Below are positions 1-64,000 of a stretch of DNA of 64,000 bases, piece after piece (the first letter of the stretch is position 1; each line of letters starts with the position of its first letter). The stretch is from Azospirillum humicireducens (lineage in GTDB: Bacteria > Pseudomonadota > Alphaproteobacteria > Azospirillales > Azospirillaceae). Below the pieces are notes generated by a model. The model searched no databases. It was not told the DNA's origin and saw only the letters and a program-made list of their open reading frames with translations. The stretch covers positions 2,968,001-3,032,000 of the forward strand of contig NZ_CP015285.1 in NCBI RefSeq assembly GCF_001639105.2. Reading direction: 5' to 3'. The position numbers and the translations under genes are program-made.

Positions 1-622
1 TCGCCAGTTCGGCCTGCTCCTTGGCCTGGATCAGCGCCTGCTCGGCCCGGCGGCGTTCCTGGATTTCCTGCATCAGCGCGCGGGTACGCTCGGCGACGCG
101 CATCTCCAGCTCGTCACGGGCCTGCCGCAGGTCCAGCTCCGCCCGCTTGCGCCGGGTGATGTCCTGGCCGACACACAGGATTCCCGGCGGCACGCCGTCC
201 GCCTCCGGCAGGCGGTTCAGGTTCCACAGGAACACCCGCTCGCTCATGCCGTCCTGCTCGCGCAAGGCCTGCTCGAAGTTGCGGATTTCGGTGCCCTCGC
301 CGGCGATGGCGAGTTGGGCGGCGAAGGCGCCGGTCGGTCGCCCCCCCATCACCTCCGTCCAATGGCGGCCGATGGCGCCGCCGTCGCCGATGCCGAAGGC
401 GCGTTCGGCCTCCCGGTTGGCCTCCTGCACGCGACCGTCCTCGCCCAGAACCAGGATGATGCTGGCCGCGGTCTGCACCAGGGACCGGAAACGCGCTTCT
501 CCCGCCCGTGCCTCGCTCTGCCGCAGGGCGGCCTCCAGTTCGGCCACGCGGGCTTCGAGACGGCTGACGGTTGAAGCCGCTCCGGGAGAGGCTGCATCCA
601 TGAATGCGGCCCGGTCGGTCAC
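1..622 (-). CDS. PAS-domain sensor protein, probably histidine kinase (3' part outside window)
   Basis: The visible N-terminal ~207 residues show a short helical lead, a PAS domain (residues ~30-155, ending in the typical VGQDITRRKRAEL) and then a charged coiled coil (RVAERTRALMQEIQERRAAE, AEQALIQAKEQAELA). That coiled coil is the usual lead-in to a histidine-kinase dimerisation domain, but the kinase itself is beyond base 1, so the kinase call is inference; a GGDEF output is the alternative. The GTG start at 622 overlaps the stop of the upstream DUF2336 gene as GTGA, which suggests translational coupling. An in-frame ATG at 601 is the alternative start. No membrane segment is seen in this part. 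Confidence 0.8.
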   Translation of the reverse strand, partial: MTDRAAFMDAASPGAASTVSRLEARVAELEAALRQSEARAGEARFRSLVQTAASIILVLGEDGRVQEANREAERAFGIGDGGAIGRHWTEVMGGRPTGAFAAQLAIAGEGTEIRNFEQALREQDGMSERVFLWNLNRLPEADGVPPGILCVGQDITRRKRAELDLRQARDELEMRVAERTRALMQEIQERRRAEQALIQAKEQAELA

Positions 623-1764
623 GCCGCGGCGTTTTCCGGCTGCATGATGTCGCCCAGCTTCACCAGCAGGAACTCCAGATCCTCCGGCGCCAGATCCTCG
701 TACTGGGTCAGGATGCGCTCGATCACGCGGCGGCGATGACGCTCGCGGTCGCCGGGTTCGCCGTCATAGGGCGTCTCCTTCAGCACGTCGATGGCGATTC
801 GGCAGGCCGGCAGCAGGGCCGGCGGCAGCTTCGCCTTGTCGTACAGCGACTTCAGCCCCAGCCGGCCGGCATCGTGGATCAGCAGGCGGGCGTTGGTCAG
901 CGGCACGTTGGCCATGCGCGACATCGCCATCTCGAAGAAGGCGATGTCGCCGGTGCACAGCGAACGGACCAGCAGCGAGGGCGTCAGGCGGCCGGTCCGG
1001 GCAAGCTGGCTCACCAGCCGGTCCAAGGCGCCCTCGTCGCTCTCCCCGGTGAACAGGGCAACGGTCGCCCGCTCGCGGCTCTGCAGGATCAACTCCGACG
1101 CGATCTTGGCCGGCAGTTCATGGTGGGCGACGAGATGCTGGCGCAGCCGTTCCGACACCACGGCGACCAGCCGTTCGGCGATGGTGATCGGAAGCCTGGA
1201 GCGGTGGACCAGCGGATCCTGCACCGCCTCGCTGGCCCCGAAGCGGTCGATGACGCGGCCCAGACTCTGCTCGCCCAACTCCGCCCCTTCGTTGGCGACC
1301 AGGGCAGCGACGGCGCGTTCGGACCCACTTTCGATCAGCGCGTCGGCGACCGCCGCCGGCACGGTCGGACGTTGGGCGATGGCGGTGCTCTTGGCCTCGG
1401 CCCCGGATCCCCCGGATCGCACGATCTCGACCAGATCGGCCGGCGTCAGCACGGTGGAGACGCTGAGGACCGGGATCGCCACCGCCTCCACGTCGCGGGC
1501 AAGGGTCAGCGCCACGTCGCGCGGCAGGGACGGGCTGGATTTCAGATTCTCGGCCAGGGTCTGGCGGACGCGCAGGACCGTGTCGTTGACCATCAGGCGG
1601 ATGATGTCCTCCGCCAGCTTGTGCTCCGCCTGCGACAGCTCGGGGCTGTCGAACTGCTGGGCCAGCTTGGCGGCCAGATCGGTCCGGCTGGTGGGTGACG
1701 GGTCGGCCAGCAGCCGCACCACGTCCCCCTGGGTCAGATGACCCGAATTCATACCGTCACTCAT
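619..1764 (-). CDS. DUF2336 domain protein
   Basis: This is a 381-residue soluble protein, Ala/Leu/Arg-rich and almost entirely helical, matching the DUF2336 family known from alphaproteobacteria. Pieces such as DVVRLLADPSPTSRTDLAAK near the N-terminus and LLIHDAGRLGLKSLYDKAKL near the C-terminus are typical. The helical segments look like HEAT-type repeats. The start at 1764 (MSDGMNSG) is chosen because an AGGAAGG ribosome site lies just upstream and the longer frame has an unnatural N-terminus. Its stop overlaps the start of the PAS sensor gene, so the two are probably one operon and may work in one signalling route. The molecular function is not known. Confidence 0.8.
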   Translation of the reverse strand: MSDGMNSGHLTQGDVVRLLADPSPTSRTDLAAKLAQQFDSPELSQAEHKLAEDIIRLMVNDTVLRVRQTLAENLKSSPSLPRDVALTLARDVEAVAIPVLSVSTVLTPADLVEIVRSGGSGAEAKSTAIAQRPTVPAAVADALIESGSERAVAALVANEGAELGEQSLGRVIDRFGASEAVQDPLVHRSRLPITIAERLVAVVSERLRQHLVAHHELPAKIASELILQSRERATVALFTGESDEGALDRLVSQLARTGRLTPSLLVRSLCTGDIAFFEMAMSRMANVPLTNARLLIHDAGRLGLKSLYDKAKLPPALLPACRIAIDVLKETPYDGEPGDRERHRRRVIERILTQYEDLAPEDLEFLLVKLGDIMQPENAAA

Positions 1765-1948
1765 GGGTCCGTGACCCTTCCTGCCCTGGTCCGTCTCCAA
1801 ATCGGTCGCGAAGAGGCGATACCCGCGCGGATGTGGGCGGAGACTTGTCCACACGATCAAGGATCTTCCGAAACGGTTGAACCTTCCTTAACGCCGGCGG
1901 GTCATAGATCGTCGGACGGAGGGCGGCTTGCGGGCCACGGGCGGGGGA

Positions 1949-2713
1949 TCAGAGCAGTTCGACGAAACTGGGCGGTTCCGGCAGGACAGCGCGGCGGCGC
2001 CGCGCACCGCGCAGCTGGATGGCGACCTCGGCGATCTGTTCCTCCACCGAGATAGGGCGCTGGGAGGCGACCTCCAGCCCGCGGTCCTCATAGACGTAGG
2101 CGTCGGGATGCGCGTCGGCCCAGCGCCGGATGGCGGCATCGCGTTCGCGCAGCAGTCCGACGATGGTCGGGCGGAACAGCCGCATCATCGCGGTGATCCA
2201 GCGGTTGGCCGGCCAGGACGGGCGGGCATGGTCGATCTCGAAGGCGTCGAGCATGGCGATCACGTCGTCGGCCCCGTACCAGGTTTCCCCCGTCACCCAG
2301 CGGTTGGTGGTGAACAGGCGCACCGGCTGGCCGGCGACGTCCATGGCGATGCCGATCAGGTGCGACAGCGCGTCGTTGTCGTTCTCCGGCGGCTGGAAAT
2401 CGGGCAACGGCGCCGGCCGCAGGCCGGACGGCATGCCGTGGGGCCGCAGGAAGGTGTGGAAATGCCCATGCTCCCCATTCGGCCGCTCGCCTTCGGGGTG
2501 GCAGTGGTAATAATACTGCGCGTGGAACTCGGCATCGTAGACGTCGCCCGGCGGATAGTGCTTCCACTCGAAGAGCGTGCCGTGGCCGCGTAGAAGCTCG
2601 CCCACCACCGTGTCCCCGGTCTTGGCCAGCACGCGCTGGCACAGGCGTACCTCGCGCCCCGCCTCGGCCATCGCCTCCAACTCTTCCCGGGACACCTCCG
2701 ACCAATCCGTCAT
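1949..2713 (-). CDS. conserved protein of unknown function, His-rich segment (DUF6969-like)
   Basis: A 254-residue soluble protein with no signal peptide. Residues ~55-85 hold a striking aromatic and histidine-rich run (YYYHCHPEG, then GEHGHFHTFLRPHG) that could bind a metal. It resembles a family of proteobacterial uncharacterised proteins I associate with DUF6969, but that name is from memory and not certain. The ATG at 2713 (MTDWSEVSREEL) is chosen over a longer frame with an Arg-rich unnatural start. It sits alone between DUF2336 and the Mla-type operon, on the same strand. Function not assigned. Confidence 0.6.
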   Translation of the reverse strand: MTDWSEVSREELEAMAEAGREVRLCQRVLAKTGDTVVGELLRGHGTLFEWKHYPPGDVYDAEFHAQYYYHCHPEGERPNGEHGHFHTFLRPHGMPSGLRPAPLPDFQPPENDNDALSHLIGIAMDVAGQPVRLFTTNRWVTGETWYGADDVIAMLDAFEIDHARPSWPANRWITAMMRLFRPTIVGLLRERDAAIRRWADAHPDAYVYEDRGLEVASQRPISVEEQIAEVAIQLRGARRRRAVLPEPPSFVELL

Positions 2714-2825
2714 CGCCCGATCCTGCGCTGCGCGAACACCCCTATTACGTACGCGGATATGCGGGCGTGGCAAGGTCTTTTCGGACTTCGCACCTGCGGT
2801 CGCCGTCGGGCCTGCGCTTGGCCGG

Positions 2826-3494
2826 TCAGCCGCCGGACGGAAGGAAACGCTGCGCCAGGGACCAGCTCACCAGATCGCCGGTGACTCGGCCCAGCGCCTC
2901 GTCGAAGGCGGCGACGATGTCGGTGAAGGACCGGCCGCGCACGGGGGCCGACGCCTCGAAGGATTCTCCCGCCTCGATGGTCCGGCGCGGCATGGCGACC
3001 AGTTTCGCCGACAGGCGCACATGCACCCGGTCCGGCATGGCGGCCCCCGGCGTCGTGTATTCCGCCTGGAAGTCGCGCAGCTCCGACTTCAGCACATAGT
3101 CGGACCGCAGGCCCACCGTGTCGCGCCCGACCGAGACGATCCGCCCGCTGTCCTCGAAGGTCTGGACGATCAGCCCCTGCACCATGTTGGGGGCGCGGTC
3201 GGCCCAGGACACATCGGCGAAATAGTCGAGCGAGGTCGGCGTGCGGGCCAGCGCGATGCGCGGCGTGTCGATCCCGGCGGCGGCGGCCGGCGTCTCCACC
3301 AGCAGCTGCCAGTCGGCCTTGGGACCGGCGGCGATGCTGGCGCGCGGGGTCAGGGTGTAGAGTTGCGGCGCCGTCGGATTCAGCGTGGAACAGGCGGCAA
3401 GCCCCAGCAGCAGGATGGCCCCCGCCACCGCGCACAGCATCGACGACACCCCCCCTTCGCCCGTCCTCTTCCGCAAGATGGCCGTCCCCGTCAT
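2826..3494 (-). CDS. ABC-type transport auxiliary lipoprotein (PqiC-like)
   Basis: A 222-residue lipoprotein with a signal peptide ending in GLAACS (lipobox Cys at residue 35), followed by a domain of the ABC-transport auxiliary lipoprotein family, also called PqiC-like. Diagnostic pieces are PQLYTLTPR after the lipobox and DYFADVSWADRAPNMVQGLI in the middle. Members sit at the outer membrane and work with MCE-protein lipid transporters. Its ATG overlaps the stop of the MCE gene by four bases (ATGA), so it is the last gene of the permease-ATPase-MCE-lipoprotein operon. Outer-membrane placement is inferred from the family. Confidence 0.85.
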   Translation of the reverse strand: MTGTAILRKRTGEGGVSSMLCAVAGAILLLGLAACSTLNPTAPQLYTLTPRASIAAGPKADWQLLVETPAAAAGIDTPRIALARTPTSLDYFADVSWADRAPNMVQGLIVQTFEDSGRIVSVGRDTVGLRSDYVLKSELRDFQAEYTTPGAAMPDRVHVRLSAKLVAMPRRTIEAGESFEASAPVRGRSFTDIVAAFDEALGRVTGDLVSWSLAQRFLPSGG

Positions 3495-4450
3495 TTCCCA
3501 CGCACCTCCACACCCTGCCGCGTCCCGCCGAAGAGGAAGTTCGACGGGTCGTTCTCGATCCGCGTGATCACCCGCGACAGCTGCCCGGACAGGTCGCGCA
3601 GCTGGGAGATCAGCAGAGTCAGATCATACAGTCCGGTGGCGGTAAAGTCCCGCACCGGCTCGCGATTGTCGGCCATCAGACCGTTCAGCGTGTCGGAGGT
3701 GCGCTTCAGCGACCGCATCAGCTCGCGCGTTTCCCCCGTCAGCTGTCTGGCGCTGCCGTCCACCGTCGCCAGCGTTTCCCGCGCCTGCGCCAGCGTGCGG
3801 TCCAGCTGCGGCCCGACCGTCTCGAAGCCGTTCAGCGTACGGCGCGCCTGGGTCATCGTCTCCTCCAGACCGGCGCCGGCGCGGGCGAGTTCGCCGCTGA
3901 GGATGCGGGCGTTGTCCAGGATCTCGCCGATGGCCTTCTGGTTCTCGCCGTTCAGCAGTTCGCCCAGCCTGGTGATGACCTCCAGCGAGCGGTTGACCAG
4001 TTGCGGCGCGCTGTCCACCACCGCGGTCAGCGAGCTCGGCCTCGACGGGATGGTCAGCACACCGTCGGCATCGGTTGCGGTCAGATGCTTGCCCCCCACC
4101 GTCCCGCCGGAGATCTGGACATAGGCGCCGCCGGTGATGCCCTGCACCTCCAGCGAGGCGATGGAATCGGCCATCACCGGCGTGCCGTTCTGCACCAGGA
4201 CGGTCACCCGCACCCGCGTGACGTTGTCGGGGTCGAGCCGGATGTCCGACACCGTGCCCACCGGCACGCCGCGGTAGCGTACCGGGCTTCCCTGCTGCAG
4301 CCCGGTGACGGAGCCGGTGAAGTAGATCCGGTAGGTCTCGCGCGTCTCGTCGAGCTGGACCTTGGCGATCCAGGCGGTGAAGACCAGCAGGCCGGCGACC
4401 AGCGCCAGCACGAAGCTGCCGACAAGGATGTAGCTGGCGCGGGTTTCCAT
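3491..4450 (-). CDS. MCE (MlaD-type) substrate-binding protein of lipid ABC transporter
   Basis: A 319-residue protein with one N-terminal membrane anchor (residues ~8-28) and an MCE domain (residues ~38-115, with GSPVRYRGVPVGTVSDIRLD and GGAYVQISGG). A long helical C-terminal part follows (residues ~140-300, many Leu/Thr heptads), typical of MlaD/PqiB-like proteins, where MCE rings and helices form a periplasmic lipid conduit. It lies nine bases downstream of the ATPase gene and overlaps the lipoprotein gene. The substrate is most likely phospholipid or another hydrophobic molecule, but direction and cargo cannot be read from sequence. Confidence 0.9.
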   Translation of the reverse strand: METRASYILVGSFVLALVAGLLVFTAWIAKVQLDETRETYRIYFTGSVTGLQQGSPVRYRGVPVGTVSDIRLDPDNVTRVRVTVLVQNGTPVMADSIASLEVQGITGGAYVQISGGTVGGKHLTATDADGVLTIPSRPSSLTAVVDSAPQLVNRSLEVITRLGELLNGENQKAIGEILDNARILSGELARAGAGLEETMTQARRTLNGFETVGPQLDRTLAQARETLATVDGSARQLTGETRELMRSLKRTSDTLNGLMADNREPVRDFTATGLYDLTLLISQLRDLSGQLSRVITRIENDPSNFLFGGTRQGVEVRGK

Positions 4451-4459
4451 GGCTTGCCC

Positions 4460-5257
4460 CTACCCTTTCGCAAGCTGTCGAGCTTGGTTGCGTTCTTTGG
4501 CGTCCAGCGCCGCGCGGCCGCGCGGCCCGTGGAAGTAATCGCGGATCCAGGGATGCGGATCGGCCAGATGCTGGGCCAGGGTTCCCACCCGGATCCTGCG
4601 GTCCACCAGCACCGCGATGCGGTCGCAGATGGAGGTCAGGCTGTCCAGATCGTGGGTGACCATGAAGACGGTCAGTCCCAGGCTGCGCTGCAGCCCCTGG
4701 ATCAGCGTGTCGAAGGCGGCGGCGCCGATGGGGTCGAGGCCGGCGGTCGGTTCGTCGAGGAACAGGATGTCGGGGTCGAGCGCCAGCGCGCGGGCCAGAC
4801 CGGCGCGCTTGATCATCCCACCCGACAGCTGGGCCGGATGCTTGGTTCCGGCATCGGGCGGCAGGCCGGCCATGGCGATCTTCACCCGCGCCACCTCGGC
4901 GATCAGCGCCGGCGGCAGATCGGTGTGCTCCTTCAGCGGCAGCATCACATTCTCCGCCACCGTCATGGAGCTGAACAGCGCACCATTCTGGAACAGGACG
5001 CCGGTGCGGGCCTGCAGCGCGGTGCGCTCCGCCCGGTCGAGTTCGGCGGTGTCGTGGCCCAGCAGCTCGATCCGCCCGGCGGACGGTGCGATCAGGCCAA
5101 GAATTTCCTTCAGCAGCACAGACTTGCCGGTGCCGGAGCCGCCGACGACGCCCAGCACCTCCCCCCGCTCCACGTCGAGGTCGAGCCCGTCATGGACGGT
5201 CTGCGGGCCGAAGCGGGTGACCAGCCCCCGCACCCGGATCACGGCAGGCGCGTCCAT
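4460..5257 (-). CDS. MlaF-type ABC transporter ATP-binding protein
   Basis: A 265-residue ATPase with intact motifs: Walker A GGSGTGKS near residue 39, signature LSGGMIKRAGLARAL, Walker B ILFLDEPTAGLDP, and an H-loop MVTHDLDSL. The GG-S-GTGKS Walker A and GM-KR signature are typical of the MlaF/Ttg2A group that powers MlaE permeases. The start at 5257 forms a TGATG overlap with the stop of the permease gene. Nine bases separate it from the MCE gene. It should energise the STAS-permease encoded just upstream. Confidence 0.92.
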   Translation of the reverse strand: MDAPAVIRVRGLVTRFGPQTVHDGLDLDVERGEVLGVVGGSGTGKSVLLKEILGLIAPSAGRIELLGHDTAELDRAERTALQARTGVLFQNGALFSSMTVAENVMLPLKEHTDLPPALIAEVARVKIAMAGLPPDAGTKHPAQLSGGMIKRAGLARALALDPDILFLDEPTAGLDPIGAAAFDTLIQGLQRSLGLTVFMVTHDLDSLTSICDRIAVLVDRRIRVGTLAQHLADPHPWIRDYFHGPRGRAALDAKERNQARQLAKG

Positions 5258-6447
5258 CACACCCCCAGCATGGAGAAGACGACGGAGAACACCGCGTCGA
5301 TGACGATCACCAGGAAGATGCCCTCCACCACCGCCTTGGTGGTCATGATGCCGACGCTCTCGGCGCTGCCGGAAACCTTCAGCCCCTCGTAGCAGCCGAC
5401 CATGGCGATCACCAGCGCGAAGACCGGCGCCTTGATCAGCCCGGCGAGCACCGTGTTGATGCCGACAGCGCTGTGAAGCTGGCGGATGAACTGCCCGAAG
5501 GTGATGTCCAGCGTGGCGTAGGCCATCACCGCTCCGCCGAACAGCCCCATGACGTCGGCATAGAAGGCCAGCAGCGGCAGCGAGATCATCAGGGCCAGCG
5601 CCCGCGGCACCACCAGCAGTTCCACCGGGTCGAGGCCCATGGTGCCGATGGCGTCGACCTCCTGGTTGACCTTCATGGTGCCGATCTGGGCGGTGAAGGC
5701 GGAGCCGGAGCGGCCGGCGACGATGATCGCCGTCATCAGGATGCCGATCTCGCGCAGGACGGAGATGCCCAGCAGGTTGACGACATACAGCTCCGCCCCG
5801 AAGCGCTTCAGCTGGTCCGCCCCCTGGAAGGCCAGCACCACGCCGATCAGGAAGGACAGCAATCCCAGGATCGGCAGGGCATTCAACCCGGTCTGCTCGA
5901 TGTGGAACAGGACGGAGGTCAGGCGCAGGCGCGACGGGCGCAGGATCAGCCGGCCGAAGGTGACGGTGACGAGGCCGAGGAAGCCGACGAGGTCCCGCAG
6001 CTCCTTGCCGGCGTTGACCGTCGTCTGCCCGGTGCGGATGACCATGTCCATGATGGGGTGATGGTCGCGCTCGATGGAATGGGGCGGCGCCTTGCCGGCA
6101 CCGCGCACCGCGCCGAACAGGGCGGCATGCTCCGGCTTCAGGCCGACGATCTCCACCGCATGCCCTTCCGCCGAGAGACGGTCGGCCAGGCGGTTCAGCA
6201 GATAGGCGCCGACGGTGTCGAGAGCCTCCACCCGCGAGAGATCGAGCCGCACGGCGGCACCGGCCTGCGGCTTCCGCACCCGGTCCAGCGCGTCCGACGC
6301 CGCCCCGGCCGCATGAAGCGTCCAGCGTCCGGCGGCACCGATCCGCCACCCGCCGTCCTGCGGCCCGGCATCGATCCGGGCCGTCTCCGCCGCCGTTCCG
6401 TCCTTTGCCAAGGTTTCAGCCACAGGTTCCGCCGCACGCATCCGCAC
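5257..6447 (-). CDS. MlaE-type permease with N-terminal STAS domain
   Basis: A 396-residue fusion. Residues ~30-125 form a STAS-like domain (VRLDLSRVEALDTVGAYLLN), and residues ~135-396 form an MlaE/DUF140 permease with five or six membrane segments and the conserved GRSGSAFTAQIGTMKVNQEV cytoplasmic loop. In E. coli the STAS partner MlaB is a separate small protein that regulates MlaF; here it is fused to the permease, as in many alphaproteobacteria. First gene of the four-gene Mce operon. It is divergent from apt, with 220 bases between them that must hold both promoters. Confidence 0.92.
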   Translation of the reverse strand: MRMRAAEPVAETLAKDGTAAETARIDAGPQDGGWRIGAAGRWTLHAAGAASDALDRVRKPQAGAAVRLDLSRVEALDTVGAYLLNRLADRLSAEGHAVEIVGLKPEHAALFGAVRGAGKAPPHSIERDHHPIMDMVIRTGQTTVNAGKELRDLVGFLGLVTVTFGRLILRPSRLRLTSVLFHIEQTGLNALPILGLLSFLIGVVLAFQGADQLKRFGAELYVVNLLGISVLREIGILMTAIIVAGRSGSAFTAQIGTMKVNQEVDAIGTMGLDPVELLVVPRALALMISLPLLAFYADVMGLFGGAVMAYATLDITFGQFIRQLHSAVGINTVLAGLIKAPVFALVIAMVGCYEGLKVSGSAESVGIMTTKAVVEGIFLVIVIDAVFSVVFSMLGV

Positions 6448-6667
6448 TTCGCCCGGTGCGTCTGGCCGACCGGTTCTTGTGGAACGTGGCCGAGCACCGC
6501 CGGATGGTCAACCCCATGCGGCATCTCCGCGCGACACGGCGGCCATGTCCGGCGCACACCATCGCGTCCGATCGCGCCTTTTCGCGCAGGCGGGCAGCCG
6601 CTAAAGTGCCGGGCTGCGGCCCCGGCTTTTCAAGCCGGCACCGGACCCTCTACGGACACGATCCTCT

Positions 6668-7183
6668 ATGAACCTGAAAGACCACATCCGCGGCATCACG
6701 GATTTCCCGAAGCCCGGCATCCTGTTCTACGACGTATCGCCGCTGCTGGCGAACGGCGCCGCCTGGAAGGCCGCCATCGACGAACTGGCCGACGCCGTTC
6801 GCCCGCACAAGCCGGACCTTCTGGTCGGGATCGAGTCGCGCGGCTTCCTGGTCGCCGCTCCGCTGGCGCTGACGCTGGGCATCGGCTTCATCATGGTGCG
6901 CAAGCACGGCAAGCTGCCGGGCGACAAGATCGCCCATTCCTACGATCTGGAATACGGCACCGACACCATCGAGGTTCAGGCGGACGCGGTGAAGCCCGGC
7001 CAGCGCGTCGTGGTGCTGGACGACCTGCTGGCGACCGGCGGCACCATGGCGGCGGCCATCAACCTGTTGCGACAGGTCGGCGCCGACGTCCGCGCCGCCG
7101 CCTTCCTGGTGGAACTGACCTTCCTGAACGGCCGCGACCGCATCGACGTGCCAAGCGTCTCGCTGATGGCGTATGACGAATAG
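6668..7183 (+). CDS. apt: adenine phosphoribosyltransferase
   Basis: A 171-residue enzyme of usual length for Apt, converting adenine and PRPP to AMP in purine salvage. It begins [20 protein letters not shown] as in other Apt proteins, carries the ESRGF segment, and has the PRPP-binding loop [13 protein letters not shown] around residues 114-126. It is cytoplasmic. It is a single gene divergent from the Mla-type operon and convergent with the RTX gene. A perfect hairpin follows at 7227-7260. The call is firm; only the promoter is unresolved. Confidence 0.97.
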
Positions 7184-7226
7184 ATTTTGGCGACTGTATC
7201 GCTGAGCTCGATCGCTCTTCGAAGAT

Positions 7227-7260
7227 CGGTCATCCGCCGTTTCATTGCGGCGGATGACCG
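7227..7260. terminator. Perfect 13-bp inverted repeat between convergent genes, possible bidirectional terminator
   Basis: CGGTCATCCGCCG (7227-7239) pairs perfectly with CGGCGGATGACCG (7248-7260) around an 8-base loop. It lies between the 3' ends of apt and the RTX gene. There is no T-tract on either side, so it may be a Rho-assisted terminator or mRNA-protecting hairpin rather than a classical intrinsic terminator. Confidence 0.55.
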
Positions 7261-7369
7261 GATCCAAGCAAGGTGTTTTCTGGGCAGCTTTTAAAGGAAC
7301 CGGCAATAGCCTCGGCATCGCCGGGAATTTGCGGTCCTCAAGTGCCTTCTCGGCAGAAACTCAACTCCC

Positions 7370-10042
7370 TCAGATTACGAAGATGCTCGAGGCCGTGACG
7401 CTGGAATTTGCGAAGCTCGCTATTGCGATGGCGGAACCGGAACCGGAACCGTCCGCGTCGAAGTACAGAGTTCGATTGGACGAGTTGAACACGAGAGACT
7501 GATTGGCGTTCGTTGCGGCATTTACAGCAAAACGGCTGGCATCCAGCTGTCCCAAAGGCAGGTATCCGAAACCGGCAGAATCCAGTTCGACGATGTCCGT
7601 GCCCGGAAGGAAGTCGGCGATCACGTCCTGACCCGCTCCGGCGGAAAGGAAACGGAAACTGTCGTTTCCGGCACCCCCTGTCATGGTATCGGCTCCCAAT
7701 CCACCGATGAGCGTATCTGCGCCCGCATTGCCATTCAGAACATCGTTCCCGCCGTCGCCATTCAGCAGATTCGCGCCGCCGTCCCCAAAAAGCGTATCCG
7801 CGAACGACGAGCCGACCAGGTTCTCGATGCCAGTCAGAACATCGCCATCGGCATCTCCGCCAACCGTTGCCCCGGTATAGAGATTGATTCGGACACCGCT
7901 ACTGGAAGCGCTGTATATGGCGAAATCTATTCCATCACCCCCATCCAGAAGATCGGCACCACTGCCGCCGATCAGCGTATCGTCGCCGAATCCACCGTAA
8001 ATGCTGTCCACTCCGCCGCCGCCACTCAACAGATTGGCTTCGAAATCGCCAACTAGGGTATCCGCGAAGCCGGATCCGATGAGGTTGCGGATCTCGATCA
8101 GAACATCGCCCTCGGCGTCACCCCCCATATTGACGCCGGTGACCAGATTGACGGCGACGCCCTGCAGCGACGCCGAATAGCTGACGGTGTCCACACCGCC
8201 GCCACCGGTCAGACGATTGGCGGCGGCGTCGCCGGAAAACACGTCGTCGAACGGAGTTCCAATGATGTTTTCAACCCTGACCAGCAGGTCATTGCCTTCG
8301 CCGAAGGCCGTTCCGTTGCGCAAATCGACTGTGACCGGCCCATCCGCCAGGGAAAAGTCGACCGTATCCGAACCATCGCCACCATCGAACATATCGTTGC
8401 CCGACAAGCCGCGCATCAAGTCATCGCCGCCCAACCCAATGATCGAGTCGTTCCAGGATGTTCCATTGATTCGATCGTTACCGGGCGTACCATATATTAC
8501 GTTGAAATCATCGTTGACGATAACTCCCACGGCCTGATCCTTGATCAGCGATGCACCCGAGGCGTTGAGAAGTTTGACGACGAATGTCTCGTCGGATTCC
8601 AGAGACGTATCTCCCGCCACGTCGATGGTGATCGTCTTGGAAACCTCCCCTGCTGCAAAAGACACCTGCCCCGCAGGCAAGGCGCCGCCGAAATCGGTTG
8701 CATCGACGCCTCCACCCACAACGCCATAGGAAACGGTCGCAGCCCCATTCAGTTCGCCATAGCGCTTGATGACGAACGAAAACGATGTGACTCCGCTGTT
8801 CCCTTCCTCCTTCACCGCGGACAGCGGTTCGATGTCGATACCTGTGAAGTATTTCTTTGCGTATACCCCATTCTTGTCTCCGTCCTGCCCGTTCGATTGC
8901 CATGTCACGACAAAGTCGTTCAATGAATTCATTGCAATACTGGGCGATGTCTGATCATTGTTCGTATAATCGTTCAGACGGAATTCACTGCCAAATTTGT
9001 TTCCATTGGCATCGAATCGCTGCGCGTAGACACCAAAGCCACTGCCATCCTGGTATCGCGACGCCCATGTGACAATGAACTCTCCAGTCGGAGCCATGGC
9101 CACCTTGGCAGCAGCCTGCGAATCGGTCGAATAGGTATTGACCTTGAACTCCGAGCCGATCTTTGTCCCATTGGCGAGAAAACGCTGCGCATAGATGCTT
9201 GACTGCGATCCGTCTTGAGCGGGAATCCACACACCGTTTTTATTGAGATTACCAGACGTCCAGGTGATCACGAAATTGCCATTCGCGTCAGTGGCAACAT
9301 CGCTCACCATTTGGGAATTTGAAGTGTAGGTGTTTACAAGAATATCGCCGGTGGCAGGAGTTCCGTTTGCATTGTAAACCCTTACATATATATCTGCTGC
9401 ATTGTTATTGATAGTGGTATTTTCCGTCGAGGACCATGTGACGACAAATGATCCATCCTCCCTTATGGCAACCCGCGAAAAATTCTGATGATCTCCCTTG
9501 ATGACAGAATCTTCTACGCCGGTTCTGACATTGACTCTGAACTCTACACCCGATGGTGTTCCGTCACTGTTGTATCTCTGCCCATAAACTCCGAAGCCGT
9601 CTCCATCCTGTTCCATGGAGGACCAGACAACGACAAACTGGCCAAGGTTGTTCATCGAGACATGAGGTTGCATTTGCATGTCTTGCACATAGGTGTTCAC
9701 CCGGAAATCGGTACCAACCGGAACACCGGACGCATTGAATCTTCTTGCAAATATTTCATTGGTCCCGTTTACCGTCGCCTGGGCGGTCCAGCTGACAACA
9801 AATTCCCCGCTATCATTCATGGAGACAGCGGGCGAGATCTGCTGTGCATATGAAACGTCATTTACTTGAAATTCGTTTCCAATTGGCGATCCGGCAGCAC
9901 TGAATCTCCTGGCAAATATTGTATATGTGTTGTTCTCTCCCAATTGCGTCCAAACGACAACATAGCTTCCATCCGCCGCGATCGCCGATTGCGGCTCGTA
10001 CTGCGAGAATTGCGTTGTGCCATTCACAAGAATATCCGTCAT
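7370..10042 (-). CDS. large RTX protein: seven-repeat N-terminal domain, Calx-beta domain, hemolysin-type Ca2+ repeats
   Basis: An 890-residue protein. Residues ~1-401 hold seven repeats of 44-66 residues with the pattern FRVN...P.V.M...GEFVVTW.S...DG...GVYAQRF.A.G. Residues ~402-512 are a Calx-beta domain (FSFVIKRYGELNGAATVSY, ESDETFVVKL). Residues ~513-800 contain hemolysin-type calcium-binding nonapeptides such as GGDGSDTVDF, GGFGDDTLIG and GGAGNDSFRF. There is no Sec signal; with the C-terminal RTX block this suggests type I secretion, but no secretion genes are near. The start has a good ribosome site (AGAGG). The 5' half is visibly AT-richer than its surroundings. Likely a secreted or surface protein of unknown activity. 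Confidence 0.88.
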   Translation of the reverse strand: MTDILVNGTTQFSQYEPQSAIAADGSYVVVWTQLGENNTYTIFARRFSAAGSPIGNEFQVNDVSYAQQISPAVSMNDSGEFVVSWTAQATVNGTNEIFARRFNASGVPVGTDFRVNTYVQDMQMQPHVSMNNLGQFVVVWSSMEQDGDGFGVYGQRYNSDGTPSGVEFRVNVRTGVEDSVIKGDHQNFSRVAIREDGSFVVTWSSTENTTINNNAADIYVRVYNANGTPATGDILVNTYTSNSQMVSDVATDANGNFVITWTSGNLNKNGVWIPAQDGSQSSIYAQRFLANGTKIGSEFKVNTYSTDSQAAAKVAMAPTGEFIVTWASRYQDGSGFGVYAQRFDANGNKFGSEFRLNDYTNNDQTSPSIAMNSLNDFVVTWQSNGQDGDKNGVYAKKYFTGIDIEPLSAVKEEGNSGVTSFSFVIKRYGELNGAATVSYGVVGGGVDATDFGGALPAGQVSFAAGEVSKTITIDVAGDTSLESDETFVVKLLNASGASLIKDQAVGVIVNDDFNVIYGTPGNDRINGTSWNDSIIGLGGDDLMRGLSGNDMFDGGDGSDTVDFSLADGPVTVDLRNGTAFGEGNDLLVRVENIIGTPFDDVFSGDAAANRLTGGGGVDTVSYSASLQGVAVNLVTGVNMGGDAEGDVLIEIRNLIGSGFADTLVGDFEANLLSGGGGVDSIYGGFGDDTLIGGSGADLLDGGDGIDFAIYSASSSGVRINLYTGATVGGDADGDVLTGIENLVGSSFADTLFGDGGANLLNGDGGNDVLNGNAGADTLIGGLGADTMTGGAGNDSFRFLSAGAGQDVIADFLPGTDIVELDSAGFGYLPLGQLDASRFAVNAATNANQSLVFNSSNRTLYFDADGSGSGSAIAIASFANSSVTASSIFVI

Positions 10043-10491
10043 TTCAAACCTCTTATAGGAAATTCATCGACGCGTAGGATTACCATAAATTGCGTGTGCG
10101 GACAATTTTTCCTTATATAAATCGGAGCTAAAATCCAATTTATCTCTATCTTAGTTAGAAAACTAATTTTCCAACTCCGGCTCGAGCAGCAAGATACCGC
10201 TGGTTTTCTCGGGACCGCGTCATGATAGGAATTGCAAGCCTGCAGATCGAAACCAGTCCCGGATTGAAGGAAATCCCCCCTGCCACCTGTCGCATGGGGA
10301 GGGATGATGGAGACTCTACACCCTGAAGCATGCGGAATCGGTCGCTCCGGGATCATTGGCCCGCCGGAGGGAGGAGGCCTGACTGTCGTCCCCCCGCCTC
10401 GAAGGAAAGAGCATGCCGCCGCCGGCTGGGACCGGCAGGGCGGTCAGCCTCGACCGGTTGACAGGCGCCGCCGATGCCCGAAAGGCGGGCC
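10043..10491. other. Gene-free stretch upstream of the RTX gene
   Basis: About 450 bases. The part nearest the RTX gene (10043-10170) is unusually AT-rich, with TATATAA-like blocks, and probably holds its promoter and 5' leader. It includes a small palindrome, TTAGTT-AGAA-AACTAA at 10151-10166. The rest (10170-10491) is GC-rich and I see no convincing gene in it; the open frames there have unnatural composition. A weak GCCCG/CGGGC hairpin just below 10491 may end the DMT transporter transcript. Confidence 0.5.
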
Positions 10492-11508
10492 TCAGGCGGT
10501 CTTCCACAGCGTGATGATCATGACACCGGCCACCGTCAGGGCGGCACCAGCCAGTTGCAGCCAGCCCATCGGCTCGGCCAGCACCAGATAGCCGAAGACG
10601 GCGGCGGCCACCGGGCCGATGGCGCCGCTCAGCGCCACCAGATTGGGGCCGACCCGCCGCAACGCCTCCGCCGTCATCAGCACGGGCAGCACCGTGCAGA
10701 CCACCGCCATCACGGCCGACAGGCCATAGACCGGCAGCGGCAGGTCCAGCGCCGACAAGGGCCGCAGTACGGCGAATTGCAGGATGCAGCACAGGCAGGC
10801 CGCCGTCATCGCATAGGCGGTGAAGCGCATGGACCCGATCCGCTGCACCACCCGGCTGCTGCCGACCAGATAGACCGAATAGAGGAAGGCCCCCATGAAG
10901 ACCAGCGCGGCCCCGGCCATGAAATTGGGATGGCCGGTCCCGATCTCCGACCACACCACCAGCGCGACGCCGGCATAGGAGACGACCAGCGCCGCCACCT
11001 CGCGCAGGCCGATCCGCTTGCCCAGGAACATGGCCGACAGCACCACCACGATGGTCGGGTAGAGGAACAGCAGCAGCCGCCCCATCCCGGCCGAGACATA
11101 ACGCAGCCCCAGGAAATCGCAGAAGCTGGCGGCGTAATAGCCGGTGACGCCAAGCCCGATGGTCAGGGCAAGGTCACGGCCGGCAATCGACGCACGCTCT
11201 CCTTTTCGGGAGCCCGACCACAGTGCCATGCCGAGGAAGAAGGGCAGCGCGAAGACCATGCGCAGCATGATCAACGTCACCGGATCGACATTGTAGCGGT
11301 AGGCCAGCTTGATGATGACCGGCCGCAGGGAAAAGGCCACCACCCCCGCCACGGCAAGCCCGAGCCCGGCCAGAAGCTGGACCGGCGGCAGGACGGACAC
11401 CGCGGCGGCGCCATCGGACGGCAGGCTGGCGGACGGCAGGCTGGCCTGGGATGCGCTGGTCTGGGACAAGGCGTTGGATCCGGTGACGGGAGAGGGAACG
11501 CCATTCAA
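10492..11508 (-). CDS. DMT-family (EamA) inner-membrane transporter
   Basis: About 300 residues of core with ten predicted membrane segments in two EamA halves; the first begins LLAGLGLAVAGVVAFSLRPV and the second around HPNFMAGAALVFMGAFLYSV. These proteins export metabolites or amino acids; the substrate cannot be told. The start is unsure. No ATG precedes the first segment. A TTG at 11508 has a strong ribosome site (GGGAGAGGGAG), while a TTG at 11469 or a GTG at 11400 would give a more normal short N-terminus. The N-terminal region carries a 15-base tandem duplication near 11417-11446. Confidence 0.8.
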   Translation of the reverse strand: MNGVPSPVTGSNALSQTSASQASLPSASLPSDGAAAVSVLPPVQLLAGLGLAVAGVVAFSLRPVIIKLAYRYNVDPVTLIMLRMVFALPFFLGMALWSGSRKGERASIAGRDLALTIGLGVTGYYAASFCDFLGLRYVSAGMGRLLLFLYPTIVVVLSAMFLGKRIGLREVAALVVSYAGVALVVWSEIGTGHPNFMAGAALVFMGAFLYSVYLVGSSRVVQRIGSMRFTAYAMTAACLCCILQFAVLRPLSALDLPLPVYGLSAVMAVVCTVLPVLMTAEALRRVGPNLVALSGAIGPVAAAVFGYLVLAEPMGWLQLAGAALTVAGVMIITLWKTA

Positions 11509-11522
11509 GCACTCCCTCTCCC
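11488..11522. terminator. 10-bp perfect inverted repeat between hydratase and transporter genes
   Basis: GGGAGAGGGA (11488-11497) and TCCCTCTCCC (11513-11522) pair perfectly around a 15-base loop. It follows the 3' end of the hydratase-like gene at 11615 on the minus strand and lies at the possible start of the next gene. It could end the upstream transcript, or hide the ribosome site of the TTG start at 11508. No T-run follows. Confidence 0.4.
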
Positions 11523-11614
11523 GTTTGGCTCGCGCCAAGGCGGCGGACGGTCATGCCCTCCGCCGCACCCAGGATTGCACGATCCGCGATGCTGACGATG
11601 AAGCCTCCGGACGG

Positions 11615-12454
11615 TCAGGCGGTGGGCGTCGCCGCGACGGCGGAGCCGCCCATCGGAGCAAGGCCGGTAAAGGCGATCCGCGCCTGCTGGCCGATGGCGA
11701 TGGAATGCACGCCGGTCAGGGCGCCGGTGGACACCAACTGCCCCGCCTTCAGCGGCCGGCCGAGCCGCGCCGCCATGCCCAGCGCCACCGCCAGCGCCGC
11801 CGGGATGCCGCCCGGCAGCTTGGCGCTGCTGCCGACGCCCACGCTCTGGCCGTCGATCAGCACCTCGGCCCGCAGAGCGTCGGCTCCCTCGACGGCGCCG
11901 ACGATCTCCTCGCCGACGATCAGGCCTGTGTTGTTGCCGAAAACAGCGGTCGAGGCGGTCGGCCCCAGCTCATTGACCGGGGCCAGCGGACCGCCGGCCA
12001 CCTCGATCACGGCATGGATGGCGGCGATGAAGGCCGCCGCCTCAGCCGGGCTGTAGTCCAGCTTGTCGGCCGGAGCGTCGGCGGCGATGCGCACCGCGAA
12101 CTCCGCCTCAACCGCGCCGAAGCCGCCGGGAATGACCGGGAAGCTCAACGGTCCGCCATCGGCGGTCACCACCGTGCCGGCAAAGATCGGGCCGATGTAG
12201 CGCATGGCACCGAGCGTCTCCTCCAGGGCCGGGGGAACCCGCGCCACCTTCCAGCCAACGACCTCGTCGGGCCAGGCTGCGGTCGCCGTCGCCTGGATGG
12301 CGTAGGCGGTGGCGAGATCGGCGGGCAGCGGGCCGGGGAAGTCGGCGAGGCCGGTGGCGCCGCGGCGGGCGGCGACGAAGCGTGCCGCGATTTCGGCGAT
12401 CACCGGATCGGCCAGGGTCGGGGCGCTCAGCCCGACGGGATGCGTGACGGACAT
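11615..12454 (-). CDS. 2-keto-4-pentenoate hydratase / fumarylacetoacetate-hydrolase-fold protein
   Basis: A 279-residue soluble enzyme. WPDEVVGWKVARV near residue 55 and the acidic metal-binding block FGAVEAEFAVRI near residue 105 are marks of the 2-keto-4-pentenoate hydratase branch of the FAH fold, where the E-x-E residues bind a divalent metal. Such enzymes hydrate or cleave 2-oxo acids from aromatic or sugar-acid breakdown. No other genes of such a pathway are adjacent, so the true substrate is open. The start at 12454 (MSVTHPVG) has GGAGAG eight bases upstream. It is divergent from the M20 peptidase gene. Confidence 0.8.
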   Translation of the reverse strand: MSVTHPVGLSAPTLADPVIAEIAARFVAARRGATGLADFPGPLPADLATAYAIQATATAAWPDEVVGWKVARVPPALEETLGAMRYIGPIFAGTVVTADGGPLSFPVIPGGFGAVEAEFAVRIAADAPADKLDYSPAEAAAFIAAIHAVIEVAGGPLAPVNELGPTASTAVFGNNTGLIVGEEIVGAVEGADALRAEVLIDGQSVGVGSSAKLPGGIPAALAVALGMAARLGRPLKAGQLVSTGALTGVHSIAIGQQARIAFTGLAPMGGSAVAATPTA

Positions 12455-12604
12455 GACAAGGACTCTCCACTGAGGGGTGCGGCGACTGTAGCGGTCCCGG
12501 CCGGTCCGGGAAAGTGCACCGCACAAGACCGCGTCCCGAAAGGCGGGGTGGACGGACCATCCGCTTGGGGTGACACTGATGACGTCCTTGCCGCGGGAGA
12601 GGCC

Positions 12605-13888
12605 ATGCACTCCGACACCGACGCCGCCACCAGCCAGCTGTTCGGCCGTATCGAAGCGAAGCGCGACGATCTGGTCGCGCTGACCCAGGCATTGATCCGC
12701 ATTCCCACCGTCAACCCGCCCGGCGACGTCTACACCGACTGCGCCGAGCTGATCGGCCGCCGGCTGAAGGCGCGCGGCTTCACCGTGGAGTATGTGCGCG
12801 CGGAGGGGGCGGCCGGCGACAGCGACCGCTATCCGCGCACCAACGTCATCGCCCGCATCGAGGCGCCGCGGCCCGGCCCTTGCGTCCATTTCAACGGCCA
12901 TATCGACGTGGTGCCGGCCGGTCAGGGCTGGACCGTCGATCCTTTCGGCGGGGTGGTGACGAACGGCCGGGTCTATGGCCGCGGCGCCTGCGACATGAAG
13001 GGCGGCATCGCCGCCTCGATCATCGCCGTCGAATCGCTGCTGGAGGAAGGGCTGCTGACCGCCGGCGCCCTGGAGATCTCCGGTACGGTCGACGAGGAAT
13101 CCGGCGGTTACGGCGGTGTCGGCCATCTGGCCAAGCTCGGCTATTTCTCCCGGCCCAGGGTCGACCACGTCATCATTCCGGAGCCGCTGAATGTCGACCG
13201 CGTCTGCATCGGCCACCGCGGCGTCTGGTGGGCGGAGATCGAGACCAAGGGCCGCGTCGCCCACGGCTCCATGCCTTTCCTCGGCAACTGCGCGGTGCGC
13301 CACATGGGCGCCGTGCTGCACCGGATCGAGACCGAGCTGATCCCCCGCCTCGCCGCCAAGCGCACCGACATGCCGGTGGTGCCGGAAGGGGCACGCCAGT
13401 CCACCATCAACATCAACGCCATCCATGGCGGTCAGCGCGAGGACCATGACGGCCTGCCCAGCCCGATGGTGCCCGACCGCTGCCGCATGGTGATCGACCG
13501 CCGCTACCTGATCGAGGAGGACCCCGAGACGGTCCGCGGCGAGATCGTCGCCATCCTGGAGGATCTGCGCCGCAGCCGCCCCGGCTTCGAATACGAGCTG
13601 CGCGAGGTGCTGGCCTTCCTGCCGACGATGACCGACGCCGACGCCCCCGTGGTGCGGGCGGTGGCCGCCGCCATCGAGACGGTGCTGGGCCGCCCGGCGC
13701 AGCATGTCGTCTCCCCCGGCACCTACGACCAGAAGCATGTGGTGCGGGTGGGGCAGCTGAAGGACTGTATCGCCTACGGCCCCGGCATCCTCGACCTCGC
13801 CCACCAGCCCGACGAATGGGTAGGCATCGACGACATGGTGCAATCGGCCCAGGTGATGGCGCTGGCGACGCTGGGGTTGATAAAATAA
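12605..13888 (+). CDS. M20-family deacylase/peptidase (ArgE/DapE-like)
   Basis: A 427-residue zinc hydrolase. Metal-site blocks are in order: NGHIDVVPAG (His, residue ~97), YGRGACDMKGG (bridging Asp), SGTVDEESGG (catalytic and metal Glu), IPEP and a late DQKHV. The fold comprises the catalytic domain split by a dimerisation domain at ~205-320. These enzymes remove acyl groups or cut small peptides; acetylornithine deacetylase and succinyl-diaminopimelate desuccinylase are in the family, but the length and AS-free context do not decide between them. The start at 12605 has GGGAGAGG upstream. Confidence 0.85.
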   Translation: MHSDTDAATSQLFGRIEAKRDDLVALTQALIRIPTVNPPGDVYTDCAELIGRRLKARGFTVEYVRAEGAAGDSDRYPRTNVIARIEAPRPGPCVHFNGHIDVVPAGQGWTVDPFGGVVTNGRVYGRGACDMKGGIAASIIAVESLLEEGLLTAGALEISGTVDEESGGYGGVGHLAKLGYFSRPRVDHVIIPEPLNVDRVCIGHRGVWWAEIETKGRVAHGSMPFLGNCAVRHMGAVLHRIETELIPRLAAKRTDMPVVPEGARQSTININAIHGGQREDHDGLPSPMVPDRCRMVIDRRYLIEEDPETVRGEIVAILEDLRRSRPGFEYELREVLAFLPTMTDADAPVVRAVAAAIETVLGRPAQHVVSPGTYDQKHVVRVGQLKDCIAYGPGILDLAHQPDEWVGIDDMVQSAQVMALATLGLIK

Positions 13889-13909
13889 GGTTTGAAGGGA
13901 TAGGCAGCG

Positions 13910-13995
13910 CCCCCCGGCGGGACTTGAACCCGCGCCTCACGACCCGCCGTCGTAAAACGACGTGTCGTGCGCTCTAACCGCTGAGCTACGAGAGG
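13910..13995 (-). tRNA. tRNA-like gene with a 15-base enlargement of the anticodon arm
   Basis: Reading the minus strand, a 7-bp acceptor stem (CCTCTCG with CGGGGGG, two G-U pairs), T8, D arm GCTC-AGCGGTTA-GAGC, and T arm GCGGG-TTCAAGT-CCCGC are all normal. The anticodon stem CACGA/TCGTG encloses 22 bases instead of 7. Inside is a second hairpin, CGTC-GTTTTAC-GACG, which offers a UUU anticodon (Lys) with U33 and A37. No CCA is encoded. It may be a functional odd tRNA, a pseudo-tRNA or a tRNA-derived RNA. A near-consensus promoter lies just upstream, which argues that it is transcribed. Confidence 0.65.
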
Positions 13996-14019
13996 CTTGC
14001 GGGTGGCGCTGCAACTTTG

Positions 14020-14049
14020 TTAATAAAGAACGCCTGTCTGGATTGTCAA
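14020..14049 (-). promoter_or_regulatory. Sigma70-like promoter for the tRNA-like gene
   Basis: On the minus strand, TTGACA (14049-14044) is followed after 18 bases by TATTAA (14025-14020). Transcription would begin about 18 bases before the first base of the tRNA-like gene. The region is AT-rich relative to its surroundings and also separates that gene from the divergent pentapeptide-repeat gene. Confidence 0.6.
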
Positions 14050-14100
14050 GCTTTTCCCGAATAAATTTTCCTCGCACCTAAAAACAGAAAAGCCGAACGA

Positions 14101-15291
14101 ATGATCGAAGACCTAACCAATGCCGTTGCTTATGTTTCAAAGAACAAAGACGCATTCACCGTAGCATTGAGCATTCTGGGACTGGTCGGAATATTGTTTT
14201 CATGGCGATCATCGAATGCTGCGAAGCGTTCGTCAGACGCGGCGTTAGAGCAGGCGCGTATTGCAAATGACGGGAAGATAACCGACCGGCTTGCAAAAGC
14301 AGTCGAACAACTTGGAAGCGAAAAACTACAAGTCCGGCTGGGCGCCATCTACGCGCTGGAACGCGTCGCCCTGGACAGTCCGCGCGACCATGGGACAGTC
14401 TTCGAACATTTGGCGGATTTTGTGCGGGAACATTCCAAGATAAAGCACAAACCCGGTGCCACCTTCATTGACGAAGACCGGTCGCCGGCCAAGGACGATT
14501 CGGGCCGAAGGGATGTCTCACTCATACTTAAGGTCATAGGCCGCCGGAATCGCAAGAACGATAAAAATATTCTTATAGATCTCTCCAATTGCGACCTAAA
14601 GAAGCTTCGCCTTTCCCGCGGAGATTACTCGTTCGTCAATTTTTTTGGATCCGATCTCAGCGGCACCACCTTTCATGAATGCAAGGTGCAGTACGTAAAT
14701 TTCATCAAAGCAAAACTCCATAATGTCTCCTTCATCGGAGCTGACCTGTATCAGGCTAATTTTCATAACGCTGATCTTCAGGAAGTGGACTTCAGCCACG
14801 GCCTCATGGCCCGTTGCAGATTCATAAAAGCGCGGATCATAGACTGTAATTTCCTGAATACCGATCTGACTGGGTGTACTCTGCTCGCCGACGAATTGAG
14901 GGGTAACAAATTCCGAGGAACGAAGTTTTCATATTCTGAGATAAGCGGATTCGACTTCGCATCGAATATACTTGAAATGGTTTCCATGAACCATGCTTCC
15001 CTCAAGGAGTGCAACGCACAAGAAGCAAAGCTTCACGATATCGATCTGTCTGATGCCTTCATCATCAAAGGAAATTGGGAAGGCGCCAAACTTCATAGAA
15101 TGCAAGCCCGACGCGCAAAATTCATGGCCGTCAATCTAAACAAAGCGAAGATGAGCAATTCAAACCTATCCGACGCCACATTCAAGGAATGCAAAATGCA
15201 TCAAGCCAATCTTACTGCGGCAAACAAGGATAATACCATCTTTGATAAAAGTGACAGTGAGCATCATGTGAATAAGTATAAAGTCAAATAA
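14101..15291 (+). CDS. Membrane-anchored pentapeptide-repeat protein
   Basis: A 396-residue protein. One hydrophobic segment lies at residues ~20-34 (ALSILGLVGILFSW). A helical linker follows (residues ~58-110), with the block LQVRLGAIYALERVALDSPR that commonly precedes pentapeptide repeats. From ~155 to 380 there are many A(D/N)LXX-type pentapeptides (such as ADLYQANFHNADLQEVDF), which fold as a right-handed four-sided beta helix. The repeats are imperfect. Base composition is clearly AT-richer than neighbours and the ribosome site is poor, so recent acquisition is likely. The function is unknown; such proteins often act by protein-protein contact. Confidence 0.8.
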   Translation: MIEDLTNAVAYVSKNKDAFTVALSILGLVGILFSWRSSNAAKRSSDAALEQARIANDGKITDRLAKAVEQLGSEKLQVRLGAIYALERVALDSPRDHGTVFEHLADFVREHSKIKHKPGATFIDEDRSPAKDDSGRRDVSLILKVIGRRNRKNDKNILIDLSNCDLKKLRLSRGDYSFVNFFGSDLSGTTFHECKVQYVNFIKAKLHNVSFIGADLYQANFHNADLQEVDFSHGLMARCRFIKARIIDCNFLNTDLTGCTLLADELRGNKFRGTKFSYSEISGFDFASNILEMVSMNHASLKECNAQEAKLHDIDLSDAFIIKGNWEGAKLHRMQARRAKFMAVNLNKAKMSNSNLSDATFKECKMHQANLTAANKDNTIFDKSDSEHHVNKYKVK

Positions 15292-15306
15292 GGGACCGAT
15301 CACACC

Positions 15307-18111
15307 TCATCCCGCCGCCACCGCATGGACGGCGCCCTGCCGGTCCAGCAGCCGCTCCACCTCCTCGGCCGGGACGGGACGGCTGAACAGGAATCCCTGA
15401 TAGCTCTCGCAGGAGAGATCGCGCAGCAACTGCAACTGTTCCTGCGTCTCCACCCCCTCGGCGATGACCGACAGGCCCAGGCTTCGGCCCAGCCCGACGA
15501 TGGCGCGCGGGACGGAGACGTCGCTGGCGCCGGTCGACAGGTCGTGGATGAAGGAGCGGTCGATCTTCAGCTTGTCGATCGGCAGCCGGTGCAGGTAGCT
15601 GAGGCTGGAATAGCCGGTGCCGAAATCGTCCAGCGCGATCAGCACGCCGCGCTGCTTCAGCGCCCCCAGCGTCGCCGCCGCCGATTCGACGTCGTCGATC
15701 AGGGTGCTTTCGGTCACTTCGACCTCCAGCTCCGGCCCGCTCAGGCCATTGGCGTCCAGCGCGCGGGCGACCTTGGCCGGCAGCTGCCCGTCGCGGAACT
15801 GGGCCCCGGATACGTTGACCGCCACCGGGATCGACAGGTCGAAGCGCGAGCGCCAGCGGCGGATCTGGGAACAGGCCTCGAACAGCACCCAGTCGCCCAT
15901 CGCCAGCACCAGCCCGGTCTCCTCAGCCACCGGCAGGAAACGGCCGGGCATGATCAGCCCCTCCTCCGGGTGGCGCCAGCGGATCAGCGCCTCCAGCCCG
16001 ACGATGCGGCCGGTCAGGGTGTCGACCTGCGGCTGATAGACCAGGAACAGCTGGCCCTCGCGGATGGCCTTGCGCAGGCTGCCCTCCAAATCCATCCGCT
16101 CGCGCGATCTGGCGCCCATCTCCCTGGTGACGAAGCGGAAGCCGTTCCGTCCCTGCTCCTTGGCATGGTACATGGCGATGTCGGCGCAGCGGATCAGCCC
16201 TTCCGGGTCGTCGGCATCGTCGGGGTACAGGCTGATGCCGATGCTGGGCGTCACCACGAAATTCTGGCCGCCGACGGTGAAGGGGCTGGCCAGATGCGCC
16301 ACCACCTTCTCCGCCACGCGCGCCGCATCCTCCGGTTCGGTCACGCGGCGCAGCACGATCAGGAACTCGTCGCCGCCCAGCCGCCCGACCGTGTCCGATT
16401 CCCGCAATCCCGCCTGCAGCCGCCGCGCCACCGACCGCAGCACCTCGTCGCCGAAGCTGTGCCCCAGGCTGTCGTTGATCACCTTGAAACGGTCGAGGTC
16501 GATGAACAGCACCGCCACCTTGCTGCCCTCGCGCCGCGCCTCGCGCAGCGCCTGGGCGATGCGGTCGAACAGCAGGACACGGTTGGGCAGGCCGGTCAGC
16601 GCATCGAAATGCGCCAGATACTGGATATGCTGCTCCGCCCGCCGCTTCTCGCCGATGTCCTCGGCGAAGGCCAGAACGAATTTCAGCTCTCCCGCCAGGG
16701 TGACGGGCTGGAAATGCAGGCTGAAATGGCTGCGCCGCCCGCCCAGCAGCAGCGGCTGGTCGGATTCGAGTTTGCCGCTTTCCCCATGCAGCGCCGCTTC
16801 CAGCGCGAAGACGGACGCCTGATCGCCGAAGCGAAGCCGCAAGTCGGCACCGGGCATCTCCTCCCGCGACAGCCCCGCGGCGGCGGCAAAGGCCGGGTTG
16901 CAGTCCTTCAGGAGTCCATCGGTGCCGATCAGCGCGATCCCCAGCGGTGCCTGGGTGAACAGCTGCTGCCGTTCAGCCTCCTGCAGGCGCAACGAGGCCG
17001 TCCTCTCCCCGGCCAGATCGACCGCACGGGAATGGGTCGCCAGCATCATGCGCAGGATCAGCGACAGAGCGATGCTGAGCGCGATCCCGCCGGCCAGCAG
17101 CGCCCCCGGCACCCAGTCATGCGCGCTCAGCACCCCGGCGGGCAGGTAGTCGTAGCGCACCGTCCAGACCCGGCCGCCGACCGGCAGTTCCCGAATCAGG
17201 CTGATCGACGCTACGGATTCCAGCGAACGCGGGCTGCGGTAGAGCGGGAACTTCGCCTCGGCCGGCGGCAGGTCATAGATCTCGATTCCGGCATCCGGCT
17301 GCTTTTCGTCGACCAGCCCGTCCACCAGAGGACCGATGCGGACCGGGACCACCACGACGCCGGTGAATGAGGCCTGCCGCGCCTCCAGAGACGGCGGCTG
17401 CGGATCGCCGCGATAGGTCGCCTGGTAGAGGATGAAGGCAGGTTTCGCCCCTGCCGCCTCGTCGATCTTCAGCGTGATCGCACGGGTGGCGGCCGGGTCG
17501 CCGCTGTCGCGCGCCCGCTCGATGGTGGATCGCCGCGCGGCATCGGACATCATGTCGAAACCGATTGCCCGCACGTTCGCAGCGTCGACCGGGGCGGCGA
17601 AGATGGTGACGACCCGGTCCGTGCCGACCGCCTCGGGCCAGATGCGGAAATTCGTCAGGCCGGCCGCCCGCATCGATTCCACCAGATCGCCGGAGCGGCC
17701 GGCCGGCACGGCGCGGGCATAGGCAACGGAGATGATGCCGGGAAATCGCCGTGGCGTGTCGAGCGCTTCGACGAACCGGTTCCACTGGGTCCAATGCAGG
17801 TCAGGGAAGGTCATCACCAGGGACGCCGCGCTGCGGGCCACCTGCGTGTGGATCTGCAGCCGGTCGGTCAGCTGGCCGTGAATCTCCTCGACCCGCGTCG
17901 CGAAGCGATGCTCCTCCTCGCGGGTCAGCAGCCGATCGGATTGCTGCATCGCCAGCGCGGACAGGCCGCATCCGGCAATCAAAGCCAGAAAGGGTATGGC
18001 GATCGGCAATGGCAGGTTGCGTAGGAAGCGACGGAAGGAGGTATCCGGAGGAATGGCCGGCGGGCGGTCCAAAAGTCGGTCGGCTGCGGGATCTGCCGCC
18101 GGTTCCGCCAT
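15307..18111 (-). CDS. CHASE-PAS-GGDEF-EAL cyclic-di-GMP enzyme
   Basis: A 934-residue inner-membrane signalling protein. A membrane segment at ~33-55 and another at ~335-358 bracket a periplasmic CHASE sensor domain. A PAS domain follows (~385-495), then GGDEF (~510-670; intact GGDEF near residue 580, diguanylate cyclase) and EAL (~690-925; LEALIRW and DDFGTGYSSL present, phosphodiesterase). Both active sites look intact, so the net activity cannot be told. CHASE domains usually bind small ligands such as cytokinin-like compounds or peptides. Its start overlaps the stop of the upstream small-protein gene as TGATG. Confidence 0.93.
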   Translation of the reverse strand: MAEPAADPAADRLLDRPPAIPPDTSFRRFLRNLPLPIAIPFLALIAGCGLSALAMQQSDRLLTREEEHRFATRVEEIHGQLTDRLQIHTQVARSAASLVMTFPDLHWTQWNRFVEALDTPRRFPGIISVAYARAVPAGRSGDLVESMRAAGLTNFRIWPEAVGTDRVVTIFAAPVDAANVRAIGFDMMSDAARRSTIERARDSGDPAATRAITLKIDEAAGAKPAFILYQATYRGDPQPPSLEARQASFTGVVVVPVRIGPLVDGLVDEKQPDAGIEIYDLPPAEAKFPLYRSPRSLESVASISLIRELPVGGRVWTVRYDYLPAGVLSAHDWVPGALLAGGIALSIALSLILRMMLATHSRAVDLAGERTASLRLQEAERQQLFTQAPLGIALIGTDGLLKDCNPAFAAAAGLSREEMPGADLRLRFGDQASVFALEAALHGESGKLESDQPLLLGGRRSHFSLHFQPVTLAGELKFVLAFAEDIGEKRRAEQHIQYLAHFDALTGLPNRVLLFDRIAQALREARREGSKVAVLFIDLDRFKVINDSLGHSFGDEVLRSVARRLQAGLRESDTVGRLGGDEFLIVLRRVTEPEDAARVAEKVVAHLASPFTVGGQNFVVTPSIGISLYPDDADDPEGLIRCADIAMYHAKEQGRNGFRFVTREMGARSRERMDLEGSLRKAIREGQLFLVYQPQVDTLTGRIVGLEALIRWRHPEEGLIMPGRFLPVAEETGLVLAMGDWVLFEACSQIRRWRSRFDLSIPVAVNVSGAQFRDGQLPAKVARALDANGLSGPELEVEVTESTLIDDVESAAATLGALKQRGVLIALDDFGTGYSSLSYLHRLPIDKLKIDRSFIHDLSTGASDVSVPRAIVGLGRSLGLSVIAEGVETQEQLQLLRDLSCESYQGFLFSRPVPAEEVERLLDRQGAVHAVAAG

Positions 18112-18617
18112 CAGAACTCCTCGAGAATCTTGGGGCTGGTCAGCAGCAGCGTTTCGATCATGCCCAGGATCTGCTCGATCTTGTTGCGGGTCGCGTCGAG
18201 CTCGTCGGCGGTCTTGTCATCGATGCCCGCTTCCATCAGCATCGTGTCGAAGGTGTGCAGGGTTTCGTTGAAGGCCTTCTGCTCCGCCACCAGCACATCG
18301 AAAGCGCCCAGCGAAGACGTCAGCGCCAGCGGCGGATCGCTGACGAAGGAATGGCTGATATCGGTGAAGATGGCGATTGCGCTCAGCTTCTGCCGGAGAA
18401 CCCATTGCGGAAAATTCGGCGGCAGCTCCTTCCCGGCAGCCTCCAGCCGTTCCTGGATCGAGAAGATCAGGCCCTGGATGTCCAGATAGGCCGCCCGGAT
18501 CTCGCGGAAGCGCGGAAAGGTCTTCGGCTTTCCGGCAGCGCGCAGCCGACCCAGGGCGGCGATGTCTTCCGTCAGTTTCCGGGACATCCGAAGCACGACG
18601 TCCGTCACCTTCGACAT
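18111..18617 (-). CDS. Small helical protein coupled to the c-di-GMP enzyme gene
   Basis: A 168-residue soluble protein with no Cys motif, signal or membrane segment. It is predicted all-helical, with heptad-like runs (FRAGENT-free stretches such as LDATRNKIEQILGMIETLLL). The start at 18617 (MSKVTDVVLRM) has an excellent GGAGGGG ribosome site. It overlaps the CHASE-GGDEF-EAL gene by one base and lies 132 bases after the globin-coupled chemoreceptor gene on the same strand. I do not recognise the family. The position suggests an adaptor or regulator of one of the two neighbours, which is inference only. Confidence 0.75.
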   Translation of the reverse strand: MSKVTDVVLRMSRKLTEDIAALGRLRAAGKPKTFPRFREIRAAYLDIQGLIFSIQERLEAAGKELPPNFPQWVLRQKLSAIAIFTDISHSFVSDPPLALTSSLGAFDVLVAEQKAFNETLHTFDTMLMEAGIDDKTADELDATRNKIEQILGMIETLLLTSPKILEEF

Positions 18618-18749
18618 CACACCCCTCCGCTCAAAGGCTCGTCCTCGCACATCCCAGCCGGGCCGATCCTGCCCGCCCCGCCTATGTCGGTCAGCCTACA
18701 CCAGAGTCCGCCCCGATCGTTAGTGTTACCAACCCGTCAGAACCCGCCT

Positions 18750-20495
18750 TCAAAACCCGACGGCGGCAACCGGTGTCGGACCGTTCTCCAACCCGGCCTT
18801 GTCGAGCGCGTCGAGCAGCTCGATGACGTCCTTGGACGCACGCTCGACCTCCGCCACCTCGGCCAGTGCCCGGTCCATGTCGCCGGCCGCGAAGGCTCGG
18901 GCGGCCGCCTTGCCGTGGTCGTGCACCTTCCGGTGCGGCGTCTCCAGCCCGACGAAGGCGGAATGGGAGCGGTAGCCCATCGAGGACGGGCCGTAATACC
19001 ATTTGCCCAGCCGGCAGGCCTCATGGCTCGCCAGTTCGTCGGGGCGCAGGGTCTCCAGCCCGACCAGCATGTCGGCCAGCCGCTTCTTCCAGATGACGTG
19101 GTCGACCTTGGCGATCTTCACGATCTTGCCGGGGATGTCCTGTTCCATCAGCTGGCCCAGCTGGCTGCCCAGCAGGGCCTCCACGCCGCGCGTCGCCTGG
19201 ACGCTGCGCAGGATGGCGGCGCTGTTGGCCGCGCTGCTTTCGGCGATGCGCGCGGTGCCGGCGGCAACCTGGTTGGCCGCGGCGGACTGCTGGGTCAGGA
19301 TGCTGGTGATGTCGGACATGCGCTGTTCGGTGCGGGCGATATGGTCGCCGATGTCGGCCATGCGCTCGCTGACGTCGCGGATCGCCTGCTGACCGGCCGC
19401 GACGGCGCGGGTGCCGTCCTCCATCGACGCGACGATGGCGCCCATTTCCGATTTCAGGGCGTCGATGCGCAGGCGGATGTCCTCGGTCGCGCGGGCGGTC
19501 TGGTTGGACAGGTTCTTGACTTCGCTCGCCACCACGGCGAAGCCCTTGCCGGCCTCGCCGGCCCGCGCCGCCTCGATGGTGGCGTTCAGGGCCAGTAGGT
19601 TGGTCTGCTTGGCGATCGCCTCGATGGTGGAGACGATCTCCGCGATGCGTTCGGAGGCGACCGACAACTCGCCGACCCGCGTCGCCGCCCCTTCGACCGC
19701 AGTGGCGATCTGTTCCATCCGGGCGACCGCCTGCTCCACGGTTTGGCCGCCGTCGGCGGTCACCGACCGCGCCTCCCCGGCCAGCGCCGTGACATCGCGG
19801 CTGCGCGCCCAGATCTCCTGGATGCCGGTCACCGTCTCCTCGGTCGCGGCGGCGATGCCCTGGGATTCCTGATCGACCGCGCGCAGTTGCCCGACCATCT
19901 CGGCATTGGCGACCGCCGCATCGTTGATGGCGATCGCCGCGTCGATGGTCCGGTCCATCAGCGCTGCGGCGAAGCCGCCCAGCGACCGCCCGCTTCCTGT
20001 GCCATCGGCGGTCCCGCCCGCCGACAGGCCGTAGCCCGCCAGGGTCCGGTCCATGTCGAAGGCCACGGCGCGCGCCACCGCGGCCGCAGCCCGCCGTGCC
20101 GTGGCCGAACGCCAGCGCAGCGCGCCCTGCACCAGGGCCAGCAGGTCGCTCAGCACGACACCATAGGCGCCGATGTACCAGGACGGCTCCAGCCCGATGC
20201 GCCGATGCGCCTCCCCGGCCGCCCGGCATCGGGCCTCGTGCGCGGGCGAACCGGCGTCCTGGAACATCAGGCGCCAGTGTTCGGCCTGCCGCCGCTTCAA
20301 CCGGGGCAGGTCGCCATGGGCGTCCAACAGCTTGCGGGTTTCCGGCCAGTGCGACAGATGGGCGTAGAAGCGCTCCGACAGGTCCGGCAGGCTGCGGTCG
20401 ATCAGCCGGCCCATGCTGGCCAACAGGCCGCGTTCCTCCGCCTCCAGCCCGAAGAATTCCGCCTCCGCACCTGGATTCCGCCCGTCAGCCGCCAT
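18750..20495 (-). CDS. Globin-coupled chemoreceptor with C-terminal CZB zinc-binding domain
   Basis: A 581-residue soluble methyl-accepting protein with no membrane segment. Residues ~12-150 match the sensor-globin of globin-coupled sensors; His97 in [18 protein letters not shown] is the expected proximal heme ligand. The MA signalling domain spans ~205-440 (hairpin tip [20 protein letters not shown]). Residues ~455-560 are a CZB domain with its His, Cys ([10 protein letters not shown]) and His pair (HRKVHDHG). It should report oxygen or NO to chemotaxis kinases, with an added zinc- or oxidant-sensing tail. The ATG at 20495 is preferred to the TTG at 20513. Confidence 0.9.
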
Positions 20496-20715
20496 CTCGA
20501 CCACCCACGCCAATGATGCGGCATACGCGCAGTAAGCGCCGGACCGCCTTATTCTTGGCGGCAGTTATATGACAATTGTCGCAAAGCGCAACCCAGGACA
20601 GCCCCTTAACGATTGAAGGAACGGCTGCAGGCTGCACATAATGGTCGCGCCTGCCCGCAAATCAGGGATCATTGCAACACCGAACTGAATACAGGGATAT
20701 TATTCCGGGCGAATT

Positions 20716-21627
20716 TCATTCGCCTGCGAATGACTGGATGGCTTCGGCGATCAGGCCATCGAGGGGCAGGGCGTTGGACGGGTGCGGCACGCCATCGCAG
20801 GACAGCGGACGGCCGAGACCTTCCGCCGCGAAACGCCCGGCGACGGTGTCGTTGAACAGGGCATGGACGCCATAGACCCGCACCGTGTCGGCCCCCAGCA
20901 CCCGCGCAGCCCGCGCGCAGGAGAAGATCGTCTCGCCGGAGCTGATGACGTCGTCGACGATCACCACCGGGCGGTCATGGATCGGCGCATCGGGCGGCAG
21001 CGCCACCGTCACGTCGCGGTCGCCGCGCCGTTCCTTGCGCCCGACCACGCCGGTCAGGCCGAGCGGACCGGCCACCGCCTCCACCAGCGGGGCGGACTCC
21101 TCGTCGGGACCGACGATCACCGTGCCGGGCTTGACCCCGGCGGCGCGCAGATGGTCGGCGATCGGTGCCGCACCGCTCAGCGCGATGGCGGGGCGGCCGA
21201 CGAACACCTCGTCCAGCGTGTGGGTGCGGTGCAGGTGCGGCTCGACGCAGACGAACCGGTCGAAGCAGCGGCCGAGCCACTCCCCCACCACCGTCTGGCT
21301 GACCGGTTCGCCCGGCTTGAAGATGGCGTCCTGGCGCATATAGGCCATGTAGGGCGCCACCAGGCAGAGATCGGTCGCCCCCTGGCGCCGCAGCACGGAG
21401 GAGGCGAGCGTCAGCTCTACCAGCTTGTCGTTCGGGCGGTCGAGCGAGCGGTAGACGATGGCGCGTTCCACCGGTTCGGGCAGGCGGACCAGGCTCTCGC
21501 CGTCGGGAAAGCGGTGCAGATCGGCAATATGGCAGGGAATGTCCAGCGCCTGGGCCAGCCGCCGTGCCGCGTCCGCCGACTCCGGGAACCCGTAGACGGC
21601 CCTGTAGTTGCCCGTATTGCGGGCCAT
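20716..21627 (-). CDS. Ribose-phosphate pyrophosphokinase-like protein, class III/archaeal-type motifs
   Basis: A 303-residue cytoplasmic protein of the PRPP-synthetase family, which makes PRPP from ribose 5-phosphate and ATP. The flexible ATP loop reads YMRQDAIFKPGEPVS, similar to the FKPGEPIS form of archaeal class III enzymes rather than the usual bacterial form. The PRPP loop VVIVDDVISSGET is intact, and HRFPDGES and EPHLHRTHTLDEV are also present. It is shorter than housekeeping bacterial Prs (about 315). It is likely a second, specialised PRPP synthetase. It stands alone with 220 bases of gene-free DNA downstream. Confidence 0.82.
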   Translation of the reverse strand: MARNTGNYRAVYGFPESADAARRLAQALDIPCHIADLHRFPDGESLVRLPEPVERAIVYRSLDRPNDKLVELTLASSVLRRQGATDLCLVAPYMAYMRQDAIFKPGEPVSQTVVGEWLGRCFDRFVCVEPHLHRTHTLDEVFVGRPAIALSGAAPIADHLRAAGVKPGTVIVGPDEESAPLVEAVAGPLGLTGVVGRKERRGDRDVTVALPPDAPIHDRPVVIVDDVISSGETIFSCARAARVLGADTVRVYGVHALFNDTVAGRFAAEGLGRPLSCDGVPHPSNALPLDGLIAEAIQSFAGE

Positions 21628-21738
21628 GTCCCATCTCCCTGTACCACCTTGGATACAGGCAAGATTGGCGCAGGCGGCATGGGCGGGTCAATGATGGCAA
21701 AAGGCGGACGCTGCGGCTGCTTGTCCCGTCTCGTCGGC

Positions 21739-22266
21739 CTATGCCTCGGCATTTCCGCCGTCTTCCCCGCGCTTGCTTTCCTCCGCCTCGTCCGCTTCCG
21801 AGGCGGCGGGATCGACATGGATGCTCTCGGCCTTGCGCGCCAGCCATTGGAAGGCGCCCAGCCCGACGACCAGCAGCGTGACCACCCCCAGCAGCATCAC
21901 CGGATAGACGATGGCGGAAATCTCGCTGGTGCGCGCCTCGAACACCAGGACCAGCCCTTCCAGGCTGGCGGCGATGATGATCGTGGTCAGGAATTTGGTC
22001 AGGGTGCGGCGGGCCTCGTCGGCGCGGCGCAGCTCGCGTTCGCGGACGATCTCCTCCTCGTAGAGGTATTTGGCGATCTCGAAGACGGCGATGGCCAGCA
22101 CGATCATCCCGACCCCTTCCAGCATGGCCGAGGTCAGCGCGTGGCTGTCCAACGCCACCATCCCTTCCACGACGGTCAGGGCGGACAGGCCGATGAACAG
22201 CAGGGCGAACAGGCTGAGCGTCGCCGCCGCCAGCAGATACATCCCGCGCGCCGCCGATTGGAACAT
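21739..22266 (-). CDS. Four-segment inner-membrane protein of unknown function
   Basis: A 175-residue protein with four predicted membrane segments (~9-31, 50-69, 92-109, 117-139), a charged cytoplasmic loop (EEEIVRERELRRADEARR) and an acidic hydrophilic tail. The topology resembles PsiE-like small membrane proteins, but I cannot confirm the family. The start at 22266 (MFQSAARGMYLL) has a clear AAGGGGAAGG ribosome site. It is divergent from the CorA gene, with 169 bases between them, so shared regulation is possible. No function assigned. Confidence 0.75.
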   Translation of the reverse strand: MFQSAARGMYLLAAATLSLFALLFIGLSALTVVEGMVALDSHALTSAMLEGVGMIVLAIAVFEIAKYLYEEEIVRERELRRADEARRTLTKFLTTIIIAASLEGLVLVFEARTSEISAIVYPVMLLGVVTLLVVGLGAFQWLARKAESIHVDPAASEADEAEESKRGEDGGNAEA

Positions 22267-22435
22267 CGTCCTTCCCCTTCCCGATCCGAACTTGGTCTTG
22301 GCAAACCGGTCCTTGGCAGTGTCAACGCGCGGGATGCGCAGTCCGCCCGGCCGACGCCACCGGATTCGTCGACGCTGCCGGGGAACCTCTTTAGAGTGGC
22401 GCCACTGCGCCGCACCAAGCCCGGTTTTCCGAATC

Positions 22436-23437
22436 ATGACCCTGCCGCCTTCTCCCCTTCCAACCCACAACGCGGTCGTCGCCAGCGCCGCCTATTGCGA
22501 CGGCCGGCGCATCGCCGACGTGCCGGTCGCGGAGGCGGGAGCGTGGGCGGCCAAGGACAGCCACTTTGTCTGGATCGGACTGTGGGAACCGGACGAGGCG
22601 CTGCTGATGGAGGTGAAGCGCCAGTTCGGCCTGCACGAACTGGCGGTGGAGGACGCGCTGCACGCCCACCAGCGCCCGAAGGTGGAGGTCTACGGCGACA
22701 GCCTGTTCATGGTCCTGCGCACCGCCCGGCTGGAGCAAGGGGAGCTGGAACTGGGCGAAACCCATGTCTTCGCCGGGCGCGGCTATGTCGTCACCGTTCG
22801 GCATGGCGCGTCGAGCAGCTATTCGCCGGTGCGGGCGCGGGCCGAGAGCGCGCCCGCTCTGCTGAAGCATGGCGAGGATTTCGTCGTCTACACCGTGATG
22901 GACTATGTGGTGGACTGCTATGTTCCCGTCCTCGACCAGATGGCGGCGATGGTGGAGGAGTTGGACGCCCAGCTGATCGCCCGCCCGCCCGGAACGGCGG
23001 AGATCGAGCGCATCCACCAGCTGCGCCGTGACCTGGAGCGGCTGCGCCGCAATGCCTCGCCCCTGCTGGAGGTCTGTTCGCGGCTGGAGCGTTTCGACCT
23101 GCCGATGATCGACCCGGCGATCCGCCCCTATTACCGCGACGTGCAGGACCATGTGATCCGCGTCAACGAACAGATCGGATCGCTGCGCGAGGTGCTGTCC
23201 TTCGCCTTCGAAACCAGTATGATCCTGGCCGCCGCAAGGCAGAACGACGTGACGCGCAAGCTGGCCGCCTGGGCCGCCATCCTCGCCGTGCCGACGGCCA
23301 TCGCCGGCCTCTACGGCATGAACTTCGAGCATATGCCGGAGCTTCACTGGCGATACGGCTACCCGGCGGTGCTTGCCGTGATCGCCGCCGTCTGCGCCGG
23401 CCTGTATATCCGCTTCCGGCGGACGGGCTGGCTGTGA
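22436..23437 (+). CDS. CorA-family divalent cation transporter
   Basis: A 333-residue protein. A long cytoplasmic N-terminal domain (~1-265) with stalk-like helices is followed by two membrane segments near the C-terminus. The selectivity signature YGMNFEHMPEL, with GMN between them, is the mark of CorA. It likely carries Mg2+ (or Co2+/Ni2+) into the cell as a pentamer. The start at 22436 (MTLPPSPLP) is the first ATG with natural composition after the intergenic region. The MPEL form is common in alphaproteobacterial CorA proteins. Confidence 0.92.
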   Translation: MTLPPSPLPTHNAVVASAAYCDGRRIADVPVAEAGAWAAKDSHFVWIGLWEPDEALLMEVKRQFGLHELAVEDALHAHQRPKVEVYGDSLFMVLRTARLEQGELELGETHVFAGRGYVVTVRHGASSSYSPVRARAESAPALLKHGEDFVVYTVMDYVVDCYVPVLDQMAAMVEELDAQLIARPPGTAEIERIHQLRRDLERLRRNASPLLEVCSRLERFDLPMIDPAIRPYYRDVQDHVIRVNEQIGSLREVLSFAFETSMILAAARQNDVTRKLAAWAAILAVPTAIAGLYGMNFEHMPELHWRYGYPAVLAVIAAVCAGLYIRFRRTGWL

Positions 23438-23493
23438 CCCCTGCCGCGGCGGGGTGACGTTCCGGCCAAGCTGCCCTTTAGGAAAATCGGACC

Positions 23494-23898
23494 ATGAGCG
23501 ACGCAAAGAACACGCTGCACGCCCTGCTGGACGCCTATCTGCGCTGCCCGGTTGACGCGGCGCGGAGCGAGCTGGAACAGGCGCTCCGCAGCTACCAGAC
23601 CGACTGGATCCGTGCCCATGCCGGAGCCGACGCCCCGCCCCTGCCGGCGGCCGCTCCGACTTCGGCGGCGAAGCCGCTGACGCCCAAGCCGCGATTCCCC
23701 ATCGCGTCGGCCGACCTGGAGGTGCTGAAGCGCCTTGCCGACGGCTGGCCCGGCACCACCGCCGAGGTGGCGCGCTGGGCCTGGTTCGAGAACCGGGAAC
23801 TGGTGGCGCTGGAGACCAATCCGGCCGGCGAGGGACCGGAGGTTCTGCGCCTGACCCCGCTGGGCTGGGCCGCCATCGGCCGTATGCCGCCGGACTGA
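23494..23898 (+). CDS. Small unknown protein
   Basis: A 134-residue soluble protein. A helical N-terminal half (residues ~3-40) is joined by an Ala/Pro linker (~45-68) to a compact C-terminal half with LEVLKRLADGWPGTTAEVARW and a late LTPLGWAAIGR. This latter part could be a small winged-helix-like fold, but it is too short to call. It lies 56 bases after corA on the same strand and converges on the LysM gene. Codon use matches its neighbours, so it is probably real. Function unknown. Confidence 0.65.
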   Translation: MSDAKNTLHALLDAYLRCPVDAARSELEQALRSYQTDWIRAHAGADAPPLPAAAPTSAAKPLTPKPRFPIASADLEVLKRLADGWPGTTAEVARWAWFENRELVALETNPAGEGPEVLRLTPLGWAAIGRMPPD

Positions 23899-23930
23899 GC
23901 CGGGGACCGGCTCACAGATCAGTTCGCGGA

Positions 23931-25046
23931 TCAGTTCACCTGGGGCAGCGAGAAGATCTGGCCGGGATAGATCAGGTCGGGATCGCGGATCTGCTCGCGG
24001 TTGGCGGTGTAGATGGTTGTGTAGAGCATGCCGTCGCCATAGGTGCGGCGCGCCAATCGCCACAGGCTGTTGCCGGGCTGGACGACGATGCTGCGCCCGT
24101 CGGTGGCCCCGGCCGGCATGGCGGAGACCTGGACCGGCAGCTCGGCCCGCGCCACCACCTTGCCGGACTGGGTGACCTGATCGGCGCGCAGGGTGTAGAG
24201 GCCGGGATCGATCAGTTTTTCGGGAATCAGGCGCCAGCCGCCCTTGGGATCGGTGTGGGCGCGGCCGACCAGGATGTTGTCGAGATAAAGCTGCACCGCA
24301 CTGTTGGGTGCCGCCCGCCCGCCCAGCGCCACACGGCCGGCGGGATCATAGTCCATCGTCTCCACCGACACGCCGCCCGGCGGCGGCGGCGCGCCGTTGG
24401 CGGGAACCGGGGGGGCCTGCAGCACCGAGCTGCCGCCCATGGATGCCGGTGCGCCGGCCAGCCCGTCGCGCGGAACCGCCACGGCCACCGCGGTGCCCTG
24501 CGCGGCCGAATCGGCCGCGGCAGCCTGGGCCGTGCCGGACCGGACAGTGTCGGGCTGGGCGATGCCGGCCTGATCGGGCACCATCACCACCACCACCTTG
24601 TCGGCGGGAACCGGCGCATCGGACCCGGGGCGGGCCTCCGTCAGGTTCAGTTCGCGTGTGCCGGGAGCCAGCGGCTTGTCCGGCAGCATCACCCATTCGC
24701 CACGCTGGTCGGCCTTGGCGGTGGCGACCGGCGTTCCCCCGTCGGTAACCGTCACCTGCGATCCCGGCGCCGCGCGGCCGGCCATCACCGTCGCCCCGTC
24801 CGGCGCCACCCGAACCACGTCGAAGCTGGGCGCCGCGGGAGCGGGAGCAGGGGCCGCCGCCGCTTTCGCGGGTGCTGCGGGCGGGACCGCGGCGGGAGGA
24901 GAGACGGGAGAGGCGGGAGCAGATGCCGCCGGAACCGGAGCCGGTGTCGGTGTCTGCACAGGTCCCCCGGCCGGCCACAGCGCAATCGCCGCCGCCCCAC
25001 ACATCAGAGCCACGCCCAAAGCTGCGAACAACGCGTTTCGTTTCAC
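23931..25046 (-). CDS. LysM-domain envelope protein
   Basis: A 371-residue protein with one N-terminal membrane segment (ALFAALGVALMCGAAAIAL), a long Pro/Ala-rich linker, two Ig-like beta segments (around ~75-135 and ~235-310, each with a GRAAPGS or GRAAPNS turn), and a C-terminal LysM domain (~320-371: VQPGNSLWRLARRTYG, ending YPGQIFSLPQ). LysM binds peptidoglycan, so it probably spans from inner membrane to wall. The GTG at 25046 (VKRNALF) is taken as start. Similar LysM proteins are common next to housekeeping genes in alphaproteobacteria. Confidence 0.85.
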   Translation of the reverse strand: MKRNALFAALGVALMCGAAAIALWPAGGPVQTPTPAPVPAASAPASPVSPPAAVPPAAPAKAAAAPAPAPAAPSFDVVRVAPDGATVMAGRAAPGSQVTVTDGGTPVATAKADQRGEWVMLPDKPLAPGTRELNLTEARPGSDAPVPADKVVVVMVPDQAGIAQPDTVRSGTAQAAAADSAAQGTAVAVAVPRDGLAGAPASMGGSSVLQAPPVPANGAPPPPGGVSVETMDYDPAGRVALGGRAAPNSAVQLYLDNILVGRAHTDPKGGWRLIPEKLIDPGLYTLRADQVTQSGKVVARAELPVQVSAMPAGATDGRSIVVQPGNSLWRLARRTYGDGMLYTTIYTANREQIRDPDLIYPGQIFSLPQVN

Positions 25047-25198
25047 TGCGCACCCATCCGGCGGCCCGCCACCACGGCAGGATGGGCAACCATAGCAGAA
25101 GGACAGGTGCCAAAAGAATGCTGCCGTTTGCCCATTTCCATCGTCCGAACGGCTTCGATTGCCCCGCAAGATCAGGTTTCGGCAAGAGCCGGCGGTTT

Positions 25199-26116
25199 TC
25201 ACTCCTTCGCCGGCACGGTCTTCAGATAGGCGGCGATGGCGGCACGGTCCTCGGCCGTCAGCTTGGAGGTGCTGTTGCGCACCACCTCGCCCATGGCGCC
25301 GCCGACAACGTCGCCTTCCGGGGTCAGCCCGGTCTCCAGCAGCAGGGTCAGGTCGCCGTCGGACCAGCCGCCGATGCCCTTGCTCCGGGCGCTGGTGATC
25401 CCCGGCACCGTGTCGCCGTCCGGGCCGTCCGGATTGCCGGCCAGATAGCGGTCGGACTCCATGCCGCCCATCAGGGTGCGCGGGCTGTGGCATTCGCCGC
25501 AATGGCCGAGCGCGTCGACCAGATAGCGCCCGCGGTTCCAGGCCGGCGGCTTCGCCGGATCGTCGGGCACCGGGCCGGGGCTGAGATACATCCACTGCCA
25601 GACCGGCAGCAGGAAGCGCCAGGAGAAGGGCGGCGTCAGGTCGTGCGGCCTGTTCGGCGCCGCAACCGCCGGCCGGCTGAACAGATAGGCCTTCAGGTCC
25701 AGCAGGTCGCGGTCGGTCATCCGCGTATAGCTGGCATATGGAAAGGCGGGGAACAGCGCGGCGCCGTCGGGCCGCACGCCCTCGCGGAAGGCGCGGATGA
25801 AGTCGGCGTCGCTCCAGCGGCCGATGCCGGTTTCCGGATCCGGCGTGATGTTGGGGGTGTGGAAGGTGCCGAAGGGCGTCGCCAGCGCCCGCCCGCCGGC
25901 CAGCGGCGCCCCGCCCTCCTTCTCGTTGCTGTGGCAGCCGAGGCAGCCGGCGGCATGGAATACATAGGCACCGCGGGTCACCGGATCGCCGGCGGGCGCC
26001 CCGCCCGCCGGTGCCGTGTCCGCGGCCAACGCGCCGCCGCCCCCACCCGATACGGCGAAGGCAACGGCGAACGGCAGCAGCCATGCGGCGGCGGCAGCGG
26101 TCAGGGCGTGCCGCAT
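25199..26116 (-). CDS. Diheme cytochrome c
   Basis: A 305-residue exported protein with a signal peptide (residues ~1-31, ending ALAA) and two CXXCH heme sites, CLGCH near residue 58 and CGECH near residue 207. Each is followed by a methionine-containing segment. The double-domain layout and the LDLKAYLFSRP block match cytochromes c that accept electrons from periplasmic dehydrogenases (alcohol or sugar-acid dehydrogenases). No dehydrogenase subunit is next to it. It lies three bases downstream of the cytochrome c' gene, so the two are co-transcribed. Confidence 0.88.
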   Translation of the reverse strand: MRHALTAAAAAWLLPFAVAFAVSGGGGGALAADTAPAGGAPAGDPVTRGAYVFHAAGCLGCHSNEKEGGAPLAGGRALATPFGTFHTPNITPDPETGIGRWSDADFIRAFREGVRPDGAALFPAFPYASYTRMTDRDLLDLKAYLFSRPAVAAPNRPHDLTPPFSWRFLLPVWQWMYLSPGPVPDDPAKPPAWNRGRYLVDALGHCGECHSPRTLMGGMESDRYLAGNPDGPDGDTVPGITSARSKGIGGWSDGDLTLLLETGLTPEGDVVGGAMGEVVRNSTSKLTAEDRAAIAAYLKTVPAKE

Positions 26117-26119
26117 CGG

Positions 26120-26605
26120 TCAGTTCTTCTTGACGCGGAAGTCCTCGTGACAGCTACCGCAGGTCTTGGTTGTCGCGCCCAGCGCCTGGGCGATCTGCGT
26201 GCGGTCGCCGCTCTTCACCGCGGCGTCCAGCTTCTCGGCCGCCGGCTGGACGGCGCTCCAGTAGCGCTGCGCCTCGGCCCAGTTCTTCCACAGCTCCGGC
26301 TTGGCGGCGCTGTCGGTCACCCCCACCGCGGTGCCTTCGGGGAAGATCGCCTTCGGATCCATCCTGGAGACCGCCAGCACGGCCTCCGCCCCCTTGGCCG
26401 CGTCTTCGAGGGTGGCGCCCTCGTTCTTCACATATTTGGCGACGGCGCCCACTCCGCCGCCGAGCTTCTTCATCGTCTGCTGCCGGTCCTTCACCTGCCA
26501 GGCCGGATCGGCGGCGCCGGCTGTGCCGGCCGACATGCCGAACAGTGCGAACATCAGACCGGCGACGGACGCCGCCGCAAGGACATTGACGACGCGGTTG
26601 CTCAT
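26120..26605 (-). CDS. Cytochrome c' (c556) family protein
   Basis: A 161-residue periplasmic protein with a signal peptide (~1-31, AGTAGA-A) and a C-terminal heme site CGSCH near residue 149, the layout of cytochrome c'/c556 four-helix proteins. The start at 26605 has a GGGAGGGAC ribosome site. Cytochromes c' bind NO or CO at a five-coordinate heme, whereas c556 proteins have a Met ligand and carry electrons; a Met at residue 45 (RQQTMKKLG) would suit the latter. First gene of the pair with the diheme cytochrome. It is divergent from the LOG gene. Confidence 0.87.
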   Translation of the reverse strand: MSNRVVNVLAAASVAGLMFALFGMSAGTAGAADPAWQVKDRQQTMKKLGGGVGAVAKYVKNEGATLEDAAKGAEAVLAVSRMDPKAIFPEGTAVGVTDSAAKPELWKNWAEAQRYWSAVQPAAEKLDAAVKSGDRTQIAQALGATTKTCGSCHEDFRVKKN

Positions 26606-26749
26606 GTGGTCCCTCCCGATGATGCCCTGGTTTAACGGTGCCTGTGCCGCTGTTGACGCGCCGCCCTCTCCCGATATTCCATGGCTTTCACCGGATTGTT
26701 TGCGCCCCGCCCCATGGTGGGCGGCGGTGGCGAGAAAGGTTGACCCGCG

Positions 26750-27334
26750 ATGAAGAGCCTGTCGTCCGTCTGCGTCTATTGCGGTGCATCCAGCCGCGTC
26801 GCCGATGTCTACAAGGAAGCCGCCCATGCGCTGGGCGACGGACTGGCCCGCCGCGGCATCCGCATGGTCTATGGCGGCGGCCGGGTCGGGCTGATGGGCA
26901 TCGCCGCCGATGCGGCCATCGCCGCCGGCGGCGAGGTGGTCGGCATCATTCCCGAACACATCCAGTCGGCGGAAATCGAGCATACCGGCCTGACCGAACT
27001 GCATGTCGTCGACAGTATGCACACCCGCAAGCGCATGATGGTCGAGCGCGCCGACGCCTTCGTCATCCTGCCGGGCGGTCTCGGCACGCTGGACGAGGCC
27101 TTCGAGATCCTGACCTGGAAACAGCTGCAGTTGCACGACAAGCCGATCGTCATCGCCGACGTCGACGGCTATTGGCGCCCGCTGCTGGGGTTGATCGACC
27201 ATATGGTCGCCCAGGGCTTCGCCCGCATCGACCGTTCCGCCCTCTACCGCGTCGCCGACCATGTCGACGGCGTGTTCGAAGCGCTGGAGGCGATGCCGGA
27301 TGCCGCCCACCCGTCCCAGCCCAAGAAGTTCTGA
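26750..27334 (+). CDS. LOG-family nucleotide phosphoribohydrolase (TIGR00730 group)
   Basis: A 194-residue cytoplasmic protein of the LOG (lonely guy) family. It begins SLSSVCVYCGASSR and carries the signature PGGLGTLDEAFE around residues 108-119, with the conserved Arg/Lys pair MHTRKRMM before it. LOG enzymes release cytokinin bases from riboside 5'-monophosphates or cleave AMP-like nucleotides; in plant-associated bacteria this can yield active cytokinin, but the sequence does not prove that role here. Single gene before dnaB. Confidence 0.92.
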   Translation: MKSLSSVCVYCGASSRVADVYKEAAHALGDGLARRGIRMVYGGGRVGLMGIAADAAIAAGGEVVGIIPEHIQSAEIEHTGLTELHVVDSMHTRKRMMVERADAFVILPGGLGTLDEAFEILTWKQLQLHDKPIVIADVDGYWRPLLGLIDHMVAQGFARIDRSALYRVADHVDGVFEALEAMPDAAHPSQPKKF

Positions 27335-27379
27335 AGGGCAGCTCGGCCCTTCCCGCGGTTATCCCCGGACTTCCCAGCC

Positions 27380-27388
27380 TGTGGATAA
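27380..27388 (-). promoter_or_regulatory. Perfect DnaA box ahead of dnaB
   Basis: TGTGGATAA is the exact complement of TTATCCACA. A related TTATCCCCG lies at 27359-27367. Both are inside the 132-base gap before dnaB. They might bind DnaA and link helicase expression to replication initiation, but a single box can also occur by chance in GTGGATAAC-type intergenic sequence. Confidence 0.5.
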
Positions 27389-27466
27389 CTTCTGTGCACA
27401 GCTTTTGTGGAGGGTTTCCCACCCTTCGCAGGGCGTTCCCGTTCTGTTTCTGATATTGTGTCCTTC

Positions 27467-28972
27467 ATGAGCAACCAGACCTCATCGCTGTTCGATCCCC
27501 GCCCCTCCGCCGCGGTCAAGCCAACGGCCGAGTACCGCACGCCTCCCAACAACGAAGAGGCGGAGCAGGCGCTGCTGGGCGCGATCCTGGTCAACAACAA
27601 GGCCTATGAGAAGGTCGGCGAGTTCCTGCGGCCGGAGCATTTCTACGACCCGGCCCACCAGCGCATCTTCGCCGCCATCACCAAGATGATCGACCGCGGC
27701 CAGATCGCGAATCCGGTCACGCTGAAATCGTTGTTCGACAACGATCCCGAACTGGCGGTCGAAGGCGGCAGCGCCTATCTGGCGGAGCTGGCTGCCAACG
27801 TCGTCACCGTGGTCAACGCCGGCGATTACGGCAAGACCATCCACGACCTGTTCATCCGCCGGCAGCTGATCGAGGTCGGCACCGACATGGTGAACGAGGC
27901 GTACCGCCACGACCTCGACATCACGGCACTCGACCAGATCGGCGAGGCGGAGAAACAGCTGTTCGACCTCGCCTCCACCGGCGACGTGCAGGGCGGCTTC
28001 GTGGCGTTCGGCGAGTCGGTCAAGCATGCCATCGCCACGGCGGAGGTGGCCTTCCGCCGCTCCAGCCACGTCACCGGCGTCACCACCGGACTGATCGACA
28101 TCGACCGCAAGCTGGGCGGCCTGCATCCGTCGGACCTGATCATCCTCGCCGGGCGTCCCTCGATGGGCAAGACGGCACTGGCCACCAACATCGCCTTCAA
28201 CGCCGCCAAGGCGCATATGCGCTCGTCCGGCCAGGAAGGCGGCGTGGTCGGCTTCTTCTCTCTCGAAATGTCGGCGGAACAGCTGGCCACCCGTATCCTC
28301 GCCGACGAGGTGCAGGTGCCCGGCGACAAGATCCGCCGCGGCGAGATCCGCGACACCGATTTCCCGAAATTCGTCCAGGCCAGCCAGGATCTGGCGCGCT
28401 GCCCCTTCTATGTCGACGACACGCCGGCCCTGTCGGTCGCCGCGGTGCGCACGCGCTGCCGCCGGCTGAAGCGGACCTCGGGCCTTAGCATGGTGGTGGT
28501 CGACTATCTCCAGCTGCTGCGCGGCTCGTCCTCGCGCGGGTCGGAGAACCGGGTGCAGGAAATCTCGGAGATCACCCGCGGCCTGAAGGCCATCGCCAAG
28601 GAGCTGGACGTGCCGGTGGTGGCGCTGTCGCAGCTGAGCCGTGCCGTGGAACTGCGCGAGGACAAGCGCCCGCAGCTGGCCGACCTTCGCGAATCGGGCT
28701 CGATCGAGCAGGACGCCGACGTCGTGATGTTCGTTTTCCGCGAACAGTATTATCTTGAGCGCGCCGAGCCCTCGCGCCGGCCCGACGAGAGCGACGACAA
28801 GTTCAACGACCGTTACCAGCGCTGGCAGCAGCGTCTCGGCGAGGTGCACAACACCGCCGAGGTGATCATCGCCAAGCAGCGTCACGGTCCGATCGGCACC
28901 GTCCGTCTCTACTTCGACGGCCAGTTCACCAAGTTCGGCGATCTCGACCAGCACCACCAGACCGACGAGTGA
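27467..28972 (+). CDS. dnaB: Replicative DNA helicase
   Basis: A 501-residue hexameric helicase. The N-terminal domain (residues ~28-130, NEEAEQALLGAILVNNKAYE) binds primase; the RecA-like ATPase domain (~190-470) has Walker A AGRPSMGKTALA, Walker B VVVDYLQLL, and the late ESGSIEQDADVVMF typical of DnaB. It unwinds DNA at the replication fork. The start at 27467 (MSNQTSSLFDP) is chosen over an upstream in-frame ATG whose leader is not conserved in type. Its stop overlaps the alanine racemase GTG start (GTGA), an arrangement seen in many alphaproteobacteria. Confidence 0.97.
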   Translation: MSNQTSSLFDPRPSAAVKPTAEYRTPPNNEEAEQALLGAILVNNKAYEKVGEFLRPEHFYDPAHQRIFAAITKMIDRGQIANPVTLKSLFDNDPELAVEGGSAYLAELAANVVTVVNAGDYGKTIHDLFIRRQLIEVGTDMVNEAYRHDLDITALDQIGEAEKQLFDLASTGDVQGGFVAFGESVKHAIATAEVAFRRSSHVTGVTTGLIDIDRKLGGLHPSDLIILAGRPSMGKTALATNIAFNAAKAHMRSSGQEGGVVGFFSLEMSAEQLATRILADEVQVPGDKIRRGEIRDTDFPKFVQASQDLARCPFYVDDTPALSVAAVRTRCRRLKRTSGLSMVVVDYLQLLRGSSSRGSENRVQEISEITRGLKAIAKELDVPVVALSQLSRAVELREDKRPQLADLRESGSIEQDADVVMFVFREQYYLERAEPSRRPDESDDKFNDRYQRWQQRLGEVHNTAEVIIAKQRHGPIGTVRLYFDGQFTKFGDLDQHHQTDE

Positions 28973-30099
28973 CCAGAGTGACCAGCGACCAGACCCCGCG
29001 CGCCGGCGCGATCCTCACCGTGGATGTCGGCGCCGTCGTCGCCAACTGGACGCAGCTGCGCGACCGGGTGGCCCCGGCGGAGTGTTCCGCCGTGGTCAAG
29101 GCCGACGCCTATGGGCTGGGGGCGGCGCGGGTGGTGCCGGCCCTGGCCGCCGCCGGCTGCCGGACCTTCGTCGTCGCCCAGCTGGAGGAGGCGCTGGCCG
29201 TCCGCCGCGCGCTGGAGCCCGTGGCGCCCGAGGCGCAGGTCTTCTCGCTGGGCGGGCTGCCGCCGGGTTATGAGGGCGAGTTCATCGCCGGGCGCATCCT
29301 GCCGGTGCTGAACCATCTGGGCGAGATCGCGGCGTGGCGGGCCTTCACGGCCTCGCGCGGCGAGGTGTTGCCGGCGGTGATCCACATCGACACCGGCATG
29401 AACCGGCTGGGGCTCGGCCCCGACGAGCTGGACGAGCTGGCCGGCCATCCGGACTGGCTGGAGGGCATCAACGTCCGCTATTGGATGACGCACCTCGCCT
29501 GCGCCGACGAGTTCGACAACCCGATGACCGGGGAGCAGCTGGAGCGGTTCCGCAGCGCGCTCGCCCGGCTGCCGAAGGCGAAGGCCAGCTTCGCCAATTC
29601 GTCGGGCATCTTCCACGGCGCGGACCATCACTTCGACCTCGCCCGGCCGGGCTGCGCGCTCTATGGCGTGAACCCGACGCCGCATCTGCCCAACCCGATG
29701 CGCGGCACGGTGCGGCTGGATGCGCGGCTCCTGCAGGTGCGCAACTGCTCGGCACCGATGACGGTCGGCTATGGCGCCGCCCATAAGGTCACCGGGCCGG
29801 CGCGGATCGCCACCATCGGCGTCGGCTATGCCGACGGCTATCTGCGCTCGCTGAGCGGCAAGGGGCATGTCTTCGTCGATGGCGTCGCCGCCCCCATCGT
29901 CGGGCGGATCTCGATGGACCTCATCACCATCGACGTGACCGGCCTGCCGGAGAACGTGGCGCAGGCCGGCCGCATGGTCGAGCTGATCGGCCCCAGCCGC
30001 CCGGTCGACACGGTGGCGGCGGAGGCCGGGACCATCGGCTACGAAGTGCTGACCTCGCTCGGCCAGCGCTATCACCGGGTTTATGTGAGCGGAGAGTAA
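28969..30099 (+). CDS. alr: Alanine racemase
   Basis: A 376-residue PLP enzyme that makes D-alanine for peptidoglycan. The PLP lysine is in AVVKADAYGLGA (residue ~45), and the second catalytic base is the Tyr in GVGYADGYLRSLS in the C-terminal beta domain. TIDVTGLP and RISMDLI also match the family. The GTG at 28969 overlaps the dnaB stop; a GTG three codons later is an alternative. Cytoplasmic. No terminator-like hairpin follows directly, but a long inverted-repeat element begins about 45 bases downstream. Confidence 0.95.
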   Translation: MTRVTSDQTPRAGAILTVDVGAVVANWTQLRDRVAPAECSAVVKADAYGLGAARVVPALAAAGCRTFVVAQLEEALAVRRALEPVAPEAQVFSLGGLPPGYEGEFIAGRILPVLNHLGEIAAWRAFTASRGEVLPAVIHIDTGMNRLGLGPDELDELAGHPDWLEGINVRYWMTHLACADEFDNPMTGEQLERFRSALARLPKAKASFANSSGIFHGADHHFDLARPGCALYGVNPTPHLPNPMRGTVRLDARLLQVRNCSAPMTVGYGAAHKVTGPARIATIGVGYADGYLRSLSGKGHVFVDGVAAPIVGRISMDLITIDVTGLPENVAQAGRMVELIGPSRPVDTVAAEAGTIGYEVLTSLGQRYHRVYVSGE

Positions 30100-30145
30100 A
30101 TAAGCTGTGGCGCCTTGCCGGCGCGCAGCCTCGTCTGGCAAGATT

Positions 30146-30285
30146 TACACGGATGTCACGGATTTAGACACGGATTACACGGATTTTTATTTTACTTGAT
30201 CAGTTGGCTGCTTTGCCTGGAAGGGTGTGACTGGCCGAAGCGATATCCGTGACATCCGTGTTTTAATCCGTGACATCCGTGTCGT
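30146..30285. repeat. Long inverted-repeat element built from ACACGGATGTCACGGATT units
   Basis: The left arm (30146-30189) and right arm (30243-30285) are near-perfect inverted copies of about 37 bases around a ~55-base spacer. Each arm is itself two tandem ~18-base units (ACACGGATGTCACGGATT and a close variant). It fills the 330-base gap between alr and the second mlaE, whose remaining bases show nothing clear. The form is that of a small non-autonomous palindromic repeat family. Confidence 0.75.
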
Positions 30286-30429
30286 CGTTGCCAGATACAA
30301 CCGAACGCTCCCGCGACCGCGACGACCAACTCCGCCCACCATTGCAAAGTCCAAGGATGACCTTGGCGCTCATCGGTGCTATGACCGCATCGCCCAAATG
30401 AGTCTCTAACCAAGGATGCGGGCCGACTG

Positions 30430-31206
30430 ATGGGTTTCCTCGCCGCCACCGGCCGGGCCTTCCTGATCTTCCTGGAAGCGACCGGACGCCTTGCCCTGTT
30501 CACCGGATCCGCCCTGTCGCACTGCGTGCGGCCGCCGTTCTATCCACGGCAGATCCTGCGGCAGATGATCGACATCGGCTATTACTCGCTGCCGGTGGTC
30601 GGGCTGACGGCGCTGTTCACCGGCATGGTGCTGGCCCTGCAAAGCTACAGCGGCTTCTCCCGCTTCCAGGCGGAAGGCGCCATCGCCACCGTCGTCGTGC
30701 TGTCGATCACCCGCGAGCTGGGGCCGGTGCTGGCCGGCCTGATGGTCGCGGGCCGCATCGGCGCCGCCATGGCCGCCGAGATCGGCACCATGCGGGTGAC
30801 CGAGCAGATCGACGCCCTCTCCACGCTGTCCACCAATCCGTACAAGTATCTGGTGGCGCCGCGGCTGATCGCCGGCCTGACCATGGTGCCGCTGCTGGTG
30901 GTCGTCGCCGATATCATCGGCGTGTTCGGCGGCTTCCTGGTCGGCGTCTACCGGCTCGACTTCAACGCGGCCAGCTACATCAACCGCACCTGGGAATTCC
31001 TGCAACCGGTCGACGTCATCTCCGGTCTGGTGAAGGCGGCGATCTTCGGCTTCCTGATCGCGCTGATGGGCTGCTACCACGGCTACCACTCCAAGGGCGG
31101 CGCCCAGGGCGTGGGTGCTGCGACCACCAATGCGGTTGTGTCGGCCTCGATCATGATCCTGGTGTGGAACTACCTCATCACCGGCCTCTTCTTCTCGACC
31201 AAGTGA
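30430..31206 (+). CDS. MlaE-type lipid ABC permease (second system)
   Basis: A 258-residue MlaE/DUF140 permease without a STAS domain, unlike the one at 5257-6447. It has five or six membrane segments and the conserved loop GRIGAAMAAEIGTMRVTEQI, plus the LMGCYHGYHSKGGAQGVG segment near the C-terminus. It precedes its ATPase by ten bases. With that ATPase it should form an MCE-type transporter core, but no MCE protein or lipoprotein is in this locus. The start ATG is directly after a GGATGCGGGCCGACTG leader. Confidence 0.93.
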   Translation: MGFLAATGRAFLIFLEATGRLALFTGSALSHCVRPPFYPRQILRQMIDIGYYSLPVVGLTALFTGMVLALQSYSGFSRFQAEGAIATVVVLSITRELGPVLAGLMVAGRIGAAMAAEIGTMRVTEQIDALSTLSTNPYKYLVAPRLIAGLTMVPLLVVVADIIGVFGGFLVGVYRLDFNAASYINRTWEFLQPVDVISGLVKAAIFGFLIALMGCYHGYHSKGGAQGVGAATTNAVVSASIMILVWNYLITGLFFSTK

Positions 31207-31216
31207 GCGCCATCAA

Positions 31217-31990
31217 ATGACCGTTCCCAAGATCGCGCTCAAGAACGTCTATAAGCATTTCGGCCCGAAGAAGGTGCTGAACGGCATCGATCTGGAGGTG
31301 GCGAAGGGCGAGTCGCTGGTCGTCATCGGCGGGTCGGGCACCGGCAAGTCGGTGATGCTGAAAAGCATCCTTGGCCTGCTGACGCCGGATTCCGGATCGA
31401 TCCAGGTCGATGGCGTCGAGACGACCCGGCTGCGCTCGCGCGAGCGCGAGAAGATGCTGCACAAGTTCGGCATGCTGTTCCAGGGCGCTGCCCTGTTCGA
31501 CAGCCTGACGGTCTGGGAGAATGTCGCCTTCGGCCTGATCCAGGGCGAGCATATGCCGCGTGCCCAGGCCAAGGAGATCGCGGTCGCCAAGCTGGGCGCC
31601 GTCGGCCTCACTCCCGACGTGGCGGAGCTGTCGCCGGCAGAGCTGTCGGGCGGCATGCAGAAGCGCGTCGGCCTTGCCCGCGCCATCGCCGACGAACCGG
31701 AGATCATCTTCTTCGACGAGCCGACGACCGGCCTCGACCCGATCATGGCCGACGTCATCAACGAACTGATCGTGCAGTGCGTGAAGGATCTGGGCGCCAC
31801 CGCCGTCACCATCACCCACGACATGGCGTCGGCCCGCAAGATCGCCGACCGTATCGCGATGATCTATCAGGGCCGGATCATCTGGACCGGCCACGCCCGC
31901 GACATCGACAATTCGGGCAATGCCTATGTCGACCAGTTCGTCCATGGCCGGGCGGACGGGCCGATCAAGATGCAGATCAAGGCGCTCTGA
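31217..31990 (+). CDS. MlaF-type ABC ATPase (second system)
   Basis: A 257-residue ATPase partner of the permease just upstream. Walker A GGSGTGKSVML (near residue 37), signature LSGGMQKRVGLARAI, Walker B IIFFDEPTTGLDP and H-loop TITHDMASA are all intact. The C-terminus (residues ~235-257) resembles MlaF tails that contact a second subunit. It is closely similar in type to the ATPase at 4460-5257, so the genome has at least two Mla-like systems. No partner MCE gene follows. Confidence 0.94.
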   Translation: MTVPKIALKNVYKHFGPKKVLNGIDLEVAKGESLVVIGGSGTGKSVMLKSILGLLTPDSGSIQVDGVETTRLRSREREKMLHKFGMLFQGAALFDSLTVWENVAFGLIQGEHMPRAQAKEIAVAKLGAVGLTPDVAELSPAELSGGMQKRVGLARAIADEPEIIFFDEPTTGLDPIMADVINELIVQCVKDLGATAVTITHDMASARKIADRIAMIYQGRIIWTGHARDIDNSGNAYVDQFVHGRADGPIKMQIKAL

Positions 31991-32082
31991 CCCTGGGGGC
32001 CCGGCGATTGATGCAGATCCTGGCAGGGCCGCGGACGCTTGGCTAGAACGGCGGCCGGGATTCGCTTTTCCGAGGCTCCACC

Positions 32083-32313
32083 ATGATCGTCTACGCTCTG
32101 CACTGCGCCTGCGGCCATGATTTCGACCAGTGGTTCGACAATATGGCCGATTACGATGCCAAGAAGGCGGCCGGCATTCCCTGCCCGTCCTGCGGCGGCA
32201 CCGAGGTCGCCAAAGCCATCATGGCTCCGCGCGTCGGCAAGTCGCAGCCGGCACCGGCCCCCGCCTGCGCACCCGGCGGCTGCGGCGGGGGCGGCTGTCC
32301 AATGATGATGTGA
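32083..32313 (+). CDS. Short DUF1178-type zinc-ribbon protein
   Basis: A 76-residue protein beginning MIVYALHCACGHDFDQWF, with CPSCGG and KAIMAPRV, as in DUF1178 proteins. Those are normally about 140-150 residues; this one stops after about half and ends in a Cys/Gly tail (CAPGGCGGGGCPMMM). The paired Cys motifs (C-x-C and C-x2-C) suggest one zinc site, and the tail could bind another metal. It may be a natural short form related to FmdB rather than a truncation, as no leftover sequence follows. Function unknown. Confidence 0.75.
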   Translation: MIVYALHCACGHDFDQWFDNMADYDAKKAAGIPCPSCGGTEVAKAIMAPRVGKSQPAPAPACAPGGCGGGGCPMMM

Positions 32314-32326
32314 GGGGGACGGGTTC

Positions 32327-33271
32327 CTAGCGCCGCCGCGCTTCCGCCGTCAGGCGCGGTTCAATGGTCAGCTCCTCCCGGCGGCGCGGGGAGCCGAAGC
32401 TCGGCTCGACTCGCGACTCGCGCGGCCGGTCGTCGCCGGCCGGTGCCCGGCTGAGCGGATCGACGCCCCGTCCGCTGCGCCACCACGCAAAGCCGACGCC
32501 GCCCAGTGTCACCGCAAGCAGCCCGGCGACGCCGGCGCGCGCCGCGTTCGACTGCCACACCGACGTGCCGCCGCCGACCGCAACCGGTTCCTCCACCGGC
32601 GCCGGCTTGCCGTCGGGCGTCGTCGCGGAAACGGCTCCACGGGGAGCAGCCTGCGGAACCGGCCCCTCGGACGCGCCGGCTGGAGTCCGTGCTGCGCTCT
32701 GGGGTGCAGCACTGGTGGAAACTGCAGTGTGAGCCGCCGCGGGCGCCGAAGGGCGCGGTGCCGCGGCCGGGACGCTGTGGCCGGCGGACGAGGAAGACGA
32801 TGGAGAGGACGGCGCCGACACCGGCGCGCCGCCGAACTGGGCCATGCCACCGATGCTCTCGCTACCGGATTCGACCCGGCCGGTGGGGGCGGCGCGCGGC
32901 GTCACCTCTTTCTCATGGCGGGTCTGGCCGACCTGGCTCTTGGACAGGCTGCCCATGGTGGGGGCGGCCTTCTTCTCGCGCTCGCCCATCATCTTGTTGA
33001 TGGTGGCCTGGTCCAGAGTGCCGGTGGCCGGCAGTCCGACCGATTTCTGATAGGCGCTGAGCGACGAGCGGGTCTCCGGCGTCATCTGGCCCTTGGCGCG
33101 GCCGCCGATGTTGTAGCCCTTGTCCTTCAGGAAGGTCTGCGCCCACTGGATATCTGCCGTCGATGCCTCCGCCCAAGCGGAGCCCGGCGTCCCAAGCGCA
33201 AGACCCGACATCACCACTGCAACAGCCGCCACCGCGGCGCCACCACGCACCCGCCGCGAAATCCCAGACAT
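32327..33271 (-). CDS. Exported peptidoglycan-binding-like protein with C-terminal membrane anchor
   Basis: A 314-residue protein with a signal peptide (residues ~1-34, GTPGSAWA-E). A peptidoglycan-binding-like domain follows (~38-95, AQTFLKDKGYNIGGRAKGQM and LSAYQKSVGLPATGTLDQAT). Next come a long Ala/Pro/Ser linker, one membrane segment (AGVAGLLAVTLGGVGFAWW) and an Arg-rich cytoplasmic tail. It probably ties the wall to the inner membrane. The start at 33271 (MSGISRRVRGG) has a GGAGGGATAAGG ribosome site. It is divergent from the small lipoprotein gene. Confidence 0.8.
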   Translation of the reverse strand: MSGISRRVRGGAAVAAVAVVMSGLALGTPGSAWAEASTADIQWAQTFLKDKGYNIGGRAKGQMTPETRSSLSAYQKSVGLPATGTLDQATINKMMGEREKKAAPTMGSLSKSQVGQTRHEKEVTPRAAPTGRVESGSESIGGMAQFGGAPVSAPSSPSSSSSAGHSVPAAAPRPSAPAAAHTAVSTSAAPQSAARTPAGASEGPVPQAAPRGAVSATTPDGKPAPVEEPVAVGGGTSVWQSNAARAGVAGLLAVTLGGVGFAWWRSGRGVDPLSRAPAGDDRPRESRVEPSFGSPRRREELTIEPRLTAEARRR

Positions 33272-33518
33272 CGCCTTATCCCTCCGTCCGTGACGCCAGA
33301 CCGATTTTAGAGCCACGACACTCCCCCGCGAATCGGGGACATGGATCGTGTTACCAGATTGTGCCGCTTTTCCGGCGGCGATTTTTGTGCGTCTGCGTTG
33401 TCCGCCGCGCAGCGTTGCCGAAAAGGCGCGTTCCGGGAAATGGTGTGCGAAAATGGATCGGAAAAGGCCGGACGTGGTAGCGTCAATTCGGGGGCATCAC
33501 AAGGAACGCAGGGGCGCC

Positions 33519-33815
33519 ATGACCGGGTTCGAGAACGCATCTCCGTGGACCAGACTGGGGGTCGGGCCGGCGGCGGCCACCGCCCTGGCCGCCATGCTCC
33601 TGCTGTCGGGCTGCAGCAGTCCGCCGTCCTACCGCGAGTGGACCGCCAGCACCGACGTGCCGACCATCGCCTACGACGAATGCACCGAGCAGGTGGACCA
33701 CACCATGCGCCTGCGCGGCTACCCCCTGCGCCCGCTGCCGGAAACGCCGCAATACGGCTACCGCAAGGAAATCTTCGCGCTGTGCATGCGCCGCAAGGGC
33801 TATGCGACGGAGTGA
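33519..33815 (+). CDS. Small lipoprotein
   Basis: A 98-residue protein with a lipoprotein signal (AAMLLLSGCSS, Cys at residue ~32). A short mature domain follows with a pair of Cys residues (YDECTEQ and ALCMRRKGY) that could form a disulfide. The start at 33519 (MTGFENASP) has a CAGGGGC ribosome site; the longer open frame upstream does not look natural. I do not recognise the family. It converges on the next minus-strand gene 19 bases downstream. Confidence 0.72.
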   Translation: MTGFENASPWTRLGVGPAAATALAAMLLLSGCSSPPSYREWTASTDVPTIAYDECTEQVDHTMRLRGYPLRPLPETPQYGYRKEIFALCMRRKGYATE

Positions 33816-33834
33816 CCCTCCACCGTCCGCCGCG

Positions 33835-34254
33835 TTATTTCCCGGCGGCGAAATGCAGGTAGGCCAGGGCACCGGCCAGGGTGCCGATCAGGACCACGGC
33901 CAGATAGACCCGCAACGGCAAAGCCACCGGTTCCGCCGCCTTGCGCTTGCGATCCGGTTTCGCAGCCGGCGTCGCCTTCGCAGCCGGGCGAACGCGTCCC
34001 CCCGTCGCCGGTCCCTTTTTGGGATCGTACAGCTCGATCAGCGTCCAGTTGAACTCCATGCCCTCATAGCCGGAGTCGGCGTTGTAATCGAGCTGGATCA
34101 GCCGGAAATAGGCCCGCGGGTTGATGCCAACCATCCGGTCGAAGCGTGCCTTGGCATGTGCAAGCTCCTCCCCCACCTCCAGCGTCTTCCACCCCTTGCC
34201 GCGCGCCTTCTGGATGGCGAAACGGGTCGGCTGGGGCGGGCGCGGAGTCGGCAT
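33835..34254 (-). CDS. Small unknown protein with C-terminal membrane segment
   Basis: A 139-residue protein. A soluble N-terminal part (residues ~8-80, FAIQKARGKGWKTLEVGEEL, FRLIQLDYNADSGYEG) resembles small conserved alphaproteobacterial proteins. A basic linker and one C-terminal membrane segment (LRVYLAVVLIGTLAGALAYL) follow. The ATG at 34254 is preferred; a GTG at 34272 would add six residues, and neither has a strong ribosome site. It lies 22 bases upstream of the GH1 gene end on the same strand, so the GH1 gene is upstream and may share its transcript. Function unknown. Confidence 0.65.
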   Translation of the reverse strand: MPTPRPPQPTRFAIQKARGKGWKTLEVGEELAHAKARFDRMVGINPRAYFRLIQLDYNADSGYEGMEFNWTLIELYDPKKGPATGGRVRPAAKATPAAKPDRKRKAAEPVALPLRVYLAVVLIGTLAGALAYLHFAAGK

Positions 34255-34276
34255 GGGCGGCAGTCTATCCACACAC

Positions 34277-35734
34277 TCAGCGCAGCGGAACCGCGTTGTT
34301 GCGGATGACCGAGGCGTACCAGTCGTAGCTGGCCTTCGGCTTGCGCTCCATCGTCTTGCGGTCGACCTGGACCAGTCCGAACTTGCGGCGGTAGCCCTCC
34401 GACCATTCGAAATTGTCCAGCAGCGTCCAGGCCATATAGCCCTTGAGGTTGCAACCCTCGTCGATCGCCTTGGCGGCGGCCAGCAGATGGTCGCGCAGGT
34501 AGCCGATGCGGTCGCGGTCGTTCACCCGGCCGTCGGGGCCGACCGTATCGGGATAATCGGCGCCGTTCTCCGTCACATAGACGGGAGGATTGCCGTACAT
34601 CTCCTGCAGTTCGGCCAAAATTTCGGTCAGCCCGTCCGGCTCCACCGGCCATTCCATGCCGGTCTTGCGTGTGCCTTCGGGGGCCGAGCCGTAGCCGGTG
34701 CCGAACAGCCCCTGCGGATCGGGCTGCTGGTGCATGCGGCTGTAATAGTTGATGCCGAGGAAATCGACCGGCTGCTTGATGCGCTCCAGATCGCCGGGCT
34801 TGGCGATGCGGGTGAAATCAGCCTCCAGCAGCGCCGGGAAGCGGCCCTTGAACAGAGGATCCAGGCAGGAGCGGTTCCACACCGCGTCCCACATCAGCGA
34901 GGCCGGATAGTTCGAATCGAGTCCCCCCACCGGCCAGGACGGCTGCAGCGACAGCACGGTGCCGAGCTGCCAGTTCCTTCCGCCCACCTGCCGCAGCGCG
35001 GCCAGCGCGGTGCCCTGGGCGAGATTCTGGTGGTGGATCGCCTTGAGGCAGGTGTCGCGGCCGGTCATCCCCGGCGCATGCCCACCGGTGCCATGGCCGA
35101 AGATGGCGACCACCGACGGCTCGTTCAGCATCACCCAGTGCTTGGCGCGGTCGCCCAGCCGCGCGGTGACGGCCAGCGCATAGTCGGTGAACCACCCGGC
35201 GATGTCGCGGTTGGTCCAGCCGCCCCGGTCCTGCAAGGCCTGGGGCAAATCCCAGTGGAACAGGCAGGGCCAGGGCTGGATGCCCTTCGCCAGCAGCGCA
35301 TCGGTCAGCCGGTCGTAGAAGTCGAGCCCTTTGGCATTCACCGCACCGGTGCCCTGCGGCATCACCCGCGGCCATGCAATGGAGAAGCGGTAGGCCTTCA
35401 TGCCGGCCCGCGCCATCAACTCCACATCCTCGGCATAGCGGTGATAGTGGTCGCAGGCGACGTCGCCGGTGTCACCGTTGGCGATCCGCCCGAAGGAATG
35501 GCTGTAGGTGTCCCAGACGCTGGGGCCGCGCCCATCCTCGGCCACCGCCCCTTCGATCTGGTAGCTGGAGGTGGAGACGCCCCACAGGAAACCCTCGGGG
35601 AAGGCGACCATACGCGGTGCCGAGTCGGGAGCGGCCCGCACCCCCTCGCGGGTCAATGCGGCCATCGCGCCGCCGCCGGCCGCCGCGGCCGCCGTCATCT
35701 TCAGGGCCGTCTTCAGGAAACTCCGCCGCCGCAT
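34277..35734 (-). CDS. Tat-exported family 1 beta-glucosidase
   Basis: A 485-residue GH1 enzyme. It opens with a twin-arginine signal (MRRRSFLKTALK, then an Ala-rich segment to about residue 34). The catalytic acid/base is in WVMLNEPSVVAIFG and the nucleophile in [19 protein letters not shown] and LLDNFEWSEGYRRKFG are also typical. It should cleave beta-glucosides or similar in the periplasm. Start at 35734 with a GGAGAGG ribosome site. A second GH1 enzyme in this window (57797-59161) lacks the signal, so the two probably act in different compartments. Confidence 0.93.
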   Translation of the reverse strand: MRRRSFLKTALKMTAAAAAGGGAMAALTREGVRAAPDSAPRMVAFPEGFLWGVSTSSYQIEGAVAEDGRGPSVWDTYSHSFGRIANGDTGDVACDHYHRYAEDVELMARAGMKAYRFSIAWPRVMPQGTGAVNAKGLDFYDRLTDALLAKGIQPWPCLFHWDLPQALQDRGGWTNRDIAGWFTDYALAVTARLGDRAKHWVMLNEPSVVAIFGHGTGGHAPGMTGRDTCLKAIHHQNLAQGTALAALRQVGGRNWQLGTVLSLQPSWPVGGLDSNYPASLMWDAVWNRSCLDPLFKGRFPALLEADFTRIAKPGDLERIKQPVDFLGINYYSRMHQQPDPQGLFGTGYGSAPEGTRKTGMEWPVEPDGLTEILAELQEMYGNPPVYVTENGADYPDTVGPDGRVNDRDRIGYLRDHLLAAAKAIDEGCNLKGYMAWTLLDNFEWSEGYRRKFGLVQVDRKTMERKPKASYDWYASVIRNNAVPLR

Positions 35735-35928
35735 CGCCCGCCTCTCCGCTCCGCCGCCCAACCGGGGCTGTGGCTGTCCGTCGCCGCGCACTGTATGCAG
35801 TCCAACGGCTTTGGCAACCGGGTGATTACCCGGATCGGCAATTCTTCCGGGGCACCGCACCCACAACATCGACATCGCATCCAAGGGCAGCCATAGGCGC
35901 GGGAAGAATCGCGGTCTATATTGGCACC

Positions 35929-36123
35929 ATGCACGATCTCTTCCCCATCCTGATGGTCCTGGCGATGCTGGCCGTGGTCGGCTCGCTCTTCGTCGGCCTC
36001 TTCTTCATGGCCCGCGGCGGCAGGGGCGACCCGCGCCGCTCCAACAAGGCGATGCGCCTGCGCGTCATCCTGCAGGGCGCGGCGCTGCTGCTGTTCGTTC
36101 TCGCCATCCTGACCAAAGGCTGA
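35929..36123 (+). CDS. Twin-transmembrane small protein
   Basis: A 64-residue protein with two membrane segments (~5-27 and ~45-61) joined by a basic loop (MARGGRGDPRRSNKAMRLRV). This hairpin form, often called twin transmembrane protein, is conserved in alphaproteobacteria directly upstream of the PduO-type adenosyltransferase gene, which here begins eight bases later. It is too short for many gene finders with high-GC settings. Function unknown. Confidence 0.85.
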   Translation: MHDLFPILMVLAMLAVVGSLFVGLFFMARGGRGDPRRSNKAMRLRVILQGAALLLFVLAILTKG

Positions 36124-36131
36124 CGCTTTCC

Positions 36132-36701
36132 ATGGTAAAGCTGACCAAGATCTACACGCGCGGCGGCGACGCCGGCGAAACCTCGCTCGGCGACGGCAGC
36201 CGGGTGCCGAAGCACGACCGCCGCGTCGCCGCCTACGGTACGGTGGACGAGGCGAACGCCGTGATCGGCATGGCGCGCCTTCACACCCATGACTGGCCGG
36301 AGGCCGACGCGATGCTCGGCCGCATCCAGAACGACCTGTTCGACCTGGGTGCGGACCTCTGCACGCCGGAGGAGGAGATGCCGAAATACCCGCCGCTGCG
36401 CATCGTCCAGTCCCAGGTCGACCGGCTGGAGGCGGAGATCGACGCGATGAACGCCGGTCTGGCGCCGCTGACCTCCTTCATCCTGCCCGGCGGCTCGCCT
36501 GCCGCAGCCCATCTGCATCTGGCGCGCACCGTGGTGCGCCGGGCGGAGCGGCTGATGACCGATCTGGCGCGCCACGAACCGGTGACGGGTGCGGCGCTGA
36601 AATACGTCAACCGGCTGTCGGACCATCTGTTCGTGCTGAGCCGGGTGGTGAACCGCAACGGGGCGGACGACGTTCTGTGGGTTCCCGGCGCGAACCGCTG
36701 A
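36132..36701 (+). CDS. PduO-type cob(I)yrinic acid a,c-diamide adenosyltransferase
   Basis: A 189-residue cytoplasmic enzyme that transfers adenosyl from ATP to cob(I)alamin to make coenzyme B12. The N-terminal TKIYTRGGDAGETSLGDG is the ATP-binding signature; RRVAAYGTVDEANAVIGM and the C-terminal YVNRLSDHLFVLSRVVN complete the family pattern. It is a five-helix trimeric fold. It is likely co-transcribed with the small twin-membrane protein upstream. The following genes (etfB, etfA, hbd) have their own promoter. Confidence 0.95.
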   Translation: MVKLTKIYTRGGDAGETSLGDGSRVPKHDRRVAAYGTVDEANAVIGMARLHTHDWPEADAMLGRIQNDLFDLGADLCTPEEEMPKYPPLRIVQSQVDRLEAEIDAMNAGLAPLTSFILPGGSPAAAHLHLARTVVRRAERLMTDLARHEPVTGAALKYVNRLSDHLFVLSRVVNRNGADDVLWVPGANR

Positions 36702-36753
36702 GGAAGGGCCGCGCAATCCGTCGGAAGCCGCCGCTTGCGCGTCGGGCGCGTCA

Positions 36754-36782
36754 TTGACAGTGGTAATGCCAGATCCTATGGT
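36754..36782 (+). promoter_or_regulatory. Sigma70-like promoter for etfB-etfA
   Basis: TTGACA (36754-36759) and TATGGT (36777-36782) are separated by 17 bases. The expected transcript start, near 36789, is about 65 bases before the etfB ATG. The -35 box matches the consensus fully, the -10 box in four of six positions. Confidence 0.6.
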
Positions 36783-36853
36783 CCGTTCGCAACCACAGCA
36801 ATTTTCGCGGTGTTCGCCGTAACAAGGCGCGCGCTCAGCAGCCAGGGTGAGTT

Positions 36854-37603
36854 ATGAAAGTCCTCGTCCCCGTTAAGCGAGTGGTCGACTACAACGTGAA
36901 GATCCGCGTCAAGGCGGACGGCAGCGGCGTCGAGACCGCCAACGTGAAGATGAGCATGAACCCCTTCGACGAGATCGCCGTCGAAGAGGCGGTGCGCTTG
37001 AAGGAGGCCGGCAAGGCGACCGAGATCGTCGTCGTCTCCGTCGGCCCGGCCCAGGCGCAGGAGACGCTCCGCACCGCGCTCGCCATGGGTGCCGACCGCG
37101 CCATCCTGGTGCAGACCGACGTGACCACCGAACCGCTGGCCGTCGCCAAGGTGCTGAAGGCCCTGGTCGGGAAGGAGGCCCCCGGTCTCGTCATCCTCGG
37201 CAAGCAGGCGATCGACGACGACTGCAACCAGACCGGCCAGATGCTGGCGGCGCTGCTCGGCTGGGGCCAGGGCACCTTCGCCTCGAAGGTCGTCGCCGGC
37301 GACGGCACGGTCGCGGTCACCCGCGAGATCGACGGCGGCCTGGAGACGGTCGAGTTGAAGCTGCCGGCGGTGGTCACCGCCGACCTGCGCCTGAACGAGC
37401 CGCGCTATGCCTCGCTGCCCAACATCATGAAGGCGAAGAAGAAGCCGCTGGAGACGATCAACCCGGACAGCCTGGGCGTCGACGTCACGCCGCGTCTGAA
37501 GACGGTGAAGGTGGCCGAGCCGGCCAAGCGTCAGGCCGGCATCAAGGTGCCGGACGTCGCCACGCTGGTCGACAAGCTCAAGACCGAAGCGCGCGTGATC
37601 TGA
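36854..37603 (+). CDS. etfB: Electron transfer flavoprotein beta subunit
   Basis: A 249-residue subunit. It begins [20 protein letters not shown] and carries [16 protein letters not shown] and [19 protein letters not shown], all standard for EtfB, plus the recognition-loop region [13 protein letters not shown] near residue 195. With EtfA it binds FAD and AMP and passes electrons from acyl-CoA and other dehydrogenases to ETF-quinone oxidoreductase. It is 16 bases ahead of etfA. Confidence 0.97.
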
Positions 37604-37619
37604 GGGGGATGAACTGACC

Positions 37620-38561
37620 ATGGCCAACATTCTCGTCATCGCCGACCACGACGGCGCCTCGCTGAAGCCCGCCACCCTGAACGCCGTCACCGCCGCTTCC
37701 AAGATCGGCGGCGACATCCATATCCTGGTCGCCGGCAAGGGCGCCCAGGCCGCCGCCGATGCCGCCGCCAAGGTGGCAGGCGTCGCCAAGGGGCTGCTGG
37801 CCGACGATGCCGCTTACGAGCATCAACTGCCGGAAGACGTCGCCCCGCTGGTGGTGTCCACCGTCAAGGCCGGCGGCTACAGCCATGTGCTGGCCGGCGC
37901 CACTTCGGTCGGCAAGAACCTCCTGCCGCGCGTCGCGGCGCTGCTGGACGTCGCCGCCATCTCCGACATCACCGCCGTGGTCTCCGCCGATACCTTCGAG
38001 CGGCCGATCTATGCCGGCAACGCCATCGCCACCGTGCAGTCGGCCGATGCGGTGAAGGTCATCACCGTCCGCACCACCGCCTTCGAAACCGCAGCATCCG
38101 AAGGCGGCTCGGCCACGGTCGAGGCCGTGTCGGGCGCCGGTGCCGCCGGGCTGTCGAGCTTCGTCTCGGCCGAGCTGACCAAGTCGGAGCGTCCGGAACT
38201 GACCGCAGCCCGCGTGGTGGTGTCGGGCGGGCGCGGCATGCAGTCGGGCGAGAATTTCCCGATGCTGGAGGCTCTGGCCGACAAGCTGGGCGCCGCGGTC
38301 GGCGCCAGCCGCGCCGCCGTGGACGCGGGCTTCGTGCCGAACGATTATCAGGTCGGGCAAACCGGCAAGATCGTGGCGCCCGAGCTGTACATCGCCGTCG
38401 GCATCTCCGGTGCGATCCAGCACCTCGCCGGCATGAAGGACAGCAAGGTCATCGTCGCGATCAACAAGGATGAGGAAGCGCCCATCTTCCAGGTCGCCGA
38501 TTACGGCCTCGTCGCGGACCTGTTCAAGGCCGTGCCGGAGCTGACGGACAAACTCGGATAA
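37620..38561 (+). CDS. etfA: Electron transfer flavoprotein alpha subunit
   Basis: A 313-residue subunit that holds the FAD. The C-terminal half has [40 protein letters not shown] and [20 protein letters not shown], the FAD-binding signature of EtfA, and ends [13 protein letters not shown]. The N-terminal half begins [20 protein letters not shown]. Partner of the etfB product just upstream. A long hairpin follows at 38575-38614, before hbd. Confidence 0.97.
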
Positions 38562-38574
38562 GGCGCGCTGATCC

Positions 38575-38614
38575 GGATCGCGGTCGAGGGGGTAACTCTC
38601 CTTGACCGCGGTCC
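38575..38614 (+). terminator. 15-bp hairpin between etfA and hbd
   Basis: GGATCGCGGTCGAGG (38575-38589) pairs with CCTTGACCGCGGTCC (38600-38614) with two G-U pairs and a 10-base loop; TTCT follows. It is a strong stem with a poor T-tract, so it may end or weaken transcription into hbd. Confidence 0.5.
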
Positions 38615-38645
38615 TTCTACCCACATCCCAAGCGGGACAGCCCCC

Positions 38646-39524
38646 ATGACCACGATCAAGAAGATTGGCATCATCGGCGCCGGCCAGATGGGCAGCGGTA
38701 TCGCCCAGGTCTGCGCCCAGGCCGGCTATGATGTCGTCCTGTCCGACATCAGCGACGCGGTCCTGGAAAAGGCGCTCGCCAACATCGGCCGGAATTACGA
38801 CCGCCAGATCCAGAAGGGCAAGCTGGAGGAGGCGGAGAAGACCGCCGCTCTCGGCCGCATCGTCACCGGAACCGACCTGTCGGTGTTCGGCGAGTCCGAT
38901 CTGGTGATCGAGGCCGCGACCGAGAACGAAGCGCTGAAGCGCGACCTGCTGAAGAAGCTGGTCCCGCACCTGAAGCCGGAGGCGCTGATCGCGACGAACA
39001 CCTCGTCGATCTCGATCACCCGTCTGGCCGCGGCGACCGACCGTCCGGCCAAGTTCATGGGCATGCACTTCATGAACCCGGTGCCGGTGATGCAGCTGGT
39101 CGAGCTGATCCGCGGCATCGCGACCGACGAGCCGACCTTCAACGCCATCAAGGAACTGACCGCCGCCATCGGCAAGACCGCCGCGGTGGCCGAGGATTTC
39201 CCGGCCTTCATCGTCAACCGCATCCTGCTGCCGATGATCAACGAGGCTGTCTACACCCTCTATGAGGGCGTCGGCGGCGTCGAGGCCATCGACACGGCGC
39301 TGAAGCTGGGCGCCAACCACCCGATGGGTCCGCTGGAACTGGCCGACTTCATCGGCCTGGACACCTGTCTGGCGGTGATGCAGGTGCTGTACGAAGGCCT
39401 TGCCGACAGCAAGTACCGCCCCTGCCCGCTGCTGGTGAAGTATGTCGAGGCCGGCTGGATCGGCAAGAAGTACGGCCGCGGCTTCTACGACTACTCGCAG
39501 ACGCCGCCGGTGCCGACGCGCTGA
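38646..39524 (+). CDS. hbd: 3-hydroxybutyryl-CoA dehydrogenase
   Basis: A 292-residue NAD(P)-dependent enzyme interconverting 3-hydroxybutyryl-CoA and acetoacetyl-CoA. The Rossmann loop IGIIGAGQMGSGIAQVCAQ is at residues ~6-24. TSSISITRLA and MGMHFMNPVPVMQLVELI hold the catalytic region, and DFPAFIVNRILLPMINEAV begins the C-terminal dimer domain. The tail YGRGFYDY is typical. Placement after etfBA fits a role in fatty-acid or polyhydroxybutyrate metabolism. A clear intrinsic terminator follows. Confidence 0.96.
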   Translation: MTTIKKIGIIGAGQMGSGIAQVCAQAGYDVVLSDISDAVLEKALANIGRNYDRQIQKGKLEEAEKTAALGRIVTGTDLSVFGESDLVIEAATENEALKRDLLKKLVPHLKPEALIATNTSSISITRLAAATDRPAKFMGMHFMNPVPVMQLVELIRGIATDEPTFNAIKELTAAIGKTAAVAEDFPAFIVNRILLPMINEAVYTLYEGVGGVEAIDTALKLGANHPMGPLELADFIGLDTCLAVMQVLYEGLADSKYRPCPLLVKYVEAGWIGKKYGRGFYDYSQTPPVPTR

Positions 39525-39548
39525 CAGCCGCCACGCCTGTTTGAAAAG

Positions 39549-39579
39549 GCCCGCTCCGGGAAACCGGGGCGGGCTTTTT
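39549..39579 (+). terminator. Intrinsic terminator after hbd
   Basis: GCCCGCTCCGG (39549-39559) pairs with CCGGGGCGGGC (39564-39574), one G-U pair, with a GAAA tetraloop, followed by TTTTT. This is a textbook Rho-independent terminator. Confidence 0.92.
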
Positions 39580-39619
39580 CTTGATTACCGGAACCGGAGG
39601 CCGCCACCTCGGCAGGCTG

Positions 39620-40243
39620 TCACTGGAAATAGCTGCCGCCCTTGGCGCGGGCACGCTGCCAGGCCGGGCGAGCGTGCATGGCGTCGACGAAAGCGGCAAG
39701 CCTCGGCCAGCGGCTGCGGTTGCCCTTCAGCATCGCCACTTCGATCGGGAAGCTGAGCATGATGTCGGCACCGGTCAACGCGTCTCCGACGAAATGTCCG
39801 GACGGACGCAGTTGGGCTTCGAGATAGTCGAAATGGCTGGCCAGCTGCTCCTGGATGCGGGGATGCAGCGGCGCGCCGGCCTCTCCAAGTCGTCCGACAT
39901 AAAGATCGAGCAGGATCGGCGTCATCACCGAGCCTTCGGCGAAATGAATCAGCTGCAGATGACGCAACGCGTCGTCCGAGCCGGCCGGCGGCAGGAAGCG
40001 GCCACCACCGAAGGTCTCGCACAGATGCTGCACGATGGCGCCGGACTCCATGACGATCCGCCCGTCGATCTCGAGCAATGGGGATTTCCCCAGCGGATGA
40101 ACCGCCTTCAGTTCCGGCGGGGCAAGATTGGTCACCTTGTCGCGCTGATAGAACCGGATCTCGTAAGGCAGCTCCAACTCCTCGAGGAGCCAGAGGATCC
40201 GCTGCGACCGGCTGTTGTTGAGATGATGGACGACGATGGTCAT
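39620..40243 (-). CDS. Glutathione S-transferase family protein
   Basis: A 207-residue soluble protein. The N-terminal thioredoxin-like domain (VVHHLNNSRSQRILWLLEEL, then GKSPLLEIDGRIVMESGAI with the cis-Pro-containing and Glu-Ser glutathione-binding blocks) is followed by a helical domain (~90-207). The Ser/Asn cluster at residues 9-13 may hold the catalytic Ser. Such enzymes conjugate or reduce electrophiles with glutathione; the substrate is unknown. Start at 40243 (MTIVVHH) with AGAAGG upstream. It converges on the hbd terminator. Confidence 0.88.
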   Translation of the reverse strand: MTIVVHHLNNSRSQRILWLLEELELPYEIRFYQRDKVTNLAPPELKAVHPLGKSPLLEIDGRIVMESGAIVQHLCETFGGGRFLPPAGSDDALRHLQLIHFAEGSVMTPILLDLYVGRLGEAGAPLHPRIQEQLASHFDYLEAQLRPSGHFVGDALTGADIMLSFPIEVAMLKGNRSRWPRLAAFVDAMHARPAWQRARAKGGSYFQ

Positions 40244-40686
40244 GAGTTGCCTTCTCGGGAATGGAAGAAGCGTGGGCAATGTCGGCCTTGCCGGACGGCG
40301 GACACCGGCCGACCGCCATCGGCCCGCAAGGGTGCCCGTTCCCATCCCAGCCCGTAAAGTCCGCCGGAAGGATTGGCCGCTTCCCGTCTCAGGGAACGGA
40401 CGCTGGAGAACGTCTGTTGCACGGTCAGCGATCCCACGGGATCGACAAGTCCATATCCGAAGACGAAGGCCGCCATGGCCGGCACCGCCGGACGGGACCG
40501 CCGCTGAAGCATGATCGGATCAGGGAGGGCGCTTCCGCCCCCCTGCACCGGATGCGCTGCTGCCCTGCGCCGGCTTCCAGAAGACCTGAGAGGGTGCTTA
40601 ACCGGCGGTTAACCGACGGGGATCATTGTCCCACGGCACATCGAGTATCCCCTCTCAAGCCTTCCTGAAACAGAGCATCTGCCATC
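40244..40686. other. Gene-free stretch between GST and a small gene
   Basis: About 440 bases. Open frames here have unnatural composition and I accept none. A GGGCG-CTTC-CGCCC hairpin lies near 40527-40540. TTAACC-GGC-GGTTAA (40598-40612), a perfect palindrome with an overlapping CGGTTAACCG, lies about 75 bases before the next ATG and could be an operator. Confidence 0.4.
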
Positions 40687-40896
40687 ATGGGCAACAAGAC
40701 CATCAAGCTTTCCGACAAGGGCGGTTATCGCGACGTCGCCCTCGACCAACTGCCGCGCAACGTCCGCGCCGCGGTGACCGATCTGTCGAGCAAGAACCCG
40801 GTCGCCGACATCATCGTCGACCAGTCCGGCATGCTTTACCGCATCCACCTGTCGGCGCCGGCCAACATGTATGTGGACGTGCTGGCCGTCGCCTGA
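40687..40896 (+). CDS. Small conserved-looking protein, unknown
   Basis: A 69-residue soluble protein with a predicted beta-rich C-terminal half (VADIIVDQSGMLYRIHLSA, MYVDVLAV) and a basic N-terminus (MGNKTIKLSDKGGYRDVAL). Codon use is typical of neighbours. There is no signal or Cys. It has a weak ribosome site (CAGAG). A palindromic possible operator lies upstream. It converges on another small gene 46 bases on. I do not recognise it. Confidence 0.6.
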   Translation: MGNKTIKLSDKGGYRDVALDQLPRNVRAAVTDLSSKNPVADIIVDQSGMLYRIHLSAPANMYVDVLAVA

Positions 40897-40942
40897 AGCG
40901 GCGCCGCGCAGTTCAGTTCCACCGGAAGGGCGGCTCGGCAAG

Positions 40943-41242
40943 CTATTGCAGCCGCCCTTCGTCGTTCCGGCCCTCCAGGCGGGCCAGCGCCCGGTTCAGC
41001 AGGCGGGGCGGCAGCATCGCCACCGCGCCGTCGCGGACCGCGCGCACATCCTCCGGATCGAGTCCGGTGACGGCGGCCAACTGCCGGTCGTCCAGCCCGC
41101 GGTCCTCCGCCAGCAGCGTGATCCAGCCCGCCAGGGTGCGGGCCTGGGCCAGCCCGGCCCGATCGTTGAACCAGAGGCCACCGCCCGGACGGGCAATCGG
41201 CGTTGCGTTTTCGAAAGGCATATCGGGATCGAACGACGTCAT
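40943..41242 (-). CDS. Small protein with a possible helix-turn-helix
   Basis: A 99-residue soluble protein. Residues ~38-72 (ITLLAEDRGLDDRQLAAVTG, then LDPEDVRAVRDG) look like the first helices of an XRE-type helix-turn-helix, though short. The start at 41242 has a strong GGGGAGG ribosome site. It could be a small transcription regulator or antitoxin, but no toxin-like partner is next to it, so this is tentative. Confidence 0.62.
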   Translation of the reverse strand: MTSFDPDMPFENATPIARPGGGLWFNDRAGLAQARTLAGWITLLAEDRGLDDRQLAAVTGLDPEDVRAVRDGAVAMLPPRLLNRALARLEGRNDEGRLQ

Positions 41243-41558
41243 GGACGCACCTCCCCTCAGCGGTTTCTTTCGCAGTCGCAGCAAGATCTACCGCTTTGCA
41301 GCGGATTTTGTTTCCCTATATTTATGAATTCAGCCTATCACTTCCAGAGGGAGGTAGGCAGTATTCGGCACCACCAACGCTCTTTCCCCTGTCTTTTTGC
41401 GCTGCGGCATGACCGGACGGCAGTGACGGGTCGCCTTTCCGGGATTCTTTGAAACTGTCTTCGCGGGCCGGGGGCTAGGGCGGGGCGGCGGCTTCGGCGT
41501 ATAACCGGTGCCATCATCCTGAATCCCAGTCCCGAACCTTCTGCAGTCCGGAATCCCG
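41243..41558. other. Divergent promoter region, no gene seen
   Basis: About 316 bases between divergent starts. It has an AT-rich core near 41305-41345 (TATATTTATGAATTC) and a small palindrome CCGCT-TTGC-AGCGG (41291-41304) in the leader of the minus-strand gene. No -35/-10 pair is convincing, and no gene is supported. Confidence 0.4.
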
Positions 41559-42821
41559 ATGTCCGCTTCCCCCTCCTCCCAGTCGCCGCTGTCCGGGCCG
41601 GCCCTTCTCGAGCGCATCGACGCGCTGGCGGCGATCAGCGCGGAGGAGGGGCGCCTGTCGCGCCTCTACCTGACGCCGGAACACCGCCGCGCCAACGACC
41701 TCGTCGCGCAGTGGATGCGCGCCGCCGGGATGGCCGTGCGGGAGGATGCCGTCGGCAACATCGTCGGCCGCTACGAGGGCGACAGGCCGGGCCTGCCGGC
41801 ATTGCTGATCGGCTCCCACCTCGACACCGTGCGGGATGCCGGGCGCTATGACGGCATGCTGGGCGTTCTGAGCGGCATCGCCGTGGTGGCGGACCTGAAC
41901 GCCCACGGCCGCCGCCTGCCCTTCGCCATCGAGGTGATCGGCTTCGGCGACGAGGAGGGGACCCGCTTCCAGTCCACCCTGATCGGCAGCCGCGCCATCG
42001 CCGGCACCTTCGACCCGGCGGTGCTGGAGACGCGCGACGCCGCCGGCACGCGGCTGGCCGACGCGATGACGGCCTTCGGACTCGATCCCGCCGCCTGGGC
42101 CACCGCCGCCTACGAGCCGCATGCCGTGCTGGCCTATGTGGAATTGCACATCGAACAGGGGCCGGTGCTGGAGGCGCTGGGCCGGCCGGTCGGCGTGGTC
42201 ACCGCCATCGCCGGCGCCACCCGGCTGGCGGTGACGGTGGAGGGCATGGCCGGCCATGCCGGCACCGTGCCGATGACCCTGCGCCGCGACGCACTGGCGG
42301 CAGCCGCCGAGATGATCCTGGCGGTGGAACAGCTCTGCTCCGGACAGGAACGGCTGGTCGGCACCGTCGGCCGAATCGAGGCGGCGCCCGGCGCCACCAA
42401 CGTCATTCCCGGCAAGGTCCGCTTCACCATCGACCTGCGCGCCGACCGCGACCCCCTGCGGCTGGAGCGGGTCGGCGCCGTCCGCGCCCGGCTGGAGGCC
42501 ATCGCCGACGCCCGCGGCGTCGCCATCGGCTTCGAAACGCTGCATGAGAGCCCCGCCGTCGCCTGCCACCCGGCGCTGATGGCGCAGTTCGCCGCCGCGG
42601 CGGCCGCGGAAGGGCTGGACGCGCCGGAGCTGCCGAGCGGCGCCGGCCACGACGCCATGGCGGTGGCGGCGCTGACCGACATCGCCATGCTGTTCGTCCG
42701 CTGCGAACGCGGCATCTCGCACAACCCGGCCGAACGGATCACCGCCGCCGATGCCGAGGCCGGCGCCCGCGTGCTCGCCCGCTTCGTCGAGAACTTCCAG
42801 CCCGCAACCTCCCTTCCGTGA
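41559..42821 (+). CDS. M20 amidohydrolase, allantoate amidohydrolase / N-carbamoylase type
   Basis: A 420-residue zinc hydrolase. Metal and catalytic blocks are in the order known for allantoate amidohydrolases and N-carbamoyl-L-amino-acid hydrolases: GSHLDTV, DGMLGVL, GFGDEEGTRF, HIEQGPVLEAL, GAGHDAMAV and ISHNPAERI. It would release ammonia and CO2 from allantoate or carbamoyl groups from ureido acids. Allantoate and ureidopropionate cannot be told apart here. The next gene, 13 bases on, is another M20 enzyme, so the two may act in sequence in ureido or peptide breakdown. Confidence 0.87.
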   Translation: MSASPSSQSPLSGPALLERIDALAAISAEEGRLSRLYLTPEHRRANDLVAQWMRAAGMAVREDAVGNIVGRYEGDRPGLPALLIGSHLDTVRDAGRYDGMLGVLSGIAVVADLNAHGRRLPFAIEVIGFGDEEGTRFQSTLIGSRAIAGTFDPAVLETRDAAGTRLADAMTAFGLDPAAWATAAYEPHAVLAYVELHIEQGPVLEALGRPVGVVTAIAGATRLAVTVEGMAGHAGTVPMTLRRDALAAAAEMILAVEQLCSGQERLVGTVGRIEAAPGATNVIPGKVRFTIDLRADRDPLRLERVGAVRARLEAIADARGVAIGFETLHESPAVACHPALMAQFAAAAAAEGLDAPELPSGAGHDAMAVAALTDIAMLFVRCERGISHNPAERITAADAEAGARVLARFVENFQPATSLP

Positions 42822-42834
42822 CGGACCGCCTGCC

Positions 42835-44073
42835 ATGACCGACCTGTCCCCTTCCCTCGCCGCCACGCTCGACGAGGCGGTGAATGCCCGCTTCGACGAG
42901 GAGGTCCGCTTCCTGGCGGAACTGGTGAAGGTGCCGTCCGACAATCCCCCCGGCGACTGCGCCCCCCACGCCGTCCGCGCCGCCGAGCTGCTGGAAGCGA
43001 TGGGCTTCACGGTGGAGCGTCATCCGGTGCCGGCCGATCTGGTGCGGGCCAACGGCATGATCAGCGCCACCAACCTGGTGATCCGCCACCGCTTCGGCGA
43101 AGGCCCGACCGTGGCCCTGAACGCCCATGGCGACGTGGTTCCGCCCGGCGAGGGCTGGTCGAGCGATCCCTATGGCGCGGAAATCCGCGACGGCGTCATG
43201 TATGGCCGCGGCGTGGCGGTGTCGAAGTCGGATTTCGCCACCTACACCTTCGCGCTGCGGGCGCTGATGGCCTCGAAGGCCCCGCTGAAGGGGACGGTCG
43301 AGCTGCACCTGACCTATGACGAGGAGGCCGGCGGCGAGATCGGGCCGAAATGGCTGCTCGACCGGGGCATTTCCAAACCGGACTATGCGGTGTCGGCCAG
43401 CTTCGCCTATTCGGTGGTGACCGGGCACAACGGTTGCCTGCATCTGGAGGTGCAGGTCGACGGCAAGTCCGCCCATGCCGCCCGCCCCGACACCGGCCAT
43501 GACGCGCTGGAGGCGGCGACCGGCATCCTGGCCGCCCTCTATGCCCACCGGCCGGACCTGGCGGCGCGCCGATCCGGCGTGACCGGCATCTCTCATCCGT
43601 CGCTGACGGTCGGGCTGATCCAGGGCGGCATCAACACCAATGTGGTGCCGGACCGCGTGACCTTCCGCCTCGACCGCCGCATGATTCCGGAGGAGACTCC
43701 GGCTGAGGTCGAGGCCGAACTGCGCACCCTGATCGAGCAGGCCGCCGCAGGCCGCGAGGGCATCCGCGTCACCGTCCGCCGCATCCTGCTGGCCCGGCCC
43801 TTCCGCTCGGTCGGCGACGCACCGCGGCTGGCCGCACTGTTCGCGGCCCATGCGCAGGAGGTGCTGGGCGTGCCGGTCGGCCAGAACGGCATCCCGCTCT
43901 ACACCGACGCCCGCCATTATTCGGAGGCAGGCATCCCCACCATCCTCTATGGCGCCGGCCCGCGCGACCTGCTGGAAGCCAACGGCCACCGCGCCGACGA
44001 AAAGCTGGTGCTGGAGGATCTGCGCAAGGCGACCCAGGTGGTGGCGCGGTCGCTGGCGGACCTGCTGGGGTAA
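42835..44073 (+). CDS. M20-family deacylase/peptidase
   Basis: A 412-residue zinc hydrolase of the ArgE/DapE kind, with NAHGDVVPPGEGW, YGRGVAVSKSDFATY and YDEEAGGEIGPKW as metal and catalytic blocks. The VSKSD form of the bridging Asp region marks a subgroup apart from the enzyme at 12605-13888. The dimerisation domain spans ~200-315. The start at 42835 (MTDLSPSL) follows the upstream amidohydrolase by 13 bases. It ends 12 bases from the convergent carrier-protein operon. Substrate unknown. Confidence 0.86.
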   Translation: MTDLSPSLAATLDEAVNARFDEEVRFLAELVKVPSDNPPGDCAPHAVRAAELLEAMGFTVERHPVPADLVRANGMISATNLVIRHRFGEGPTVALNAHGDVVPPGEGWSSDPYGAEIRDGVMYGRGVAVSKSDFATYTFALRALMASKAPLKGTVELHLTYDEEAGGEIGPKWLLDRGISKPDYAVSASFAYSVVTGHNGCLHLEVQVDGKSAHAARPDTGHDALEAATGILAALYAHRPDLAARRSGVTGISHPSLTVGLIQGGINTNVVPDRVTFRLDRRMIPEETPAEVEAELRTLIEQAAAGREGIRVTVRRILLARPFRSVGDAPRLAALFAAHAQEVLGVPVGQNGIPLYTDARHYSEAGIPTILYGAGPRDLLEANGHRADEKLVLEDLRKATQVVARSLADLLG

Positions 44074-44085
44074 AGCCTGGCGAAT

Positions 44086-45861
44086 CTACCCCACCCGCTC
44101 CCCCGACGGCAGCCCGAGGTCCCAACCGGCCAAGCCTGAGGCGGCCGGGTCGGTGGCGGCGGTGTCCAACGCGGCCAGATGGCGGTCGATCAGCAGGTTC
44201 AGCCGATCGCGCGCCTCCCACACCGTCAGGCTGTGGTCGGCGCGGTCGAGATAGACCAGCTCGATGCCGGACAGGCCGTCCAGGGCGCGGCCGCCGTCGC
44301 CCAGATGCAGATGGAACTCGGCCAAGGTCATGTCGCCGCTGCTGTAGACCAGCAGAACCCGCCTGCCTTCCGCGGAGAGGCGGCGGAACATGCGCAGCGC
44401 GTGGCGGGTCAGGCCGGTGCGGATCAGCAGCTTGCGGACGAAGCGGCCGGCCAGCCGCTTGGCCAACCCCGTCACGCGGGCGCGCTTGCGGAAGCTGGCG
44501 CGCAGCCGGGCCGGTTTCAGCGCCTCCAGCAGATAGTCGGTGGTGGAGCGGAAGGCGACCGTCCGCATCAGCTCCGCCACGGCCGTGCCGTCGCCCAGCT
44601 CGAACCGTCCGGGATTCAGCGCGACCTGCCCGACCACCCGGTCGTCGCCCAGCCCTGCATGCAGGGCGGGCGTGCCGCCGGCACACAGGCCGATGACGAC
44701 GACGCGCGCATGCCCCTGCGCTTCGAGCCAATCCAGGGCCGCCCGCAAGTCGCCGATCACCTCCCTGTGGTAGAGCAGGTTGTCGGCAAGCCCCGGCCGG
44801 TCGGGACTGTCGCCGATCCCGGCGGCGTCGATCCTGAGCGAGCAATAGCCGCGCGCCGCCAGACGGCGGGCCTGCACCACGGTGGCGCGTCCGGACCCGA
44901 CATGGTGGGTGGCGCCGCTGTTCAGGAACAGGATGGCCGGCCGGCTGCCGGCCGGGTCGGCCAGGACGGGGGTGCAATAGATGCCGAACAGCTCCGGACC
45001 CTTGCCGAAGAAGACCGGACGCTCGACCGCGGTCGTGGTCATCAGCCCGGCCGGGCGGTGCGGCGGCGGGGTGGCGCCCGTGGCGACCGGCCCGGCGGCG
45101 ATCCAGCGCAGGACCGGGTCGAACACCGCAGCGGCCTGCGCACGCTGCGGCTGCTGGACCATCTCCATCATGCCGCTGATGCCCATCGGCTCCGCCGCCG
45201 CGCCCATCGCACGCCAGCGGGCCGCCAGCTTCACCGGCGTCTTCGCGTCAGGCCGGTCGGCGATCAGGATGCGCGGAGCCGGCGGCACCGGCTGGTCGCA
45301 GGGGGCAAGGCCGCTCAGCGCCAGTGCGGTCTCCGGCGTCAGCGGCATGCCGATCACGTTCAGCCAGGAGGCGCGTTCCGGCGGCTCCGGGTTGCAGACC
45401 GGGCGCAGCACCATGGTGGCCAGCGTCTGCAGCTCCCGCACCGCCTTGCGGCCGGAGGTGATCGGCGCCAGCAGCGCCAGCGCATCCACCCCCTGCCCGT
45501 CCTCGGTCAGTTCCAGCGCCGCCGCGGTGGCGAGCAGCGAGCCCAGGCGGAAGCCGACAAGGACCAGTTCGGTGACGCCGGTGTCCTCGCGCAGGCGGCG
45601 CACCGCCGCCTTGACGCCGTCCAGCCACGCGCGCACCCGGTCCGGCTCGCTGTCGTCACCGGCGGAATCGCCGGAACCCGGATAGTCGAACCGCAAGGTC
45701 GGCAGGCCCGCGGCGGCCAAATTCTCCGCGAAACTCTTCCAGGCGCGGTGTACGCAGAGCTCCTCATGTCCGTAGGGCCCGCACAGCACCACCCCGCGCA
45801 GCCCCGGCGCCGGGTGCAGCCATCCGAAACACCCCTCGAACACCATCGGTGTCGGCTTCAT
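44086..45861 (-). CDS. Fused double alpha/beta-hydrolase with non-serine nucleophile elbows
   Basis: A 591-residue protein with two alpha/beta-hydrolase domains in tandem (~5-255 and ~280-570). The first resembles exosortase-associated hydrolases (GPYGHEELCVHRAWKSFAEN, FDYPGSGDSAGD) but has GFRLG at 103-107, with Arg in place of the nucleophile Ser. The second has GLCAG at 391-395, with Cys393 as possible nucleophile, and a late DRADHSLTV His. It may be a thioesterase, acyltransferase or dead scaffold. It overlaps the GH2 gene by ATGA and is last in the carrier-protein operon. Confidence 0.8.
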   Translation of the reverse strand: MKPTPMVFEGCFGWLHPAPGLRGVVLCGPYGHEELCVHRAWKSFAENLAAAGLPTLRFDYPGSGDSAGDDSEPDRVRAWLDGVKAAVRRLREDTGVTELVLVGFRLGSLLATAAALELTEDGQGVDALALLAPITSGRKAVRELQTLATMVLRPVCNPEPPERASWLNVIGMPLTPETALALSGLAPCDQPVPPAPRILIADRPDAKTPVKLAARWRAMGAAAEPMGISGMMEMVQQPQRAQAAAVFDPVLRWIAAGPVATGATPPPHRPAGLMTTTAVERPVFFGKGPELFGIYCTPVLADPAGSRPAILFLNSGATHHVGSGRATVVQARRLAARGYCSLRIDAAGIGDSPDRPGLADNLLYHREVIGDLRAALDWLEAQGHARVVVIGLCAGGTPALHAGLGDDRVVGQVALNPGRFELGDGTAVAELMRTVAFRSTTDYLLEALKPARLRASFRKRARVTGLAKRLAGRFVRKLLIRTGLTRHALRMFRRLSAEGRRVLLVYSSGDMTLAEFHLHLGDGGRALDGLSGIELVYLDRADHSLTVWEARDRLNLLIDRHLAALDTAATDPAASGLAGWDLGLPSGERVG

Positions 45862-48323
45862 GCGTCCCCCCTGTAACGGACGGGCGCCAGCGCGTTCAGC
45901 GCATGGAGCTCCCCATCCGGCACGCCACGGCCGGTCCCGGCCCGCGGCCGCAGGCGGACGACCCGCTCGACACCGGGGGACAGGTGGAACCAGGCATCCT
46001 CCGCCCGGAACCGCCCATCCTCGACATGCACCGAACAGGCGAGCCTCCGGGTGGCAAGCCGCAACGCCCAGCCGTCGCCCTGCCGCTCCACCGCCGCCGT
46101 CAGGCCGAGATCGGCGCGCGGCAGCGAGCGGCCCTTCGGGAAATAATGAAATTCATCGATCGGTTCCGCGTCCCTTCCGGTCAGCAGCAATTGCGCCGAC
46201 ACCACATCCTGTGGGATCGGCCCAAACCTGTAAGTGTAAGTCGTGTCAAAAAAGCGGTCGGTCATCGCTGCGGCGGGGAGCATGACCGCCGCCCGCCCCG
46301 GCAACGTCACCGGCCGCTCCGCCTTCAACACCGGAACCGTCCCGTCGCGCCAGGCCGTCAACCGCAGCAGCGCCTCCACCGGCCGGGCGGTGTCGTTGAC
46401 CAGATGGACGGCCAACCCGTTCACCCCCTCGTCGGTCAGGATGACGCGCAGCGGACGGAAAGCCCGTTTCAGCGCATGCCAGGCCGGCTTCGGCGTGCCG
46501 TCGGCGGCGACCACGCCCCAGCCGGCCCCCGGCCAGGGGTCGCGCCATTGCCAGACCAGCCCGCCGGCACAGCCGGACCCGGCACGCCGCCATTCGTCGA
46601 ACACCGCCTGCATCACCTCCCCCGTCACCGCAAGGGACAGGCGGCGGTAGCGGTCTGGCTCCTCATGGCGCAGGCGCCGCGGATCGACGCCGTAGAGCGC
46701 CTCCAGATAATGCTCCCGCACATCCTCGAAATCCCAGGAGGCGCCGGGATCGCGCGGAACCCGCTCCTTCCAGCGGGGATGGTGGAGCGCCGGGACGCCG
46801 AGCGGGTCATCCTCCGGCAGGTTGGAGAAGGCGAGGCATTCGGCGGCGAAGCGCACGTCGGCCCGCCGGGCATCGTCCAGCGGCCTCATATAGGCGCCGA
46901 CGCCGTAGTAATGGGTCACCCCGGCATTGGCGACGAAGGGCAGCGGCCCGCCGCTGGGGGAGTTGGGCAGCTGGATCAGATCGGGCCGCCGCGCCGTCGC
47001 CTCCTCCGCAATCGCTGCCGTCAGTGCTTCTTGCGTCCAGACGGCGCGGGGCAGGCCGAGCATGGCCGCCTGCTGCTCCATCTCGCTGCCGCCGCACAGC
47101 ACCGCCAAGCAGGGCGAGGCCTGGGTGCGGTCGAGCAATTGGGCGATTTCCGCCCGCACGCTGTCGAGAAAGGCCGGATCGCCGGGGTAGTCGAAGTTGG
47201 CGAACATGGCGTCCTGCCAGACCAGGATGCCCAGCTCGTCACACAGCTCGAAGAAGGCGTCGCCCTCATACAGCATGGTGCCGCCGACGCGGACCATGTT
47301 GGCCCCGGCCTCCCGCATCCGCCGCAGTTCGGGTTCGTAGACGGCGCGCTCCGCCGACAGGCCGACCGGATCGACCGGCACCCAGCAGCCGCCACGGCAG
47401 AACACCCGCTCGCCATTCACCAGCAGGGCGAAGCCGTTGCCGTCGGTTCCCCGGTCCACCGCCAGCGAGCGGAAACCGACGCGCCCCAGATCGACCTCCA
47501 CGTTGCCCCCCGGCATGGCGATCCGCGCGACCACGCCATGCAGCACCGGCTCGCCATGGGTGTGCGGCCACCAGGGCTCCACCCCCGACAAGGTCATGTC
47601 GGCGTGGAAGGCGTCGATGCCGTCGAAGCGGAGCGGCGCGACCTGCCCGGCCACCTCGACAGAGCCGGTCATGTCGGACGACGTGCCGTCCACGGTCAGG
47701 CGCAGCGACAGCCGCCCGTCGCGACCGTCAAAGCTGCTGCGCAGGTCGGCGCCCAGCACACGGACGGGACCGGTCTCCTCCACCAGTTCCACCGGGCGGT
47801 AGGGGCCGACCGCGTGGACCGGCGGGCACCAGCCCGGCATATGGCCCAGCAGGGTCGTACGGACGAAGCGCAGCCCTGCCGGCTCGGCCAGCTTCGTTCG
47901 CCAGCGGGCGCGGCCTTTCTTCGCCGCCAGCACCGGATGCAGGGCGTGGAAACGGATGGACAGCTCCGCCTCCCCGTTCAGCATCACCGGCACCTCATGG
48001 GCGAGGAACATGCTGTCGGAGGTCAGGATGCGCTCCCCATCCAGCCACACGTCCGCGATGGTGGCGAGACCGTGGAAGCGCAGGATGCGCGGACCATGGC
48101 CGGTCAGCCGGGTGCGGTAGACGATATCCTTGTCATCCAGCGGAAGCGGATCGTCCAGAAACCACAGCCCGGCCGCTTGCAGGGCCTGCGCCGCCGTTCC
48201 GGGCACCGGAGCCGGCACGGCGTCCCCCAACTCCCCCACCGCGCCGGGCGGCAGCAGGGTCAGGTTCCATCCCTCCGTCAGCGCGGTGATCCGCCGTCCC
48301 GTGACCGATCGGATGAGCGCCAT
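45858..48323 (-). CDS. Family 2 glycoside hydrolase (beta-mannosidase-like)
   Basis: An 821-residue protein of GH2 architecture: N-terminal jelly-roll sugar-binding domain (~15-180), Ig-like domain (~185-290), catalytic barrel (~295-620) and C-terminal beta domains. The acid/base is likely Glu414 in LCGGSEMEQQ and the nucleophile Glu495 in VRFAAECLAFS, by analogy with beta-mannosidases. There is no signal peptide, so it should act in the cytoplasm. It lies six bases after the DUF1839 gene and overlaps the hydrolase gene. A role in trimming or attaching a sugar to the operon product is inference. Confidence 0.85.
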   Translation of the reverse strand: MALIRSVTGRRITALTEGWNLTLLPPGAVGELGDAVPAPVPGTAAQALQAAGLWFLDDPLPLDDKDIVYRTRLTGHGPRILRFHGLATIADVWLDGERILTSDSMFLAHEVPVMLNGEAELSIRFHALHPVLAAKKGRARWRTKLAEPAGLRFVRTTLLGHMPGWCPPVHAVGPYRPVELVEETGPVRVLGADLRSSFDGRDGRLSLRLTVDGTSSDMTGSVEVAGQVAPLRFDGIDAFHADMTLSGVEPWWPHTHGEPVLHGVVARIAMPGGNVEVDLGRVGFRSLAVDRGTDGNGFALLVNGERVFCRGGCWVPVDPVGLSAERAVYEPELRRMREAGANMVRVGGTMLYEGDAFFELCDELGILVWQDAMFANFDYPGDPAFLDSVRAEIAQLLDRTQASPCLAVLCGGSEMEQQAAMLGLPRAVWTQEALTAAIAEEATARRPDLIQLPNSPSGGPLPFVANAGVTHYYGVGAYMRPLDDARRADVRFAAECLAFSNLPEDDPLGVPALHHPRWKERVPRDPGASWDFEDVREHYLEALYGVDPRRLRHEEPDRYRRLSLAVTGEVMQAVFDEWRRAGSGCAGGLVWQWRDPWPGAGWGVVAADGTPKPAWHALKRAFRPLRVILTDEGVNGLAVHLVNDTARPVEALLRLTAWRDGTVPVLKAERPVTLPGRAAVMLPAAAMTDRFFDTTYTYRFGPIPQDVVSAQLLLTGRDAEPIDEFHYFPKGRSLPRADLGLTAAVERQGDGWALRLATRRLACSVHVEDGRFRAEDAWFHLSPGVERVVRLRPRAGTGRGVPDGELHALNALAPVRYRGDA

Positions 48324-48329
48324 CGCCGG

Positions 48330-49286
48330 TCACCCGCAATGCCGGGCCAACGTGCCCAGGGCGGTGTCGTAGGCGCGTTCCATCCGCTCGAAGCCGCCGC
48401 TCAGGTCGGGCGCCTTGCGCCGGGCAACCGTCCGGGCCAGCTGGAACTGCATCGCCTTGGCGCCCTCGGCGATGATCCGGCAGGCCTCCTCCGCCTCCAC
48501 CGGCCCGTCGAGCCAGCGGGTATGGGCGCCCAGCAGCTCGAAATTGGCGCCGAACTGACGCAGCAGGTTGAAGGCATAGAGGTGGAAATACTCCAGCTGC
48601 CGCGACAGCAGCCGATCCAGATGCTCCGGGAAAGCGGCGCGGTAGGCCGCGATGGGGTTCTCCGCCGGCCGGCGGGCGAGGTGGCGGCGCAGAAGCGCCA
48701 GCGACGCATCCCTCAGCGCCCGGCCTTCCAGCGCCGGCTGCGCCGGCTTCACGAACTCCACATAGGGGAACAGCGGCCCCGCCGCCGCCGCCGCGACCCC
48801 CTCGTAATCGGCGCCCTCCAGCCGGTGGAAGCCGGCATTGTGGAAGTAATCCATGGTCCGGGCCGCCGGGTCGATGCGGACGATGCCGACCGTGGTCTTG
48901 ACATGGGTGGTGCCATAGGAGGTGCCGCGGGTGTCCGGCAGATGGAAGCCGTCGACCTCCACCAGCACCAGCCCGCCATCCGGACTGCGGTTCAGCTGCT
49001 CCGCCACATGGGTTTCGACGCTGTCGTAGATCGCCAGTTCCTGCACGCGCAGGCCGTACAGCGTTTCCAGATCCTCCAGCGGCACCTTGAAGAAGGTGAA
49101 CTGGTCGCCCTCGAAATCCTGGGTGACGGTGAAGCCGAGCATCGCCAGCGGGTCGAGCCCACGGGCGTGCAGCGCCTCGATCCACAGATCGACGTAGCAG
49201 TTGGTCTCCAGCCAGATGCGCTCGCCCCGGTGCAGGGGATGGCGGTCGTGGCCGTCGGGCTGGTGCCGGGTCCACATGGCGTCCAT
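48330..49286 (-). CDS. DUF1839 family protein
   Basis: A 318-residue soluble protein. WLETNCYVDLWIEALHARGL, FEGDQFTFFKVPLEDLETLYG and VLVEVDGFHLPDTRGTSY are marks of DUF1839, a proteobacterial family of unknown role. The conserved Cys, His and Asp residues in the N-terminal half look like a possible papain-like or transglutaminase-like active site, which is a guess. The start at 49286 overlaps the stop of the amino acid:carrier-protein ligase gene as TGATG, so the two are made together. It could transfer the aminoacyl group from the carrier protein. Confidence 0.8.
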   Translation of the reverse strand: MDAMWTRHQPDGHDRHPLHRGERIWLETNCYVDLWIEALHARGLDPLAMLGFTVTQDFEGDQFTFFKVPLEDLETLYGLRVQELAIYDSVETHVAEQLNRSPDGGLVLVEVDGFHLPDTRGTSYGTTHVKTTVGIVRIDPAARTMDYFHNAGFHRLEGADYEGVAAAAAGPLFPYVEFVKPAQPALEGRALRDASLALLRRHLARRPAENPIAAYRAAFPEHLDRLLSRQLEYFHLYAFNLLRQFGANFELLGAHTRWLDGPVEAEEACRIIAEGAKAMQFQLARTVARRKAPDLSGGFERMERAYDTALGTLARHCG

Positions 49287-50212
49287 CAGCCCCACAGCAC
49301 CTTGCGGACCGCCGCCGGCCAGCCGGCCGGGTCGAAGCCGTGATGGCGGAACAGCGCCAGCGCCACCCGCTCCATCCCGAAGCCGACACATGCGGTATGG
49401 GCGACGCCGCCGTCGGCGGTGCGGATGTCCCAGATATGGCCGAAATGGTCCTGGTGATAGTTGAAGCTGAGGCAGGCGGTCGGCTTCTGCGTGCTGGTGA
49501 CGGGGATCAGCAGCTCGAACTTCAGCTTCTGCTCGCGCTGGCTGCTCGACAGCATGGCGCCGACACGGCCGAAGAAGGGATCGTTGGCGACATCGATCTC
49601 CAGCGGCACCTCCAGCGAAGCCATCATCTCGCGCCCGCGCTCCAGCCACGTCTCGCGGAACTCCACGACCTGCTCCGGCGTGCCGATGCGGATGTATTCG
49701 CGCATGCGGAACATCTGCATGCGGGCCGGGTCGATCGAGGGTTCGTGCCGGAAACAGTAGGAGAAGACGTCGATCACCGTGCCGCCGTCGGGCAGCGCAC
49801 CACGCCGGGCGATGGTCGGATAGACCGGATAGCAGGCGGCGGGCGTCATCACCACGTCGGTCGCGACCTGATCCTCGGTCCAGTCCTGCCCCTCCTCCAG
49901 TCGGCGCAGCAGAGTGCGGTGCGCCTTCTCGTCGCCGCCGAAGCTGTGGATGGTGCCGGCCAGATGGGGGAAGCTCTTCAGATAGTCGCTTTCCTCGAAA
50001 TACCGGCGGTTCAGGGCCGGGGGAAAGCGCATCGCCTCCGCCCCGTCGGCACCGCCCCAGCGGGTGACCAGCGCGTCGAAGCGCTCCACCACCTCCTCGA
50101 AGACGCCGCTGCGGCCATAGAGGCCGTCCACGCCGGTGGGGATCAGCAGGCCGGCAGCCACCAGCTCGTCGCGATAGGCCGCCTGGGCCGCCCCGATGTC
50201 GACCATGTTCAT
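49286..50212 (-). CDS. Amino acid:[carrier protein] ligase, class II aminoacyl-tRNA-synthetase homologue
   Basis: A 308-residue catalytic core of a class II synthetase without any tRNA-binding domain. Motif 2 reads [20 protein letters not shown] and motif 3 [12 protein letters not shown]. Cys127, Glu172 and Cys275 fit the zinc site of atypical seryl-tRNA synthetases and of the Bradyrhizobium ligase Bll0957, which loads glycine or alanine on a carrier protein. The partner carrier gene is two genes upstream in the same operon. The ATG at 50212 overlaps the dehydrogenase stop as ATGA. The amino acid used cannot be read from the sequence. Confidence 0.9.
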
Positions 50213-51402
50213 TCGAAGGGCCCCGATCCGTCCCGCTGGACGAGAAGCTGGGTGGCGATGTGCGACATGATCCGGTCGTTGCCGATCATGAGGGCGGCGG
50301 AATGGGCATCGCGCAGGTGCCGGCCGAGACTGTAGGGCGTGTCGTTGCGGTAGCCGGCCAGCCCGCAGGTGCGGATCGCCGCCTCCACCACCTCGCGCAC
50401 CAGCTCCGACGTGGTGACCTTCAGCGTGGCCATCGCCGTGGCGAAGGACAGTGTGGTGAGCAGTTCCGGCGAGCCGCAGGCCAGTTCGTACTGGCGGATG
50501 GCGGTCAGGATGACGGTCTTCATCTGCTGCAGCTTCGCCGTCGCCTCCGCCAGCCGCACCGCACAGGGCGGGGTGGTGCCGGGCTTGCGCCTCGCCTCCG
50601 ACCGGACGAAGGCGCGGGCGCGGCTGACCGCGTCGGCAGCGATGCCGAGCCAGGTGCTGCTCCACAGGATATGGGTCACTGGCAGCATGGTCCGGGCCGA
50701 CAAATCGGCGTAGGGCAGCGGCAGGATCTGGTCGGTGACGCCCGCCGCCTCCAGCCGGTAGCCGTCGGAACAGGTGCCGCGCATCCCCATCGCGTCCCAC
50801 GGCGTCGTCTTCTCCAGCCGGTAATCGTCGCTGGTCAGCACCGCCAGCACCTGATCCGACGACGGCGCGTCGGGATTGCGGCGGGCGGTGACCAGGATCA
50901 CGTCCGACTGGTCGCCGTAGGAGATGACCGAGGCATTCTTCGCCAGGGTGAAGCGGCCCTCCCCGGCCTCCCGATCCGCCTTCACGGCGCAGACGCTGTT
51001 GCGGATGTCGCCGCCGGTCTCGGCCTCCGTCGTGGCGGAACCGAGAAGCAGCTGGTCGGCCGCCATGCGCGCCATCAGCTCGCGGTGCCAGCCATTGCTG
51101 CCATGATTGACCAGACAGGCGACCTGAATCTGGTGCATGGCATAGATCATGCCGGTGGCGCCGCAGCCGCGGGCAAGCGCATGGCAGGCCGCCGCCACCT
51201 CGAACAGCGACGCGCCACCGCCGCCGAGATCCGCCGGGACCATGACTCCCAGCATCCGGTCCCGGCGCAGGGCGTCGAAGGCCTCGGCGGGGAAGCGGCT
51301 GTCCCGGTCCACCGCGTCGGCGTGGGCGGCGGCGATGTCCGCCCCGATGGCGCGCGCGCGGGCCGAAAGGTTCGGAGCCGCGCCGGCCGGGGCGGCGTTC
51401 AC
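50209..51402 (-). CDS. Acyl-CoA-dehydrogenase-like flavoprotein
   Basis: A 397-residue flavoprotein fold: helical N-terminal domain (~15-125, [20 protein letters not shown]), beta domain (~130-235, [17 protein letters not shown]) and C-terminal helical domain (~240-390) ending with [18 protein letters not shown]. This C-terminus is nearer to the acyl-CoA dehydrogenase type 2 group (monooxygenase-like) than to fatty-acid enzymes. Homologues oxidise carrier-protein-bound amino acids in natural-product pathways. The GTG at 51402 overlaps the carrier-protein stop (GTGA). It may oxidise the aminoacyl thioester made by this operon. Confidence 0.87.
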
Positions 51403-51746
51403 GCTTCGCTCCCGTCGATCAGGCCGCGTACAGCGTCGCGGATCGCCGCGATGCTCTCGAAGGTTCGGCGGTTCAGCAGCTTTTCCGGAAACTCGACGTC
51501 GAACTGCTCCTCCAGCCCCAGCATCAGGCCGACACAACCATGAGAGGTGAGTCCGGCAGCGTAGAGATCGTCATCGACGGCGAGCCTGCCGGCATCGACC
51601 GCCAGTCCGCCGCATTCGGCCAGGACCGAACGGATGCCGGCGATCGTCCCGTCATCGACTCCGCCACCGGCGGCGGGGGGTAGCCCGGCACTCCCGGCCG
51701 CTTGATGGGTCGGGGTGGGGAAAGGCGGGCTGGCGTCCTGCGGCAT
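51399..51746 (-). CDS. Acyl/peptidyl carrier protein
   Basis: A 115-residue protein. A loose Pro/Gly-rich N-terminus (~1-32) leads into a carrier domain (~33-112). Ser68 in [15 protein letters not shown] is the expected phosphopantetheine site; the GLTSH form is that of carrier proteins paired with amino acid:[carrier protein] ligases rather than the DSL of fatty-acid ACP. First gene of the six-gene operon. The ATG at 51746 (MPQDASPP) has a GAGGGA ribosome site; an upstream GTG at 51788 is an alternative. No phosphopantetheinyl transferase is nearby. Confidence 0.88.
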
Positions 51747-52324
51747 TCTCGAAATCCCTCGGAAACTTGCTGATCCCAAGCTAGCCACGCCACTCCGGCG
51801 CTTCCACTCGGCATCGGTATGGCCGCCGGGCTATCCAAGTGATCGCTTTTTCGCCGGTGGGGGTAAGCACAGGGATAACGTTGGTCGAAGGTCCGGACGC
51901 CTTTGGTGTTGCCAGTTCGGGCCATGATCCACCGGCCTAGGCCTGGGCTTGGCCGGGCACGGATTTGTGCCGTCGGCATCACCCCGCTACCAGCCGCCGC
52001 ATCCGAAGGGATATAGGGCCCGCGGACAACACACTTTCTTGCCTGCGAAATTTTCCCACCCTGGAATCTCTAGAATTCCATATGTCGGAATGATTTGTAA
52101 TATCCTTTTCTCTCAATGGAAAAATGATTGACGGATAATCGCCGGGTCGAAAACCATGCAAGAGCCGGTGTGACCGATCGCCGCAAGATCCTCCGGGCGC
52201 TTGCAGAACCAAGATTGCATTCACTGCAGACTTGCGGCCGATGGGAGCCGCCGGCGCCCGGGTGGAGCGCAGCCGCCGCCTCCGGGTGACAGCGATCACA
52301 CCCGCCCCGAGGGGACCCGACGCC
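51747..52324. other. Intergenic region between the carrier-protein operon and a chemoreceptor
   Basis: About 580 bases with divergent genes on either side, so both promoters should be here. It has a GGCCTAGGCC palindrome (51934-51943) and an AT-rich block (52030-52150) with GGAATCTCTAGAATTCC and TTGACGGATAAT. No -35/-10 pair, sigma54 or flagellar sigma site is convincing. Open frames in the region have unnatural composition. Confidence 0.4.
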
Positions 52325-55015
52325 ATGGCCACCGCCACACCCGCCCTCCCACAGCAACTATCCGCCCCGTCCGGCAGCAGTCCGGTCGCGGGCAACCGGC
52401 GCCGTCTCGGCGTTCGGGCGAAGCTGCTGCTGGCCTTTGCCGGCATGGCGGCGATGACGGTGGCGGCCAGCGCCGTCGGGCTGATGTCCTTTTCCGCCGT
52501 CGAACGGCCGATGGCGCATATCGCCGAAACCAGCCTGCCGGAGATGGAACTGGCGACCCGGCTGGCCGGCGAGAGCAGCCGGATCGCCGCCGCCGCCCCG
52601 TCCCTGGACGGTGCCAACAGCCAGGAGGAGCGCGAACGCATCCAGGCCGATACGCACGAGCGCTCCCGCGCCTTCCTGTCGCTGGTCGACGAGTTGGCCG
52701 CCCGCCGCCCGCAGGATCCGTTGTTGTCGGAGGTGCGGGACACCGGCAACGCATTGATCGCCACGCTGGATCGCGTCAATGACGGGGTCGCCTCCCGCCT
52801 GTCCCTGCATGACCGGCGGGAAGAGGCGTCGGCGCGGCTGGCGCAGGCCTATGACGGCTTCATCAAGACGCTCTCGCCGCTGGTCGAAGGGGCCGGGCAG
52901 TCCCTGCAGGACAAGGGCATGGCGCTGGACGGCGGGACCGACCGCGACATGGGGGCGCTGTCCGACGCCGTGCGGTCGATGATCGCGCTCTACGACCTGC
53001 GCGGCGGCATCGCCGCGGCGCTCGATGCCATGAACCGCTCCGGCACCGCGCCGGACGCCAGGACCATCGGCGAACTGCAGCAGGCCTATCTGGAGGCGTC
53101 CTCCCAGGTGACGGGCACGCTCGGCACGCTCGGCGACCGGCTGCCGGCCGACATGGCTGGGAAGATCGACACGCTGTTCCTCTTCGGCTACGGCAAGGAC
53201 AATGTCTTCGAGCTGCGCCGGGCGGCGCTGGAGGGCCCTGGAAACAGCGGCGGGAACAGCGGCGGGGCGGTCGACCGGCGGCTGGCGGAGCGGCTGGCAG
53301 CGGCGCGGGCCCAGGCTGCCGGCCTGCTCGACGGGCTGAAGGCGCCGCTGCGCCAGGTGCAGAGCGACATCAAGCGCACCAGTTTCGACGTCCGCTCCCG
53401 CATCCAGGAGGCGACACAGGACCTGCTGGGCCCAGGCCTGGACCGCTTCCGCACCCATCTGGAGCTGTCGACCCACGGCACCGCCTTGGCCGGCGCATTG
53501 AACGAGGCGGCGCAGGCCGCCGACGCCGGCCGGCTGGCGCTTCTGGAGAAACGCTTCATCACCGAGGCCATTGCGCTCGACCAGCGCATCGTCAAGCTGG
53601 CCGACGCTGAAACCGGCAACGCCGGCAAGGCCGAAGGCGGCGAGAATGCCGCCGGCAACGAAGTCATCGCTGCCCTGGCCAAGGCGCTGGCCGCCTTCGG
53701 CCGCGGGGAGGAGGGCATTGTCGCCCTGCGCCGCGCCGAACTGGCGGCCATTGCCGACACCGAGCGGGTTCTGGCCGAGAACCGCCTGCTGTCGCAGAGC
53801 TTCGCCGCCACCGTCGACCGCCAGATCGCCGCCATGCGGGAGGAGGCCAAGGCCGCCGTCGCCGGCATCGACGGCACCATCGCCGCCGGCCGCCGGATGC
53901 TGATCCTGTTCGCGGTCGGCAGTCTGGTGGGCGCGGTGGCGCTGGCCTGGCTGGTGGTGGGGCGCCACATCGTCGCCCGGCTGAGCGCCCTGTCCGACGC
54001 CATGCGCGCCATCGCGGCCGGCGACCTGAACGCGTCCATCCCCGCCGCCGGCTCCGACGAGATCGGCGACATGACCCGCGCTCTGGCCGTCTTCCGCGAC
54101 ACCGCCAACGCCGCGCGCGAGGCCAACGCCCGCGCCGAGGCCGAGCGTGGCCGTGCGGCCGGGGAACGCCGCCGCGCCATGGTCGAGATGGCGGAGAATT
54201 TCGAGACCAGTGTCCGCGGCGTGCTGGACCGCGTGGCCCAGGCCGCCGGCGAGATGCAGGACATGGCCGAACGCATGACCCGCAGCGCCGATCTCACCGC
54301 CGGCGAGGCGACGACCGCCGCCGGCAGCTCGCAGCAGGCCGAAGGCAACGTCAAGGCGGTCGCCGCCGCCACGGAGGAGCTGTCGGCCTCCATCCAGGAG
54401 ATCGGCAGCCAAGTCCACGCCTCCAGCCAGATCGCCCGCAAGGCGGCGGACGAGGCCGAACGCACCGACCGCACGGTGGAGGGGCTGGCCCAGACCGCCG
54501 GGCGCATCGGCGAGGTGATCGGGCTGATCCAGTCCATCGCCGGCCAGACCAACCTGCTGGCCCTCAACGCCACCATCGAGGCGGCGCGCGCCGGGGAGGC
54601 CGGCAAGGGCTTCGCCGTCGTGGCCAGCGAGGTGAAGGGGCTCGCCACCCAGACCGCGAAGGCGACGGAGGACATCTCCGCCCAGATCGCCGCGATGCAG
54701 GCGGTGACGCAGGAGGCGGTGGACGCCATCCGCTCCATCGCCGGCACCATCCGCGAGGTGAACGAGATCGCCGCCACCATCGCCGCCGCGGTGGAGCAGC
54801 AGAGTGCCGCCACCCGCGAGATCGCCCGCAATGTCGGCGAAGCGGCGGACAGCACCCAGCATGTCCGCGGCAACATCGACTCCGTCGCCGATGCGGCGCG
54901 GGAATCGGGGGAGTCCGCCAACCGCGTTCTGTCGGCCTCCTCCACGGTGCAGGACCAGCTGCGGACCCTGTCCGGTCAGGTCGATGCGCTGGTGGGAGAG
55001 ATGCGGGCGGCCTGA
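52325..55015 (+). CDS. Transmembrane methyl-accepting chemotaxis protein
   Basis: An 896-residue chemoreceptor. Membrane segments lie at ~35-60 and ~524-545, enclosing an unusually long helical periplasmic sensor of about 460 residues (TorS/all-helical type). A HAMP domain follows (~546-600, [20 protein letters not shown]), then the MA signalling domain (~640-885, hairpin tip [20 protein letters not shown]). The ligand is unknown. The start at 52325 ([12 protein letters not shown]) is preferred over an upstream frame through the intergenic region. Single gene, converging on the FNR-like regulator. Confidence 0.93.
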
Positions 55016-55046
55016 CGCCGGTTCCGATGCCCGGCGCGAGGGCGGG

Positions 55047-55760
55047 CTACGGCCCGTCCGCCAGGTTCCGCAGGGCGTCCACGTCGCAGTGGAAGCGGTT
55101 GGGCCGCAGCTCGTTCAGCAGGCCCTGCCGCTTCAGTTCGGCGACGACGCGGCTGGCGGTCTCGGTGGTGATGCCCAGCACGGCGCCGACATCCTCCCGC
55201 CCGAAGAAGTCGCATTCGCCATGGTCGTCCACCAGGGTCAGGAACAGCCGGGCGACCCGCGCCCGCGCGCTGCCGGTGCCGAGTTCGACCAGGAAGGCGT
55301 CGGCGCGCTCCACCGCCTGATGCCAGCGCCGCATCAACTGCTGGTGCAGGTGCTGCGTTTCCTCCGACAGGCGCTGGATCACGGCACGGGGAATGCGGCA
55401 GGTCAGCACCGGATGGATGGCGATGGCGGTGTGGCGATAGGGTTCGCCCAGCGCCGCTTCGAGCCCGGCGGTGTCGCCGGTGCGCAGAAGCCGGACGATA
55501 CGCTGGCCGCCGTTGGGCAGATACTGCACCAGCTTCACCAACCCGCCGCGCACGGTGTAGAGGGCCGTCGGCTCGTCGCCGACATGGTAGAGCGCCGCAC
55601 CCGGCGCCACCGTCATTTCGTCGATGGGCAGATGGATCAGGTTGAAATCGGATTCGGTCAGATCGGCGAACAGTGCCGATTCCCGGATGCCACACCCCCT
55701 GCAGTTCGCCAGCCCCCGCCACGCCGCGTTGATGCTGGTCTTCTTCACGCTCATGTCCAT
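55047..55760 (-). CDS. Crp/Fnr-family transcription regulator, FNR-like
   Basis: A 237-residue regulator: cyclic-nucleotide-binding-like beta roll (~30-145), dimer helix (~145-175) and winged helix (~180-235). The recognition helix reads ITTETASRVV, with the Glu, Ser and Arg that in FNR read TTGAT half-sites. Cys20 and Cys23 (NCRGCGI) and Cys121 align with FNR cluster ligands, but the third N-terminal Cys (position ~29) is missing, so a 4Fe-4S cluster would need another ligand. It probably senses oxygen, redox state or NO. It lies 111 bases downstream of the ABC gene. Confidence 0.88.
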   Translation of the reverse strand: MDMSVKKTSINAAWRGLANCRGCGIRESALFADLTESDFNLIHLPIDEMTVAPGAALYHVGDEPTALYTVRGGLVKLVQYLPNGGQRIVRLLRTGDTAGLEAALGEPYRHTAIAIHPVLTCRIPRAVIQRLSEETQHLHQQLMRRWHQAVERADAFLVELGTGSARARVARLFLTLVDDHGECDFFGREDVGAVLGITTETASRVVAELKRQGLLNELRPNRFHCDVDALRNLADGP

Positions 55761-55871
55761 GGTTTTGCGGGGCGACGATGCTGTGGGTACGAACGGTGGT
55801 CGCCGTGCAGTGTGGCAGCTTTTTGGATGCGTTCCAAGGATGCGGCGATCACCGTCCGCAATGGGGAAACC

Positions 55872-57704
55872 TCACGCCGCGCTCTCCGCCACCGGCTGGG
55901 CTTGGCGGACCTCCTCGCGCAGGGTGACGGCGCCGTTGGTGCGTTCCAGGATCAGTTTGCGGCTGTGATGGGCGTCGAGCCCGGCATGGTGGCCGATGGT
56001 CAGCAGGGTCGCGTTGGGCAGCTCCCGCTCCATCAGGGTCAGCAACTCCTCCTCGGCCGGAGGATCGAGGCTGTCGGTGGCGTCCTCCAGGAAGATCCAA
56101 TCGGGGCGGCGGATCAGCAGCCGGGCGAAACCCAACCGCTGCCGGTCGGGCACCGACAGCACCTCGTCCCAACGGTCGGTGCCGTCCAGCCGGTCGACCA
56201 GATCGGGCAAGCCGACGCTGACCAGCGCCTCCGCCGCCCTCTCGTCCGCCACCGAAGAGGCCGGGCCGGGATAGGCCAGCACCGCGCGCAGGCTGTCATG
56301 CGGCAGGTAGGGGCGTTCCGGCATGAAGAAGACGCGGGTGTGGGCCGGCAGGGTGATGCGCCCGCTGCCCCACGGCCAGACGCCGGCCACGGCGCGGAAC
56401 AGGCGGATGGTCGCCGTCGCATCGCCGCCGATCAGCACCCGGTCGCCCGGACGGACCTCCAGATCGAAGGCATGGACGACGGCCGTGCCGTTCGGCTCGT
56501 CGATGGATACGCCGCTGAAGGTCAGCGTCTGGTGGTCGTCGGAGCGCACGACCTGGATATGGCCGTCCGGCACCTCGCAGACCTCGCGGTCCAGCCGGAC
56601 CAGCGCGTCGTGCAGGTTCAGCACGCGCTCCACCGACGCCCGCCACTCGGCGACGCGCGGCAGATTGTCGATGGGCCAGGACAGCGCGCCGACCGTCTGC
56701 TGGAAGGCCTGCGCCGTCTGCATCAGCACGCCCAGCGAGATGGTCCCGGCAATGTAGCGGGGGGCGGCGACCAGGATCGGGAAGGCGGCCGACAGCACCG
56801 AATAGCTGGCGCTGAACACCATCATATGGCTGAGAGCGCGGGTCTGGCCGGTCCAGCCGCGCACCACCCCGCCGAACAGGGTGGCGAGGTGGCCGCGCTC
56901 CGCCGACTCCCCGTGCAGCAGCGCGATGGTCTGGCCATTCTCGCGGATGCGGGCCAGCGCGAAGCGGAAATCAGCCTCGTAACCCTGGCGCCGGTTCACG
57001 GCATTGACCAGCGGCTGTCCGATCAGCATGGCGATGGTCGTGCCCATGGCGGCGTAGAGCAGCGCCACGAACAGCAGATGGCCCGGCACCGACAGCTCGG
57101 TCCCGAACAGGGTGACCGACAGCGTGCCCGACAGCATCCACAGGATGTTGGTGAAGCTGATGAGCAGAAGCGCGCAATAGGTCAGCGAATGGCCGAGGTC
57201 GATGGCCATCTCCGCGGTGATGCGGATGTCCTCGGCGATGCGGCCATCGGGGTTGTCGTGTTCGCCCGGCATATAGGCGATCTGGTGGTGCCGGCCGCGG
57301 CGCAGCCAGTCCTCCAGCAGCTTGCGGGTCAGCCAGTCGCGCCAGCCCATCTGCAGCCGGCGCTTCACCCGCAGATGCAGCACGACGATGACGATGTTGT
57401 AGACGATGATCAGCCCGACCAGCCCGATCATCGTCAGGAAGCGGTCCATGGAGCGCTGTTCGAGCGCGTCGAACAGCCGCTCGCTCCACAGGTTGATCAG
57501 GACGGGGATCGACACCTGCCCGACGGTGAGCACGAACAGCGCCACGGTCAGGGCCCAGACGGTCACCCGCGACCGACCCCGCCAGTAACCGCCCGCCAGC
57601 CGGAGGAAGCGGCGGGCGAAGCCGGGCGCCCCCTCGCCGGTCGCGGGCTCCCCGGATTTGGCACCGCCGGGTTTGGCACCTCTCTCGTCGGTCATGTCGG
57701 CCAT
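55872..57704 (-). CDS. SbmA/YddA-like ABC half-transporter with degenerate ATP-binding motifs
   Basis: A 610-residue fusion. The N-terminal membrane domain (~45-340, five or six segments) is of the ABC transmembrane region 2 type (YddA/peroxisomal ABC-D group). The C-terminal ATPase-like domain (~385-600) has lost key residues: Walker A is GGDATATI near residue 426 (no Lys), the Q-loop Gln is Glu (FMPERP), the signature is LSVPDRQR, and Walker B is WIFLEDAT with Glu and Asp order changed. The H-loop His remains. ATP hydrolysis is unlikely, yet the frame is intact. Cargo unknown. Confidence 0.88.
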   Translation of the reverse strand: MADMTDERGAKPGGAKSGEPATGEGAPGFARRFLRLAGGYWRGRSRVTVWALTVALFVLTVGQVSIPVLINLWSERLFDALEQRSMDRFLTMIGLVGLIIVYNIVIVVLHLRVKRRLQMGWRDWLTRKLLEDWLRRGRHHQIAYMPGEHDNPDGRIAEDIRITAEMAIDLGHSLTYCALLLISFTNILWMLSGTLSVTLFGTELSVPGHLLFVALLYAAMGTTIAMLIGQPLVNAVNRRQGYEADFRFALARIRENGQTIALLHGESAERGHLATLFGGVVRGWTGQTRALSHMMVFSASYSVLSAAFPILVAAPRYIAGTISLGVLMQTAQAFQQTVGALSWPIDNLPRVAEWRASVERVLNLHDALVRLDREVCEVPDGHIQVVRSDDHQTLTFSGVSIDEPNGTAVVHAFDLEVRPGDRVLIGGDATATIRLFRAVAGVWPWGSGRITLPAHTRVFFMPERPYLPHDSLRAVLAYPGPASSVADERAAEALVSVGLPDLVDRLDGTDRWDEVLSVPDRQRLGFARLLIRRPDWIFLEDATDSLDPPAEEELLTLMERELPNATLLTIGHHAGLDAHHSRKLILERTNGAVTLREEVRQAQPVAESAA

Positions 57705-57738
57705 TCCGGGCCTCCGCCCTCATTCCCTCACCGTCCGT

Positions 57739-57768
57739 ATTACTAACGAATAGGACGTGCCTTGACAA
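57739..57768 (-). promoter_or_regulatory. Possible promoter of the degenerate ABC gene
   Basis: On the minus strand, TTGTCA (57768-57763) and AGTAAT (57744-57739) are 18 bases apart, about 35 bases before the ABC start. It is in the only AT-rich part of the 92-base gap after the GH1 gene. The match to consensus is moderate. Confidence 0.35.
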
Positions 57769-57796
57769 AAGTACAGGGGTAGGGGCGAAGAAAGGC

Positions 57797-59161
57797 TTAA
57801 AGCCTTCCCGTTCTCACAACCTCGGCGAGGAAGCGGTAGCTGTCCTTCGGCATGCGGTCCAGCGTGTCGTAATCGACGCGCACGATGCCGAACCGCTTCG
57901 ACAGGCCGAAGGCCCATTCGAAATTGTCCAGCAGACTCCAGCACAGATAGCCCTTGACGTTGCAGCCGTCGGCCAGCGCCTGCGCCACCGATTCCAGATG
58001 CTCTCGATAGTACAGCACACGCTCCGCGTCATGGATCTGGCCGTCCGGCGTCACCACGTCGTCATAGGCGCAGCCGTTCTCCGCGATGAAGACGGCGGGA
58101 TTGCCGTAATCGGTGCGGAATTCGGTCAGCAGGTCGTAAAGCCCCTCCGGCTGGACCGGCCAGGCCATGCCCGTCCAGCGCCGGCATTGCGCCTCGCCCC
58201 AGCCGACATCGAAGGGCCGGCCATCCTCATGCTTCATCGTCATGCGGGAGTAGTAGTTGATGCCCAGAAGGTCGATGGGGTAGCGGATCGCCTCCTCATC
58301 GCCGGGCAGAACGAACTCAGCCATCTTTTCGGCCAGCAGCGCCGGGATTTGCCCGCGCATCAGCCCGTCCAGCGCGACCCGGTTCCACACCGCGTCCCAG
58401 CGGGCGGTCGCGGCCACATCCTCCGGCCGGTCGCTGTCGGGAACTGCCGGCTGCAGGTTGAGCACGGTGCCGAGCGTCAGCCCGGAATGCTCCGCCGCGA
58501 TGGCGCGGAGCGCGGCACCCTGCGCCAGATTCTGGTGGTGCAGGGCCCGCAGGATGCCCTGTTCGCCCAGCTTGTGACCGGGAGCATGCTCGCCCACGCC
58601 ATAGCCGAAGATGGCGACCACGTTCGGCTCGTTCAGCATCATCCAGGTCTTGACCCGATCGGCCAGCCGGGCGGTGACGATGCGGGCATAATCGGCGAAG
58701 GGGCCGACGATCTCCCGCCCCTGCCAGCCGCCGGCATCCTCCAGCGGCTGCGGCAGATCCCAGTGGTAGAGGCAGGCCATCGGCGTGATCCCCGCCTCCA
58801 GCAGCGCATCGACCAGCCGGTCGTAGAAATCGAGTCCGCGCGTCTCCACCGCCCCCGTCCCCGTCGGCAGGATGCGCGGCCAGGCAATCGAGAAGCGATA
58901 GCTGTCGAAGCCCGCCGCCTTCATCAACGCGATGTCTTCCGGGTAGCGGTGGTAATGATCGCAGGCGACGGCGGCGCTGCTGCCATCCATGATGCGGCCT
59001 TGCGCGGTAAAGGTATCCCACACGCAAGGCCCGCGCCCGTCGGCATCGACCGCCCCTTCGATCTGGTAGGAGGCGGTCGACGCCCCCCAGCGGAAATCCG
59101 GCGGGAAACTCAGCGGCTTGGCATCGGCGGCCTGGGACACGGGCTGGCTGAAGCTGTCCAT
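57797..59161 (-). CDS. Cytoplasmic family 1 beta-glucosidase
   Basis: A 454-residue GH1 enzyme without a signal peptide. The N-terminal [20 protein letters not shown], acid/base Glu in [13 protein letters not shown], nucleophile Glu in [12 protein letters not shown] and C-terminal [16 protein letters not shown] are all present. It cleaves beta-glucosides or related disaccharides in the cytoplasm. It is similar to the Tat-exported enzyme at 34277-35734. It is divergent from the GH4 gene with a 209-base gap, so the two may share control. The degenerate ABC gene follows by 92 bases. Confidence 0.95.
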
Positions 59162-59370
59162 TCATTTCCTCCCACGGGGTTGGTTCGTTTTCCCCAGCAT
59201 GCCCCACCCTGCGGCCCTTCGCCATGGGACAAGCACGCGAAGGGGCCGGGCGCGACGCGGTGGCGCAGCCGCAGGTGGTTGCATGCAAGCCCTGTGCGGA
59301 CATGCCCGAAAGGCGTAGCCTGTTCCGACAAGACGGCGCCCAGCCGCTCCGAAAACGGAGGAATCGCATC

Positions 59371-60654
59371 ATGCCCAACACCACCAGGATCGTCTTCATC
59401 GGCGCGGGCAGCGCCGCCTTCGGGCTCAGCCTGTTCCAGGACCTGTTCTCCACCACCGAGTTGGCCGGCAGCACCCTGACGCTGGTCGACACCAATCCGG
59501 AGGCGCTCGACCGCATGGCGGCGCTGGCGGACGTGCTGAACCGCCGCGGTGGTGCCGGCATCACCATCGAGAAGACCACCGACCGCAAGGCCGCCCTGCA
59601 GGGCGCCGGCTTCGTACTGTGCGCCATCGCCATCGACCGCAACCGGCTGTGGAGGCTGGATTTCGAGGTGCCGAAGAAGCACGGCATCCGCCACACTCTG
59701 GGCGAGAACGGCGGTCCCGGCGGGCTGTTCTTCACGCTGCGCACCCTGCCGCTGATCGTCGACATCGTCCGCGACGTCGAGGCGATCTGCCCCGACGCGC
59801 TGTTCATCAACCTGTCCAACCCGGAAAGCCGCATCGTGCTCGGCCTGTCGCGCTGCACCTCCGTGCGGACGCTGGGGCTCTGCCACGGCATTTTCCTGGC
59901 GCGCTGGTTCATCTGCCAGATCCTGGGCATGGCCGAGAAGGAGGTCGATGTCTGGGGCGCCGGGCTGAACCACTTCCAATGGCTGACCGCGATCCGCGAG
60001 AAGGCGACGGGGCGCGACCTCTACCCCCTGCTGCGCGAGAAGGAGGCGACGCACGACCCGTCCTTCACGCCCCTGGCCCGGCGCCTGTTCCACGCCTTCG
60101 GCCTGTGGGTGACGCCCAGCGACGACCACACCGGCGAATTCCTGCCCTATGGCTGGGAAGCCGGGGAGCACGGCTTCGACTTCCGCCACGACGAAGACGG
60201 CCGCATCATCCTGCGCGACCTGATGGACGGGGTGATCGACGGCAGCAAGCCGATCCCCGACGACTGGACCAAACCGTCCTGGGGCGAGCGGGCGGTGGCG
60301 GTGATCGCCGGCCAGCTGCACAACCAGAAGCGCTTCATCGAGAGCGGCATCGTCATCAACCGCGGCGTCATCCCCGGCCTGCCCGACGAGCTGGCGGTGG
60401 AGGTGCCGCTGATGGCAGACGCCGCCGGCATCCATCCGGTCTCGCTCGGCCGCCTGCCCGACGGCATCGTCAAGCTGCTGTCGGTCCAGGCCAACGTGCA
60501 GCAATTGTCTGTGGAGGCGGCGCTGCACGGATCGAAGGAGCTTGCGCTGCAGGCCCTGCTGATCGACCCCGTCATCAATTCCAGCACCGCCGCCGTCGCC
60601 ATCCTGGACGAGCTGTGGGAGGCGAACCGGCCCTACATCCGCCCCTGTCTCTGA
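59371..60654 (+). CDS. Family 4 glycoside hydrolase (NAD-dependent alpha-glycosidase type)
   Basis: A 427-residue enzyme of the GH4 fold. The Rossmann loop [17 protein letters not shown] binds [15 protein letters not shown] with LCHGIF carries the metal-binding region, and [11 protein letters not shown] the substrate region. GH4 enzymes use NAD and Mn2+ with an oxidation-elimination route to cut alpha- or beta-glycosides, including galacturonides and melibiose. The exact sugar is unclear. The start at 59371 has a strong GGAGGAA ribosome site. It ends one base before the convergent MFS gene. Confidence 0.9.
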
Positions 60655-61806
60655 CTATGCCCGCCCCCGCCGGATCAGCCGGGTCGAGGCGAAGCCCAGC
60701 CCGGCGGTCAGCGCGCCGACGCCCAGGAACAGCGGCGCGAAGCCGGTGTGGGTGGAGATATAGCCGTACAGCACCGGGCCGATCCCCTGGCCGATGAAGA
60801 AGCTCGACGCGAACAGGGCCAGCGCCGAGCCGCGGGCGGTCGGCGCCAGCTCCGTCGCCTGGGTCTGCATGGTGTTGTGCAGCATGTAGAAACCGAAGCC
60901 GGCGACCAGGAAGGCAAGGCTCACCACCGGCCAGGGCACCGGAAAGGCGATGACCAGATAGGAGAGCCCCGCCGCCAGCCCGCCGGCCTTCATCATGCCC
61001 CACTGGCCGAGCGAGGCGATCAGCCGCCGCACCACGGCACTGTAGACGACGCCGCCGATGGCGAAGGCGGCGATGGTCAGCCCGGCCTGAAAGGCGCCGG
61101 CCGCGCCATGTTCGATCAGCACCGGCGCCACGAAGGGGAAGACGCCGAAGATCAGCAACCCTTCCGCCGCCACCGTGGCAAAGACGAACAGGGAAGCCGG
61201 ATTGGTCAGCACCGTGGCATAGCGCTGCTGCGCATCCGCCACCGACAGGGGCGATCGCGTCTCCACCTCCCGCGCCAGACCGATCAGGGCGGCGACGCAG
61301 ATCAGCGCGGTCAGACCGGATGACAGGCCGAACACCATGCGCCAGCCGAACGCCTCGGCCAGCGCGCCCGACACGGCGGAGCCCGACATCTGCCCCAGGA
61401 TCACCGCCAGCAGGAAGCGGCTGATCGCGATCTGGCGCTCCTCATAGGGCACGCGGTCGCCGATCAGCGCCATGGAGGCCGGGATGATGCCGCCGGCAAA
61501 GGCCCCGGCCAGGATGCGCCCGGCCATCACCGTGCCATAGGTCGGCGCGATGGTGGACAGCGCCAGCCCGACCGTCAGCACGGCCAGCGCCAGCCGCACC
61601 AGCCGCGACTTGCCGATTGCGTCGCCGACCGGTCCAAGCACGATCTGCATCAGCGCATAGGGCAGCGTGTAGGCCGACGCCAGCAGCGCCGCCTGCCGCA
61701 CCGTCACGCCGAGGTCGTCGGCGATCAGCGTCAGCATCGGATCGGTGGTGCGCAGGGAAAAGGCACTGGCGAACCCGGCGAGGCCGAGCAGGAAGATCAG
61801 ACGCAT
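60655..61806 (-). CDS. MFS transporter
   Basis: A 383-residue inner-membrane protein with about twelve membrane segments. The DHA1-like features are VRQAALLASAYTLPYALMQI near helix 2 and the loop GDAIGKSRLVRL after it. It is likely a proton-coupled exporter or uptake carrier. Convergent with GH4, the two stop codons touch (60654/60655) with no terminator between them. It is divergent from phoX, 386 bases away. The cargo is unknown; proximity to glycosidases hints at sugars but is not proof. Confidence 0.9.
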   Translation of the reverse strand: MRLIFLLGLAGFASAFSLRTTDPMLTLIADDLGVTVRQAALLASAYTLPYALMQIVLGPVGDAIGKSRLVRLALAVLTVGLALSTIAPTYGTVMAGRILAGAFAGGIIPASMALIGDRVPYEERQIAISRFLLAVILGQMSGSAVSGALAEAFGWRMVFGLSSGLTALICVAALIGLAREVETRSPLSVADAQQRYATVLTNPASLFVFATVAAEGLLIFGVFPFVAPVLIEHGAAGAFQAGLTIAAFAIGGVVYSAVVRRLIASLGQWGMMKAGGLAAGLSYLVIAFPVPWPVVSLAFLVAGFGFYMLHNTMQTQATELAPTARGSALALFASSFFIGQGIGPVLYGYISTHTGFAPLFLGVGALTAGLGFASTRLIRRGRA

Positions 61807-62192
61807 GGATGGCTCGAACGGCGACGATGAAGGTTCAGGACCTTAACCGCATCGGCCGCGGGCGTACCGCAGTGCAAGGGTGATGGCAGGCATGCGCGGG
61901 CGGAGGAGAGGGTCGCGACCGCCATCACCGGCCAAGCAATCGATTCGGCCCCCTCCGTCGCGCGAGCCCGGATTCGTCGAAACCGTCCGGCGGACCGGCA
62001 GGAAAGGAAAAAACATCCATGGTCTTGCTTCGGACCGACGACGGCGTACGACTGCCCTCGCGCGATCGGGGCAACCGGGAGGTCGCGCGCCCCATACTCC
62101 TCGCCTTCATTCAACGCCAACATTACCGTAACATCGCTGTCATGTCCCCCGCCTATGGTGCGCTCAAATTTCCACCCTGGGGGACTAGCGAC
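61807..62192. other. Divergent intergenic region upstream of phoX
   Basis: About 386 bases between the MFS start and the phoX ATG. Open frames here have unnatural composition. The part near phoX (62110-62160) is relatively AT-rich and holds a possible Pho box. Nothing else stands out. Confidence 0.4.
62126..62143 (+). promoter_or_regulatory. Possible Pho box upstream of phoX
   Basis: CTGTCAT (62137-62143) is an exact PhoB half-site. Eleven bases before it, CCGTAAC (62126-62132) matches in four of seven positions. It lies 50 bases before the phoX ATG, a typical place for PhoB activation under phosphate limitation. Confidence 0.45.
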
Positions 62193-64000
62193 ATGAGCGA
62201 CGTCAAGGGCTATCAGGCCGCCGAAGACATCGGCAGCAATCCGACCGAAAACCCGACCATGGGCGACATCATCGCCGCGCGCTTCGGCCGCCGCGACATG
62301 CTGCGCGGCGTGCTGGCGGTTTCCGCCATTTCCGCCGTCGCCGGTCCCGCCGCTTTGGCGGCGCTGTCGAAGGAAGCGGCTGCCGAAGCCGCCAAACCGT
62401 CCTTCACCTTTTCGGAAGTCGCCTTCGGCGTCGATGAAACCCACCACGTCGCCCCCGGCTACAGCGCCGACGTGCTGATTCGCTGGGGCGACCCGGTGGT
62501 CCCCGGCGCCCCGGCCTTCGATCCGCTGAAGCAGTCGGCGGCGTCCCAGGCGCTGCAGTTCGGCTACAACAACGATTATCTCGGCTTCGCGCCGCTGCCG
62601 CGGGGGACCAAGACCCCCGATCACGGCTTGCTGTGCGTCAATCACGAGTACACCGACGAAGAAGTGATGTTCCCCGGTCTGGGCGGCGAACAGCAGGAAG
62701 CCAAATTCGCCAAGATGACCAAGGAACTGGTCGATATCGAAATCGCCGCTCACGGCGGCAGCGTGGTCGAGGTGAAGAAGGTCGGCGGCAAGTGGACCTA
62801 TGATCCCGCCTCCAAGTACAACCGCCGCATCACCGGCGAGACCGTGTGTGCCATCTCCGGCCCCGCCGCCGGCCATGATCTGATGAAGACCTCCTACGAC
62901 CCGACCGGGACCAAGGTCCGCGGCATGCTGAACAACTGCGCCGGCGGCATGTCGCCGTGGGGCACCTGGCTGACGACGGAAGAAAACTTCAACGGCTATT
63001 TCTGGTCGGATGAGGAAAAGCCCAAGGCCGACCGTTACGGCGTGCCCGGCAAGTGGTACAACTGGGGCGTCTATCACGACCGCTTCAACGTCGCCAAGGA
63101 ACCCAACGAAGCCAACCGCTTCGGCTGGATCGTCGAAATCGACCCCTACGACCCGACCTTCACCCCGATCAAGCGCACCGCGCTCGGCCGCTTCAAGCAT
63201 GAGGCCTGCTCCGTCGCCGTCAACAAGGACGGGCGGGTGGTCGCCTACATGGGCGACGACGAGCGCTTCGATTACGTCTACAAATTCGTCTCGGCCAAGA
63301 AGTACGTCGAAGGCGACCGCGCCCACAACATGACGCTGCTGGACGACGGCGTGCTGCACGTCGCCCGTTACAACGCCGACGGCTCGCTGGAATGGCTGCC
63401 GCTGGTGCATGGCCAGAATGGCCTGACCGCCGACGCCGGCTTCAAGGACCAGGGCGAAGTGCTGATCAAGGCGCGTCTTGCCGCCGACAAGCTGGGCGCC
63501 ACCAAGATGGACCGCCCGGAAGACGTCGAGGTCAACCCGAAGACCGGCGCCATCTACGTCATGCTGACCAACAACTCCCGCCGCAAGGCCGAACAGGTGG
63601 ACGCCGCCAACGACCGCGCCGGCAACCTGTGGGGTCAGGTGGTGGAAATGCTGCCGCCGGACGGCGACCACGCCGCCACCAAGTTCACCTGGAGCATTCT
63701 GCTCAAGGGCGGCGACCCCAAGGACGGCGCGGTGGGGGCGATGTTCAACCCCGCCACCTCCGACAATGGCTGGTTCTCCTGCCCCGACAACTGCGCCGTC
63801 GATCACCAGGGCCGGCTGTGGATCACCACCGACCAGGGTGAAGGCTGGTTCAAGGCGTCGGGCAAGGCCGATGGCGTTTACGCGGTGGAGACCGAAGGCG
63901 CATTGCGCGGCAAATCGATGATGTTCTTCCGCGTGCCGGTGGGGGCGGAAATGTGCGGGCCGGAGTTCGCGCCCGACGACAAGACCCTGTTCGTCGCGGT
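62193..64000 (+). CDS. phoX: PhoX-family alkaline phosphatase (3' end outside window)
   Basis: About 602 residues are visible. A twin-arginine signal (RRDMLRGVLAVSAISAVAG, residues ~33-52) is followed by a DUF839/PhoX six-bladed propeller-like domain. NHEYTDEEVMFPG, NNCAGGMSPWGTWLTTEENF, GRFKHEACSVAV and DRPEDVEVNPKTG are typical PhoX metal-site and core blocks; PhoX uses Ca2+ and Fe3+. It releases phosphate from organic esters in the periplasm. The start at 62193 has a GGGGGA ribosome site. The frame is open to base 64000, so the C-terminus is missing. Confidence 0.93.
   Translation, partial: MSDVKGYQAAEDIGSNPTENPTMGDIIAARFGRRDMLRGVLAVSAISAVAGPAALAALSKEAAAEAAKPSFTFSEVAFGVDETHHVAPGYSADVLIRWGDPVVPGAPAFDPLKQSAASQALQFGYNNDYLGFAPLPRGTKTPDHGLLCVNHEYTDEEVMFPGLGGEQQEAKFAKMTKELVDIEIAAHGGSVVEVKKVGGKWTYDPASKYNRRITGETVCAISGPAAGHDLMKTSYDPTGTKVRGMLNNCAGGMSPWGTWLTTEENFNGYFWSDEEKPKADRYGVPGKWYNWGVYHDRFNVAKEPNEANRFGWIVEIDPYDPTFTPIKRTALGRFKHEACSVAVNKDGRVVAYMGDDERFDYVYKFVSAKKYVEGDRAHNMTLLDDGVLHVARYNADGSLEWLPLVHGQNGLTADAGFKDQGEVLIKARLAADKLGATKMDRPEDVEVNPKTGAIYVMLTNNSRRKAEQVDAANDRAGNLWGQVVEMLPPDGDHAATKFTWSILLKGGDPKDGAVGAMFNPATSDNGWFSCPDNCAVDHQGRLWITTDQGEGWFKASGKADGVYAVETEGALRGKSMMFFRVPVGAEMCGPEFAPDDKTLFVA

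Follow-up and report, generated by a model that had tools for sequence, protein, structure and literature searches.

In the AlmEFG system, which adds glycine to lipid A, and in the Dlt system for D-alanylation, an activated amino acid is attached to a carrier protein, from which it goes on to a glycan of the cell surface. The gene cassette studied here would resemble them in amino acid activation and carrier loading; AlmEFG and Dlt, however, rely on another family of adenylating enzymes and on membrane-associated transferases, and are not known to include a flavoprotein or a glycosidase. For a homologue of the amino acid:[carrier protein] ligases, which are class II synthetase-like, aminoacylation of a carrier has been reported. 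In Bradyrhizobium this type of ligase is represented by Bll0957 (PDB 3mey and 4h2w), and in a phaR mutant bll0957 and bll0958 (acyl-CoA dehydrogenase) were each 3.0-fold up according to PMC10888616. Atu2573, a cassette gene, is named as a network hub gene in PMC11941606. A 2022 review calls the role unknown (PMC9437257).

In 2010, a note in proof in Biology Direct linked an ACP, a redox enzyme, a conserved uncharacterised protein and a glycosidase to the ligase (PMC2922099). It was predicted that Atu2574, presumably the DUF1839 protein, forms an amide between an amino acid and the amine of a cell-surface sugar; for the redox enzyme, a role in altering the aminoacyl moiety was foreseen (PMC2922099). 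Experiments on the product of the cassette were not found in the open-licence literature.

We report that the same neighbourhood, i.e. ligase, ACP, redox enzyme, conserved ORF and glycosidase, is present in a stretch of 64,000 nucleotides (the window) from Azospirillum humicireducens, whose genome comprises 6.86 Mb on seven contigs. The original prediction had stated that no system with this set of genes was described, which does not hold given the 2010 report (PMC2922099). That report refers to the redox enzyme as a Rossmann-fold protein, whereas the enzyme here has the acyl-CoA-dehydrogenase fold, and the note in proof itself mentions neither the double hydrolase nor the form of the cassette that is free of DUF1839 (PMC2922099). 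Beyond it, our data add this DUF1839-free architecture, seen in 12 of 28 ligase genomes, and a flavoprotein in which Ile replaces the catalytic Glu of dehydrogenases. They further add a GH2 protein with both catalytic Glu residues, an invariant Cys in the second domain of the hydrolase, a setting within exopolysaccharide loci that concerns Burkholderiaceae above all, and a locus at which the carrier and DUF1839 genes alone are intact.

Organisation of the locus in A. humicireducens

The six genes lie on the minus strand between positions 44086 and 51746 of the window. Re-reading of the sequence gave six open frames with the ends originally proposed and one stop per gene, and all five junctions read as originally proposed. 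The first gene encodes a carrier protein with a phosphopantetheine site (51399..51746; PF00550 25.5 bits and NF005480 93.3 bits, over cut-off). It is followed by genes for a flavoprotein of the acyl-CoA-dehydrogenase fold that lacks the canonical catalytic Glu (50209..51402; PF02771 and PF00441 over cut-off), for the class II synthetase-like amino acid:[carrier protein] ligase (49286..50212; NF005479) and for a DUF1839 protein, predicted to be papain-like and likely an acyltransferase (48330..49286; PF08893, 411.6 bits). The last two encode a GH2 glycosidase of the beta-mannosidase type, in which family scan and alignment place both catalytic Glu residues (45858..48323), and a double alpha/beta-hydrolase, an optional member with two alpha/beta-hydrolase domains by family scan (44086..45861). 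Read on the minus strand, the junctions are gcGTGAac (carrier/flavoprotein), gaATGAac (flavoprotein/ligase), gcTGATGga (ligase/DUF1839) and gcATGAag (GH2/hydrolase), with a 6-base gap between DUF1839 and GH2. The flavoprotein starts with GTG at 51402; the carrier start at 51746 is uncertain, since among relatives the gene is annotated with 249 nt in A. lipoferum 4B but with 330 nt in A. brasilense.

Upstream the operon is bordered by a divergent gene, annotated in A. lipoferum as encoding a methyl-accepting chemotaxis protein, and downstream by a convergent gene of the M20 type. Since a consensus scan gave no terminator, and no promoter at the start of the operon, we only infer that the six genes share a single transcript. 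The nearest relatives of the cassette are found in Azospirillum, and plasmid AZO_p5 of A. lipoferum 4B carries all six genes in identical order. Judging from the A. lipoferum 4B annotation, two M20-type genes are located at 41559-44073 of the window, a pair that was matched in Azospirillum loci only, and genes for a GH1 beta-glucosidase, an alpha-galactosidase, a Crp/Fnr protein and an ABC transporter at 55047-60654.

Recurrence of the gene set and its two architectures

Recurrence was studied in 80 DUF1839 loci, which are the best 80 of 584 confirmed matches, and their counts therefore favour close relatives; a phylum sample of 398 genomes is less biased, and a class sample of 289 genomes overlaps with it. 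Among the best 80 of the 584 loci, 74 have the carrier, flavoprotein, ligase, DUF1839 and GH2 genes on one strand in the same order. The remaining six comprise three in which GH2 is missing (3/80), two without flavoprotein and ligase, and one that is a 3.5-kb contig. The double hydrolase gene was present inside the fetched flanks of 34 of these best 80 loci, on the same strand downstream in 24 and upstream in one, and on the opposite strand in nine. Hence, the proposed six-gene set stands as a conserved unit of five genes, while the double hydrolase is optional and falls outside this core.

In the phylum sample, DUF1839 is present in 16 genomes and the ligase, over cut-off, in 28, including 12 of the 382 genomes that lack DUF1839. 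The 28 exclude 16 of the 44 genomes with a ligase match of E <= 0.001, as these score below the cut-off; in two of the 16 that were inspected (L147 and L148) the flavoprotein is absent. By match coordinates the distance between DUF1839 and ligase is 30-126 bp in 16/16 genomes, and GH2 comes after DUF1839 in the same 16/16 (window included). The flavoprotein adjoins the ligase in all 28 genomes, and 16 of them have DUF1839 and GH2 as well; this neighbourhood search thus bears out the idea of a unit built around the ligase. In the class sample, DUF1839 was found in four genomes, each time adjacent to the ligase (4/4), and the ligase over cut-off in seven, with GH2 at 3/4 DUF1839 loci and the flavoprotein at 6/7 ligase loci. 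GH2 was not seen in the 1.5 kb available downstream in genome G186 of this sample, and at another of its loci (L161) carrier and ligase are present and the flavoprotein is absent. One TAA codon lies in frame within the ligase match of genome G465 (L129).

For co-occurrence of DUF1839 and ligase, Fisher's test gave p = 2e-21 (phylum) and 1e-7 (class) with genomes treated as independent, though they are related, and the clustering is far beyond chance. For the six proteins, the correlations between identity matrices amount to r = 0.92-0.98, and 0/200 permutations were as high, which fits inheritance as one unit and would also be expected of any stably linked genes. That the genes are mere neighbours without a common pathway appears extremely improbable given the order kept in 74 of the best 80 of 584 loci, the adjacency in 16/16 genomes of the phylum sample and the stop/start overlaps, even if the hydrolase is optional.

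In all 12 DUF1839-free ligase genomes of the phylum sample the flavoprotein gene directly precedes the ligase gene, and in five of the seven longer regions of this kind (L149-L155) a divergent carrier gene was detected, four by tblastn and the one in L151 by blastp. As these genomes keep the flavoprotein-ligase pair, often together with a carrier, the ligase, flavoprotein and carrier look like a core, to which DUF1839 and GH2 form one downstream module. In L154 and L155 the ligase is immediately followed by MetY-like and MetA-like genes, whose relatives lie farther from it in L162 of the class sample; homoserine is a conceivable acceptor at such loci. These MetY-like (O-acetylhomoserine sulfhydrylase) and MetA-like genes are located at 9720-12012 in L154, where the proteins were subjected to family scan, at 5697-7989 in L155 and at 14338-16613 in L162. 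For the protein after the ligase in L149 and L150, a GNAT-like identity suggested by eye was dropped since Pfam gave no such match.

Predicted functions of the encoded proteins

Taken together, we tentatively favour, as the best explanation of the cassette as a whole, an aminoacyl-thioester pathway of mostly soluble proteins that would end in transfer catalysed by DUF1839, perhaps to a sugar. In the first step, a small amino acid, for which glycine is the probable candidate, would be adenylated by the ligase and loaded onto the phosphopantetheine of the carrier; such loading by the ligase is very probable. The ligase scores 522.7 bits against NF005479 (cut-off 357), covering model positions 17-317 of 318, and its closest solved relative is Bll0957 (323-325 bits over residues 19-306, i.e. 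288 residues). Cys127, Glu172 and Cys275, which we take to be zinc ligands, align with Bll0957 and are invariant in 79/79 proteins from the window and the best 80 of 584 loci. In the same set of loci, the attachment Ser is kept in 58/58 carriers, i.e. 57 of 79 loci with a carrier found by tblastn and, in addition, the window. Residue counts here and below refer to proteins obtained by codon-score gene calling and filtered by length, with one GH2 row dropped. The likeness to the Bradyrhizobium ligase consists in the 325-bit match. In the DUF1839-free loci L149 and L150, from genomes of 7.5-8 Mb, the carrier is divergent, and DUF1839 and GH2 were not found there.

Next, the flavoprotein would work on the carrier-bound aminoacyl group, and that it acts on this group seems fairly likely. 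Its N- and C-terminal Acyl-CoA_dh domains are over cut-off and the middle domain, PF02770, is below (19.9 vs 33.3). In acyl-CoA dehydrogenases the catalytic Glu sits in a C-terminal YEGT motif; Ile372 of the flavoprotein aligns to this position in the YEGT of 8i4p, and the family has Ile in 75/79 and Val in 4/79 proteins (window and best 80 of 584 loci). None of 25 flavoproteins drawn from both architectures has an acidic residue there, while His243 is invariant and the motif RD..S...M..NDR is also kept. Profile scores were highest with the dehydrogenase 7p98 (92 bits), followed by two enzymes of the nitrososynthase type, 3m9v (78) and the nitrososynthase 3mxl (77). Since 7p98 itself carries Thr in place of the Glu, lacking this residue is by itself compatible with dehydrogenation. 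Ordinary alpha,beta-dehydrogenation is nonetheless unlikely, because Ile replaces the canonical Glu and a beta carbon is absent from a glycyl thioester, and oxidation at the alpha-carbon or nitrogen would be the likeliest alternative. Nitrososynthases of the acyl-CoA-dehydrogenase fold act on aminosugars. In its most specific form, the carrier-bound glycyl group would be oxidised or oxygenated at the nitrogen or alpha-carbon by the flavoprotein before DUF1839 puts the oxidised amino acid on a sugar; this combination is improbable, but if true it would mean that a glycan or glycoside is decorated in a way not described so far.

In the third step, Cys30 of DUF1839 would accept the acyl group from the carrier, for transfer to a hydroxyl or amine that might belong to a sugar. 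According to a survey from 2023, DUF1839 is a member of the papain-like superfamily, has a Cys-(Thr/Ser)-His site and may take part in processing glycans at the cell wall in an acyl-CoA-dependent manner (PMC10318531). Cys30 is present in 79/81 proteins (two gaps) and His149 in 81/81, and a Thr is conserved as well (window and best 80 of 584 loci). In the same survey, the superfamily also includes BtrH, the papain-like acyl carrier protein:aminoglycoside acyltransferase of butirosin biosynthesis (PMC10318531). A closer homology to BtrH acyltransferases was considered and set aside, as one hhalign comparison gave a probability of 1.1% (E 0.047), i.e. no significant profile similarity, with controls at 0.56 (reversed), 0.10 (flavoprotein), 0.35 (ligase), 0.33 (hydrolase) and 0.75 (GH2). 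Searches for BtrH_N in six DUF1839 proteins gave no match up to E = 10, and DUF1839 against PDB sequences gave nothing up to E = 1. Two DUF1839 proteins (P0016 and P0018) are labelled serine--tRNA ligase in their source records, apparently a mislabel. An extra DUF1839 gene is located on the opposite strand at 14232-15197 in L159, approximately 4 kb past the cassette's own, and a lone one at 13947-14933 in L105; the latter is close to the conjugative-transfer region of a Rhizobium plasmid, and the ligase was not found on that plasmid.

Loci L092 (Paraburkholderia ribeironis, 9577-10945) and L093 (P. translucens, 9724-10954) have open carrier and DUF1839 genes and lack flavoprotein and ligase, with GH2 broken in the former and not found in the latter; the ligase is encoded elsewhere in each genome. 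The sequence between carrier and DUF1839 aligns between the two, which points to one ancestral deletion. Comparing L092 with L093, dN/dS is approximately 0.17 (0.11/0.66) for DUF1839 and 0.14 (0.13/0.96) for the carrier, values that would indicate purifying selection on both genes, albeit from one event only and at a high level of synonymous divergence (dS 0.66 and 0.96). Because both genes stay open at low dN/dS while the ligase sits elsewhere, this single event suggests that the location of the ligase gene does not matter for the action of DUF1839 on the carrier, and overall we consider it likely that the carrier is what DUF1839 acts on. The two loci may instead reflect simple decay, in line with the state of GH2, the single event and the dS values, as opposed to the low dN/dS. 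A decayed copy is also present in L173 (13456-15450), where partial ligase and GH2 matches surround an open DUF1839 gene; transposase and NRPS genes are nearby, and a fuller cassette copy resides on the same plasmid.

As the papain-like superfamily includes transglutaminases and deconjugating proteases (PMC10318531), DUF1839 could alternatively modify a protein in a transglutaminase-like manner, moving the carrier-bound amino acid to a side chain or an amino terminus. This would agree with some Rhizobiales copies that adjoin genes for elongation factor P and an EpmA-like protein, but such genes are found at few loci only, and a sugar is indicated by GH2, which accompanies DUF1839 in 16/16 phylum-sample genomes; we regard protein modification as quite improbable.

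With a sugar as a quite possible acceptor, GH2 would, in a fourth step, act in the cytoplasm on an acceptor or product that contains a sugar. Glu414 and Glu495, presumably the catalytic pair, align with Glu residues of 2vjx and are kept in 74/74 proteins (window and best 80 of 584 loci), and a hydrophobic N-terminal stretch was not found in GH2. From these alignments, it is predicted to be a retaining glycosidase with intact catalytic residues.

The double hydrolase has a GxRxG motif without nucleophile in its N-terminal half (Arg 31/35, Gly 4/35) and GxCxG in 35/35 in its C-terminal half (Cys393 in 35/35), with Asp510 and Asp542-His543 in 34/35 (one gap). A hydrophobic stretch of 19 residues is present in 13/35, and double hydrolases therefore need not be soluble. 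In 8/8 proteins tested the C-terminal half resembles TIGR03100 and the N-terminal half TIGR03101, i.e. the exosortase-A-associated hydrolases, from which the double hydrolase differs in that both halves are fused in one chain and the N-terminal half has no nucleophile; all scores lie below the curated cut-offs for TIGR03100 (101 vs 168.45 bits) and TIGR03101 (99.5 vs 202.75). The literature consulted gave nothing useful on an exosortase link. Where present, its Cys domain might act as an editing thioesterase or a second acyltransferase, which would be the weakest step of the scheme.

Genomic settings and the destination of the product

Genes of seven exopolysaccharide-type families, which include Bac_transf, Wzc, Poly_export, glycosyltransferases and a Wzy_C match below cut-off, are common beside the Burkholderiaceae cassettes: among the full-flank loci in the best 80 of 584, 43/44 have at least one of the seven and 27/44 have three or more. 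The Burkholderiaceae loci share synteny and thus amount to approximately one independent case. Beside the other full-flank loci of this set the seven clusters are absent (0/21 for the Azospirillum group and 0/6 for the rest), so the polysaccharide link concerns mainly one lineage; as the families are BLAST clusters, with one representative each checked in Pfam, these zeros mean that no similar protein is present and not that polysaccharide genes of any kind are absent.

The conserved core includes neither a glycosyltransferase nor a transporter. Elsewhere, in Shinella the carrier gene is preceded, at a distance of approximately 6-9 kb, by genes for an O-antigen ligase and GumC, a Rhizobiales locus (L080) has a flippase-type gene downstream of the cassette, genes for a sulfotransferase and a GT9 protein are located 5-8 kb upstream on an A. 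brasilense plasmid, and ArnT-like and LTA-synthase-like genes flank the cassette on a Mycetohabitans plasmid; no polysaccharide genes are among the listed features of three other plasmid copies. On a Rhizobium gallicum plasmid (L171, 2577-17473), the cassette comes directly after nifHDK...fdxB and an exopolysaccharide repressor gene. In L083 (4682-7486) genes for elongation factor P, an EpmA-like (class II synthetase-like) and an EpmB-like (radical SAM) protein lie just upstream of the cassette, and clusters related to this group occur in L167 and L168.

A cell-surface polysaccharide as the final destination is possible, yet somewhat doubtful. The product might instead be a soluble small molecule (a signal, a toxin or a protected metabolite) that contains an amino acid and a sugar and involves no cell-surface glycan; the sugar would then be a protecting group taken off by GH2 inside the cell. 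This agrees with the lack of transmembrane stretches in carrier, flavoprotein, ligase and DUF1839 and of an N-terminal hydrophobic stretch in GH2, with the many unrelated settings of the cassette, including plasmids, and with Azospirillum loci (best 80 of 584) that adjoin no exopolysaccharide cluster. Given the Burkholderiaceae setting, and since no conserved exporter or resistance gene was seen across lineages, we nevertheless consider a soluble product rather unlikely. Feeding of non-ribosomal peptide synthesis, with the carrier as a stand-alone loading module, is a proposal ascribed to the discoverers of 2010 (PMC2922099). It would suit the aminoacyl-carrier chemistry and the position of the decayed copy in L173 near an NRPS gene, but is very improbable, since neither a condensation domain nor an NRPS gene is among the identified neighbour clusters seen in at least 6 of the best 80 of 584 loci.

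For the aminoacyl-thioester pathway we tentatively favour, the carrier and DUF1839 constitute the smallest unit for testing. The cassette occurs in many plant- and soil-associated bacteria and encodes a real, conserved and probably functional pathway as predicted in 2010, of which the window holds one more copy, here with the optional hydrolase. Finally, by pointing to the enzymes that likely act next, the conserved cassette makes the question testable with a few soluble proteins.
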